64,000 nt of DNA. Origin: Edaphochlamys debaryana. Lineage: Eukaryota > Chlorophyta > Chlorophyceae > Chlamydomonadales. This document shows, one piece after another, positions 1-64,000 of this stretch. A program made the translations under genes and the position numbers. The notes under the pieces were generated by a model, which did not search any database, was not told where the DNA came from, and saw only the letters and a program-made list of their open reading frames with translations. Numbering within the stretch: position 1 is the stretch's first letter; each line of letters opens with the position of its first letter. The DNA lies in assembly GCA_016858145.1 (NCBI GenBank), contig JAEHOE010000025.1:186001-250000 (forward strand), in the 5' to 3' direction.

Positions 1-588
1 AGCACCAATCCTCGCGTGACAAGCCGAGTTGCCGACCTCCGAGTTTCCGCCAAAACACCCCGGCATGATCATAAGAATGACTATAGGCGTCGACTGCATT
101 GCGGCTGGGCGCTTGAGATCCTGGCTGCGCGCGACACGGTTCGGTCAAGGCTGGTCAAGGCACCCGATTTTCCTCCTCGCGGCCCCAACAGCGCTGAGAA
201 GGCTGCTCTTATGCCCAGCTACCATAGTACAGAAAGGCGCGAAGCAACTCGGTGGCCAGAGGTTGCGGTCCGGTTAGTCAAGTCGGCACGCCCCACCCCC
301 TGGAATTCACCCCCCTCGGAAGGCAACCACGATAACACGCCTTTGGAATCCTCCCCCACAGGTTCTAGGGGGCTGCCGGGTTGGGGTTCTTGGGGCAGGA
401 TTCCCAAAAGGGGTTAAGGGCCTTGAGGGCTGGGGACACGGTCCGGACCCGGAGTGGTACCCGCCTGAGTACAGCCTCCACCCGCACCCCGCCGCCCTCG
501 CCGACACTCGCCAACCTCAGGGCCCTCGGAGCCCTCTTATGCACCGTTTGATGTAACTTGCGCTTATATTGCCCTTGCCTTCACCCAG
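1..588. other. Upstream region of the first gene, nothing assigned
   Basis: I see no convincing exon here. Open frames in this stretch have no recognisable protein features. The 5' exon(s) and start codon of the gene whose first clear exon begins at 589 may lie here or left of the window. A polypyrimidine tract ending in CAG at 586-588 is the acceptor of that exon. Confidence 0.5.
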
Positions 589-3539
589 GTGGACTTCGAA
601 GACAAGCTCTACAAGTGCGCCGGAGGCTGGATCGAGAAGCCGAAGGAGGGCTGGCTGGATTATGTAAGGCGCGCCGGCCCATCGCCTGGCCACAAGAAGG
701 AAACGCGGGACACTGCAGAGTAAGTGTTGGGATGGAGATCCCTAGACACCACGAGGTCTTCGATGCCTAGACACTGTGTGCACTCCAGTGCCACCAAAAC
801 ACCCCCCCCCCCCGTGTGCTGTAGGTACTTCTGCCCGCCCTGCTGGGCCGGCGTGGCAGCCAAGGAGGAGCGCGCCGCCGTCAACGACGGCTGTGCACGA
901 CGCGTCGCTTCGCGTGAACACCACCGCTATGCGGGTAGATAGGTTTGCCCATGAGGCGCACACGCGCTTGCCAAGGGAGTCCTGGCTAAATGCACACAGT
1001 TCAAGTTGGCAGGGGCTGAAGCATCCTTGCAGCACCTACCTACCAACCATGGCTCGGTCCCCGACCCGCCCGCCGCCATCGTGCTTCCTGCTCTCCCGCC
1101 GTGCAGCCGCCACGGCCAGCGCCAACCGGACCATCCAGACCTACGCCCACCAGGGCGCCCAGGACGAGGACGCGCTCCGCTGGGAGTCTGCGGGCGCTGC
1201 GTGCGCCTGCTGCAACCGGGAGCTGCCCAAGAACGCGGGCAGCTGGAAGATCGGGGTGAGCAAACCTCCGGTCCTCCCCATCGTCCCCTGAAGCGGGTAG
1301 CAGGGCCCCTGCCTTTGCTCCGATAGCAAGCACAAGCCGTCCGTTAGAGGTGACCAGACATGACCCAAGTTGCAACCCAACGGCCCCCGGCCCCCAACCC
1401 CCGCCCCGGCCCCCAACCCCTTCCGGCCTCCACCCCCCCCCCGGCCCCCAACGCCCCCCGGCCCCCAACGCCCCCCGGCTCCTCCCCGTCTCCCGCAGGA
1501 GGCGGGCGTGGTGTGCTTCTTCACCGAGTTCACCAGTCCTGCGCCGCTCCGCACCGCCGGGTTCCAGCCGCCTCACTGGGCGGCCTCTGACGAGACCCGG
1601 CCGGGGCACCGCGTGCTCGACTACGTGCGCCGCCTCCGGGAGGACAAGGCGCCGTGCAACTACTACTGCGTGCCCTGCTGGGCCAAGTCTGGCGTGTCGA
1701 CCGCCGAGGAGAGGGCCGGGACCACGCGCGCCTGCCGCTCGCACGGCATCGGAGTGCTGGCCGCCGAGGAGTACGACAGCCTGGAGGGTGAGCGGTCGGG
1801 TGTCGTGAGGCAGCTTGCCGTATATGTGTGCATGTACAACAGCCTGTACTGCCTGAAGGCTCGTACTGCATAATTCTTGGCAAGGCCAGCTTGACGGTAC
1901 GCTGGCATTCTCCGATCGAGTCCGTTGCCCTTTGTTCCCAAGATGCACTGACATGCACGCCTCACCCCGTCCCTGTCGGACCCTTTCCCGCTGGCCCAGG
2001 CGACTGCGCCAACTCTGTCGGAGACGTGTCGGGGCTGCGCGGCCTGTCGACGCTCACCTCCGCCCAAGGCACGGCCAAGCAGGTGGCGCGCGGTGTGGTC
2101 AAGGCCGGCTGCATCGTCAGCTCTCTGCTGCTGCCCGGATCTGGCATGCTGATTGGGGGCGTCGCCGACGCCGTGTCCGCAGCTGGCCTCAAGAATCTGG
2201 TGGGTCAGAGTGGGTTGGGCGTGCGCTACGTAGCTCAAAACAGATGCTGTGCATCACGTCGGCCGGTCTCATGCATTGCCCTTACTACCTGCCGTGTCGG
2301 TTCTTGCCCCAGGCCAACGATGCGCCCGGCGCGCTCCGCTTCTTCGACAGCTCCGGCGATGGCGTGCTGAGCGTGAACGAGATGCGGTCAGGCATCAAAG
2401 TCCTAGCGGACTGCAAGGTCCCCAACGCCATGTACGCCCGGTGAGCCTGGCAAACCGCTCCCCACCTGCTGCGCGCGAGGTCCTGCGGTGCCCCCTGCCT
2501 GTTACGACATGCCCGTCTCGTGCGCGGCTGCTTCACCTATACAATGCGGCTTCTTGCCACGTTGTTCTCGTCAAACCTCTGCCTGTTATCACAAGCCTGC
2601 GCTTGTCATAAGCCACGCACCGACTCACCCGCCCCGATGCCCCCACCTCCTCCCCTCGCCAGGGCGCTGCTCCAGTTCCTCGAGGCCCTGCACATGCGGT
2701 ACCGCGCCGCCCCCGACCGCATGAAGAAGCAGCTGTCGCGCGCTGTGGGCGGCAGAATGCAGAAGGGGGTGCGTGGGGGGTGATGGGAGAACCGTAGGCC
2801 TGCCGGTAAAAAGTGGGGGGCAGGGGGCGAGGCAGGGAGGTCGAACCGGTAATGCTCACTTAGCCAAAGCCTCTCGCGCCGCTCCTCGCCAACACAGGTT
2901 GTCAAGAAGCTCATCAGCTCCAACTCAAGCCAGCGCGACCCGCTCCTGGTCTGGGGCATTGTGGTAAGCTGCTGCGGGTTTCACCTATCCGTGGCCGGCC
3001 TGCTCAATAGCTGTTTCTTGCCCTTGATTGCCTTCCAACCAATTCCAGGCCTGGTACACCAGCAAGACGCAGCAGAAGATTGCCTCGGTGAGCCGGGTCA
3101 TGCATGCACCAGCACTTGTACTGCTCTGCGTCATACCGGCACCATTTGGTGGCTCCGTTCGTCCTCTCCCTCTCCCTCTCCCTCTCCCTCTCCCTCTCCC
3201 TCTCCCTCTCCCTCTCCCTCTCCCTCTCCCTCTCCCTCTCCCTCTCCCTCTCCCTCTCCCTCTCCCTCTCCCTCTCCCTCTCCCTCTCCCTCTCCCTCTC
3301 CCTCTCCCTCTCCCTCTCCCTCTCCTGACCCCTGCTGTCGTGCCGTCCCTTGACCACCACTCCAGGCGATATCTAAGGGCCAGGTGCAGCTGAGCGATGG
3401 CAGCACGGTCAAGCTGGCCGAAGCCCCGGAGGGTCTGTTCATGGAACAGGCCAAGGACCTCGCAATGGAGCTGGCCGAGAGCGAGGTCAGCGGATTCCTC
3501 GTCGACCTGTTCTCCGTCGCCCTGGACGGCGGTTTCTGA
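589..3539 (+). CDS. Cysteine-rich EF-hand protein, function unknown (5' end unresolved)
   Basis: Ten phase-consistent exons: 589-719, 825-913, 1107-1255, 1499-1787, 2000-2199, 2313-2440, 2663-2768, 2898-2963, 3049-3087, 3366-3539 (TGA), giving about 456 residues. I do not recognise the family. Seen directly: two related cysteine segments, one with LDYVRR followed by YFCPPCW and EERA, the other with LDYVRR followed by YYCVPCW and AEERAG, separated by a CACC motif. This indicates an internal duplication of a possible metal-binding module. A Gly/Ala-rich hydrophobic segment ([15 protein letters not shown]) follows. One canonical EF-hand loop ([12 protein letters not shown]) has acidic or oxygen residues at positions 1, 3, 5, 9 and 12, so calcium binding is likely. 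The C terminus is helical and charged. No start codon could be fixed: the first exon opens at an acceptor, so at least one exon lies upstream. Confidence 0.7.
3164..3325 (+). repeat. Hexanucleotide microsatellite (CTCTCC)n
   Basis: About 27 near-perfect copies of CTCTCC lie in the last intron of the EF-hand gene, between the exon ending at 3087 and the one starting at 3366. The strand is purely pyrimidine and extends the polypyrimidine tract before the acceptor at 3365. Long frames translated through it are artefacts of the repeat. Confidence 0.95.
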
Positions 3540-4430
3540 GGCGGAAGCTGACGAATGCAGCGTAGGCTGTGCTCTGGGCCAAGCGGGATAGGCCATGCAT
3601 GACACTGTAGGGGGCATTGATAAAAGGCTGTGGACGGGCAGGGGCGGTGGGCACGAGGGGCAGGATGGCTCAAGGCATGAGGGCAGGTTGGGTGAGGAGG
3701 AGGGGGTAGGGCGCGATGGGCCTGATGGGTTTGGCTGGTCCAGAGGAGATTCAAGCGCGGGTGGGGCGCAGAGCAGGATTCAGTTGTTGTATGTGGCGGT
3801 GCGCAGTGGATGGGGATAAAGGCAGGATAACGGTACAACAAAGGCACGGCTTTGGCACAGAGGGAGTGGGGCACACGTGTGGTGGCATCGTTCGGCATGG
3901 TTGCTCATGGAGAGCGAGGCATGGAGGGACGCCGTGAGGTATGCTTGGACGACAGGTCAGAGCGTCAAATAGTCATGCAACCCCCGCAACTGAGGTCTCC
4001 AACTCAACGCCAGCCGACGCAAGCCACCGTTCAAATGCGGCACTGCAGGGTCCGTCCAAAGATCGATCTAGCCCGGCAACCCGGCAACCCCCAGAACCCT
4101 TCAGCCTTCGCCCTTCAGCAGAGGACACGCAATAATTGCCATGGTTGCCCTCGTCTGCTGCCCCCCACTCGTCATAGAGTTGCCGCCTTAGTCCCCATCC
4201 CAGCGCCCTCCCTTGCACTCCCTCCTCAGGTTCACCTACCCGCGTGCTCTCCCATGACCTCCCGGCACCCCCGTGCTTTCCCCACATGCAACGGCACATG
4301 CAACGGCAGCCCCCGATATCCGCGCTTGCATGCCCACCCTCAACATCCATGACAGCGGCGGGGTGCACCCCTCAACAAGCAACAACAACCCCGCCCTCAC
4401 TTGCGGCAGTCACCCCCCCCCCCCATTCCG
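3540..4430. other. Convergent 3' intergenic region
   Basis: This lies between the stop of the + strand EF-hand gene (3539) and the stop of the - strand VTA1 gene (4431). It should carry both 3' UTRs. I found no TGTAA signal on either strand and no further exon. Confidence 0.5.
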
Positions 4431-7400
4431 TCACCGCCTTCCACCCGGCTGCCCGTGCTGTCCGTGCTGCGCCTGCTGCGCCGCCTGCGGCTGCGTGAGG
4501 AGCCTGATGGCCTCCGTGAGGTGCTTGACGGCCGTAACCGTGTCCTCGAACGACAGCGCCGACACCGCGTACTTGGCCTGCTTCTGGGCGTCCGTGATCA
4601 CCTGCGGTTGGCGGTTAGACGGCATAATCGTATGGGGGTGGGTTCAACAGTCGTGGGAGTGGAAGAGCACGTTTGCGGCAGCGGGGCGCTCTCTCTTGAC
4701 GGTACTAACAGCCCAACCATCAGGTGGTCAAGGGCCATGCACGGTATGGCCAGTGGTCTGAACAAGCCCGCGGACCGCACATGACCCCCCGTGGGCCCGC
4801 TCGGGCCGCTTGTCTGAAAGGGCCCTCGTCATCCCCATGGGCCCGCTCGGGCCCAGCCGGGCCCACCTGCAGTGATGGCTTGTTGCCCGGCGGCACCGTG
4901 AAGGTGGGCATGGGCTGCTGCTGGGGCTGCTGCTGGGGCGGCGGCGTAGGCTGGGCGGCTAGCTGGGCGCCCCAGCCGTAGCCCGACGGCGCAGCGGGCG
5001 GCGCCGGTGGCTGCTGCGGCGGCGGAGCCCCCATGCCCATACCGAAGTGGCCTGACCCCACCGACGGATACCCCGGCGCTCCGGCGGCACCGTGCGCTGG
5101 CGGCGGCGGAGGCGGAGGCACTGCTGGCGGGGGCGGCGCCCGCGGCGGCGACGGCTGCGAGTAGGGCCGCGCCGCTGGCGGCGGCGGCAGCGGCGCCGAC
5201 GGGGCTGACGGCGCCGACGCGGGCAGCGGCGACGCCAGCTCGCTCGCCTCCGCCGCCACCTCGGCTCCCTCGGAGGTCTTGACCAGGTACGAGGGCGGCC
5301 TGGGGCCGGGGACCGTGGAAGGGTAGAGGGGAGGGCAGCTTGAGGATGGGTACTTCTAGCGTACCGGAAGCGAATCGGCATGAGTGCGATGTGCCTTTGC
5401 CTTCCCTGGCCCGTCACCTCACGTCCAGCCCCACCCTCGCGTTATCACCCGGCCCCGGCCACCCAACCGCCACCAGCACCGACGCGCCGCCAACCACCCC
5501 AACCGTCAACCGCCAACCGGCTCACCAGGATGCGTCGTTGATGAGCACCACGGTGCCGGCCAGCGGCGGCGCGGGGCCGCCCCCCAGTGCCCCCGCCCCC
5601 GGCCGCCTGCCGCGCAGCAGCACGGGGTCCCCCTCGGCCAGCGCCGGCACCGCCTCCTCCTCGTGCACGTCCACCAGTCGGTTCCGCAGCGCCACCTTGT
5701 AGCTGGGGTGGGGGGGCGGGGGGGGAGGCCAGCAGGGGAGGCAGGGGGTGAGGGGGGCGGAGAGGACGACGGTGTGAGCGGTGACACGGAAGGGCGGTAT
5801 GGGTCTGAGACGGTTGAATTCTTGATGATCTCGGCGGGAGAGACTTTGCGGACCCCTGCATTCGCCGCCTGCCTCCCACGGCTCTCACAGGACCCCGGCC
5901 GGCTGTTTCTCAGCCGGACGGAGGCTGCCGGGCCTCGGCCCACCTGAAGCCGCCGTCCGGTCGCGTCAGCACCTGCCCCACGGTCCCGGTCTGCGGAGGC
6001 GCAGGCAAAGGGGTTTGCAAGGGCCGGCACGGGGCGTGTGACACAAGCCGAGGATGGAACGCATAGCCGCCCCCGACTGGCCCACACAGAGGCCATAAAC
6101 CCCCCACTCCTGACGAGGCCCTGCCCCCTTGCACCCCCTGCAGCTCCGCCCCAAGCCCCAAGCTATCGGCCCAAGCCAACACGTGCACCATCCCAGCCCC
6201 CACCTGTGTCTCTTGCGACGCCTCGAGCCGCACCAGCAGCCGGGACCCCGGGTGGAACCGCGGGCCCGCGCCGCTGCCGCCGCCGCCACCCGCGCCGCCA
6301 AACGCCGCCGCTGGCGGCGGCGGTGGGTGCGGTGGCTGCGGTGCCGAAGGACCCAATCCAAGGTACGAGCCGCCAGAGAACGACGGGCCGCCGAAGGACG
6401 GTACGGATGGCAGGTCCGGGAAACCGTCACTGCCAGCTGGCGGCGGGGGCGGCGGCGGGGCGGTTGATGCGCCGCCGATGCTGCCGTACCCGGATCCAGA
6501 ACCAGAACCGGCCGAGATGCTGAAGTCGCCGGAGCCTGGCCCGGGCGCGGCCCGCGATCCAGCGCTGGATCCAGCTGCGGCGGTGCTGGATCCAGCGGGT
6601 GCAGATGGGCCGTACGCCCAGTCGCTGTTGCCGGAAGCCGGCGGAAGGTCGTCCACGCCGCCGCCGCCGCTGGGGCCCCCGGGGGCGGTCTTGACATTGC
6701 TGGGCGGCGGGGTGGGCTGCAGCGGCCAGGCATCATCGGGTCAGACACAGGCTGTCAGCAACAGACTGTGCCCATAGGCTTTCGTTCTTCAGCAGGTGCG
6801 CCTCCGTGCTTCGCGCACCCAACGCGCAGTTGTCCGCCCCCACCGACGCCAAGTTGCCGACCCACCCCGGTGCCCTAGCCCCGCCCCTCCCCCCGGCAGC
6901 ACCCAGCACCCAGCACCCCCCCCAGCCCCACCTGGCGGCCCTCCCTCAGCGCCTTGCGGATGTCCGCCGCCCGCCAGGCGCAGTAGCGCTGCTTCTCAAA
7001 CAGCTCCTGGTCCACCCCGCCGTCAAACTGGTTCAGGATCTGGGGGTGTGGGGGAGGGGACGGCCCAGGCACAGTAGAGTGGGAGGCGCCAGCACCAGCC
7101 GCAGGCGGCCGTGAGTGCGGCAGGCCCCGGCCCCGGCGCTGGGGCCATGCAGGGGTCGTCTGTGGACTGCAGCGGCGACCCGGACCCGCTCCCCTGCGGT
7201 GCCCCCCCCGTCGTCTCCCCCCAACCCCACCCCACCTCGATGAACACGGACGCTGCGTAGAAGGCCTTGGAGGTGCGCTCCGTGGCCTTGCCCGCCCGGT
7301 CCACCCTGGGGTGGGGGTTGCAGGAGGGGGAGGGGGGGGTGGAGAGGGCGTGTGGGGAGGTGGAGAGAGCTCGCTGGCAGAGCCCAGCGCCTGAGATACG

Positions 7401-8517
7401 GACCAGGATGAGTCGGCTGCTGCGCCTTCTCCCCTGCCCGGACCAGACACGGGTGGGAGGTCGCACGGCGGGCGCGGCGGGCACACAGCACTGTCCGCCC
7501 CGAGGCCCTCCTCCTCCTCCCGCGCACGCACCGGTCGGCGTTGTCGAACACGCGCAGCGCGAAGCCCAGGCAGTGGATGCGGTCCGCAGCGGGGTCCACG
7601 CCGGGCGGGGGGTCGAGCTTGGCCTTGTCCTTCTCCAGCTGCACTTGGCGGGTGGCGGGAGGGGAGGGGCGCGGGCAGTGTCGGCGGGGGTGTCAAGGCA
7701 GAGGGCGCAGCTGCAGAAGCACACGCCCGCGGACCGGCGAAGGGTCGAGGGGGCGTGTGACCCGGCTGTAATGCGGGATCACAAGCGCCCTGCCCTCCCC
7801 ATGAGACCGGGCCAGACCCCGCTGCACAGTGGGGCCTATGGTGCGGGTACGTGCCTGGGAGAGGGTGGCAGCCAGCAGGGCGTTCACCTCCTTGGCCCGG
7901 TGGGTGAGCTGCATGGCCTGGAGGGGGGGGAGGTCAGAGGGCAGGCGCGGAGGAGCTTGAAGGGCGAGGCCCGGACGAGGGGGAATGCGGGAGGAAGGTA
8001 AGGCGGAGGGCAAGGCCTCGACAGTGGTGCTGGCACACGGGGCGGCCTAGGCATCCCTCTGGGCATCAGCCCGCCTACAAGCGTGCGCTGCCCGTGGCGA
8101 TGGGGCTATCGCCTTCCCCAGCCCTTGCATGCCCAGTCCTCTGCTCCGCTCCCGTGCGCCGCCAAACCACCACGGCACCACCCAGGCTAGCGTATACGAA
8201 GGGCCGCATCCCAGCTGCCGCTGCGCCGGGCCCACCTGCTCCACCGCGTACATGCGGCAGAAGTAGGCCACACGGGGGTCGGCCTGCTGGATCTCCTGCG
8301 CCCTCTGTTGGAGGGAAGGGGAAGCGGGGAGGGGGCATCGGGCAGGGGGATTCAGCGGGGGAAGGGGAAGGGCCGAGGCAGAGGCCGGAGGTGTCGGCAG
8401 GTGCCGGTCCCCGGCAGGTCCCCGGTCGGGGCTCGCGCGTCGACGCGCCCCCCAGCGGACCTGCATGAAGGGCAGGATGAGCTTCTTCTGCTCCTCGAGG
8501 TCCGGGGCAGCGGCCAT
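4431..8517 (-). CDS. VTA1: VTA1/LIP5, Vps4 cofactor of the ESCRT pathway
   Basis: Exons in coding order: 8517-8461, 8304-8236, 7917-7855, 7638-7532, 7305-7236, 7039-6932, 6716-6204, 5990-5944, 5702-5526, 5299-4867, 4601-4431, all in phase, 604 residues. Vta1/LIP5 activates the AAA ATPase Vps4 that recycles ESCRT-III on endosomes. The N-terminal MIT-like region (residues 1-158) matches the family: RAQEIQQADPRVAYFCRMYA, LEKDKAKLDP, a DRAGKATERTSKAFY stretch, and CAWRAADIRKALREGR. The C-terminal dimerisation/Vps4-binding helices (residues 549-604) have AQKQAKYAVSAL and AVKHLTEAIRLL. The middle is a Pro/Gly/Ser-rich linker with two SH3-like beta repeats at about residues 320-420. The protein is longer than the roughly 300-420 residues usual for the family because of the linker. 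Intron 3 appears to use a GC donor. It is transcribed divergently from the membrane-protein gene at 8833. Confidence 0.93.
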
Positions 8518-8832
8518 CCTGGCGAGCGCGGCCTAGGACCTCGGTTCTCGGGCACTAGGGATGTTGTTCGGGTTCCGGGTTCTGAGCTCTCGCGGCCAAG
8601 CTTAGTATGTTGCTGTGTGATATGCACGAAGCAGTGTGCAGTATGCTGTGCTGCAAAGGACTACGGGAGCCTTGACGTGGTGCATGAACCGGCTTTGCCG
8701 ATCGCAGGCAGCCCGCGACCCCGGGGCCAGCACCTTGCCCCACCGCAACATCCTCCACCTCCCACGCGTGCATACGTTTGTCTGGTTAGACTTGTACCTC
8801 CTCGCTTGCACTACCAGGCAAGAAGTAGAAGC
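8518..8832. promoter_or_regulatory. Short divergent promoter region
   Basis: 315 bases separate the start codons of VTA1 (-, 8517) and the plastid-type membrane protein (+, 8833). Both 5' UTRs and any shared promoter must fit here. I see no clear TATA box. Confidence 0.45.
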
Positions 8833-10595
8833 ATGCAGGTCGCTCAGCGCTGCACCTCCGCCAGGCTACCAGCGGCCAGCAGGTCTCTGGTTTGCCAGCC
8901 TAGCCGCCCTCTGGCGCGGCCTGTGGTGCTGGTCAAGTCCGGCGATGGAGGTGCGCCAACTGCGCAGAGATGCGCGGAGTGTGTCTATCAGCGGTCGCTT
9001 TCGCCTCGATTTCACCGTGCTCCACAATTGCGCACCAGCCCAGATGGTCGGGGCTCTCGCGCGGGTTGCATGCACGTCGGCTTGCGGGTCCGGCGAGGCG
9101 CTGACTTTCGCGCGTGTTTGCTGGCACTTGGCCTGCAGCCCAGCAGCCTTCCACGAGCGGGACCGTGGATCTTGAGAAGGACGTGACCAAACTCGCCCGT
9201 CAGGTGCGCCGAGGTTTGGGGGCGCGTGGAGGTCTGTGTGGTCCTGGAACCCCCGGGGCCAGAGGGCGCTGTGTGCGCACTCCCCTGAAGCTGAGGCAGC
9301 GGCACCGGTGGTCTAAAGCGAAGGGGGATGCACCCGTGCAGGTCGCAAGTTGCCTCAACGGAGGCATGGGGGAGGGCGCTGCGCTAGCCTTTGCCTCCCG
9401 TCGCCTGGGGCTTCACAACCCCTCCTTCCCTCACTCCCTTACAAGCCCTTCACGCTCAAACCGCCGCCCGTCCTCAGTAGCCACCTCCCTACTCTCATAC
9501 CCCACCCCTCCTCCCTCCTGGCCCCCTCCCTGGATTGCCCCTCAGGTGGCCACCTTCGCCCCCCGCTCCTCCACCGCCAAGAAGAACCCCGCCGTCAAGG
9601 GCAGCCTGCTGTACGACATCTTTGAGTGGCAGGCGTGGCTCTGCATGGCGGCGGGCGGGCTGCTGTCCTTCAACCTCATCTGGCCCACCGACGAGCCCTC
9701 CATCCCCCGCCTGCTGGGGTGAGCGGCCCGGAACGCCCCTCCGCTTCAGGACCGACCACTCGGGCACCCCGCGGCCCTGCGTCAGCCTGGCGCCCCCGGG
9801 GAGCGGTTCGTGTGCCACCCACCGGGGTCGCCTCGGGCTGACGGGCACATCCCTTCAGCCATGCCCCGCACCGGCCAACCCGATGTCCGCCCCTCCACTT
9901 CTTTTCTTGACCCCGTCCCTCCGCACCCTAACCCCCCACGCACTCCCCCACCCCAGCATGTGGATGATCTGGATGCTCACGGTGCCCTCCCTGCGCGCCA
10001 AGGACTGCACCGCCAAGGAGAAGGACGCACTCAACATCCTTTTCCTCATCGTGAGCCGCTCGGGGCCCGGGGGCGGGGAGGCGGTCGGCGGCCGGGTTGG
10101 GGCGGGGGCTCCGGCATGTGGGGCGGTTGGGGCCCAGGGCGGCCGTGAGCAGAGCAGCGCAGGGTTGTGCCCTGAGTCCGTCCACAGAGGAGCTCGTGGA
10201 GGGATGTTCGCATTGCACCCTACCACGCCTCTGGCGTGCTACCACTCTGATGAGAGGAGGCGGCTGCGGCTGCTTGAGGTTTCCTGCATCGCGTCGTTCC
10301 GTTGCGACGGCCCCGTGCCCAGTTCCCACAATGCCCCCCATACAAACCGCCCCTTCCCCAGATTCCGCTGGTCAACATCACGCTTCCGTTCTTCTGGAAG
10401 TCCTTCCCCTTCATCTACTCCACCAACGTGATCGCGCTGGTGGGCGTGTACTGGTGGAAGGGCGTGTGGAAGGACGTGTACGGCCTGCCCTTCGAGTGGT
10501 CGGGCGTGGCGGCGGCGGACGCCGTGGCGGCGGCGGCGGCCTCAGCGGCGGCGCCGGAGAGCAGCGGCGAGGGGCCCAGCTCGGGCAGCGCATGA
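8833..10595 (+). CDS. Predicted plastid-targeted multi-pass membrane protein, function unknown
   Basis: Exons 8833-8950, 9139-9203, 9546-9718, 9957-10050, 10362-10595 (TGA), all in phase, 227 residues. The chosen ATG opens an Arg/Ser/Ala-rich N terminus without acidic residues for about 35 residues (MQVAQRCTSARLPAASRS...), typical of an algal chloroplast transit peptide. The mature part has three or four hydrophobic segments: WLCMAAGGLLSFNLIW, MWMIWMLTV, ILFLIIPLVNITLPFFW and NVIALVGVYWW. Between them lie conserved-looking polar motifs (PSLRAKDCTAKEKDALN, FFWKSFPFIYST). The C-terminal 30 residues are Ala/Gly/Ser-rich. I do not recognise a named family. Plastid location is inferred from the leader. 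Confidence 0.75.
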
Positions 10596-11063
10596 GCGGA
10601 GGGCAGGCTGGGGATACGGGGTGGAGCGGCGGTGGAGCAGAACCGTGGAGCGGGGTGGCGTGGACTGCGCAGGTGGGGGGTGGTCTGAGAAGGATGGGAG
10701 AGGCTTCTGTGTGTGAGGGCTGGGGGTTGGAGGCAGGCGCGGGGCAGGGCTGGGAGGGATGGGGCTGGAAGCGCTTTTGAAAGCGGAGCAGGTTTGGCTG
10801 TCAGGGGGCCAAGGGTTTGGGACTACCGTTCCTGCCGGGGCTCGCCGCAGGAGTGGGGCAGTGCGTGGCGTGTGCCCGCGAGTGGCGTGCATGACTGCCG
10901 GGGCAGGGGCACGCCGGCGTCAGGTGTGTACGGGAGTGGAGAGGCGGCAACGAAGGGAGGAGAAGCTGGTTGTGAGGAGCGGCGAGGGTGGAGCTTCTGA
11001 AACTGCAAGGCTTTGGGGCTGCGAGGTACGACAGAGTGCCCCTGGCTCAAGGCTCACGGGCAG

Positions 11064-11068
11064 TGTAA
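11064..11068 (+). terminator. Poly(A) signal TGTAA for the membrane-protein gene
   Basis: TGTAA, the usual volvocalean polyadenylation signal, lies about 470 bases after the stop at 10595. The next gene is convergent, so the site fits this gene's 3' UTR. Confidence 0.5.
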
Positions 11069-11249
11069 GGCCAGTACGGCATTTACGGGTTGGATGTGGC
11101 CATCCTGGATCCTGCCAATCCGTGCTGAACACGTGGATGGCGGTCGCGTCTTTGAGCAGAGCAGCCAAGAGCCCAAGCGTGCGGCGAGGGGGTGCTGCTG
11201 GACACGCGTGGAAAGCTACGGTGGTGACATCAAGGCGGCGATCACGACA

Positions 11250-11254
11250 TTACA
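11250..11254 (-). terminator. Candidate poly(A) signal for the kinesin gene
   Basis: TTACA on + reads TGTAA on the - strand. It would give the kinesin a 3' UTR of about 1.3 kb, long but not exceptional for these algae. I saw no closer TGTAA. Confidence 0.35.
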
Positions 11255-12539
11255 GCTCACTAAGATTTCTTCTGTTGTGGTGGTCACGGTCAAGACTCGT
11301 AGACACGCAAGTCCAAAACAAGGGTACAACAAGGACCAGTCACCAGCTGCCGAAGCTGCCGATCACCAAAAGCTGTAGCAACCCTTTCCATGCCCCTGCA
11401 ATCCAGCGCAAGGGAGATCACTACCGGTTCTGCCCACGGAGGGGCAGACCTGGGTAGCTGCACGTAGCCTTGACCCCAAGACGGCAGCACCTAGCCCCCG
11501 CCATCACACAGGACGTCTCCGTCGTTGGCACTTGGGCCTTATCATTTGACTTTCGTTGTACGCGGATCACGTAACTTGACCGTCCTGAGGAGGCGCTCAG
11601 GACAGCACCCGCTCCTCTCATCAGCGGCAGACCGGTACCGTAGCCCCTCTCCACCCACTGCTACCGATGTCCCCGTCACACGCGGTCAGTGCCGTTGGCT
11701 TTCCAGTGCCAAGCCCGTGCCCCAAGTCGCATTGCTGCGTGTCCCTCCAGGCCGCCGAGCGCCCGCACCAAAGGCCGCGCACCCGGGGCCATGCGCCGCA
11801 CAGTGCACTTGGCAGTGCCCCCCTCCCCACCTCGCGCCCACATTGCCAGCTCCAGAACCATGCCTGCCTATCCTCCCTACCACCTCCTCAGCCTTGGCCT
11901 CCCGGCAAGGGTCGCCGTCCGGGAAGGACCCGGGTAGCCGTGGTTCAAGCATCTGACCAGACCCTGCCCTGCAGGTGGTTTGCCGGTCACACCCGGCGCA
12001 TCCTACCCACACGCCGAAGAGAAAGACAAGTAAAGCGTCAACGAAAAGAGAAGAGGGTCAAACAATAACCTCACCGTCCTCCACAGTCATCCCCACGAAA
12101 GGACACGAGCACGCTCTGCTGCTTGGGCTCCCATGGCCCTACCGAAACCTCCACCCGCCCGTTCCCCTGCCGCGCCAATCCCCGCCCACGGCGCTGCTGC
12201 GCGTAGCTCGGCCCCATAGCGCTCGTCGCTCCTCGCCCGCACTCTGCCGTAGGGCGTGCTACCCGCACTCTGCCTGAGGGCGCGCTACGGCCTCCGCTAC
12301 AGCTTGTGAAGCCTCCACCATGCCGCCGGCGCCAGGGCCGCCTGACGGCCCGCCAGCCACACCTGTATCGGTGCCCCTTGCCGGCCGCCAGCGCGCTCCA
12401 CCCCCTCATGCCCGCTCGCTCCAACGCCCGCCGCTGGCGGCGCAAGCCCTCCTCACGGTGTACCCCGCACAAACCCTCGTGCTGCTCGCCACCCCGTCCG
12501 CCGCCCCTGCGTCCCCGCCACCTCGCGCCCGGGCGGCCG
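11255..12539 (-). other. Probable kinesin 3' UTR, no gene seen
   Basis: No coding exon is supported here on either strand. The stretch lies downstream of the kinesin stop at 12540 and upstream of the candidate signal at 11250-11254, so it is best read as 3' UTR. Confidence 0.4.
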
Positions 12540-15500
12540 CTATCGGCTGAGCCCGCTGGGCGTGGGCCGCCGGGAGCCCGGGGTTGCCATGGAGTCTCGC
12601 GACCCGACCCGGCTGATGCCGCCGCCCTCGCCCGCGGGAGTGCGCGCGCCGGACATGGGCCGGCTGGGCGAGGGGCTGGGGCCGGAGCCGTTGGAGCCCT
12701 CGGCCCCCACCACGTTGGCCCGGGCGCGGCCCAGCTCCACCTTGCGAGCGCGCGACGCAAACTCCAGCGAGCACTTGGTCTCGCCCACGTTCTCGATGGC
12801 GGGGGACACGTTGACAATCATGACGCACTTGGAGTTGCCGCCCAGCGAGTCCTCCAGCAGCCGCGTGAGCTGCGGAGGGCGGAATGCGGAGGGGCGGGGA
12901 CGGGCGCGCGCGTCAAGGGTATGCGAGGCCAGCTCACGCAGGGGCCCCCGCTGCCGCAGCCGATTTTCAGGCTAGGCGGGCCCCGATTGCGCTCACAAGC
13001 TCGGGGATAGGCCCCGCGCCGCGCCTCCACAACCCTCCGCCTCCGCCCTGCACCCTCCACCCCACCCAGCCTTCACGCACCTTGGAGTTGCGGTAGGGGA
13101 TGTGCGCGTTGCGCTGCTGCAGCGCCTGGATCACGTCGCCCAGCGCCGAGAGGGACTTGTTGATGGCCTGCGCCTCCTTGAGCCGGTCGCCCTGCGCGCC
13201 CGTGCGGGAGAGGCGCTCGGAGCCGGCTAGGTCGATGAGGTGCAGCTTGCCCCGCAGCTGGGAGCCTGGGGGGCGCGGGAGGGGAGAGGGGCGGCGGCGG
13301 TGGGTGAGTTGTGGAGTGGCGTGCCAGCGTGTAGGGCTTTAAAGCGCGTGTGCCCGGCATGGAGGCCGCAGGCAGCTTGTGTGGCAAGGCCGGCGGGGGC
13401 CGGGATTGTTGGTACCCCCTTCGAGGCTGTGCCGCCCTGCCGGTGGTGACTGCCCAACCGCTGGTCGCACCGTTGATCTTGCTGGTGCAGGTGATGTGCA
13501 CCGACAGCACCAGGTGGGAGCGGGATGAGTGCTCGTTCATGTTTGTGGCGAAGGTGGAGCGGTTGGACTTGCCTGGGGACGGGTGGCAGGGGCGGGGGCG
13601 GCGTGGAGGTGGAGGTGGAGGGCGAGGTGACAGGGCGCTGCTTGACCCCTTTGGTACTCGGACAACCGCCTCCCCAACACAACGCCTCCCCATAACACCT
13701 GGCACACAAAGCACTCCGCTAGCCCCTAAGCACCCCCCGCACCTCGGTCGATGAGGGCCGACACCTCGTCCATGGTGGCCACCTCCTCCTGCTTGAGCCC
13801 GGGCACGTACATGCCATCGGGGCCCTGGGGAAGAGGGATGGAGGGAGGCAGAGGGGAGCAGGGGTCAGAGGGATGCGTCACCGCTGCGTAATACGCTCTG
13901 TACCACTATCACACACAGCCGGTCAAGTGGCGAGGACAGTCAAGGACCCCCCCACCTTCCCACATCACGCGCCCCACACCGCACGCTCCGCACCTGCTTG
14001 ACGTCCAGCTTGTCGCCGTCCTGCTTGCCGCTCATGAGCAGGTCGTAGATCTGCTCGTTGTAGATCTCCAGTACGGAGGCCGTGAAGGCGTACGACATGG
14101 ATCCTGATCGGTCGGCGGCCAGGCGGAAGAGGTCGCCCAGGGCGCGGAGGTTGACACCGGGGTCGTCCTGGGGGGGAGGATTGATGAAAGAGGAGGCGGG
14201 CAAGACCAACAGGAGACTTGAGCACAGAAGGGCAGGAGTTTAAGGAAGGCTGGAGCTGGGCTTGCTCCTAGCGGCAATCCATGGCCACGGCGGGCACGCA
14301 GCTGCCGACACCACTGAAGTGCCCGTGAACCGGTCCCAGGCACGTGAGGGAGGGGGGAATGCTGCGCGCACCTCTGGCCCCTCCATCGTGAACGTCTTGC
14401 CCGAGCCCGTCTGGCCGTACGCCATGATGGCGACGTTGTAACCGTCCAGTACGGACGTGACGAGCGCGGCCACCTCGTCGTACACCTGTACGGCACAGAC
14501 AGGAGGAGGCACACGGAATCAAGTCCTGCGGCGCCCTGCTCTTCATACTCCGCCCCCGGCTCGGCAGCTCAGCCAACGCACCAACGCATCCGCACATCAA
14601 CACCAATGCGCCCACACCGTTCCGAGCGCTCCCTCTGCGTGCCCCCACCTTGCTCTGTCCGTCGCTGGGTGCCAGCACGCGGTCGAACTCAAAGTCCTTC
14701 TCCGCCTTGTTGTCCACCGAGGCCACACGCAGAGCCTCCTCGCTCACCACCTGCGGCCCAGGCCATGGGGGATTCGGGGTGGGTTTGGGTGTGTTGCCCA
14801 TCGGATTCCATTGGCTTTGATCTTGGTGTTTTATCCAGGCACAACAGCGAGCGCCTCCAGGACTTCCGCCCCGGCGAGGCCTTCCTGCCCGAGCCCCCGT
14901 CGTGCCGGCGCCCCCCGCCCCGCCCTCCCCCAGGCCGTCGCACCTGCACGGGGCTGTCGGCGCCCTGGCCCCCGTGCTCCTTGCCGACCAGCGGCCGGAT
15001 GCGGCACAGCACGCGGATGTTGCCCTTGAGCTCCAGAACCTGGGGGAGGGAGCCGGGGGCGGGGGCGGGTGAGTGAGGTAGGCAGAAGGCGTAGAAAGTA
15101 TCGCCCGTGTACGCCGCTCGCGCCAGCTTGCGAGCCGCGGTCCCGGGTCACAGGCCCCTGGGTGGGTGGCAACCAACGCCCGTCAGTGCCGCTCGCGCCA
15201 GCTTGCAAACCCCGATCCCCACGTGCCAGGCCCCCGGCGGCCTAGCCCCACCATGTTGTGCAGCTTGCGGCGCTTCTCGAACTCCGCGCGCCACTTCTCC
15301 TGGAAGTGTGCGATCTGGCCCGCCGCCTCCAGCTCCCGGATCTTGGCGGCCTGGGCAGCCTGGGGGCGGCAGGGGCAGGGCACGGGGCAGGGCACGAGCG
15401 TCAGGACACAGGGAGGGAGTCAGCCGCAGTGAGCGCCACTGCAGCGCCACACGACACCCAGCAGCGCCCTTTGGCCCGCGCGCGGGAGCGGTGGAGGCAT

Positions 15501-18500
15501 CCGCGCCTGCCTACCTCTTTCCGCACGTTGTCCGTCTCGTCCCGTGCATCCCGCAGCGCCGCGTCCATGTCCGACAGCTTGGTGCGCAGGTCGGTCTGCG
15601 CGGAGCGCACGCGCGCAATCTCCTTGTCGCGCACCAGCCGCGTCATCTGCGTCAGCGTCTTGTCGGAGAACATCTCCTCCTGGAACTTGACCTGGGGGGG
15701 GGGAGGGGGAAGGGGGCGCACGATACGGTACCGTTGGGGCGGGATGGGCGGGGCGGGGGTGCGTGGGGCCAGCGCGTCGGGGCCGGGGGCGACGTGTACG
15801 GGCCCGTCCGTCCGTTGTCACGCGGCCGCCGGCCAGCCTCGCAAGGGCGTCGGGGCCGGGGCCCAAGGGCGAGGTGTATGCCTTTGTGCCTGCCCAGGCC
15901 CGGCTCGGCTAGCCCTCGGCATCCTGGGCGGCCCGGTCCGCATCCATGCCGCCCCAGCCAGCCGCCTTGCTTGCAGCCCCGCGGCCCTCGCCCACAAGGG
16001 CCCCTCCCAGTCCAAGCCGCCCCCGCTGCTGCCGCCGCCCCCACGCACCAGCTCCTCCAGCACGCCCTCCCGCAGAGCATGCAGCTCGTCCAGCTTGGTC
16101 TGGGGGGGGAGAGCAGGGAGGGAGGGGGTGGTGGAGAGGGAAGGCCACAGGGCAGGGGCTGGAGAGGGGTGGCGGGCAGGCAGGGCAGCAAGGGGCGGGC
16201 GGCTCCACTGCCAGCCCCTGCGCCGGCACGCTCTGCCAGTGCCCACAGAGGCCCCCTCGCACCCACTGGTGTCCTTTCCCAACCGCGAAACGCCTCCTCC
16301 ACCGCACCTGCACGGCCTGCAGCTGGTGCTTGAAGCCCGCCGCCGCGTCGTTCTTAACGGCCGCCATGCGCCCCTTCATCTCCTGTGGCACAGGGGAGCA
16401 GGCGTGGAAATCCGTCCGTTAGGGCTTGGGATCGGCCCCACATGGCCCCCTCCCCCTCTTCCCCAAGCTGTGCGGTTTCCTAGCTGGCATTTGGGAGCCA
16501 GGGCAAGGGCTGATCCGCAGCACTCCTCCGCCCCGACGGGACTCGGGCTTCCCTCACAGACTGCCCAGGACACCTCACGACAGCCTCCGCCCATACACCC
16601 TCTTCCTTCCCACAATCCAACCCCCAGCAAGCGCCCCCCAAGGCCGCTCCCAGGTCTACCGCCCCACGGCCGCTCCCCGCGTGGCCCCTCACCGTCACGG
16701 CCGCCAGCGCATCGCTCTTGGTGGAGTTGAGCTGGTTGATCTGGGCCTGCGGGCGCGCAGCCGGGGTGCGGCTCAGGCCCAGCTGCTGCCGCCCAGCCCC
16801 TGCCCACCCCTGCCTCGCGGGGCATCGCCCCAGCCCACTCCCTGCTCCGCCCTGACCCCGCCCGCGGATGGAGCGGGGGTCGCTGTAAGGTCCTGGCACG
16901 CCGACCCTCACCACCCGCCCTGTCGTGCCCTCTCCCGACACGCTGCCTCCACCTCACCAACCCCACCTCTCTCCCATCCACCCCACCCTGCCCCTGAAGG
17001 CCCCAGACCTGCTGGCAGACCGCTCGGCGACGGACCTCTACCGCAAGGTGAGACTCGGGCTTTGGGCGCCGCCCCTTTAATATCCCCCCAGCCCCCCTCA
17101 GCCAAGCCCCCCACCTGCTTGGCCTTGAGCTCCGCCTCCAGCTCCTGCACCCGCTTGCTGTGCTGCTCAGTGAGCGCCCACAGCTGCTTCTGCAGCTCCG
17201 CCGCCTGCTCCCCCGCGCTGGCCGCCGCCATGGCCGCCTGCTGCCCGCGCAGGTTGGCCTCCGCGTGCGCCATCTCGGAGCGGAGCGAGGACACCTGCTG
17301 CTGGAGCAGCTCGCGGGCCTTGGGGGGAGGGTGGGGTTGCGGGGTTGGGAGGTGTGGGTGGGGTGAGTGAGGAAGTGCGCGTGGGCTGAGCGGGCTGGTG
17401 CATCAGAGTTTGGTGCTATCCGGGGAGGAGGGATGCGTTGCTGGCTTGGGTATGGAGTTGGGTGTGGGGTTGGGAGGGGTGGTGGTGAGGAAAGGGGTGC
17501 GCGTGGGCTGGGCAGGGTCGTGAGGGTAGCGGTGGAAGTGCGCCGGCAGCGGGGCCTGGAAGGGTATGGGAGGCGGCGCGGGGAGGACGGAGGGCCTGCC
17601 AGCGTGCAGTCCCAAGCGGCCTTAGGGCAGCTCCTCTCTTGTGGGCCCCTCGCAGCACGGATTCCCACAACACCGCCCCCGTACCAACGGGGCGTCTGCT
17701 TCCCACCTCGTCCTCCACAGCCCACCCCGCCCCTCAAGTGGACTGCCCGCAACGCAGCAGCAGGCCCGTCTCCACCCCCTCGGCCCCTCCCCATCCCCAT
17801 TCCCCACACGCATGCCCCCCGGGTCCCCCAGCTGCTGAGCCCCACCTGCACCGCCTCGTCCCGCTCCCGCTGCAGGTCCGAGCTGGCGCCGCCCGAGCGC
17901 CGCAGCGTCGCGATCTCCTTGTCCTTGGCGGCCAGGGCACTCTGCAGGGGCGGACAGCGGCAGCAGCAGCCGGTGAGCTACATGGGAGGCAGGGGCCGCA
18001 GCCAGCTAGGGAACGGCGGGCCAGGGCTGCTAGGTCCGGCGCGCAGGGAATGCGGTGGAGATCTGCCACCGCCGGCGAGTTGCGGTTTCCCCACTATCGG
18101 CTACCCCACCCAAGCGGCCCGTCAGTGCCCGTCAGAGCCCCCCCGTTGTCATCACACATTAGCTCTAGGGCCGGCTCCGTCCGGCACCCCACCCCGTTGC
18201 CACCCCACGCCCCACGTTCTCAGCGGCCCCGCACGCGTTCACCAGACCGTCCCGCCAACCACGGCCCTCAAGCCGCCGTCAGCCCACAGCTCGAGCGCCC
18301 GCCCCCGGCAGCTGCCCCGCCAGCTCCCCTCCCCGACCCTCCCCACCCCACCTTGGCCTCAAAGAGCTGCCGCTCCAGCTCCTGCACCTCCTCATCCACC
18401 TCCGCCTCGCCGCCCGCAGCAGCGAGCTTGGCCTGAGGGCAGCACCAAACCCACCACCTTCAGTGCCCAAGATGCTTTCCCTGCGCTCCTTCGTGCGGAG

Positions 18501-20718
18501 GCCACGGGCGTTCAGCCTGCAGCCCCCCTCCCTGCTCCGGTAGCTCCCTCCCAAACGCGTACTCATGCTGGCCCCCACGCTCCACCTCGCAGGGTCACAG
18601 GGTTTCCCAGCCCGGCGACCGGCCCTCCCCTCTTGCCCGGCATCCACCACCGCCCAAGCCCAAGCCCGGAGCCACCCACCCGCAGCCGCGCCGCCTCCGC
18701 CTCCGCCTCGTGCAGCTTGGCGTCGCGCGCCGAGAGCTGCCGCTGCAGCGCAGCCACATCGCCCGACACGTCGCTGCGGACGCGGCGGGGAGCGGGGGCA
18801 TTCGTGGTTCGGCTCATGGGGTCAGTCCGTCGGGTGATCACCCTGCTGGCTATGGCAGCTGACCTGGCTGCGGTTCAAATGCTGAGCTGTCCGGGCCAGG
18901 GGGCCCTCCTAATCACACCACCGCAGCCGCCAGGCAGCTCCAGCCTAGCAGAGCAACGCAGGCGGCCCTACCGCACCCTCTGCCTGGCTGCCTGCATCCC
19001 CCGAACCCTCAGGTGCTTCCTCCTCCCGCCAGCCCACCCGCCCACCTGCCCCCGTGCAGGCTGGTGGCCCCCGGCTGCTGCTCCCGCGCCCCCTTGAGCT
19101 CCTCGTGCAGCAGCCGCAGCTCGTGCTGGAGCTCGGGGATGACCTGGGGGCGCGGCGGAGGGCCGGGGGTTGAGCAGGGAGGGTCCCTCGGGCGGGCCGC
19201 CGGCAATGCCGCTTTCCCTGCCCTACGTGGGCTCATGATGCCTGACCACTAGCAACCACGCGGCCAGTGTCCCCTCCGCTACAGCACACACTGCCTCCTT
19301 TTCCAGGTGCATGTGGCGCGCATGCGGCTGCTTGCGGGCCGGCACCTCGCTGAGCACCCGTGCTTGGTCTGAACTCCCCTGGCCGCCAAGCACACGTAGT
19401 CTTGCTGACGCGCATCCGGTTGCTGTGATGCACTGGCCTCATCACACCCCAGTGGGACTGTGCCCCGCCGAGGCCAGAGGGCCTGGGCAGGCTTGCGACG
19501 CCCGCTCATGCCATCGTCTCGCTGACCGACCCACCTCCACATTGCCGGGGTACTGTAGCCCCGTCTCCGTGCGCAATGCCTGGGGCACGGCCAGGTGGGT
19601 GAGGACAGTTGAGGCACCGTTTGACCGGGTCCCGTCGCGGACGCCGGGCACTAGCTAACACGAGGCCGAGTAGGTCAGAGCCAACACGAGGCCGAGCAAA
19701 GATGAGGCCCAACCCAGCGCCCTGTGCGCCCCCGCCGCCAAGCGCACCTGCAGCTGCTCCTGGCTGCGGTCAAGCAGGTCCGCCAGGTACTGGTCGTATC
19801 CCTGAGGGCACACGAGCAAAGTCACAAACCAGCGTTAGCACTGTGCATCGGGGCAACTTGGATAGGGGCAGGGCAGTGCTGCGGACGCGTGCCTTGCGGC
19901 AGGGCGGTGGTACAGTGAAGGGTTGATGGCAGGGTCGCGGAGGGAGGGCCGTGCTCCACGGCCCCTGTTGCACAGTGTTCCACTCCAGCGGCACTTGAAG
20001 CCACCTGGCGACTCAGTTGGCCAGTACGCTGCTTTGGGGCCTGGACACAGCTGGAGCTGTCCACGTGCTCGGGGTCCCCGCCGTCAGGCGCCTGCCCTGC
20101 GGCGGAACCCGACCCAGTCCCTACCTTCACTTTGATGATTTGCCGCCGCCTGGCCTCCATCTCCTTGCCGAACAAGTCGCGATACCCGTATGATGGCACC
20201 GCGTTCTTGCCGTTGGTGTGCTTGCGCTGCTGCGTGACCAGCAGGGGTTCCTCATCGCCCTCCTCCCCCTCATCGCCCTCCATGAAGTCGTCCTCATACT
20301 CCTCCTCATCCTCCACGTCATACTCCTCGTCAAGGCCCTGCGGGGAAGACCCGAGGTGCGCGTCGGCTATTTGCCATCCAGGCATGTGCCGCTTGCGGTT
20401 CCATCGCCGCAGCCCGCTAGAGAGCTTGAGGGTGATAAAGAAGGGTACGATGGCAACATCCATGCGCGGAGCCCTGGCGCTTGCCGGACCCCGGACTTGC
20501 CAATTCTGCGAGGAGTGTACGCTTCTTCGCCTGCACAGCCTGCTCCGAGTGTTGGAAGCTCTTCTCCAGGGTCTTTTGCGCGAGGTCAGGATTGTATTCC
20601 TGCAAGTGCAACACCACTGGTGCGTCAAGCAGGCTGCGCACAGCTGGATTTGAGCTCGCGCTGTGCTGGGTTCCCCCGGAACCCTTCTGACCAGCGGCTT
20701 CTTGAATTGGGGCGGCAT
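12540..20718 (-). CDS. Kinesin-14 family, C-terminal motor protein
   Basis: Twenty-two phase-consistent exons: 20718-20692, 20599-20501, 20337-20125, 19801-19748, 19143-19046, 18773-18680, 18432-18352, 17941-17846, 17318-17115, 16746-16693, 16382-16308, 16099-16049, 15691-15515, 15359-15252, 15039-14944, 14750-14649, 14485-14372, 14167-13994, 13824-13743, 13572-13471, 13265-13081, 12869-12540; 871 residues. The N terminus is acidic ([15 protein letters not shown]) and is followed by heptad-rich coiled coil to about residue 477. The motor follows the kinesin-14 neck [14 protein letters not shown], with P-loop GQTGSGKT at about 567-574, switch I NEHSSRSH near 680 and switch II DLAGSER near 712. 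A motor after the stalk marks minus-end-directed kinesin-14s, used on spindle or cytoplasmic microtubules. The tail after the motor is Ser/Pro/Gly-rich. The first two small exons are least certain; the ATG at 20718 was chosen because it splices in phase into exon 2. Intron 2 starts GCAAGT. Confidence 0.92.
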
Positions 20719-22048
20719 GTTGACGGTTCAATAGGCCAGCGCTGTAAGTCCAGAAGTCTGTGGAATGCGTTTGGCGAACCCTGCTCGACGCCAACCTCCT
20801 CGCTATGGGTGTCTAACTGATGGTTACTGTGCTGACAATAAGCGGTCAACAGCTACAAGGGCGCGGCCCTGGTTGGTTGCCAGGCTCCTGAATGTCCGTC
20901 AACGTCGACGCTGCCGCTGGGTTACGTGAGCGGGTCGACAAAGCTCGGCGTTGAGTTGGGTAGCGTCGACGCGGCCGACCTGCGCGGCGCGGCTTGAGGA
21001 GAGGAGCGGCCGCATTGCCGTGCCGTACAGGTTGTGACATGGTCAGGCGCTGTGGGCAGGAGGAGTGTGGCTCCAGGACGCCTAGTGAAAGCGCAAGGGG
21101 CGCCGGGTGGGGAGGGGGGGCGGTGGGTGCCGGGCCGGGCCGCCGTCACGGCCGCATGTCGCCCCACATGTCGGCGCCCACTGGGGTTGAGGTGAGATGC
21201 TCGCGAGACACTCATCCTGGCCCCTTTCGCCTTGCTTCGGCGGTCCTCTCTCCCCTTACAGATCAGCACCCGTCAAGGCTCTACTGGGTGGGGTACGATG
21301 TGAGCCGCCGGCCGCCCGGCGCCAGGGATTACCCAACACCATGCGCGAGCGTACCTGCCGGTAATTCACGCACCCTGCCCCACTACGCCCCTTTGTCTAC
21401 AAGTACCCGGCCTTACTCGACTCCATGGCCTCCTGGTAACTGGGGGCCCGGACCCCTGTGTGGCCTCGTGCACTTGCTTTGCATTCGCTCAGCAACCAGC
21501 ACCATCCCGCTCAGCATTGCAATTTACTCGGCAACCCTTTCCCCCCCCCCCGCTCAGCCACTATGCCCAGCTTCTCTACATATCTCGTATCGACACGTGA
21601 TGCCTGCAAGCCCCTTCCCTTTTACCTCACACCGCTATGTACTGCCCACACCGCACGCATGCCGACACATGAATACACACGGCCGCTGTACATTGCCCAA
21701 GCAAGTCTCAAACTCGCCACGGCACAACACTACAGCCTGTTCCCAAGTCAGCTGATCATGCCTCGTCGGTGGCTCCTAGTCTGAGGCTTGCCAAGCGCCG
21801 CCTGCGCCTGCACCTCCGCCCGGGCCTACTCTGGGGCCCTGACCCGTGTGTGTGCACTCCCATTGCATTCGCTCGGCAACCAGCACCCCTCCTGGCTCAG
21901 CATCCATCGGCAGCCTCTCAGTGGCCCCCTACCGTGTCGCTCACACCGCTATCTACCCTGCACCCCAGGGTTGCACCTCGGCATTGCATTGTCAGAGATT
22001 GGCCCCGTCCACGCAGCCCCGCCAGGTCACACCCCATGCGGGACGCAG
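20719..22048. other. Intergenic: kinesin 5' flank and MYND gene 3' flank
   Basis: No gene is supported. It holds the kinesin promoter side and the 3' UTR of the MYND gene that stops at 22049. A short phrase ([21 protein letters not shown]) occurs near 21485 and again near 21870, a small local direct repeat. The part nearest 22049 is related to sequence below 27864, the matching flank of the duplicated copy. Confidence 0.5.
21256..21260 (-). terminator. Candidate poly(A) signal for the intact MYND gene
   Basis: TTACA on + (TGTAA on -) lies about 790 bases downstream of the stop codon at 22049-22051. Confidence 0.35.
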
Positions 22049-25000
22049 TCACACCTCTTGGACCAACTCCCCGAGCTGTGCGAGGACGTCGTTGCTGTCC
22101 GGCCCCGTGGTAGCTCCTGGAGCCTCCTGGGGGCGCGAGTAAGTCGGGGGGCCGGAGAGAATGAGGCCGGATGGAGTAACGAGGTTGGTGGAGATGGTGG
22201 GTGCTTACATCGCCCACGCCAAGGAGGGCCTCCTGCCCAACACGGGCTCTGCACTGACACTCCCGATCACCGCCCGACCACACGGTACCATCGCAAGGTA
22301 CCAAGACCCGGCCTCACCTGCTCGACGGTCGCCAAGGGATGTGCAAGAATATCGCTGCGGCTGAGCCCCCTGAGGGCCTGCAGGGTGACCTGGGGGCACG
22401 AGAGGGCCGCGGGGGGGTGTATGCAGCGGGGCGCAGGGAGGGGCTAAGGCTTACACAACGACGCGGGACGCAGAAACCGTACAGTGAAGCCCTCAAGACT
22501 TACCCCCTCAGCGTTTTGCACCAAAGCCACGCCGGGGCCCGGTGCAGCCGAGGGGCCTCCCCGCGCCGCTGGCGGGGCTCCCGGCTGAGCCACGGAGGCC
22601 GTGGCGGGGAGGGCTGCGGCCGGAGCGAGCGCGGAGGCTGCCGGCGCCGCCGCCCGGCCGCACGCTTCCTTGTGCCCCGCCCGCCAGTGCGCCGTCTGGC
22701 ACTCGCGGCAGCAGTAGGCGGCCGACCCACATCGCCCGCACCGCTGCAGCCGCAGCCCCGCCTCGCTGTCGCCCGCCAGGTTGGCGCAGGCCGGGTTGGA
22801 GCAGGCGGGGCGCAGCGCGCGCGCAGCCGTCGGCGGGGCCACGAACGCCCAAGCCAGGGTATCCCCCACAGGGACCTCCCATTGGGATTCGAGGCGCCGC
22901 AGCTCCTCCGCCCCTCCCCGTCGCTGCAGGGCTGCAACCAGGGCCTTCACCCGCGCAATGGTCCCCTCACTGCACCCCACCGCGCGCAGCTGCCACAGCA
23001 GCAGCCGCAGCGCCTCGAGTGGCCAGGGCAGGGCGGCGGCGCTGAAGCCTGCGCCGGCGCCACCGCCGCCGCCCGCCGCCGCCGCCCGCCGCACCTCCTC
23101 CGGCCAGACACGCGCCGCACACACGCAGGCCTCCCCGACGGCCTCCAGAGTGGGCCGGTACTCGGGCCCCAGCACTGCACTGCCTCGGTCCTGTAGCCCG
23201 GGAAGGAAGGGCCGGGGCACGGCAAGGGGGCGTGAACTTCGAGTTGGGCCAGGAGATTTAGGCGCCTCAACGAGCGGTGGGGCGGAAGCCACAACAAGAG
23301 CTCATCGGGTGTCAAACCCTACTGGTCTGCATAAGTCCGCATGCTGACCGCACACTCACCGGCAGCATGACCAGGCACGATCCCAGCAGGGAGACCAGTT
23401 GGACGTCGCCCTCCAGGAACGCCCGCCAGTCGGGCACGGCGACGGCGCTGGAGGGGGGCCACCACCTGGAGCTGTCCAGCAGCCTCTCTCGCACACCATC
23501 GTCTGTGGCTTCCGCTGACGCCAACTCGAAGTCAGCGGCGGCCAAGGCTACGAAAGAGCAATCGCCGGGGCCCGCGCTGATGTCAGAACACGCCACGGGC
23601 CCAAGCAGGCCCAGCAGGCGGGCCAGTACCGGGCCCCACGCGATCTCCCCTACGGCCAGCCCCCAGAGGCTGCTCTCGTAGCTCCTGGCCTGCCCGCCGC
23701 GCCCGCCTACGCCCGGCAGCTGCCCGCGACGGTTCAGCTCCCGGGCCGTCGCCTCACGCACGAGCCGCGACAGCTCGGGAAGGAGCGAGACGATTGTGAA
23801 GGTGAATGACAGGGGCGTGCAGCGTTTGCCTTCGTTGCCTTGGGGTTGGTTGGCGTACTGCGGGGCCACGCCCGGGCACATGACGTCCACCAGTTCCATA
23901 GCGGAGTAGACCAGGCACAGCGCGGACCCCACCAGGCCCGTTCGGGCCCAATCCAGGCCCTCCGTCGGCTGGATCAGGACCCCTGGGTCCATACGGCGCA
24001 GGAGTTTGGCGCACGTGGCGCCGAGGGCGGTTACGAGGGGTACCGGGCCGTAGCACTGCAGCACAGTGCTGACGGTTTCGAACTCCTCTGCGTCCGCAAT
24101 GCAGCCGGCAATGGAGGCGGCAGGGCCGCTGGGGTCCTCGCCCGCCCGCCGCAGCAGGCACTCCAGGGTGGGGATGAAACCGCCACGCAGAGCCGCGGCC
24201 AGGGGGCGCGGCGGCCAAGGGGACAGCACTACCTTGACCCCTGCATGCGGTCGGGACAAGGGGGTCGAGGGGCTTGGTTGAGGAAGGCGGCAAGGCGTGG
24301 GCGTCGTGGTGGGGCTCAGGTGAGGACGGCGGCAAAGCGGTGGTGCACGTCTGCTCCAACTCGCAGCGTCGAGGGACGCCCTATCCCTGGTCCCTTCCCT
24401 GTCCAGCCACCCGCGGCCAAGCGCGCCAGGCAGTGCAGCATCCCCCGCCAACCCACCCATCCACTCACGCACGGGGTGCACAACGGCAGTCTCCAGGTCC
24501 ATCATCAGCCCACGCAGCGCTCCCAGCAGTGGCAGGGGCACGTCAGCGGCCCCGCCGGCCGCCAGCACACACGCCCGCAGCAGGGCCCGGCAGATCTCCA
24601 CCTCCTGGGAGCCCAGCGCCTGCCCCGGTGCGGCGGCCGTCAGGCGCCGGAGCCTGCTCAGCAGGTCGGCGGCGGTGGCGCAGGCGGACTCGGGCGGCAG
24701 CAGCTGCAGGAAGGTGCCAGGTGGAGGCACGCCCAGGCCCAGCGCTCCGCCTCCGCCTGCGCGCCGGCCCTGCGCTGCAGCCCCTCCGTCAGGCCCCTCC
24801 GGAGCCAGCTGCCGCGGCCCTGACGCCCCTGTGCTGCTGCCCGCCGGCCCTGCCGCCGCGGGTGCTGTTCCCGCAAAACCCGCTGCACCTGCCCCCGGCC
24901 CCGACCCCGACCCCGCTGCACCTGCCCGCGGCCCCGACCCCGCCGCCGCTACTGCCTCCGGCCCCGCCTCCGCCGCCGCCGCCGCCTCCGCTGCCGCCTC

Positions 25001-26479
25001 CGCTGCCGCCTCCGCCGAGGCCAGCGCGAGGCGTGTGGCCCTCAGCAGCAGAGCTAGCGCGGCTCGGTGGCTGAGGCAGGGGCTGGGGCCGCCGCGGTCC
25101 CGCTCGACCGCAACGCCCAGCGTTTGCACGTGGGACAGCAGGGCCGCGCCAGCTGCTGAACGGGCGCCCGCGCCCGTGCCTGCGCCCGCACCCGCGCCCG
25201 TGCCCGTACTCGCTCCTGGGTCTGCAGACCCGCCCACGCCTGACCCCGCGCCGCCCTCCGCCAGCTCCAGGGCCCCGCCCACGTCGTCCGGCAGGCCCCA
25301 GGCGGGCAGCCCATCCGCCTCCGCCAGGGCCCGCACGCACAGCGCTAGCAGCGGGTAGCGTTCAGAGGCGCGGACGGGAGGCGGGGCCGAGGTTGCGGCG
25401 GTCAGGACCCCAGACACCAGGAGCCCGGACAGCGACAGGTAGGCAGAGAAGGCGGCGGCGACCGTGGACCTGTGGGCTTGGGTTGCGTCCATGGGCGGCG
25501 GCGGCAGCAGCAGGAGGCCGGCGCGGTCGATCAGGGCGCTGGCGTGGAGGGCTCGTAAGAGGGTGGCGGTCAGGCGCCAGGAAGTGGCGGAGAGCTTGTG
25601 GGCGAGCGTCTGGACCAGGCGCAGCAGGTGGCCCGCGCGGCCGGCGACGCGCTCGTGGCGGGGCGTGGATGTTGGGGCGGAGGGGCCTGCCGCGGAGGCG
25701 GCGCCGCCAGCACGCGCGGCGGACGGTGCCAGCCCTGCGGCTGGCGCCGCTGCTGACGGTCCAGCGGACGGACCGGCAGGCGACGCGTCTGGGCAGTTCG
25801 CTGCCATGTCCCGACGAGTGGCGGGAGGCGTGCGTTGCATCGCCCCCACGGAGGACCCCACGCGGCCTGCCTGCAAGGGCATGTCCGCCAGCGAGGGGGT
25901 CGGGGGGGCCGCCGGAGTCGGGGGAAGTCCTGGCGGTGCCACGGCCAAGGCCTCCGCCGCTTGCGACAGCTGGCGAGCTGCCGCCTGCAGTGTGTCCATC
26001 CGCAGAAGCGTTTCCGCAAAGGCGATGAGGGCTGGGTCCGCGCACGTCAGCGGTTTGATTAGCAGCAGGACAAGCTTCAGCACCGCGCAGCCAGTCCAGC
26101 TCAGAACGTCCTCCCGCGAATCCGAGCTTGCGCCTTGCGACAGATCCAGGCGGAGCGTGACCGCGAGGACCTGCAGCAGCGCCCGTCCGGACCGCTGAAG
26201 GATGGCAGATGCCGCCGGCTCGCGCTCCGCAGCCGCAACGCCGACGAGGTAGTGCTGCAGCGCGTCGAGCTCATTTTCGATCTTGCATAGCTCTGCGGTG
26301 GTGAGCGGCTGCTTAGCAGCGGGTGCGGCGTGTCCGATGCCGGTGGCATTGGACGCGGCCGCGGGAGGTCGCGAGGCTGTTTCAGCCACCAGGCGACTTG
26401 CAGCTTTATCTAAGAATGCTAGTGCGTTGGTTACGTTCGTCGGCAGCGCCACCGCAGGTCGCGGTGCGCGCGGGGGCAT
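22049..26479 (-). CDS. Large MYND-type zinc finger protein (intact copy)
   Basis: Exons 26479-24469, 24240-23360, 23190-22504, 22389-22318, 22126-22049 (TGA), all in phase, 1242 residues. The start is the ATG opening MPPRAPRPAVALPTNV. The first 960 residues are helical and rich in Ala/Leu with long Ala/Gly/Pro-rich insertions, and resemble nothing I can name. The MYND finger is in exon 3 at about residues 1095-1145, with CSNPAC, RCGRCG, YCCRECQ and HWRAGHKEAC supplying the Cys/His ligands. MYND fingers mediate protein-protein contacts, so a scaffold or regulatory role is possible but not shown. Two 24-residue exons (ending LATVEQ and ELVQE) close the protein; the stop is conserved in the second copy. 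Large MYND proteins are numerous in Chlamydomonas-like algae. It lies in the left copy of the tandem duplication. Confidence 0.82.
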
Positions 26480-27292
26480 GTCACCCCCGCGAGATCGAGG
26501 CCAACTGCGGTGGATGAGAGCTCAGGGCTGCTGCTGTGAAGTCAAACGACCTTGTGTATTCAAGTGTGCACGGGACAGGCTGTGGGCTGGGGCTGCAAGC
26601 CCCCGATCTTGCCCGACGATGTGACCCGCCCCAACCCGCCTAGCCCATCGCAGAGCCCGTCTGAGCCCCGCGGAGCCACTGTGCCGCGCTTTCGCTCTGG
26701 CCCTCGTCCCGGCCTGCCGGCTTGCTTCCTCACGGTATGTGCCCCAACCCAGGCAAACGTTCTCGCGCCACCGCCCTACAGCCTGCAATGTTTGCCCCCA
26801 ACAGCCCTGGCAGTTATGCGCCTCACAACGCTGAACCGAGGCCCAAGAACCAACCCCCCAGTTCCCCTCACCCCTGCAGTCCCCTGCCGCCAGGACTCCC
26901 AAACGCTGCAAGCCTGGAACTCTGCCCCAGTTCGGTTTCAGGTCTCAATAGCACAAACACTTGAAAGTCATGGTCATGGTGGTCAAACGCAGCCATCCCC
27001 AGCAGCGCCGCCCTCGCCCTTGCTTCGCTGCGCAACCCTGGCTGTTGCTTGGACATTCGACGTGCGCCCTCTCCTCCACTCCTGCTCTCGCTCTTGTCAT
27101 CGCCCTGCGCTGCGTGTCATCCGAGCCCCCCCCCCCACGGCCTTCGGCTCGCGGCCTCCCTGCAGTCGCTTCCTTCCCTTCCTTCGCTGACCTGGCCGTT
27201 CCCCGACCCCCGGGGCCGGAATGCAACCGGCCGCTCCCACAGCGGTACGAAACCCCCCTTCCTCCGCCGCTCACATCACATTACCTCACTCT

Positions 27293-27434
27293 TCACTTCT
27301 TGGGCGCTCCCCCCGGGCCCATGGCCAGCACCTGGGCCGAGTCCCCCGTGCCGTGGTGGCCCAGGCGGAAGGCGCGGCGCTCGGCGTGCTCGTACAGCTT
27401 GCGCTCCAGTACGGCGCGCCAGATGGCGGGCGTG
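27293..27434 (-). pseudogene. Orphan fragment of the last ATAD3 exon
   Basis: 142 bases appear identical to 33603-33744, the 3' two thirds of the final ATAD3 exon including its stop codon. It still reads [18 protein letters not shown]... to PGGAPKK-stop. The upstream part of that exon (33745-33811), its acceptor and the rest of ATAD3 are absent; similarity breaks abruptly at 27435. It was carried along when the adjacent MYND gene was duplicated. Confidence 0.9.
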
Positions 27435-27714
27435 GGAAAGACAGCCCTAAAATATACACAATTGAGCCTCGAGCCTGTTACGCAATCAGCTAACGCTTCC
27501 TCCTCGCTGCCCCCATGAGGCATGGTGGCCGCCGAGCCGCGGCCTGTGCCTCCTCGGGCTCCGGCGTCTCCTCCCATGGCGCCTGCGGCCGAGATGCAGG
27601 GACAGACCAGGAAGCTCCGTTCAGCGTTACTCATCTGCCGTCTGCTGCCGACCCAGGTAGAAACCTGGAAAGAAAGCTGTCCTCGTGAACCTGGGCAGTG
27701 CCCCCAGCGGAGCT
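27435..27714. other. Junction spacer between duplication copies
   Basis: About 280 bases with no counterpart I can see in the other copy and no gene. They include an AT-richer stretch (aaaatatacacaattgag, 27448 onward). This is where the two copies of the tandem duplication meet. Confidence 0.4.
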
Positions 27715-27863
27715 TTTACCCAAGCCGAGGGTTGCACCGGGGGTTGCACTCCGGCATTGCATGGCCAGAGAGTGACTGTAGACCCCGTCCACGCAGCCCT
27801 CTCAGGGTCACACCACCCTGCCCTCTTCCAGCATTGACCAAGCAACATGGGGGGCGCACGCAG

Positions 27864-30800
27864 TCACACCTGTTGGACCAACTCCTCGAGCTGTGCAATG
27901 ACGTCGTTCCGGTCGGGACTCGTGGTGGATCCTGGAGCCTCCTGGGGGCGCGAGGAGGCAAGGGGGGCGGCAGGTGGGAGTGAGGCCGGACGGCGGTATG
28001 ACGACGGCTCACGACGGTAGAGGAGCGAGTGGAGGTAATGGAGGTGATGGATGCCCTGCTGCCCAACACGGGCTCTGCACGGACACTCCCGATCACCGCC
28101 AGACCATACGGTACCATCGCAAGGTACCAAGACCCGGCCTCACCTGCTCGAGGCTGGACAGGAGATGCGCGAGGAGGTCGCTGCGGCTGAGCCCCCGGAG
28201 GGTCCGCTCGTGGACCTGGGGGGGTGGGACGAGAAGGCCGCGGGGGGTGTCTGAAGCCACCGCGCGGGGAGGGGCTTAAGCAGGTCCCAGGCAGTCAGTC
28301 CGGGCCGTCACCGCCGTTCCCTGGGCACAAAGCACTCCAACCCTGCTCTGACCTCAACACCATCCGTCCATCTACCGACCACAATGGAACACGCCAGGCT
28401 GCAGCCGTGCGAGCAGGTGCAACCTAGCCGCGGTCACCAATCAAGCCCTCCCGACTCACGTAGAAGTCAACCCGGCGCAAGTCAGTGTCAGGCGCGCAAG
28501 CCGGGCCCGGTGCAGCCGCGGGGCCGGGGCCCGGTGCAGCCGAGGGGCCGGGGCCCGGTGCAGCCCAGGGGGCCGGGGCCCGCCTGCGCCACTGGCGGGG
28601 CTCCCGGCTGAGCCACGGAGACGGTGGCGGGGAGGGCTGCGGCCGGAGCGAGCGCGGAGGCGGCCGGAGCCGCCGCCTGGCCGCACGCCTCCTTGTGCCC
28701 CGCCCGCCAGTGCGCCGTCTGGCACTCGCGGCAGCAATAGGCGGCCGACCCACATCGCCCGCACCGCTGCAGCCGCAGCCCCGCCTCGCTGTCGCCCGCC
28801 AGGTTGGCGCAGGCCGGGTTGGAGCAGGCGGGGCGCAGCGCGCGCGCAGCCGTCGGCGGGGCCACGAACGCCCACGCCAGGGTGCCCCCCAGCCCCGTGT
28901 GGGATTCGAGGCGCTGCAGCTCCTCCGCCCCTCCCCCTTGCTGCAGGGCTGCGACCAGGGCCTCCACCCGCGCAATGGTCCCCTCACTGCACCCCACCGC
29001 GCGCAGCTGCCACAGCAGCAGCCGCAGAGCCTCGAGTGGCCAGGGTAGGGCGGCGGCGCTGAAGCCTGCACCGCCGCCGCCACCGCCGCCGCCCGCCGCC
29101 GCCGCCCGCCGCACCTCCTCCGGCCAGGCACGCGCCGCACACACGCAAGCCTCGGCTACGCCCTCCAAAGTGGGCCGGTGCTTGGGCGCCATTGCTATCT
29201 TGCCCGAGTCCTGCAGCCCGTGAAGTAAGGGGCACGGGAAGGGGGGCGTGGGCTCCGGATAGGGACGGGAGCAGGGGCCATGGTTTGCCTGCGGGCCCCC
29301 CGAGCGTGCTCCGACACCATGCCGTGGGCCGCAGGCGACAGGTACCCCTAGATAGGCCGTGCACTAGCGCACTCGCTTGCATTGCACATGCATGGCTGGC
29401 CTACGTATGGCCTACGTATCCTAACCAGCAGGTGTCATCGCCCCGTGCAGTGCCCTGCAACCAAGCTGACCGCACACTCACCAGCAGCAGAATCAGGCAC
29501 GCCCCCAGCAGGGACACCAGGTTTACCTCGCCCTCCAGGAACGCCCGCCAGTCGGGCACGGCGACGGTGCCGGCGGATTGCCACCACGTAGGCACATCCG
29601 GAACCTCCTCCCGCGTGACGCCGGCCTCCGCCTGGGCCTCAGACGAGGGCCCGTCGGGGCCTGCGCTGACGTCAGCACACGCCAAGGGCCCAAGCAGGCC
29701 CAGACAGATGGGGAGCGTGTGGCCCTATGCGAGATCCCCAACCGGCAGCGACTTAATGCTGATTTCCTGGTACCGGCACCTGGCCTGCCCGCGCCCGCCG
29801 ACGCCCGGCAGCTGCCCGCGACGGTTGAGCGCCAGCGCCGTCGCCTCACGCACGAGCCGCGACAGCTCGGGAAGGAGCGAGCCGATGGTGAAGGTGAGCG
29901 ACAGGGGCGTGAACACTTGGCCGCCGATGCCCCCGGGCTGGGCGGCGTCCTGCGGGGCCAAGCCGTCGGGCAGGCAGGACACGAAGTCCCGAGCGCTGAA
30001 GGCCAGGTACTCGGCGGGCCCAACCAGGCCCGTCCGGGCCCAGGCCAGGCCCTGGATCGGCTGGATCAGGACCCGTGCGTCCGTACGGCGTAGGACTTTG
30101 GCGACCGTGGCCACGAGCGGAACCACGTGGGCAACCGGGCCGTAGCACAGCAGCGCAGTGCTGATAGCAACGAAAGCGTCTGCGTCCGCAATGCATCCGG
30201 CAATGGAGGCGGCAGGGCCGCTGGGGTCCTCGCCCGCCCGCCGCAGCAGGTACTCCAGGGTGGGGATGAAACCGCCACGCAGAGCCGCGGCCAGGGGGCG
30301 CGGCGGCCAGGGCGGCAAGACCAGCTTGTTTACTGTATGTGTGTTGGGGCGCACAGGTGGGGACAGGGGCTACCGTAAAGCGTAATGTAGCGCAGTGCAC
30401 GAGGGCACGAGGGGACAGGGGTTTGACATGGGCCTTCAGCGAGGGAACGGACAAGGTTCCATTCTGGGCGCGGGAGGCCCAGTCAGGCCGGCCCAGGCCC
30501 CTAGACCCCAGGCCCAGTCAGGCCCAGGCCGGGCTACACCTCCCAGGGCTCCCACCCACGGCACACGCACACCCACGTGTGGGATTCACGACCGTCGCCG
30601 CCAATTCCACCATCAGCGCCTCCATCAAGCTCAGCAAGTCCCGGGGCACGTCAGCGGCCTCGCCGGCTGCCAGCACGGACGCCCGCAGCAGGGCCCGGCG
30701 GATCTCCACCTCCTGGGAGCCCAGCGCCTGCCCCGGTGCGGCGGCCGTCAAGCGCCAGAGCAGACCCAGCAGGTCGGCGGCGGTGGCGCAGGCGGACTCG

Positions 30801-32744
30801 GGCGGCAGCAGCTGCCGGAAGGCGCCGGTTAGAGGCGCGCCCAGGCCCAGCGCTCCGCCTCCGCCTGCGCGCCGGCCCTGCGCTGCAGCCCCTCCGTCGC
30901 CAGGCCCCTCCGGAGCCAGCTGCCGAGGCCTTGACGCCTCTGCGCTGCTGCCCGCCGGCCCTGCCGCCGTGGGCGCAGTTCCCGCAGAACCCGCTGCACC
31001 TGCCCGCGGCCCCTCCTCCGCTGCCGCCTCCGCCGACGCCAGCGCGAGGCGTGTGGCCCTCAGCAGCAGAGCCAGCGCGGCTCGGTGGCTGAGGCAGGGG
31101 CTGGGGCTGGCGCGGTCCCATTCAAGCAAGCCGCGAAGCGTCTGGACGTGGGACAGCAGTTCCTCGCTGGTCGCGCCTGCGCCTACGCCTGCGCCCGCAC
31201 CCGCGCCCGCGCCTCCCTCCGCCAGCTCCAGGGCCCCGCCCACGTCGTCCGGAATGCCCCAGGCGGGCAGCCCATCCGCCTCCGCCAGGGCCCGCACGTT
31301 TAGCGCGAGCAGCGGGTAGCGTTCAGAGGCGCGGACGGGGATCACGGGAGGCGGGGCCGCGGCCGGGGCTTGCGTGGGCCCCGAACAGCAGGGCCTGCAG
31401 CAGGGAGCGGTAGGAGCTCAGGGCGATCAGAAACGTGGACCGGTATTCGTGTGCCGCGTCCATGGGCGGCGGCGGCAGGCGCAACAGGACTAAGCCGGCG
31501 TGGTCGATCAGGGCGCTGGCGTGGAGGGCTTGGTTCAGGGTGGCGGCCAGGCGGCCGTTGGTGACGGCGAGCTTTTTGGCCAAGGTCCAGAGCATGCCCA
31601 GCACGCCGAACACGTACTCCAGAACGTCCTCGCTGAGGGGCGCGATGGTTGGGGCAGCGCCGCCGTCTCCCGCCAGGGTGGGGGCGGAGGTCCCTGCTGC
31701 CGCCGAGGTCCCTGCCGCCGAGGTCCCTGCCGCCGAGGTCCCTGCCGCCGAGGTCCCTGCCGCCGAAATCCCTGCCGCCGAGGGCCCGGCCGCCGAGGGC
31801 CCGGCCGCCGAGGGCCCGGCCGCCGAGGGCCCGGCCGCCGAGGTCCCTGCCGCCGAGGGCCCGGCCGCCGAGGGCCCTGCCGCCGAGGGCCCTGCCGCCG
31901 AGGGCCCTGCCGCCGAGGGCCCTGCCGCCGAGGTCCCTGCCGCCGAGGGCCCTGCCGCCGAGGGCCCTGCCGCCGACGTCCCTGCCGCCGAGGGCCCGGC
32001 CGCCGAGGGCCCGGCCGCCGAGGGCCCGGCCGCCGAGGAGGCGGGGCTTGGGGCGGAGGCGCCACCAGCCGCAGCCGCTGCCGACGGCCCCGCCTCATCC
32101 GGCCCTGCTGCCGCTGGAGCCCCGGCGCCTGGCGCCGCCGCGGGCGGACCCGCGTAGTCTCCCTGCATCAGCGTGTCCGCCAGCGAGGGGCCGCCGGAGC
32201 CCGGAGCCGGGGGAAGTTCTGCCGGCGGTGCCACGGCCAAGGCCTCCGCCGCTTGCGACAGCTGGCGAGCTGCCGCCTGCAGTGTGTCCATTCTCAACAG
32301 GGTCTCCGCAACGGCGACGAGGGCTGGGTCCGTGCACGTCAGCGGTTCGATTAGCAGCAGGACAAGCTTCAGCACCGCGTAGCAGATGAGGCTCAGGGCT
32401 TCCTCCCGAGAGTCAGGCTCCGCGCCTTGAGACAGATCCAGACGGACCGTCACCGCGAGCAACTGCGGCAGCGACCGTCCGGCCCGCCGCAGGATGGCAG
32501 ATGCCGCCGGCTCGCGCTCCGCAGCCGCGACGCCGACGAGGTAGTGCTGCAGCACGTCGAGCTCATTTTCGATCTTGCATAGCTCTGCGGTGGTGAGCGG
32601 CTGCTTAGCAGCGGGCGCGGCGTGTCCAATGCCGGTGGCATTGGACGCGGCCGCGAGAGGTCGCGAGGCTGTTTCAGCCACCAGGCGACTTGCAGCTTTA
32701 TCTAAGAATGCTAGTGCGTTGGTTACGTTCGTCGGCAGCGCCAC
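27864..32744 (-). pseudogene. Second MYND gene copy, probably a pseudogene
   Basis: Exon structure parallels the intact copy: 32744-30577, 30332-29482, 29210 to about 28488, 28215-28144, 27941-27864. The MYND finger, splice sites and final stop are preserved. Lesions visible against the other copy: (1) the position of the initiator ATG (26479 in the intact copy) has no ATG, and the frame runs back to a stop without one; (2) one extra base near 31355-31375 shifts the frame between LLQALLFGAHAS and the PVRASERYPLL segment; (3) an in-frame TAG at 29725-29727 replaces a Trp codon; (4) exon 3 reaches a TGA at 28488-28490 before its splice donor. It also carries a Ser/Ala/Gly/Pro minisatellite absent from the other copy. 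A functional truncated product from an unseen upstream exon cannot be excluded, nor can assembly errors for lesion 2. Confidence 0.8.
31690..32037 (-). repeat. 15-bp minisatellite coding for AAGPS/AAGTS repeats
   Basis: About 23 tandem copies of a 15-base unit (GCCGCCGAGGGCCCK on +) lie in the first exon of the degenerate MYND copy. They read as repeated Ala-Ala-Gly-Pro/Thr-Ser. The intact copy has only a short Ala/Gly/Pro/Ser-rich stretch here, so the array expanded after duplication or was lost from the other copy. Confidence 0.9.
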
Positions 32745-33602
32745 CGCAGGTCGCGGCCCGTGCGGGTCGCACCCCGCGAGATCGAGGTAAACTGCGGTGG
32801 ATGGGAGCTCAGGGTTGCTGCTGCGAAGTCAAGCAACCTTATGTGTACTTCAGTGTGCGGGGGACAGGCTGTGGGCTAAGGTTGCAAGGCCCCAGGCCCC
32901 GATCTTGCCCGACGATGTGACCCGCCTAGCCCATCGCTGAGCCCCGCGGAGCCACTCGTGCCGCGCTTTCGCTCTGGCCCTCGCCCCCTTCCTGGTTGCC
33001 TCCTCGCGGTACGGGCCCCAGCCCAGGCAAACGTTCTCGCGCCACCGCCCTACAGCCTGCAACACCCCCAACAGGCCGGGCAGGTGTGCGCCTCGCAACG
33101 CCAAACCGAGGCCCAACAACCCCTCAGGTCCCCTCACCCCTGCAGTCCCCTGCCGCCAGAATACCTGAATCGCAACTTGAGCGCCAGTTCGATTGAAGGT
33201 CCCAACAGCACAAACACGAAAGTCATGGTCTTGGTGGTCAAACGCAGCCATCCGCCGCCGCCCTCGCCCTTGCTTCGCTGCGCAACCCTGGCGGTTGCTT
33301 GGGCATCCGACGCACGTGCGCCCTCTCCTCCACTCCTGCTCTCGCTCTTGTCCGCACACCATTGTCAGTCCACCCAGGAGCCATCACCCCCGACCCCCAA
33401 CCCGCGGCCCGTGCCCACCTGTGCCTGCTCGCACAGTCCCCAATCGCACTCCGCAGCGACCTCCCCTCCCAGCAGCCTCCCCTCCCAGCAGCCGCCATCC
33501 CGCTCCTGACCTGCCCTCTCCCCTACCTTCATGGCCGGCGCGCAACCGGCCGCTCCCGCTCCTGCCCCACCCCCCTTCCTCCACCGCTCACATCACCTCA
33601 CT

Positions 33603-36600
33603 TCACTTCTTGGGCGCTCCCCCCGGGCCCATGGCCAGCACCTGGGCCGAGTCCCCCGTGCCGTGGTGGCCCAGGCGGAAGGCGCGGCGCTCGGCGTGCT
33701 CGTACAGCTTGCGCTCCAGTACGGCGCGCCAGATGGCGGGCGTGAGTACGGCCTCGGGTGCGCCGTACACAGCCGACTGTACGGCAGCCATGAACTTGGC
33801 CAGCTCACGGCCTGGGCGGGGGAGGGATGGGGGGGGGAAGGGCGGGTGTCGGTGTGGGTTTCTGTGACAAACGTGTTCGTGGGGTGGGGCCGGCATTGAC
33901 ACGGTGCCGTCTGGATGCTTTCCCCGTCCCAACCCAGCGGCGCTGGCTCCGTGCCTGTGCGGCGCTGGGGCACAGGGTGCTAGTTTGCAGCTCAGGTGGA
34001 TTAACGAGTTTAGTGTTACGGGCCACATGTGAAGTCCCCAACACAGAGTGGTGTCATCACAGCTGCAAGCGCGCTTATGGAACCGCGGAGCGCTTTTCGT
34101 GCAGCGGATGCTCCCCAGAATCTTGGCTCAGAAAACAAAGCATTGATATGTGATGGGTCAGGAGTTCCCCACGGATAGTTTCTCCTCACTGCCAGTTATG
34201 AGAAATGCGCCCCCAGGTGGGGCCGGGCCAGCCGCCCTTCGCGCCCCTTCCCGTGAATGCCAGGCCTCCGTTCGCCCGGTATCCCCCTCCTGGGAACCGA
34301 GTGACACACGAATGGAGCCACGGGGGTTGCGGGGTGGGGACTCGCGCATGTTCGTATGTTGGGGCTGCCTGGTGTCGCACGTGCATTGGGAAAGGCATAT
34401 GGGCCCGTTTTGCAGCTCCGGTGGATTAACGAGTTTGGTGTTTACGGGCCACGTTTTTGGGTCCCCAACACAGAGTGGTGTCATCACAGCCGCATGCGTG
34501 CCCGGGTTTTGGAGCGACGACGGAGAGACGTTTGGCTCAGAAAACAAAGCATTGATGTGTGATGGGTCAGGAGTCCCCCACGAGTATTTTCTCCTCATTG
34601 CCATGTGACGTGTGCCTAGATGGGTGGTCTGCATATAACTCACGCCTACGCTTTGCCACCTCAACTGCAAGCTGTCTCAGCTGAATACACGACCCGTTTG
34701 GTGTCTTCGGGCCATGTCTATAGTCCCCAACACATAGGGTTGTTCACCACGGCCCCCGGCTTAACTTTGCCTTCATCCTCCATGGCATGACGACGCAGTC
34801 AGCGGGGTGACTATGCGCGCACTTGGCTCAGAAAACAAAGCATTGATATGTGATGGGTCAGGAGTTCCCCACGAGTATTTTCTCCTCATTGCCGTGCGCC
34901 CGCAGTGGTTTCAGCCGCTCAAGAAAACCATCCGCGTCTGCGCTATCACAATTTCGCTTTAGCAACCCCCTATCCTGCCGTCGAGCCCTCTCCGCGGCAG
35001 GAGGCGGCAAGGGGGATGGCGGTCGCTTGACGGACGGGTGGAGGGCGGGGTGTAGGGTGGGGGCTTGCGCCAGCGTTAAAGAGCTAAGCTTGTGTTCAGC
35101 CTCCAATGGTGAGCCGTCTAGATCGTATGGCCTGGGTCGGGGTGCATAGTTTGCGAGTCGGTTGAGAGGGGCGCAAGGGGCTGACTAGCAGCTCAGGTGG
35201 ATTAACGAGTTTAGTGTTACGGGCCACATGGTAAGTCCCCAACACAGAGTGATATCATCACAGCTGCAAGCGCGCTTGTGAAGCCGCGGAGTCGTTATCG
35301 TGCAACGGATGCTCCCCACAGAGACTTGGCTCAGAAAACAAAGCATTGATGTGTGATGGGTCAGGAGTCCCCCACGGATATTTTCTCCTCACTGCCAGTT
35401 TTGAGATATGCGCCCCGAAGTGGCGCCGGGCCAGCCGCCCTTCGCGCCCCTTTCCGTGAATGCCAGGCCTCCGTTCTCTCGGTATTACCCTGCCATGCTA
35501 CCGACCACTCCCACGCCGGATGCAGCCTAGGGGGATTGGGAACCGCGTGACACACGAATGGAGCCACGGGGGTTGCGGGGTGGGGAACTCGCGCATGTTC
35601 GTATGTTGGGGCTGCCTGGTGTCGCACGTGCATTGGGAAAGGCATATGGGCCCGTTTTGCAGCTCAGTTGGATTAACGAGTTTGGTGTTTACGGGCCACG
35701 TTTTTGGGTCCCCAACACAGAGTAGTGTCATCACAGCTGTCTATGCGCTCTAGTGTGTTGCACGTGCAGTGGGCGATTCAGAGGTTAGGCTCAGAAAACA
35801 AAGCATTGATGTGTGATGGGTCAGGAGTCCCCCACGAGTATTTTCTCCTCATTGCCTTTGTGACGTGCTTAGCGGCAATGTGATGACAATAGTGCCCTGT
35901 GCCGGGACGTGGGGCTGTTTCCTCGCGCCGCGACGCGCCTTGCACCCTTCGACCCCACCCCGGACGCAGCACGGACGGCACGCCACGAGCCCACAACCCT
36001 CCCCCCCGCACCCACCCGAGAAGCCCTCCGTGGCCGCGGCGGTCTCCGCCAGCAGCGCCTCCGTGATGCCCTCGGCGATGGCGATGGTGTCGGCGGAGGA
36101 CTGAGGGGGGGAGGGGGAGGAGGAGGAGGGGAGTGTTTGGAGGATAGGAGAGGAAAGCCAGAGCGAGGAAGCAGGAGTCGGTTGGTCAGGTGCCTGCAGA
36201 CGCAACGCACGGGTAAGGCTACACTCCCCGCCTCCCTCCCTGCTCTTGCGCCCGCGTGCCCGCGTGCCCGATTCCCCCGAACCGGCCCTTCCCCGGCCCC
36301 TCCGCCCCCGGCCCCACCTTGCGCCCCTTGAGCAGGGACCCCAGCCGAGCCAGGGGGCCGCCCGACCGCCCCGTGCCCGCGCCGCCCTCCGCAGTGCCCG
36401 CCTTGGCAATGTACCTGGGGAAGAGGAAGGGGGGGGACGAGCGAGCGAGCGTCTCAGGACAGCAGGCACAAGGGGCGCACCGGCAACCACGCGCAGGCAC
36501 GCTACCGACAACATAACTATCCGCACACCCCTTTTCTCTGCTTTGGGTCGCACCCCCTCGACTCCCCTCACTTGTCGAGGTGCAGCCACCTTCCCCTCCT

Positions 36601-39600
36601 CCCCTTCCCTTTCCCTCCCCTCCCCTTCCCCTTCCCCTTCCCCTGCCCTACCCTATCCCCCCCTCCCCCCCTCACTTGTCCAGGTACAGCGCCAGCATCT
36701 TCTGCCGCTCGTCCCTCCCCGGCAGACCGAACTCCAGCGCCTCGTCCATGCGGTCCAGCACGGCATCGTCCAGGTCGCCTGGGGGGGCGGGGGGGTGATG
36801 GAGGGGAAAACGTGTGTGTATTGGGCGTCGGGTCGCGCAAAGGGCGGTGGGGCTTCGCCCAGACGGTCCAGCACGGCGTCGTCAAGGTCGCATGGGATGA
36901 ACGGGATGTTTGACCTGAGATCTAGATCCAGATGCCCATGCCGATCCATCCCAGCAGACTGGTACCCACGACCACCATGCAGTCTCTGCTGTGGCCCGAT
37001 CGACCCCATGCCGAACCGATCCCGACCCAGATCCAGGCCTCAGCCCCCAATCCAGGATCCAGGATCCAGATCCGCCCGCTCACCTGGCCGGTTGGTTGCG
37101 AGCACCACCATGAAGTCCCGGCTCTGGTCGCCGGTGCGGAACAGCAGCGCGTTGAGGGAGCCGCGCAGGCCCTCGCTCATGGCGTCGGAGCGGCGGCCCA
37201 GGAAGGCGTCCGCCTCGTCAATGAACAGCAGCAGGCCGCTAGGGGGGGGATAGGGGGGAAGGGGAGGCAGAGGGGGGAGGGAGGGATGTGTGAGGGGGAG
37301 CACGAGTCAGGGAGGACGTACGCACCCGCACCAGCACCCGCACCGCGCCCATGAGCGCAGCAGCACGGCCGCCCTACTCGCCCCCGCCCTCACCGACCCC
37401 TCCACCCTGCCACCCCGCCCCACCGGCTGCTCTTCTCCGCCCAGTCGAATGTCTGGTGCAGCTGCGTCACGGCCTTGCCCTCCAGCGGGGCCACGTCGCC
37501 GCCGCTCATGATGGCGTAGTCCAGGCCCGAGGTGCGGGCCATGCGCTTGGCCACCAGCGTCTTGCCTTGGGGGGGGAGGGGAAACAGGGGGGGAAACGTG
37601 TGTGTTTTGGGGCACGCGGCACGTGGGTGTGCAAGGACATGCGCACATGCTTGGACAGGGGTCGACCATGCGTTGCCTGCAGCCTCCAGGTAGTGTGTGT
37701 GGGGGGGGGGGGGAGTTGCGAGGGGAAGCAGCCGGGGGCTTTTGGAGCCGGGGGCCGTGCCGCTCCCGTACCCAATCCGAAGTCCCGCCCGCCCCCCCAG
37801 CCCCAGCCCCCACCCACCCGTGCCCGGGGGCCCGTAGAAGAGCATGTGGCGGAAGGGTGCCCCGTGCGCCTTGGTGTTGGCGGCGGCGGCCGCCACCTGC
37901 CGTACGGTGTCGTGCAGCTCCTGGGGGGGGGGGGGTGGAAGTGATGGGCTGAGCAGGGAGGACGGGGTGATAGCTGTACGGAAGGGGCGGCGCGACGGCG
38001 TACGACCGTACGGCACCCGTGCTGCCGTACCCGGTGCAGGATGATGTCCGAGAAGTCCTTCTTGATGTCCTCCTTGGTCTTGACGGGGCCCAGGGACCAG
38101 GACTTGGGGTTCCACACGTTGAAGCGCGAGGTCTCGCGGATCTATGTTGGGTGGGAGTCGGGGTGGGGGTGGAGGGGCGAGAGCGTCACAGGGCTGCCCC
38201 TCCCGCCAGGGACCTGGGCCACCCTTGTCAACTCCCGCCGCTGCCTGCCCTTCGTTTCCTCACGATCAAGCCCCTGCCCCCCCTTTCCAGCACTTCTCCT
38301 CCCCCCCCTCCCCCCCTCACCAGCTTGGGTGTCCCCAGCCAGGCCTCCACGGTGCGCCCCACTACGCGGGTGGTCTCGCGGGTGGCGAAGATGCCCAGGA
38401 ACAGCAGCGTGGTGCCGCCCACCTGGGGTTCAGGAGGGGGGGGGTTCAGTGAGGGGCGGCGCGGGTGCCATGTCGAGGTATGAGCGAGCCCCCGCACGGC
38501 CTGCCCCCTCCAGGGCCGGCCCCTCCAAGCCCCTTCCCATCCTCAACCCCAGTACGGCCTGCCCTGCCCCAAGGCCAGCTCAACCTCCGCCCTTTCCATG
38601 TCCCTCCAGGCCTGCACCACCACTACCCAACCCCCAACCCCCTCCTCTCCACCCCCCCCTACCGCCGTGAGCAGCTTGTTGGTGTCCGTGACCAGCTCCA
38701 GGGCGGCGGTGCCCAGGTGCCCCATGACGGCGTTGATGGACTCGATGGCTGGGGGGGGGGAGAGGGAGGGAGGGAGGGAGGGAGGAGAAGCCGGAGGCGT
38801 CAGTCGGGCCACACGCCAACCCCCTCCCCAACCTCACCACCCTCGTGCATCTCCTCCGCCCTCCTCCCTCCAATACTCCCCTCCCCTCCCCTTCCCCCCT
38901 ACCCTCCCCACCCACCCCCTCCCCTCACCCTTGCGCGTCTCCTCCTGGTACTTGAGCAGCGCCGCGCGGCGGTTCACGTCCTCGTTCTCGCGCGCCTCCT
39001 TGATGCGCCCCTCGGCCTCCGCCAGGGCCCGCTCGCGCTGCACCTGCTTCTGCAGGTCGGCCTGAGGAGAGAGGGGGGGGGGAGGGGGCAGAGGGGGGGA
39101 AGAGGTGAGGAACGGGGGGGAGCGTCAGGGTTGGGCCCCCATCCCCAACAGCCCCCTGCCCAGAGGCCAAACACGCCACCCCAGCCGCCTCCCCAACCAC
39201 CTTCCAACTGCACCAACCGCCAGCCCAACCGCTTCCCAACCGCCCCCTCACCGCGTACTGCTCCGCCGCCCGCCGCTCCGCCTGGATCTGCTGCTCCACG
39301 CGCAGCCGCTCGGCCTCGGCGCGGGCGGCAGACTCCTCCTGCGGGGGGAGAGGGGAGAGGGAGGGGGGCGCGGGGTCGCGGTTGGGGCTGGGGTGAGGGC
39401 TGGGGTTGGGGCTGGGGTGGGTGGGGGTGGGGGCGAAAGGGGCATGGGAAGGCACCCACAGAATCACGCCTTGCCTTCGCCGTCCCCGTGCCCCGCTTTC
39501 CTCCTGCAGATCCCTGCCCTTCCCCTTCCCCTCCTTCCACCCTCTCCTTCCCCGCACACGCCCTCCGACCCCTCCCCCTCTCCCACACCCGACCCCCACC

Positions 39601-41218
39601 CACCCCACCCCACCTGCAGCTTGGCCATCTCCGCGTTCCGCTGCCGCTGCAGCTCGTGCTCCGCCATCATGCGCTTGCGGGCCAGCTCGTCCTCGTACTG
39701 CTTCATGCGGGCGGCCACCTGTACGGCGCACGTGGTGTACGGCACGCGTACGGCAAGGGACGACATTAGAGCACAGGCACAGATGAACACCGTCCGGACC
39801 CACCCTAGTCCCATTCGCCCCTCTCCCGCCCGTGCGGCGCTCCTTCCAAGTGCGGCTGTGGCCTTGGCCACCCTTCCTCCGGCGTGAGTACCACTGACGA
39901 CGGCTGCTTTCGCTTTTGCTGCTCTGCTACATCCGCTCGCCCCAGAAATACGCCGAACACAAGCAGCCCCCGACAACAAGTCTGCAACGCCTGCTTGATC
40001 ATATCCACCCCCCCACCCTCCCAGCCTCCGCACCCAACCGAGACAACGCCCGGGCCCCGACACAGGCTGCCTCATCCCTCGTGCCAAGCCCAAACGTCCT
40101 CCCCTCCCCAGCCCCCACCCCCGCCCCCCACCCCGCCCCCACCCCCGCCCCCAGCCCACCTGTGCGCGCTGCTCCTCCATCTTCCGCTCCTCCTCATAGC
40201 GGATGGTCTCGCGCTCCTGCGGGAGGAAGGGGTTCGGAAACCGCAGTCAAAGCCTCTCCAGCAGTTCTTGTCTTATCTCAGACCACCTCCATCCCCATAC
40301 TAATACGCAGCCCGGCCTACGCAAGCTGGCCATCCCTTACCCCAGTTGCCCACCCACCTCACTCCAGACCCGTCCCGTCCCCGCCCCCTCACCCGCTCCA
40401 GCGCCGCTGCCTGGCGGCGGTAGTCCGCCTCCCGCTCACGTGCCTCCGCCTGCTTAGTCACCTCCTGCTGCCGGCTGAGCTCTAGGGCCTGTGGGGGCGG
40501 GGGTTGAGTGCGTGGTTGAGGCAGGGCCGGAAAGGGCGGAGGGCTAAGCGGGCTGGTGCCACGATGGCGACGTCAGGGCCCAGGATGCAAAGGGTGGGCC
40601 CCGCGCGGAGAGTGTGACGATGATAATTGTGGAGAGTGAAGGGGAACGCAGAAACGGATAGCTGTGCCTTCGGCAAGCTAGGGCGTGAGTGGATGGATGG
40701 CACGATCATCAACATCGAGTCTCAAGGGGCCGGTCGCTATGGCCTATTTATGAACGGGTAGCAATTGATGACTGATCTGGGCAAGGTGCAGGGGCTGGGG
40801 TGCACGGCGACCGCAGAAAACTCGTGTCGGAGGGCCATCAGCGTCAACACGCCTCGACCCGCACGGGAGGCCACGCTCCGTGCAGCGCAGGAGGCGTCAC
40901 TAGGATCAAATAACACAGTCATCTGATGCTTGCCCCGCGACGACGCGCCAAGACCGGGGATCGGACGCCGCCATCCAAGCCTCGCGACATACATCGTTAT
41001 CCCCCGCTTGCCTGCTTGGCGTAGGGCGACTTGTTGATCTCGCGCAGTGCCTTCGCGCCGCGCTCGAGCGCCTCGGGGTCAAAAAGCTTGTCATTTGCTG
41101 GAGATGCTTTCTCCTCCTTGTCAGCCAGAACGTGCGGCGCCGCGTACACTGCTACGGCGAGCCCGCTGCTGACCCAGAGGCCAGCGGGTGCCAGAAGGCG
41201 CCTCACTTGCTGGGCCAT
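33603..41218 (-). CDS. ATAD3: ATAD3-type mitochondrial AAA ATPase
   Basis: Sixteen phase-consistent exons: 41218-41012, 40488-40393, 40216-40160, 39718-39614, 39338-39252, 39061-38929, 38748-38663, 38422-38321, 38141-38031, 37920-37818, 37565-37424, 37238-37084, 36778-36676, 36414-36318, 36100-36016, 33811-33603; 625 residues, close to the family's usual length. ATAD3 is an inner mitochondrial membrane AAA protein of nucleoids and contact sites. Family marks in order: [20 protein letters not shown] near residue 46, a long Glu/Arg-rich coiled coil to about 230, EDVNRR, a membrane segment around [20 protein letters not shown] at about 254-277, Walker A GPPGTGKT near 357, Walker [10 protein letters not shown] near 412, ATNRPG, LYLDKYIAKAG, and [22 protein letters not shown] near the end. 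Intron 1 appears to start with GC. The last intron (33812-36015) hosts a snoRNA array. The C-terminal tail is duplicated at 27293. Confidence 0.95.
33988..34065 (-). ncRNA. Box C/D snoRNA, type L, copy 1
   Basis: Read on -, it begins CAGCT-GTGATGA (box C) and ends CTGA-GCTG (box D), with CAGC/GCTG as terminal stem, about 78 nt. The guide just before box D is complementary to UGGAUUAACGAG, a universally conserved 25S/28S rRNA segment as I remember it. By the five-nucleotide rule it would direct 2'-O-methylation of the A in UGGA. Confidence 0.8.
34125..34193 (-). ncRNA. Box C/D snoRNA, type R, copy 1
   Basis: 69 nt on -. Terminal stem GGC/GCC, box C variant GTGAGGA, internal CTGA (D'), terminal CTGA (D). 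The 14 nt before box D (CAATGCTTTGTTTT) are complementary to AAAACAAAGCAUUG of 25S rRNA. The base paired five positions upstream of D is the C of AAAAC. Confidence 0.8.
34413..34492 (-). ncRNA. Box C/D snoRNA, type L, copy 2 (box D altered)
   Basis: Same guide and a perfect box C (GTGATGA) as copy 1, but box D reads CGGA instead of CTGA and the outer stem is changed. It may be inactive. Confidence 0.6.
34534..34602 (-). ncRNA. Box C/D snoRNA, type R, copy 2
   Basis: 69 nt, box C variant ATGAGGA, D' and D boxes CTGA, GGC/GCC stem, and the same 25S guide as the other type-R copies. Confidence 0.8.
34678..34752 (-). ncRNA. Box C/D snoRNA, type L, copy 3 (degenerate)
   Basis: It shares the core phrase around gtccccaacaca with other L units, but box C has become GTGGTGA and the guide before CTGA is different. 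It is either decayed or re-targeted. Confidence 0.4.
34825..34893 (-). ncRNA. Box C/D snoRNA, type R, copy 3
   Basis: 69 nt with ATGAGGA, two CTGA boxes, GGC/GCC stem and an intact 25S guide, although its partner L3 is degenerate. Confidence 0.8.
34894..35188. other. Spacer between snoRNA blocks
   Basis: This 295-base stretch of the ATAD3 intron separates R3 from L4. It has no counterpart among the other spacers and no feature I recognise. Confidence 0.4.
35189..35266 (-). ncRNA. Box C/D snoRNA, type L, copy 4
   Basis: 78 nt with intact GTGATGA, CTGA and CAGC/GCTG stem, and the same guide as copy 1. Confidence 0.8.
35328..35396 (-). ncRNA. Box C/D snoRNA, type R, copy 4
   Basis: 69 nt with GTGAGGA, two CTGA boxes, GGC/GCC stem and the same guide as other type-R copies. 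Confidence 0.8.
35660..35739 (-). ncRNA. Box C/D snoRNA, type L, copy 5
   Basis: About 80 nt with intact GTGATGA and CTGA boxes and CAGC/GCTG stem. One base next to box D differs from copy 1; the rRNA guide core is kept. Confidence 0.8.
35788..35856 (-). ncRNA. Box C/D snoRNA, type R, copy 5
   Basis: 69 nt with ATGAGGA, two CTGA boxes, GGC/GCC stem and the 25S guide. It is the unit closest to the 5' splice site of the host intron (36015). Confidence 0.8.
36863..36890 (-). other. Relic copy of the start of ATAD3 exon 13
   Basis: Within intron 12, 28 bases match the beginning of exon 13 (36751-36778) with three differences. On - they still read DLDDAVLDR, but without a matching acceptor phase or the rest of the exon. 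Confidence 0.6.
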
Positions 41219-42435
41219 CCGCGGATGGTTCAATCGCTGCGCAGGTCGGTGCTGGCCTCGCCTCCTAGGTCGAGGGCATCGCCAGGTGTGTGCAGCGCCA
41301 CGCTATGGCTGGAAAGGGCACGGTGTCAAGGGGCGCCTGGGGAGTCATCTAGTGGGGCTGGGCATCATCATCGCACGGTTTGGCACGCGGGTTTGCGGCC
41401 CTCCTGACCCCGTGGCTAGTGGTCGCGTCCCCGCTCGGCCAGCCTAACTACCTCACACCTCAGACCATGAACACTTGATAGCCCGTATACATTGTCCTTG
41501 GCATGCACGGCGCCCAACAACGCAAAGGACGGCAATGGGTTGGACCCAGCCATGCGCAAGGACCTGCCGCTGCGGCCCGGGCCCTCCCGGGCCCAGGCCT
41601 TGGGGCCGTTGGGGGATTGGCCTTGGCGGCGAGATCGATGAGCCGTCACCCGGGCTCCGGCCACGGGAACCCTGCCACTGCGACAAGCGTTCTTACGGGT
41701 TGTGCCGGCCGCTGCAGGGGCCGCAGCCGCACGACACACAAATGGCCCTAGCAAGTAGCAACACAGGAGCCGCAGGCCAGGGACCATCTTGCGAGGGGGA
41801 AGCATTCGAATCCCACCGCCTTTCAGATAGAACGCGGAGGCGTGTGGAGTGGGGAGGGGGAGGCGGGGTTATTGTAGACAACGGGGCGTAGTGCCGCGGT
41901 GACTGGCGTCGCATTATGTTGGCCGACGCAGAAATGCCTGTGCCTGTGAACGGGGTACCCTTCCGCCGAAAGTGGCATCCAGGCTGAAAGTCCCCCCCTA
42001 GAGTAACCTCGGGCTGCTCCGCGCGTCGGTGCACCAAGCGGGGCTGGCGAGCCGGCTCCATCGAAGGAAAGCACCGAGAAAGCCCCGGGGGAGGCGGGGG
42101 CAGGCGGGGGTGATTGTAGACAACAGGCCTCAACAGGCAGGCGGCAGCACAGGGCATGCTTAGAGGCCAGGAGGGGCGTGGGGAAGGCGGGTGGGAGGCG
42201 GAGGTGGGAGGCGGGGGCAGGCGAAAAAGGAGGGGGTACAAAGCCAGGACGGCACGGGACGTGTACGGGGCCTGCATGAATGTGGCTGTCGGTCTACACA
42301 GGCGTAACCACGCACCATTTGCTATCGGTTTCAGATTCTTATCGTCCTGTTTGCAGTTTAGCTCCTGACACCCGCAGACTAGCCGGCCATTGGGCCGAGA
42401 CGAAAGTAGGCTCGCGCACTCGCGAAGCGCCCGCG
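41219..42435. other. Divergent intergenic region ATAD3/MTP
   Basis: This 1.2-kb stretch holds the promoters of ATAD3 (-) and the zinc transporter (+). No gene is seen. A short phrase (attgtagacaac with G-rich flanks) occurs at about 41871 and 42113, a small direct repeat. Confidence 0.5.
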
Positions 42436-45400
42436 ATGGCAGAGTCAACTCCACTGCTGCAGGCAGACCATGGAGCCGGAGCTGGCGCTTCACAGCAGTC
42501 GGAGCTGCAGAGGAAAGCCTCCGGCTGCGTGCTGCACGCAACCGAGACCTGCTTCCTCATGGACGGCTCCCACAAACAGAACGCGGAGCACAGGAAGGTC
42601 AGAAACGCAAGCTTTGATGCCGAGTGCAAAACTGCGGGTGCACCACCGGGATCGGCCTTGTCGCGCAGGTTCAACGCAAGCTTCTCATCGCATGCATCTT
42701 GTGCCTCATCTTCATGGTTGTTGAGGTCGTGGGAGGCTACCTCGCAAGAAGGCAAGCAGTCGCACGCCATTTTCCGGCGCACAAACTGCGTTTCCGTTGT
42801 TAGGAGCCTCGACAGCCTTCGCCAACTAGCTGCTCTGCATAGCAACCCAGCAAGCCGCCGACGTTGGAGAGGAATCTCGGGGGGGGGGACGCGTGCCGCG
42901 CACCAGCCGCCGAAACCCGGCCCGACCGGGGTCTCCACACCGTCGGGCCCTCACACGGCTGAAGTGCCCGCCACTCAAACGGCGAGGCCAGGCACTTGTA
43001 GTTTCGTCAGTGGGCAGGCACCTACTTGAGCCAATCGCCTGGACAGCTGCTCGGGGGCGGAGGAGCAGGGCCCATGCTGTGCCCTGCTCCAGACCATTGC
43101 ATCCCACGCTGCAGAGTACCCCCTCCTGGCCCTCACGAACCGCGTTGCCCCCCTCCTGACCCTCCCTTTCCCCGATCACACCCTACAGCATTGCCATCCT
43201 CTCGGATGCCGCGCACATGCTGTCTGACGTGGCGGGATTCGCGGTGTCGCTGTTCGCGGCCTGGGCCGTGACGCGCAGGAGCCATGAGTCGTACACGTTC
43301 GGATACCACCGGATCGAGATCCTGGGCGCCCTGGCCTCCGTACTCACGATCTGGGCCGTCACGGGGGCGCTGGTGTACGAGGCCGTGCTGCGCGTGCTGT
43401 ACCCAGAGCCGGTCAACGGCAAACGTGAGGCGCATGCTGGGGCCAGGGTTTCCTGTTGAGGGACACGCGGGGGTCGAGAGCTTTCGGTCGGGCTTCAGAC
43501 CATCCTCTTAGGGCGTGGGCTTCGGGTCTTGCAGGAGTGGGGCGACGGTGGTGTCAGGGCTCTGGGCGCTGGGGTCTTTCGGGATCCATCAGGTGGTAGC
43601 AGGGAGGCTGCTCGGGTCTGGGCCTGGCTGAGGGCTGAAGATGGGGTACCCGCACCTTGCCGGTTTGTGCCGGGCAGTTGCCCGGGTGAGCCGCCGCCCG
43701 TGTGTGGCCGTCGCCTCCTGACCCCCGCCACCTACTCCTCTGCTTACTCTCCGTGCCCCTCACCCCGGCCCCCCCCAGTCATGTTCATCATCGCCTGCGC
43801 CGGAATCGGGTTCAACCTCGTCATCGCTGCCGTACTGGGCGAGCACCACGTGCACGGCCCCGGTGGCCACTCGCACGACCATGACCACGACCACGGTCAC
43901 GGGCACTCCCACGGCCACTCCCACGGCCACGGGGGCCACTCCCACGGTCACGGCCACGGCCACAGCCACTCGGACGACGACTCGGACCACAGCCACCACG
44001 GTCACGGCCACTCGCACGGCCACAGCCACGGCCACGCGCGCGCCGCTCCTGCGGCCGGTGCCGGTGGCAGCGCTCCTGCGGCCGGTGGCCACGACCATGG
44101 CCACGACCACTCCCACTCCCACAGCGATGACGACCACTCCCGCTCGGGCCACGGCCACGGCCACGGGGGTGAGCTGGGGGAGGGAGTTGGGCAGGGACGG
44201 GGCAGGGTAGGCGTGCGGGTGGGGTGGGGCCTTGGGCCCGCTGCGGCAGACCAGCCAGCAGGATACCAGTATGTGGGTGGGTGCACGAACAAAACGAGGT
44301 TGGGATGGATGGGGGGTTAGCCTGCGTGCCGGGGTGTTGCGCGAGGCATGGGTGTTAGCTGTGCGCCGGAGCTTGTGTGCGGCAAGGGAGCTGTGTGGGC
44401 GGTGTGAACCCGGGTTAGGCCCGCTGCGCAGAGCAAGCAGGGCGGATAGCGACAGGGATTGGGGGACGGATGGGTAGCCTGCGCGCCGGGCTCGGGCATG
44501 CGAGAGGCGGACCGTTTGTCTTCCATGTGCGGACGAGCCTGGCCGGGAGTTCAGGGGGTGGGCCAGGGGCGTGGGCAGGGGTCAGGGAAGCAGCCTCGAC
44601 TCCGCGGGAGGACTGGCTGGAGCCACGAGGCCAGAGCGCAGTGGACCCCGGACCCCGCCGCATGGTCTGCTGAGCCCACAACCAGCCTCCTCGGTCCTCG
44701 CTTAGTTTTTGACTTCGGCTCTGCTTCCTCCACACCCTGCCCGCAACTCCGCGTGCACCAGAGGCGCCCGGCAACACCAACCACACCCCAAGCCCCCCGG
44801 TCCCAAACCCTCACTCCCTCCTCTTACGCCCCCGCCCGCTCCGACCGCAGACAAGGGCAGCACGTGCTGTGTGATTACGGTGCCGCTGGCGGGCGGCCAG
44901 GCGGCGGGCGCGGGCGGCTCCAAGCCCATCACCGGCGTCATACGGTGAGCGGGGTTGGCGGAGAGATCCCATCGGGTGTGGCGGAACTGGTACAATGTTT
45001 GTGGTCCGGGTGTGTGTGACCGGGCAGGGATGTCGCTAGGTCGGGTGGTAAAAGGGCTACCGCCAACCAGGTGGAATCGAACCACTGGGCCTCCCGGCCC
45101 CTACGGATTTGAAGTCCGCACCCAACGCCAGTCAAGATCAGGCTGGCATTCGGTCGGGTTCGATCGCCTAACCTCAAGGTGCTGTTGCGTCTTCAAAAGA
45201 GACGAGGCCATTTAAGTTCGCCTCGATGACCAAATCTGCAAACTTGCCGCCTATATACCTGTCGTACCGTACGGCAACATGTACGACATTGCCGTACAGC
45301 ATTTCACACATCCGTATCTCCTGTCCCCGCAGCGAGGGCGACCACGAGGTTCCGGTGTGCGTGGACCCTGGCCAGGTGGGGCTAGCGGGGTGCGGGCTAG

Positions 45401-47568
45401 GGGTTGGGGGGCCGAGAGGCTGCACCGCCCTGTTCAAGCTCCGAGTGTTTAGGGGGAAGCCGCATGGGCGCGCGGGGAGGTAGGGATGCATGGACCCCAT
45501 GCAGCTGGCGGTGTGGGGTGGAGGGCGAGCGGCCAGGGGTGTGGGAGGCAGGTGGAGGGGCGGTAGGAGAGGAGCAATGAGTCTCAGGGCCGACCAGTGC
45601 CTTGCCTGCCTCGCGACACTCAATCTTCCTCCGGCTGCGCCCGTCCCTCCCGTTCCACCAGGTCCAGGCGTCGCTAGCAGCAGCCACCAACGGCGGTCCC
45701 TCGGGCGACAGCGGCTCCCACTCCCACAGCCACTCGCACAGCCACAGCCACTCGCACTCGCACAGCGAGGACGAGGGCGCGGGGGCCGCGGGGGCCCGGG
45801 CCGCCAAGCCCGTGGTGGCGGCGGCGGCGGCCCAGCTGGCGGGCGCTGAGATCCACGATCACGATCACAGCGACGACGATCACAGCCACGATCACGGCCA
45901 CGATCACGATCACGGCCACGGTCACGGCCCTGCCAAGGCGCCAGCGGCTCCCGCTGGCCGCAGCAAGGGCCACGGCCATTCGCACGGCCACGGCCACTCC
46001 CACGGCCACGGCGGTCACGGTCACTCCCACGGTCACGGGGGCCACGGGGGCCACAGCCACGACCAGGATCACAACATCAACCTGCGCTCCGCCGTGCTCC
46101 ACGTCATCGGCGACCTGCTGCAGAGCATCGGGGTGGCCATGGCGGGGGCGGTCATCTGGTGGAAGCAGGACGACCCGCGCTGGCAGGTGGGCGGGCCCGG
46201 GCGCGGGCCCGGGGCGGGCCCGAAGTTTCGGCGGGGCAGGGCAGGGCACATGGGAGGGAGGGGCTGCACGCGAGCTGCGGTCTTAGTCTTTGGGCGCAGT
46301 CTGTGGGGGCTGCTCAGCCCCGCTGGCTGCCACTGGCGCCGACCCCGCACACCGCCATCCCACCCAACCCGCTGCCCCTCACCTCACCCCCTTCTCGCCC
46401 CACCCGACCCACATCGCCCACTCCGCCCGACCCAGATCGTGGACCCCCTCTGCACCTTTCTGTTCGCCATCCTGGTGCTGCTCACCACCCGCGGCATCAT
46501 TGCCGACATCACGCACACGCTCATGGAGCGCACGCCGCACCACCTGGACCTGGGGGCGGTCACCAACACCATGAACGAGGTGGGGGGGTTGGGGGGTTGG
46601 GGGGGGGGGCGTGAAGGGGCTGGAGGTGGTGAGAGTGTCGAGAAGAGAGGATGAGGCCGGGAGTGCACGTCGGCTTGGCTGGAGGCTGGGGCTTGCGGTC
46701 CTTCTTCAGGGGGGCTGGGGTGGGGGCAAAGGGGGCTGGAGGGGGTTAGTGGAGAAGGGCTCGATGAGAGAGGTCAAGTCCGGGGGTGCGCGTCGGCATG
46801 GCATGGGGGTTCTCTTGTGAGCCACAAGGGGGATGTGGTGGGATCTGGGTTGGCCTGCCATCCAACGCCCTCCTGGCAGGGACTCGGGGTCCCTCTCCCT
46901 TCGCCCGTGCCTCCCTCTTGCTGGCCGCCGCTTTCCGGTCCGAGACGCTCGCCAGAGAAGAGAGGATGAGGCCGGGAGTGCACGTCGGCTTGGCTGGAGG
47001 CAGGGGCTTGGGGTCCTTCTCCCATCCCCCTTGCCTCCCTTCTGGACCCACCCTCCCCGCCTGTCAGGGACTTGAGATCGCCCTCCCCCGCTTGCCTCCT
47101 CCCTCCTCTACCCCTCCCCCAGATGGACGGCATCCTGGACGTGCACGACCTGCACGTGTGGAACCTGTCCATGGGGCTGCCCATCCTCACGGCGCACGTG
47201 CACATCGGCCCGTCGGCTGACGCGGACGCCGTACTGCAGGGCCTCGAGGCCTACGTGCGGTCCCTGGGCATCAACCACTCCACCATCCAGATCTGCAACT
47301 ACCAGGGTGCGGACGGTTGGCGGTTGGGCCTGCGGTCGGGTACGGTTGGCGGTTTGGTGGGGACTCGGGTTGGGGGGGTGGCGAGGATCGAGCTTGCGCT
47401 CCCCAGCTCCCCTGCCCTGCCTTGACCCTTGCTGATAATCCTGCTTCCTTGACACTCCCCACGCGCCCCCCGGCATGCGCTCCCGCAGGCACCGCCCTGG
47501 CGGTTACGGGCGCCGCGGACTCGGGGCCCAGCTCGGGCAGCGAGACGGCGGGCGACGCGCGGGTGTGA
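42436..47568 (+). CDS. MTP1: Zinc-type cation diffusion facilitator (MTP1-like transporter)
   Basis: Exons 42436-42597, 42669-42751, 43189-43424, 43779-44168, 44851-44944, 45333-45375, 45662-46186, 46436-46579, 47123-47306, 47489-47568 (TGA); all in phase, 646 residues. CDF proteins exchange cytosolic Zn2+ for protons across vacuole or other organelle membranes. Evidence: transmembrane 1 ([19 protein letters not shown]), transmembrane 2 motif [14 protein letters not shown] with Hxxx[13 protein letters not shown], transmembrane 4 ([18 protein letters not shown]), transmembrane 5 with HVIGD, and a C-terminal domain with [11 protein letters not shown] and the HVHI motif. Both HxxxD sites fit the zinc subfamily. 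The loop between transmembranes 4 and 5 is unusually long, with two His/Gly/Ser-rich blocks (exons 4 and 7) split by a Cys-containing segment. Intron 2 appears to start with GC, and intron 5 contains an antisense tRNA-Sec. The MTP1 name rests on subfamily likeness. Confidence 0.93.
45050..45053 (-). terminator. RNA polymerase III terminator of tRNA-Sec
   Basis: A run of four T on the - strand lies seven bases after the discriminator base of the tRNA. Confidence 0.75.
45061..45147 (-). tRNA. tRNA-Sec (anticodon TCA)
   Basis: 87 bases on -, folding like eukaryotic selenocysteine tRNA. The 9-bp acceptor stem GCCAGCCTG pairs with CTGGTTGGC and has the U-U mismatch at pair 8 seen in animal tRNA-Sec. 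It is followed by a 6-bp D stem, anticodon arm GCGGA-CTTCAAA-TCCGT with anticodon TCA, a long variable arm (GGGGCC/GGCCC), T arm GTGG-TTCGATT-CCAC, and discriminator G73. It lies antisense inside intron 5 (44945-45332) of the zinc transporter. A TATATA at 45252-45257 lies about 105 bases upstream of its 5' end, farther than a standard pol III type 3 TATA box, so promoter assignment is open. Confidence 0.93.
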
Positions 47569-49311
47569 TGCGTTGCTACCCATAGTTGAGCTGCCGAGTA
47601 GCGGCAGCCGGTTTGGCCTCGTCTGTCGGGTGGGGGCAAGGCTCGGAGCGAGGTGTTGTTTGTTGGGGTTGTTGGAAAGCGTGTACACGGGCGGGACGCC
47701 CGCTGGGCCCTCGTGTGTGGATCAGGGCGGCGCGCGCAGTGGGGTGTTGCCCAGGCCGGCTGGTTAGACCGGGGCACGGCCGGGCAGGGGGCGCTGGGGC
47801 GGCCTCCTCAACGAACCCTCTGAACCTCACGCACCCCCGGGGCGGCAGTCAGGGGCGCTTGACTAGGCAGACCCGGTTCCTACTGCACCGGCTGGGACCC
47901 AGCTGGTGAGGGACTCACGTGGCCACGCGGGCTTAGCATGCAGTGTGTTACAAGAGGCTGGTCCTAGTATCTCAAAAAGACGTGTGGGGCATGTGTCGAG
48001 GCTTGAGGGTTTTGTCGAAGGGCTAGAGCCCTCTGTCGTAGACAAGCGGGGCGCCCACACGGGGTAATCCCGGGTAATCCCGGGGGGCTTCGCCGCCCGA
48101 AGAGCCTGACGGCGGCGGCTCAGCCCAAAAGTCGGGTTAGGGCACGGGCATGCAAGGTTCAATGAGACGCCTAAAGTAGTGTTTGCGGTTGTCGGTTACC
48201 TCCCGCTGTGATGCCGGGCTCCCAAGAGGCAGGTGCCGCCCAGCCCGCTGACCCGCTAGCCCTACGTTTGGGCTGGATCCCGGGTGGAGGCGAGGCCAGG
48301 GAGGAGGCAGAGATTCCCACTTGTCCAGGTCTATAGAGGGCCGTTGCCCAGCGGGTGATGCCCAGCGACGGCGGAGGCTGTGTGTGGGAGTCGTGATTGC
48401 GCATGCTGTGGGGTTGGGGTGGTTGGGAGTGTGGGGTGTGGCTCCCCAGGCAAAGCCGGGGCCGGACAGCGGTGGTGGCAGTGGCGGCGAGGGTTAGCAG
48501 TCGGGGAAACAGACGATGCGGTCCGGACGAGGTCGTGTTGCCGGGTCCAGGGCGTTTGGGAGCGCCTCAGGGAAGGCTTAAAGCGCCCGGACAGTACTGG
48601 GCCCTGTGCAACCATGCAAACTGCCCGGCGATCTGCACACGATCCACCTGTTTCCCTGGCTTCAGCGAGCAGCCCATGACATGCCACAAGGCATCCTCAT
48701 CACGCCCACAAGGCTGTGGCAAGGGGTTACATACTGTACTCGTAGGGTCGCAGGGGCCATGCAGCGCAGCCGGTCGAGTGTTTGCAAGGGGGCTCGGCCC
48801 TCCCATCCCCGCACATGCGCACACCTACGCCCTTGCAGGCCCTGGCAAGCTCGTGCACTGCTGGCGTGCAGTCACCCGCTGGCCTTCCCTCACCCCGCAC
48901 TGCGCTTGGGACCCAGCCTTGGCCTATCTCTTGTGTGCCATACGGGGGCTATGCCCACCCTCCCTGTGCAATGCACGATCCAGAGTGCAGCGTGCCGGCA
49001 TTTTCTTGCTGCCCATGCCACTGCCGGTTGTCTGCTAGCGCCCCGCGCCCGCGCGGTTCGCGCCCCTGCTGACCGATGGCCGTGGCCCCACCTTGGCCCG
49101 TGTACCGCCCGTGTACCGCAGAGGGCGGGGCCTATGCTGCCTCTCTCCATCTCCTCCCATGCGCAGCTGCCGTCGGCTCGATCTACCCCATCCCGCATGC
49201 AGCAGCGGTCACAACGGCCTCTCCAGCCCTCTCCAGCCCTCTGCAGCCCGGCGAGGATGCACCCCTCCGGCCAGCTACCGCCGGACTGCCAGCACTGATG
49301 CTACTGCCCTG
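47569..49311. other. Convergent 3' intergenic region
   Basis: This lies between the stops of the zinc transporter (+) and the F-box-like gene (-). I see no gene. A TTACA (TGTAA on -) near 47949 and another at 48727 are the only poly(A)-like signals; none was found on +. Confidence 0.45.
48727..48731 (-). terminator. Candidate poly(A) signal for the F-box-like gene
   Basis: TGTAA on -, about 580 bases after the stop at 49312. Confidence 0.4.
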
Positions 49312-51286
49312 CTACTGCTCCCACTCTCCGAGCGCCTGCACCTCCCGAAGCACCGCATCCCGGTAGCGCGGCAGCCGGCGCTCTTGGTCGCACAGTGGCT
49401 GCAGCCAAGCGGCAATCTCCGCCACAGCCCCAAGGAGCCCCTGCAGCGGGAGGGCCCCCGCCCCCGCCGCCTCCGCAGCGGCTGCCTCCAGAGCCCGCGC
49501 CCAGGCCTCCACCGCTGCCATCAACCCCGCACCAGAGGCGCCGGGGGGCAGCGGAGGGAGCCGCGGCGCGAGTGGCAACTCGCGCTCGGCGCATGCAGCG
49601 ATGGCCTGAAGGCCATTCGTGGAGACAGGTACAGCCACCACCAGCTGCCGCTCGCACGTGCCTAACATGAGGGCCTCGCTCAGCACGCGCGCGACCCCGA
49701 GGCTGCGGCGCCCCGGCAGCCCCACGGGACCCGAGCTAACGACGGTGGGGGCAGGGCCGGGGGCCGCTGCCCCCGCCTGCTCGCCCGAGCCCCTGCCGAT
49801 CAGCCGCTGGGGCCAGTCCCAGGCGCGTGCCGCCTCCAACTCGAGGGCGGCCCGGGACAGCTCCTGAGCGCCCAGCAGCCACTCGGCAGCCCTGGGGGGC
49901 GGGAGCGGGAGGAAGCGAGCAAATTGGGAGGCGGGAGCGAAAGGAAGCGAGCAGGAGTTGGCAGGATGAGAGGCGAAGCAACGCAGTCGCTGTGGGAAGT
50001 GGGACTCTAGGAGTTCACGGCTCATGCCCCTTGTCCCTCGTAACTACCACCACCAAGGAAGGTCTTGACTCAACCAACAAGACCCAGCCTTCTGCAAGCC
50101 CCTTTCTATTGCAGGTGTGTTGCACGTCTTTGTCGCACCTTCCCGCCGTCGCGTTGTGTGCGGCCACCTCCTCCGGCACCAGAGGCCCGGGCAGCCCCCC
50201 GGGGCCCCCCGCGCCCCCAGTGCGGCTACGGAGGCGGGCCAAGGTACGGGGCCCCATGGGGAAGGCCGCTCCCAGGCCGGGGCAGGGGAAGTCAGGGCTC
50301 TGCGGAAGGTGGGGCAGGGGAGGAGGACGTGGGACCACAACCGCGGCCGGGGGAGGGCACCGCCAAGCGGGCCAGAGCGCGAGGGCGCAGGGCCGCAGTC
50401 AGGAGCCCCGGGGGTACCGCAATCGCCCAACGGAAGTCGGGCATGGTAAAGCAGCGCCTAGTGCTCCCATTGCCCCTCCCCCCCACCCCCTGCCTACCCC
50501 CCCCCTACGGCCCCACCGCCATCAGAGCCCGGGCCGCCTCCCAGCGGCGCTGGCGCCAGACGGGGTCGCCCAGTCGCCACGGGCCCCCCTCCGGCTTGCA
50601 TGGCAGGAGGTCCGGCCCCAGCTGTGCACTTGATTGGGCATCATCTTCCTGCTCGCCAGCGGCCGGCGGGTCTCCGCCCTCGGCATCGAGGCCGGCGCCA
50701 CCGCCTCGCACCGCCTGCTCCTGACCCTCCGTGACGTCATCCTCCCCCCGCCCCCACCGCCCCAGTCGGCCCAGACAGCGCGGCCAGAGCGCCTCGAGCG
50801 CCCAGAAGAGCTGGGACAGGGGCGCTGGGGGGCTGGGGTGTGGAGGGGGGAGCGGGGAGGGGGCTCACAGAAACAGGCGAAGCAGCGCAGCACCCAAGGA
50901 ACCCGTGCATCTCCTTGAGGGAGTTAAGGCCAGGCCCTTCAATTCCTGACTAACTCATTCTCGCAGGCTAACCAAGCGCTTTGCTTTGTTGATGCTGGCA
51001 AGTCCCAGGCTAACCTCTCTAGCTTCGACAGTTCCTTGAGCTCTCCTGCATCCGCCTCCACCTCCGCCAGGGCCCGGCCGAGCCGGGGGAGGGCCTGCGT
51101 CGCCGCGGCCCAGCGCGCGCGGGCCTGCGCCCTCCGCCGCCCCCCCAGGGAGTGGGCCGCCACCGCCGCCCAGCCGCGGCAGGAGAGCGCGGCGTGCGTC
51201 AGGCAGCGGGGGGGCAGCAGGGACAGGGCCTGGGCGGGGACCAGGGGGGCAGGGGGGCAGGGGCAGAGCCGGGGGGCGCAGCACAT
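49312..51286 (-). CDS. F-box-like protein, function unknown
   Basis: Exons 51286-51015, 50832-50517, 50299-50139, 49891-49312, all in phase, 442 residues. The first exon contains ALSLLPPRCLTHAALSCRG followed by WAAVA, which resembles the second half of an F-box (LPPRDLxRAAxVCRxW). F-box proteins bring substrates to SCF ubiquitin ligases. The usual first F-box helix is not clear, and a CAG just before ALSLLPP could be an acceptor, so an additional upstream exon may carry the real N terminus. The rest is Ala/Gly/Pro/Trp-rich without a repeat domain I recognise; the C-terminal 190 residues look helical (EWLLGAQELSRAALELEAA, AEIAAWLQPLCDQERRLP). Moderately sure it is a gene, less sure of the F-box. 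Confidence 0.6.
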
Positions 51287-51929
51287 GGATGGGGGGAGAC
51301 CGCACAGCAGACAGCTGCCACTTCGCGAGCTGCCCCTGCCGACCGTAGCGGCCCTTCATTGCCCGCTCCCTTCCCGGCTCCCACCGGCTCAAGGGCGTCG
51401 CGCGGGGGCCGGGACCAGAGCGCCCCGCCATCTCCCTCCCCCTCGGCGGGTCCTGCCTCGGGCTTCACGGTTGCCCCTGACCCTGCCGCCTGTGAGCGGC
51501 AGCCTCCTTGGTCCCCGCAGCAAGCGCCAGCACTGCGGCAAGGAGCGGGGGATGCAGCTCAGACCAACACAGGGGCCGTCCCTGCCGGGGCTTCTCGCGC
51601 AGCCCCTCGCCGAGCGCTCATTGCCCGCTGCTGACTCTTTGCAGGGCGCAAGAGCTTGGGGCGGTGCGGGGGCGAGGCTCCAGGGCCCGGGGCGAGAGGC
51701 CGCACCTTCGCTCCTCCGACGCGAAGTCGTCCGAGGAGTCGCCTCGCTGCTGCGGTCCCGCGCGCTCGCGAGCGTCTTGCATGGCTGCAGCTGGAGGGCC
51801 TCGGTGGTGTGCTGTCGCCTGCGTGTGGGCGCAGCGGGGGCAACGGCACTGGGGCCCATGGCGGACCCTCCCCGAGCTGCATCCCCCTTCGTCATCATCG
51901 GACTACGCTGCACGGCCCCTGCGAGCACT

Positions 51930-53104
51930 CCCCTCCGCGAGGGCTCCCCGCAGGCCCCCGCTCCCTTCCCTGGGCAGTCTTGCCCTCCGCCCAGTCCACT
52001 CCCTGCGGCTGCAGGGGGCAGCCGGCAGCAGCCCTGGCGAGTCTTGGCCACGGAGTCTGCCAACCCGCTTCCGTGCAACGCCCCGGGGCTCGCAGTCGAC
52101 TGGCCCGGGCCCCGGAGTTACAGACGTACCGTGGGCTGCAACCTGCCAGCCGTGCAAGGGGTGGGGTCGGTGAGGGTCGGGGGAACAGCACCCATACAGC
52201 GGGCCCTGCGAGTACAGTGCCCACACCGCGGTGCTTGTGCTTTGCGCCATGCCATCTCTCCCAGCGTGTGTTACATACCAAAAGCAGCGCTTCCAATCTC
52301 TTCAACTGTCCGATGCATCGGCCCCCCAAGGGCAGGGGAACGGATGGACGGGCCGCGGGCCAACACCCACGACCCCCGCTGCGGTGCTTGAGCAAGGGTC
52401 ATGCCGGAGGGCCGCCCTGCTGCTGCGGCAGCAACCCTGGCGAGTCTTGGCCACGGAGTCTGCCAGCCCGCTTCCCTCTGCCAGGCCGCCGGCGCCCGGG
52501 CCCCGGAGATACCGACTTACCGCGGGCTGCAAGACGTGCAAGGACGTACCTTGGGTTGGCGCGTGTATTACGTCGGGGGGACTTTACCCACAGAGAGCCA
52601 TATGCCATCTCTCCCAGCGTGTGTTACATACCGTACCAACAGCAGCGCTTTCCGATCTCTTCAACTGCAGCGTCTGAGCTCTACACCGAGGAGGGTTACG
52701 GCCCCTGAGAGCACATCACCCCCTCGGCCCCTCCCCGCCCCCCCACGGCCCCCGCCCCCTTCCCTGGGCAGTGTTGCCCTCCGCCCAGACCACTGCTCCA
52801 CTCCCTGCGGCTGCGTAGAGCAGCAGCCCTGGCGAGTCCTGGCCACGGAGTCTGCCAGCCCGCATCCGTGCAACGCCCCGGGGCTCGCAGTCGACGGGCC
52901 CGGGCCCCGGAGTTACCAACTAACCGTGTGCTGCAAGCAGCGCAAGGACGTACGTGGGGTTGGGGTCGGGGGGACAGCACCTACACAGCGGCCCCTGCGA
53001 GTACAAGTGTTCACACCGCGGTGCTTGTGCTTTGCAAGAGCCATGCCACCTCTCCCAGCGTGTGTTACATAGCAACCGCAGCGCTTCCAATCTCTTCAAC
53101 TGCA
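51930..53104. repeat. Three tandem repeats of roughly 300-400 bp
   Basis: Three related units end near 52308, 52670 and 53104. Each carries ccctggcgagtcytggccacggagtctgcca, later a ccggagttacmracta/gataccgactt region, then ctctcccagcgtgtgttacata and a closing ttccaatctcttcaactg. The middle unit is shorter at its start. Each unit has one TTACA, i.e. a TGTAA on -. The array lies between the F-box-like gene start and the guanine deaminase stop. Confidence 0.85.
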
Positions 53105-54052
53105 GCTTACGCCCTGCCCCCGCCTCAACTTGACACCCACGCGTACTCCTATCACGTGGCTCCACGCGCCTCAATCACCGCCGCGGCCAACGCCGTTCAA
53201 CCAATCTCTCTCCGTTGTTTGGTAGGGCCCGGGCCGCCTTACGTCTCGCGCCACCCATGTGTGTCACATGCCGCCGTTTTTTTCGGCTGACATTACGATT
53301 ACTGGGTGGCGGAAAACCGAGCTCGAAGGCCAAGCCGCAAAGCATCCCACACCGTCCCGATTTGATCAAGAAAGGAAGGCCGACATAAACTCACACATAC
53401 AACTCATCTTGTGCAGCTAGCACGCCCTATTCCGATCACTCAAAACACACGTACTCGCCGCTTTATCTAGCACGCCTGCGTTAGCCGTCCCGTGCCGACA
53501 CGCCATACGCGTGCCGCCCGACCGCGCACCGCCGCCATCCGCTCAGGCCGCGTATGCCGCAAGGCCCTCTCGATATCTCCAGCTCAGCTGCCCACGCTCT
53601 CTTCACAAGTGTAGGCAGCGGTGGGGTGGGATGCGGCCCCTCGGAACCCAGGCGCGAAACAGGCGAGGGAAAAGCACCCTCGCCCGTCGCCTGGGCCCTC
53701 GAGACCCGCAGTGCCGCTTGCCCCAATCGCAACAATCGATCGTGCCTTCATGCCAATTGGACCTCACTCGGGGGGCGCTCAGGCCCCCGCTACTGGTACA
53801 GGGTACAGCAAAGAGGACGTACGTACAGCCCGCCGTACAACCAGATCGGGCAGGGGTAGCGGTACACATGCTCCCACGGCAGGGGCGCAACTCGCCGCCC
53901 AAGAATAGTAAGCACACGTCATGCGATGCAGAAAGGAAAGAACACGCCAGGACATCCCATGTGTGACGCCCACCTCAGCGCTCCACTCCCCCTTGCGCCC
54001 AAACGGCTGGGGCGAGGGTGCCCAATGCGCGGGCCGCCTCCGCAACTCCACC
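53105..54052. other. Downstream flank of guanine deaminase, no gene seen
   Basis: This is probably the 3' UTR of the deaminase (stop at 54053); the nearest TGTAA on - is at 53065-53069, at the edge of the tandem repeats. No exon is supported. Confidence 0.4.
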
Positions 54053-57000
54053 TCAAACGCGCGCGCGCTTGGCGCTGGGCTCTCCCTCGGGCTCGGGGCG
54101 GGGCGAGTCCTCGGCGGGGGAGCTGCCCTCGTGGGCCAGGTCCAGGAAGGCCGTCTCGGGCTCCGCGGGCGTGGGCGCCGACAGCAGCTCGCAGGCGGGC
54201 TTGGTGGGGTCCAGCGGGAAGGCGTCGCCGCGCTTGACGCAGGCGCCCTGGGGGGGGTGGGGTGGAGGGGGCGGGCGCAGAGGTAAGACTCGAGGGTGTG
54301 AGGATGCGGTGACAAGGACAGGCGCTGGAAGAGGCTGTGGCCACGAATGGCGAGCTGCTTCCGGCAAGGCAGCTCCTCGGAACAGCGGCAGGCGCCGAGC
54401 AAGGCTGGCACCCGCACAGGACCAGCACACAGCGCTAGCCGCCTCCTCCGTGGGCTGGGCCCCACGCACCTGCACGTACACCTCGAGCAGGTTGCGGTCG
54501 TCGCCCAGGTTGATGAACTTCTCAAACCGCTCCTCGTCCGTCTCGCCCTCGAACACGTCGAACGGCCCCGCCGTGCCGCCCAGGCCCGTGTCCACCAGCA
54601 GCGCGTCGAACTCCATGCCCTCCTTGAACTGCCCCACGCGCTCGCCCATGTCCAGAGCCTGGGGAGAAAGGGGTTTGGGGGGGCGGGAGGGAAGGCATCA
54701 GCGCAACATAACACAGATGGGGCACAGCTCTTCGCATCGCACAGTCGAGTGCTGGGGCACGGGTGGAAGGAAGTAACCGCGGCCCGCTGCACATCAAGCT
54801 CCGGGTCAGGAGGTGCACTCGCCAACACCACCACACCACCACTCGCCAACACAAGCACAGTCACTGCCCCGGCGCGGGTGGCCACGCACCTGCGCCCCGC
54901 CCACGGTGGCCAGCCACAGTGCCTCCTTGAACGTGATCACGTCCGTCTCCATCTCGGGCGTCACCGTGGTGCCGCCGCTGACCGCCAGCTTGTGCGCGCG
55001 CAGGCAGCGCGAGTTCACCACCGCCATGCGCTGAGCGGTGAGCATCGAGGGCGAGATGCCGCCGGCCACGTCGGTGCCCAGGCCCACCTTGAGGCCGAGA
55101 GAGATCGCGTGGTTGACCCTGGGGGCGAGATGGAGGTTGGCGGTTGGTTGGTTGGTTGGGACAGAGAGCACGTGCTGGGAAGACGGCCAGCCGGCCCGAC
55201 CCAGATCGAAACAGATGCGGCTTGACTCTGACTTGCAGCCCTGCAAGGTACAGGTACCTGTCCGCCCAGCACAAGCCCCGGCGCTCACTTGAAGCAGGCG
55301 TCGCCCAGGAAGAAGTTGGAGAGCGGGCAGTGCGACACGGCGGTGCCGCGCGAGGCCAGGTGCTTGATGTCGTCGTCCGACAGCAGCGTGCCGTGCGCCA
55401 TGACGGTGCGGCCGGTGAGCAGGCCCATCTCCTCAAACACGGCGGCGTCAGACCTTGGGGGGGAGGCGAGGGGGGGCAGGCGGGGAAGGCGTCAGGAGCT
55501 GCGGGCGCATGAGCCTTAGTTCGTGACTAGAGCACATGCACGAGAGGGAAAGCTCCTCGCCAGTCTCAACTCTACCCCCGCGGCCGCGCTCACTTGTACT
55601 CCGGGTGCATCTCGCGGACGCAGTTGACCTCGCCGCAGCACTCGGAGATGTGCGACTGGATGTGCGTGCCGTACTTCTTCGCCAGCTCAGCCAGGCCTGT
55701 ACGAAGCAAGTGGGGAGCACGGCAGGCGTCAGGATGCGGTATCGACTGTGGTCAACGCTCCTCGGCCCGCCTCTTCGCCACTTCTTCCCGTGCTTCCTTG
55801 CCTCCATCCTCTCCTCCTCCGCCTCCCCAGCCCTCCCCCCGCATGCCCCCCCTCACCCTTCATGAGCTCGGGCGTGCAGGTGGGGATGAAGCGCGGCGTG
55901 ATGCAGGGGTGGATGCGCGAGCACTTCTTGCCCAGCGTGTACTTGACAAACTCCTCGGCGTCCCGCAGGCCGTCGGCGCAGGCCTCCACGTAGTCGTCGG
56001 GGGAGTGGCGGTCCATGTTGACCTGGGGGGTGGGGGGAGGAGGGGGGAGGGAAGGAGGGGGGCGGAGGGCATGGGTCAACCGCCGGCAGGAGGTGTGAAC
56101 AGAACGACTGCAGACCCAGCAAGCCCTGTTTCGACTGCCTCTCGTACGCATCTCCAAAGCCGTTTCTCTGCTGCTGCAACCCCCAGGGCCCCACCCCCAC
56201 CCACCTTGCCGACCACGGCCCTCTGGCCCAGGCGCTCGATGGTGTCCACCAGCACCGTGTTGGGGGCCAGGTGCAGCGAGCCGTAGTACATGGCGGTGGT
56301 GGTGCCGTTGGCCAGGAAGCGCTTGACCAGGAGGGCGTAGCGGTGGGAGGCGGCGTCCAGGTCCTGGGAGGGGAGAGGGGGGGTAGCAGGGGGGTTAGCA
56401 GGGGTGGTTAGCGGGGGGGTGGGGTTGGGAGGGGCGAGAGGGGTGGGTGGTGGGGATGGGGGAGAGGGAGAGGGCAGGTGGGGAGGAGGCGAGGGGGGAG
56501 GCGGGAGCTGCGCGGAAGGGCAGGGGGCGCGGTAGTGCTGGGGGGGGGAGCTACAGCGGGAGTGGTAGCTCGGGGCTGGGGAGGCGGGTCGCGCGCGGGA
56601 CGCACCTGGAAGGAGCACTCGGCGGGGAAGGTGTACTTCTTGAGCCAGTCCATGAGCGGCACATCGGTGCCCGTGCCCGTGAACTTGTACTGCGGGGCGA
56701 ACGCGGAAGGATGAGAGTTATTAAGAGAGGGTAGAAGAGGGTGTGGGTGAGGGTGAGGGTACTCGTATGCTGAGCTGGACCTTGCGTGGAAGACCCGGCC
56801 GAGGTGCGGGCTCAGCGGGGCTGTCAGCACGTGGGGAGGGTGACCGCGACGCACCGACCGCTCGCGTTTTAGCGCGGATGTGCTGATTTTGAGGTTGGCA
56901 AGTGGAGCTGGATGTGAGGACTGGAGCTGGAGCTGGAAGAGGGCTGCAAGCGAGGCCCACAGCTAAACGGCATGGGAAGGCGCGCAGACTGGACAACGGT

Positions 57001-57444
57001 AACGACGGGGGGTGAGTGGCACCCGTGTGGGCTCGCTCTGACTGCCTAGAGCAATCGGCGGGCGTCGACTGCCTACGCGCGACGGACTGCGACGCGCGAT
57101 GCGCTCGATCGACCCGCTGTTACCTGGGGCGCGTGGACGTGCGTATCGATGAACCCTGGCACGAAGTACTGGCCATCCTGCAGATATGAGCACAATTGAG
57201 GGTAAGCGCCGGTCGGAAACGGTAGGCGCCAAGCGACGGAGGCTCGATTTCCACCGACCTGCAGGCGCCGCACTTCGCGTAGCCCGAACTCCCGGGCGAC
57301 AGCGTGCTCTTGCTCTCCATCGGCTATCCGTGCAATCCGGCCATCCTGGACGACCACCACCTTGTCGCGCAGAGCCTCCAGCTGGCCGTAGGTGGGGGTG
57401 TGGAAGAACGTCCCCCTGAACGCGAACGTGCCAGCGGCGGCCAT
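54053..57444 (-). CDS. GDA: Guanine deaminase
   Basis: Exons 57444-57259, 57177-57124, 56689-56606, 56363-56205, 56022-55857, 55696-55594, 55453-55289, 55118-54890, 54658-54470, 54247-54053, all in phase, 509 residues. The enzyme hydrolyses guanine to xanthine and ammonia in purine salvage and breakdown, probably in the cytosol. Amidohydrolase signs: metal-ligand HVH at residues 75 and 77 (PGFIDTHVHAPQ), substrate-loop GTDVPLMDWLKKYTFPAE, NGTTTAMYYGSL, HIQSHISE, VMAHGTLLSDDD, SHCPLSNFFLG and the Asp motif GLGTDVAGGISPS. The last 45 residues (Glu/Pro/Ser-rich, ending KRARV) extend beyond the usual family end. The ATG was chosen because it directly precedes the conserved FRGTFFHTP segment; a TTG-initiated extension upstream is not needed. 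Confidence 0.94.
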
Positions 57445-58470
57445 GGTGACTGTCTTGGGGAAGAAGTGTAAGCGCAAAAGCTACTGTGCGGGGACCCCGC
57501 ACTGGTTTTTAACTCTGCGGGGAGCCCATGTGCGCCGTATTTTGTTCATCGGCGCAGACGCGTTTGGCGCGCTCGCGCGGTGTCTACCCTCAAGCCCATA
57601 ACCTGCGTTCTCTCCGCACTGCCACCTGCTGTATGGAGCAATCTGCGGCGGAATCGGGCTCCAGCCACAGCCCTAGTTGGCGATGATCAAACATAAAGCG
57701 CACCGCACAGCGCACTACCGCAACCGCCACTTTTGCTATATCCTGCGTACAGTAGGGATTGCTTGGGTGAGCGTTTCTGCGGGAGCTAGGGGTAATTCTG
57801 GAGCGCATGCTCTGCCGCCATGCGCCGCTGGGCCCGCCAGGCACGCCGCGACACGCGCGGCCTCTTCGCGACGGCGCGGACCCAAAGACGCCGCTTGCGT
57901 CTTCACACAAAGTCCGTTGCGTGGACGCGACCGGTGCGCTTCCACACGCCCGACGGCAGCCCGACGGTCTGCCTTCCCCCATGCTCGGGATGCTCGGGAT
58001 GTGGGGTCTCTGGAGGCACGAAGCGGGCACGAACTGGGCGGAGACTTCAGGCCGGGTCGGGCGGCCCCTCATGGCAGGCCCTCTTGGCAGACATGCGTCT
58101 GAGGGCGTCCATAAGAGGCTAGGGACTGCAGGTGGAGAGGTGCAACCGCGCACGCATGGACTCGCAGCCCCCTGCCACCCACCTCCTGGAGAGCACCTCT
58201 TCCCCGCAGACTCACACAAGCAGGGCTGGTGTACAGGAAGCGACGTGGGGGGAGCGGGGGACAGGTATGTGGCTCCCTGCCGAACACCATGGGCTTATGC
58301 CGCTCCTGAGCATCGATGAACGCACGCGGGGCGGTGAGGGCTCTGGCAGCGACGCCCTCTGCTGTTCTGATCGCGACAGCGAGCCAGCCAACCCATGTCG
58401 CCCTCAACGGGGCCACCCCTTCCCCCGCCTCCCCCTTCCCACACACGCCCTACATGCCCGCCGCGCTCCC
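57445..58470. other. Intergenic region
   Basis: Promoter side of guanine deaminase and 3' flank of the EXD2-like gene, both on -. No gene and no TGTAA signal seen. A TATA-like tgctatatcc lies near 57735. Confidence 0.45.
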
Positions 58471-61400
58471 TCACCCCCTCGCATCCCGACCAGCGTCGCC
58501 CGCCTCCGGCCCCTGCCCCTCCCCGCCTTCCTCCCCCGGCCCCTCGCCCCCGGCCCCCCCTCCGCCTCCGCCCTTGCCCCCCCGCCGCCCCCCCGAGTAC
58601 ACCGAGTAGGGCCCGAAGTCCCGCCGGGCTGCGTGGTCCACCCCCCAGGCGGGGGGCAGGAAGCGGGGCCTCACGGCCTCCACGAAGGCGGCACGGAACC
58701 TGACAGGGAGGGGGGGAGGAGGGGCCACGTGTGAAGGATGCTCGTGTAAGCCAGGGAAAAGTGGGCGCGCCCGAGAGCCATGTGTGTGAAGGGCTGCTCG
58801 GTGAGGGGCCATGTGTGTTTGGGGCTTCTCGTGTAAAGGCGGGGAAAAAGGTAGGCGCGGTGATTAGCCGGTCGGCCATGTGTGTGTGTGTGAAGGGCTG
58901 CTCGATTGAGCCGACGGAAGCGCAGGCGCGGTGACTAGCCGGCCGGCCTTAGACACGGAACCGAAAGCCCGGGGAGTCCGAAGAATGTGTGTGTGTGTGT
59001 GGGGGGGGGGGGGCATGGGAATAGCGAGCGGTGGGAAGTCCATGCGGGGATGGGGGCTGGAAGCCGAGGAGGGGGGAGGGGCCATGGGGTTGGAGAGCGG
59101 GGGGTGGAAAGTCGGGAGACCGTGGGGCCTTGGCAACGGGTGTGGCATAGGTGGGGGAGCAAAGGGGGCCGACGTGAGGCGACGGCGCCGGCGTCAAGCC
59201 GGACGGGGGGACTACGGGTGACTGAATCCAGGCACTGAACGCGGAAGCCCATTCCTCGCTGTCCGGTGTGCTGCCAGCACACGCTCTTAGTCCCTAAGTC
59301 CCCAGGTCCCTCTCGTGTGCGTGTCCACCCGCGAGATCCCTTGCCTCCTTGCCCTCGCGGGCCCTCCCTTTCCACAGGCGACGATGACACTTAGGTTTGG
59401 TGCCCACAGGTCGGCGAAGTTTGCGACACACGCCCTACGCCCACAACAAGGCGCTCCGCGCTACGTTGATGTCTTCTATCCCCAGGCCCCCACGCCCTCC
59501 TGCGCCCCCCCCCGTCCCCCCGCCTCCCCCGCGCCCACCTGCGTATGAGCTCCTGCAGCTCCCCCTCCCCTCCCCGCCGCAGCGCCGCCGCCACCACGCG
59601 CTCCCCGTGCCACTGGTGACCGCTGTCCAGCCAGCGGTCCAGGAAGGCGGGGGCCGCGGGGCCCACACCCGCACCCGCAGCCGCCGTCGCAGCAGCCGGC
59701 CCTGCTGCGGAGCCCTCCGCAGGCGCGGCAGCCCCTTGCGGCGGCGCCTCCGCGGGTTCTGTCTCGGCTGCGTCGGCTCCCGCGCAGTTTGGCTGGGGCG
59801 TGGACTGATCCTGTGGCTGCCCCTGCCCCTGCCCCTGCTGCTGCCCCTGCTGCTGCTGCTGCTTGTGTTGGAGGGACTTGAGGAAGCGGCCGCGGCCGCG
59901 GCGGCCCAGGCCTGCGGGGTCAAGGGCCGGTGGTGAATGGGCGGGTGACAGGGCATGGAAGGCGAATGGGGGAGGACGAAACAGCACGCACGGCCAAAGC
60001 CGTTCGCCTTCCATCCTCTCCTAAAGCCGTGACCCGATTGGACCCCGTCGGGCCCGGTCCCTGGACCCCACCGGCCCCGCTAAGGCCTGCCCCGGGCCCC
60101 CCTAGGCCCGCCCGGGCCCACCTGCCAGCAGCGCCGCCTCCAGGTCCCCCTCCCGCAGCCCCGGGGGCTCCGCCGCGGGGTCCCGCCCCAGCGCCGCCTT
60201 GATGACCGACTCCAGCTGCCTGGCGGTTGGAGGCGGTTGGGTGGTGGTTGGGTGGCGGTTAGAAGTGGCTCGGGGAGGGTTGCGTTGCGGTTGGCGCTTG
60301 GCAGCCAAAATGTTGAGCAACTTTGAGCGCAGCCGAGCCGGCAGGCTCCACGGATCTGCATAATTTGAAAAACGCTCCGCAGCAGCATTGGAACGCCAGT
60401 CTGTTCCCACCGTGGCGTGAGATGCCGCGCGCAACCCCTGCCTCCCGCACGCCTTCCCCCCCGCCCCCACTCACCGAACCCTCTCTGCTGGCATCTGCTT
60501 CCCGTTCCGCTGCAGGGCCAGGGCTGCGCGCCGGGCCGCAGAGGGGTGCACGCCGCCGGGGAGGCCCTCCTCCTCGCCCTCGCCTCCCCCCCCAACCTCG
60601 CCCACATCCGCGCTGCCCTCGCTGTCACCGCCGCCGCCCTCCCCGCCGCTGCCTCCGCGCGCCAGATCCGCGCCCGTCAGCGCTCCGCCCTCGCCCCCGT
60701 CGGCCGCATCTGGCCCGCTGGCGGCGGCAGCAGCTGTGACGGCGGCAGGGGTGGCGGCGGCGGCAGCGGCAGCGGTGGCGACGGCAGGGGTGGCGGCGGC
60801 GGCGGCGGCGGTGCGTGGCGGCAGCAGGGGCACTCCGTAGTCCACTGCCACCTGCCGCTTGAGCCGTTCGGCGGCCTGGCGGGGAAGGGAAAGGGAAAGG
60901 GGGAGGGGGAGGGGGAGGGGCGGAAGGGAATGGAGCTTAGGGCGGGGCCACGTGAAAGCAAAACACACATGCCTCAGAGGAGCACACGTAGCAAGGCCAG
61001 AGGGCCGCATTCTCAAGACTATCCACGGCGTCGGCCTTGCAGGCAGCCTACGCCACCCCAGGGAGCGACGCAAGGAGGATGCCTTGCAGAGGAGCACAAG
61101 TACCCTGCCCCTCTCCCCTCCCCCTCTGCCCCCTCCGCCCCCCCTGCCTTCTGCGCCCGCTCGTGGCAGTCGATGCACAGCAGCACTACGTCGTGGGAGC
61201 GGTGCGACTTGAGCGCGGGGGGGGCGGCGCGGCGGTAGCAGGCGGGGAGCACGCGGTACCTGGGGGGTTGGGGTGGGGGGTGGGGGAGGGGGGCGTGGGG
61301 AGGGAGGGAGGGGAGGTGTAAGGAGACAGAGGCGGGAAGAGGGCGGAGGGGAGGCCGGAGGCACGTGAGGAAGATGACTAGGCAGGGAGTACAGGGGCCG

Positions 61401-64000
61401 GGTGGAGGCGGGGCGGGTGCAGGCTGCAGGGCGTGCGGAGCGGAGGGCAGCGCCGGAGGGCAAGGCAGCCTGACGTGCCCCATTCCCCATCTTCCCTGGC
61501 GCCCCCCACCTCAGGTAATGGTCTGCCTCCCCGCAGCCCACGCAGCGGTTGGCCTTGGACTGCGTGTAGAAGTCATCGGCACCTGGGGGGGAGCGGGAGG
61601 GGGGTGGTCGGCGCGCGAAACTGCGGCGTGCGAGGTGCCGCTCCAAACCCCCACCTCCCGCCCTCCGCCGCCCCGCCGCCCTGGACTTCTCGGTGGTATG
61701 TGAAGGGCTGCTCGCATGAGCCTGGGAGCCTGGTATGTGTAACATCCCAAGCTATGCTTACCTGGCGCAGGCTCAGACGCAACCCGCCCAGCTACACACA
61801 CCCCCCGCCCGCCGCCCCCCCCGCGCACCCAGCTGTTGGTCGGTGGTGGTGTGCTCGAACAGGAGCTGGATGGTGGGGGGCTCCTCGCACACCTAAGGGG
61901 GGCGGGGGGACCCGGGGTGGCGTCGAGAGAGGTGGGGCGGTCACACAGCCGGACACAGGCTGCGGACCCCACGCGCCGGCCGGGCACTGCCACGCCCACA
62001 CACGAAACACACCACCTGCACCGCCAGCCCCCGGGCCAGGCACAGCACCGGCACGCGAAACACACCTGCCTCCCCCCCTCCCCTCTCTTTCCCCCCCCCC
62101 CCCCACCTGCACCGCCAGCCCCCGGGCCAGGTACCAGGCGATCTTGCGTGTGTCGCAGAAGCACAGCAGCGCGCCGTCGCGGCTCAGCATGCGGCAGTTC
62201 TCGTACACCTGGCGGTTGGCGGTTGGGGCGGTTGGGGGTTGCCTGCTGCCGTCTGAGCCCCCTGCCTGAGGAGCAGCCCTTCCCTCGGCCTTCGGACCCC
62301 GCCCAACCACGGAGCGGAAACGCCCAAGCTCGCACCAGAGTGTGCATCCCCAGGGCCTGCCCCGGGCCCCCACGCACCCTGCCCTTGGCGCTGAACTTCT
62401 CAATCAGCCACCGTCGCCGCTCCGCCGCCGCCGCCGGGTCGTTCCGCGCGCACTTGCCCGCCCCCCCGCCGCCGCTGCCGCCGCCGCCGCCGGGGGCCGC
62501 GGCGCTGGCGGCGCCGCCGGGGCCCGTGTGACCCCAGATCGGCAGCCGGCCGGCCGCCGCCGCGGCCAGCAGCCGGACGAGCGAGCCGGCCGCCTCCCGA
62601 AGTACGGCAGGACAGGAGTCGTACTGTACGGCATACGGCTCATCGGCCAGGGCCTGAAGGGATTGCGCCAGGGTCCATCGCGACTCGCTAGCCAGCATAG
62701 CGGAGGCACAGTCTGAATCTGCAGCAGGATATATAACTCCACTACAGACATCACAAATGCCTTTCCCGCTACTCACCCGGTTCACCTCCGCCACCGCCGC
62801 CGCCGCCAGGCGCAGCAGGGCCGCCGCGTCCCGCGGCGGCGGCCGCGCCGCTGCCAGCGCCGCCACTGCCGCGTCGGGCAACACCGCCGCCGGGCCCACA
62901 TCCAGCCGCCGCGCCGCCGCGTCCCGCCAGCGGCACAGCGCAAACACAGAGTCTGCCGCCGCCGCCGCCGCCTCGCCGGTGCCAGCGGCGGTGGCAGCAG
63001 CGGCGGCGGCGGCGCCGTCAGCGGCGGCGAAAGCCGCGGCGCCGTTAGAGGCGGAGAAGTGCTTGCGCAGGATGCCGAGCGCCGCCGCCGTCGCCGTGCC
63101 CGCTGACAGGCTGGCGGCGGAGCCGCCGCCGCCCCCACCAGCCGCCGCCGCCGCCGTCGCGGCGGTGGCGGCGGCGTCAGACAGGGGCTTGCGGTAGAGC
63201 GAGAGGCTTAACTGGTGGGATCGCAGCGCGGCGTGGCCCAGCGGCGTCGGCACGGGCCGAACCGTACCGCCGCCGCCGCTGCTGCCGCCGCCGCCGTCAG
63301 CATCGTCGCCGCCGCCGCCGTCGCCGGCAGTCACCGCCTGCATGATCACCAGAGGCACCTCCACAAAGGCATCTGCGGTGGCGGCGGCGCCAGCCGGCGG
63401 CGGCGGCGGCAGGGCCAGCGGCGGGCGAGGCAGCGATGGCCCCGCCGCCGCCAGTTCCCGACGCAAAACATCTGCCAGGTACCTACAGGGCAAGACACGA
63501 GACGAGGCGCACCCAGCCTCAATCAGCAGCAGACTTTCAGGACCTGGGCACAGTATAGAAGAGGAGCCCCGGCAGCATCAGCGGAGCCGTGATGCCGTAC
63601 GCGCACGGCAACTCACGGCAGGTACCACACGTCCGACACTGCGTACTGCAGCAGCGGCGGGGGCAGCGGGCGGCGGCGCCAGTCGGCCCGCTGGCCCGCT
63701 GCCTTGCCCGCCGCCGCCGCCGCGCCGCCGGGGCCGCAGTGGCGGGCGAGCAGGGCAGCCAGGGAGCGGGACTCGTAGCCCAGGAGCTGGCGGGGGAGGG
63801 GCGGGGAAACAGGGGGGAGGGGGAGAGCGTGCGTGTGTTTTGCGGGCGGCCAGGGAGCGGGACTCGTGGGGGGCGTGGGCGTTCAGAAGGGAGGGCATAG
63901 GGGGGAAAGGGGCGGACGGACTGGCCCTTGTCCCCTCTCCCCTCTCCCCTTCCCCCTCCCCCCCTCCCCCACCTGCGCGGCCTTCTCCGTGTCCCACAGA
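58471..64000 (-). CDS. EXD2: EXD2-like 3'-5' exonuclease (5' end outside window)
   Basis: Visible exons: >64000-63973, 63786-63617, 63482-62378, 62208-62107, 61892-61829, 61582-61510, 61259-61148, 60875-60475, 60219-60122, 59911-59539, 58699-58471 (TGA); phases agree, about 917 residues seen. The left part is the end of a DEDDy exonuclease fold: LLGYESRSLAALLARH and LQYAVSDVWYLPYL, with YxxxD as motif III. The middle matches the EXD2 C-terminal zinc region: YENCRMLSRDGALLCFCDTR, KIAWYLARG, DDFYTQSKANRCVGCGEAD, SHDVVLLCIDCHERAQK and RLKRQVAVDYGVPL. The end matches RPRFLPPAWGVDH. EXD2 degrades DNA or RNA 3'-5' in repair and mitochondria; location here is unknown. Poly-Ala/Gly and Gln-rich insertions make it far longer than animal EXD2. 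One intron (after AQK) appears to start with GC. A frame of 62720-62780 could be intronic but reads through. Confidence 0.88.

Follow-up and report, generated by a model that had tools for sequence, protein, structure and literature searches.

The window analyzed here, a stretch of 64,000 nucleotides of the green alga Edaphochlamys debaryana, hosts on its minus strand a gene whose last intron contains an array of ten short repeated units. This intron (33812..36015, 2,204 nt) begins with the donor GTGGGT at 36015 and ends with an acceptor CAG at 33812, and by our own reading of the genomic sequence and its frames the reading frame runs on across the junction. When six exon pieces of the gene were compared with Pfam, two matched ATAD3_N (E 7e-10 and 2e-7) and one matched AAA (E 1e-6). 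The other three, including the last exon, gave no Pfam match, so that the last exon is joined to the gene by the reading frame only. The best solved relatives of the AAA exon are Rix7 and not ATAD3, and the gene, called ATAD3-like here, takes its name from the ATAD3_N matches. The ten units are of two types, here called R and L, and lie on the minus strand from 35856 to 33988 in five consecutive R-L pairs. The first unit (R5) begins 158 nt after the donor, and 176 nt of intron remain after the last one (L1). Every unit is found on the coding strand of the ATAD3-like gene inside its last intron, as the original prediction had claimed.

Outside the array, the window carries a selenocysteine tRNA gene at 45062-45147 on the minus strand (Rfam RF01852, 76.5 bits). 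We also observed a direct duplication over several kb (22043-25576 with 27858-31553, and 25867-27098 with 32159-33352), whose pieces longer than 250 nt are 78-92% identical and lie approximately 6 kb apart. A minisatellite with a 15-nt unit, 22.8 copies and 94% matches occupies positions 31697-32038.

In transcription order, the R units are R5 (35788..35856), R4 (35328..35396), R3 (34825..34893), R2 (34534..34602) and R1 (34125..34193), all on the minus strand. Each is 69 nt long, with GGC/GCC ends, a box C of the form RTGAGGA, an internal CTGA and a terminal CTGA serving as box D, which agrees at every place with what had been claimed for them. Pairwise identity among the five ranges from 63 to 69 of 69 positions (91-100%), R2 being identical to R5 throughout. 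The outermost stem pair of R5 is A-U, and all five units, with their boxes, stem and guide, were matched in the joint-feature scan described below. All five R units of the window keep the boxes, the stem and a 14-nt guide, and CAATGCTTTGTTTT directly abuts box D. The internal CTGA is conserved as well. We found no convincing guide (D') upstream of it and no clear C' box, which counts against a box C/D reading. In R1, the 10 nt that end 1 nt before the internal CTGA match the LSU rRNA piece L035 with one G-U among them, and this match was not recovered in the alga's own LSU piece covering that place.

The L units follow the R units on the same minus strand as L5 (35659..35739), L4 (35189..35268), L3 (34670..34754), L2 (34414..34494) and L1 (33988..34066). 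L1, L4 and L5 have GTGATGA as box C and CTGA as box D, their CAGC/GCTG stem is 4-7 bp long, and a single nucleotide separates CTCGTTAATCCA from box D. All three, whose boxes are standard, were recovered both by the L search model and by the joint scan. In L1, the 7-bp terminal stem TTGCAGC/GCTGCAA reaches just past the ends given here. L2, which matches the L model, has an intact guide, a box D of CGGA instead of CTGA and a stem containing a G-U. L3 is degenerate and a probable pseudogene: its box C is GTGGTGA, its guide is altered and its terminal stem is lost. It is nonetheless a clear L homologue, scoring 38.6 bits (E 3e-7) against a model built without it. The original prediction of five L units, with L2 and L3 damaged, was right in number and in damage, and only the length has changed, from about 78-80 nt to about 79-85 nt. 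The interior of the L units is predicted to form a hairpin (GUGUU-GGG / CCC-AACAC) that is mostly kept in L3, and the inner conserved segments GTGTTGGGGAC and TGGCCCG are present even there. The altered guide of L3, GTGTATTCAG, stands before a CTGA and pairs with the alga's own 18S rRNA over 10 nt with one G-U. Since 6.5% of random places match equally well, we rejected the idea that L3 has been retargeted to 18S. A 12-nt match between the inner part of L5 and the same 18S, which is not beside a box D, is likewise held to be due to chance. This comparison of guides with 18S and LSU rRNA covered 7 of the 16 R and L units, while R8, R9 and a further unit X were compared separately.

These additional units emerged from a search of the whole 142-Mb assembly, the counts of which are lower bounds. 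We used an L model built from six of the seven L units (without L3) and an R model built from seven of the nine R units. Two more R-L pairs lie at locus L023 on contig C29, namely R6 (4081-4149) with L6 (4196-4278) and R7 (6655-6723) with L7 (6768-6850). All four are sense to their host and, with intron borders by our own reading, sit in two introns of one gene, probably a kinase/cyclase. Exon pieces of this host match HATPase_c, Response_reg and Guanylate_cyc, all under the Pfam cut-off (21.4 bits for Guanylate_cyc, against a cut-off of 21.9). Two diverged R units, R8 (5707-5772; 44 bits, E 2e-12) and R9 (6069-6135; 52 bits, E 7e-15), lie at locus L071 on contig C65, again sense to their host. 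R9 has a 10-bp terminal stem. Of three exon pieces tested here, the upstream exon matches Amino_oxidase (PF01593), and by our own reading of the borders R8 and R9 appear to lie within an intron of an amine-oxidase gene. Between them, and also sense to the host, is a box C/D-like unit (X, 5898-5964) with GTGAGGA, an internal CTGA and CGGA. Unit X combines an L-like stem (GCAGC/GCTGC) with a guide that differs from both R and L, and is 62% like R8 over 39 nt. We found no rRNA guide for it in the rRNA pieces compared, where its only match is of 9 nt and not at box D. Apparently in the same intron as R8 and R9, the 63-bp arms of a perfect inverted repeat enclose a loop of 7 nt (5233-5365); this may be the precursor of a small RNA, a hairpin element or an artefact of the assembly.

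All copies found are intronic and sense to their host, in three genes. The same R-L order with a spacing of 39-70 nt recurs in seven R-L pairs, including that of L3. Allowing at most one mismatch, the R guide together with box D has at least nine matches in the genome, and all those found are inside R units. The L guide together with box D has at least six, and all those found are inside L units. The reversed patterns of both have no match in the assembly.

Across all copies, box C is GTGATGA in L1, L2 and L4-L7 and RTGAGGA in R1-R7 and R9, the departures being R8 (CTGAGGA, without the initial purine) and L3 (GTGGTGA). Box D is CTGA in R1-R6, R8, L1 and L3-L7, CCGA in R7 and R9, and CGGA in L2. 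Box C/D snoRNAs are recognized by a box C of the RUGAUGA type and a CUGA box D, and the units have both, with the variants just listed. They also have a terminal stem of 3-10 bp, which among the L units is lost only in L3. The UGAGGA of the R units in place of UGAUGA, the CCGA of R7 and R9 and the lost purine of R8 count against the box C/D reading. The standard kink-turn has a U-U at the place concerned, where a box C of UGAGGA with a box D of CUGA or CCGA would give G-U or G-C. A local variant of the kink-turn is therefore possible.

To compare this anatomy with chance, we scanned the window for the joint occurrence of stem, box C, guide and box D on both strands, requiring a guide of at least 10 nt of Watson-Crick pairing. 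The scan returned eight matches, all inside the array, and only one match in total over 200 windows shuffled by a first-order Markov procedure; the box C and box D variants allowed had been picked after the units had been seen. It missed L2, because of the G-U in its stem, and L3. When the requirement is reduced to a CTGA with at least 11 nt complementary to the rRNA pieces no more than 2 nt away, both strands of the window contain 11 such places, eight of them in the array and three without a box C. Places of this kind without a box C are common by chance (one to eight per window in 20 shuffles). The array anatomy is not due to chance.

The guides point to the conserved core of LSU rRNA. The R guide ATGCTTTGTTTT, invariant in nine copies and 14 nt long in seven of these, is complementary to AAAACAAAGCAU(UG), as the L guide CTCGTTAATCCA is to UGGAUUAACGAG. 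In each intact unit, 0-1 nt separate the guide from the box D that follows it, in keeping with box C/D snoRNAs, whose rRNA antisense guides of approximately 10-21 nt lie right before that box. The Rfam consensus for eukaryotic LSU rRNA has UUAAUUAAAACAuAGcauugc and AAUGgAuUAACgAGAUUCC at the two targets. Against it, L pairs with UGGAUUAACGAG at 12 of 12 positions and R pairs with AAAACAAAGCAUUG at 13 of 14, the mismatch being an A against a lower-case u; this position is an A in both LSU pieces that were checked with Rfam. The claim that both guides fit the conserved 25S core is therefore borne out on the Rfam consensus. In actual LSU sequences of other eukaryotes, the guide matches span 10-12 nt. 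Those of R are no longer than 10-11 nt, as the final letters of the R target belong to a variable helix, and this shortening relative to the consensus counts against the box C/D reading and slightly lowers our confidence in it. By the fifth-nucleotide rule, and counting on the Rfam alignments, the predicted methylation sites would be the C of UUAAAACAAAGC for R (RF02543 position 2152) and the first A of UGGAUUAACGAG for L (RF02543 position 2323). The former would correspond to yeast Cm2197, the site guided by snR76. The latter is not known as a site of 2'-O-methylation in yeast.

Three core patterns gave no match to the alga's own 25S rRNA at either target in the 142-Mb assembly, which also counts against the box C/D reading. 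The 25S pieces in the assembly stop before the targets, reaching approximately 1.3 kb into 25S, and contig C287 covers only positions 1-840 of the LSU model. On contig C220, the 25S copy exits the rDNA after approximately 1.1 kb into other sequence, beside a run of N, by our own reading; the Rfam match on this contig nonetheless extends to model position 3401. Short LSU fragments of 46-85 nt are scattered over contigs C2, C172, C130, C11, C7 and C144 (loci L026-L031), five of them 89-100% identical and the one on C144 79% identical. Since the target part of the alga's own 25S was not found, we used LSU pieces from prokaryote bins instead, and two scans of viral contigs returned no match to the LSU patterns. 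The comparison set consists of 24 loci, many of them archaeal by title, two of which were checked with Rfam; all 24 were inspected around the pattern, and some end early on one side. AAAACAAAGC occurs in four of them (L035, L040, L043 and L044) and TGGATTAACGAG in two (L035 and L051); none of the 24 contains all 14 nt of the R target.

We then asked how conservation is distributed along the array. R2 and R5 agree at 69 of 69 positions, and their aligned flanks agree at only 21 of 39 and 17 of 37, so that the boundary of conservation between them is the terminal stem. Of the 220 positions aligned between the R1-L2 and R4-L5 spacers, with 44 gap columns set aside, 208 are identical. Recent duplication of the block has left the R1-L2 spacer no less conserved than the units, and high identity alone is consequently no proof of selection. 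These unit and spacer identities support the idea, already part of the original prediction, that the array was amplified by local duplication.

The outermost stem pair of the nine R units is U-A in five, C-G in two, A-U in one and unpaired in one. Overall, 35 of 36 stem cells are paired, and one pair shows changes on both sides. The covariation score of the nine units was reached by 7 of 500 shuffles, and that of the seven closer copies alone by 69 of 500. Two of the five R measures do not exceed the shuffles (297 and 218 of 500), and only one of the four pairs varies; the covariation is modest and to this extent counts against the box C/D reading. In the seven L units, the pair at columns 15/96 is A-U in three, G-C in three and G-U in one, and the five measures over the whole L stem were reached by 44 to 324 of 500 shuffles.

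At the gathering threshold, Rfam reports no snoRNA in the window, nor in loci L022 and L023, and this too counts against the box C/D reading. A permissive Rfam search returned snoU54 (RF01277) and snoU61 (RF01170) below cut-off, among other chance matches. Their best scores are 19.7 and 19.9 bits, compared with gathering thresholds of 35 and 55, and the units are not members of these families. The snoU54 consensus has the same AUGAGGA variant of box C as the R units, and snoU61 shares the GCUGUGAUGA start. By their putative target, the R units can be likened to yeast snR76, since pairing of the R guide places its fifth nucleotide before box D opposite the C of UUAAAACAAAGC. They differ from it in their UGAGGA box C and in their at least nine intronic copies. 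Intronic clusters of box C/D genes are common in Chlamydomonas and land plants, and they resemble the array in having several units per intron, in sense orientation and with tandem duplication. By comparison, a two-gene set repeated five times within a single intron seems a high number. The array is a highly repeated new case of a kind, the intronic polycistronic box C/D cluster, that is already well known.

In our view, the array very probably (about 0.92) consists of box C/D snoRNA genes that are clustered in an intron and guide LSU rRNA methylation. The anatomy, the joint scan, the Pfam matches of the host and the fit to LSU rRNA all support the earlier proposal of box C/D units in an intronic polycistronic source. 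It appears highly improbable that we are dealing with a mobile element or a minisatellite whose likeness to snoRNAs is fortuitous. Such elements could account for the tandem layout, the dispersal to three genes and the duplication of a block of units along with its spacer, but not easily for conservation that stops at the stem ends in R2 and R5, for a covarying outer stem pair in R, or for an anatomy with rRNA guide that shuffled windows produced a single time in 200. Moreover, the copies found in our genome searches are all sense and intronic, and none lies in random orientation or place. It is also improbable, if a little less so, that the units are box C/D RNAs with another main role, such as orphan snoRNAs or regulators of splicing or of the host gene, whose complementarity to rRNA is unused. 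The inner L segments kept even in L3, for which the predicted structure is a hairpin and not a guide, would fit such a role. The guides of 12-14 nt speak against it, as they lie exactly beside box D and are among the most conserved parts of the units, also in the diverged C65 copies.

A more serious alternative, which we regard as possible and yet on balance unlikely, is that many of the copies, above all of L, are now pseudogenes and that few make RNA. L3 has lost its stem, its guide and a good box C, L2 carries CGGA as box D, and redundancy over four introns would be expected to relax selection on single copies. Against this, all five R units of the window have kept boxes, stem and 14-nt guide, and six of the seven L copies, on two contigs, share an identical guide.

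If the array is a box C/D cluster, established box C/D biology suggests that the host intron would be spliced out and the units trimmed to their stems. Snu13/15.5K, Nop56, Nop58 and fibrillarin would then bind the trimmed units, and the resulting particles would add a 2'-O-methyl group to the rRNA nucleotide facing the fifth guide position before box D, which is the C for R and the A for L. The units probably multiplied by local and also by dispersed duplication: the R-L pair would have spread by tandem and segmental duplication within the ATAD3 intron and dispersed into introns of two other genes. Most copies may be held by selection for the RNA, with L3 decaying. We can further speculate, with little confidence, that L guides methylation at the A of UGGAUUAACGAG, a site not known in yeast, and that this guide and the one for the neighbouring C site were amplified as a co-transcribed pair, up to seven copies, which would dose both methylations together, with R using a variant kink-turn of UGAGGA with CUGA or CCGA.

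The array offers a clean small system in which snoRNA genes can be followed as they multiply, move into further introns and decay. One genome holds 16 R and L units and one further box C/D-like unit, in four introns of three genes, with conservation limited to the units and one decaying copy. In addition, two nucleotides of the algal 25S rRNA are predicted as sites of 2'-O-methylation.
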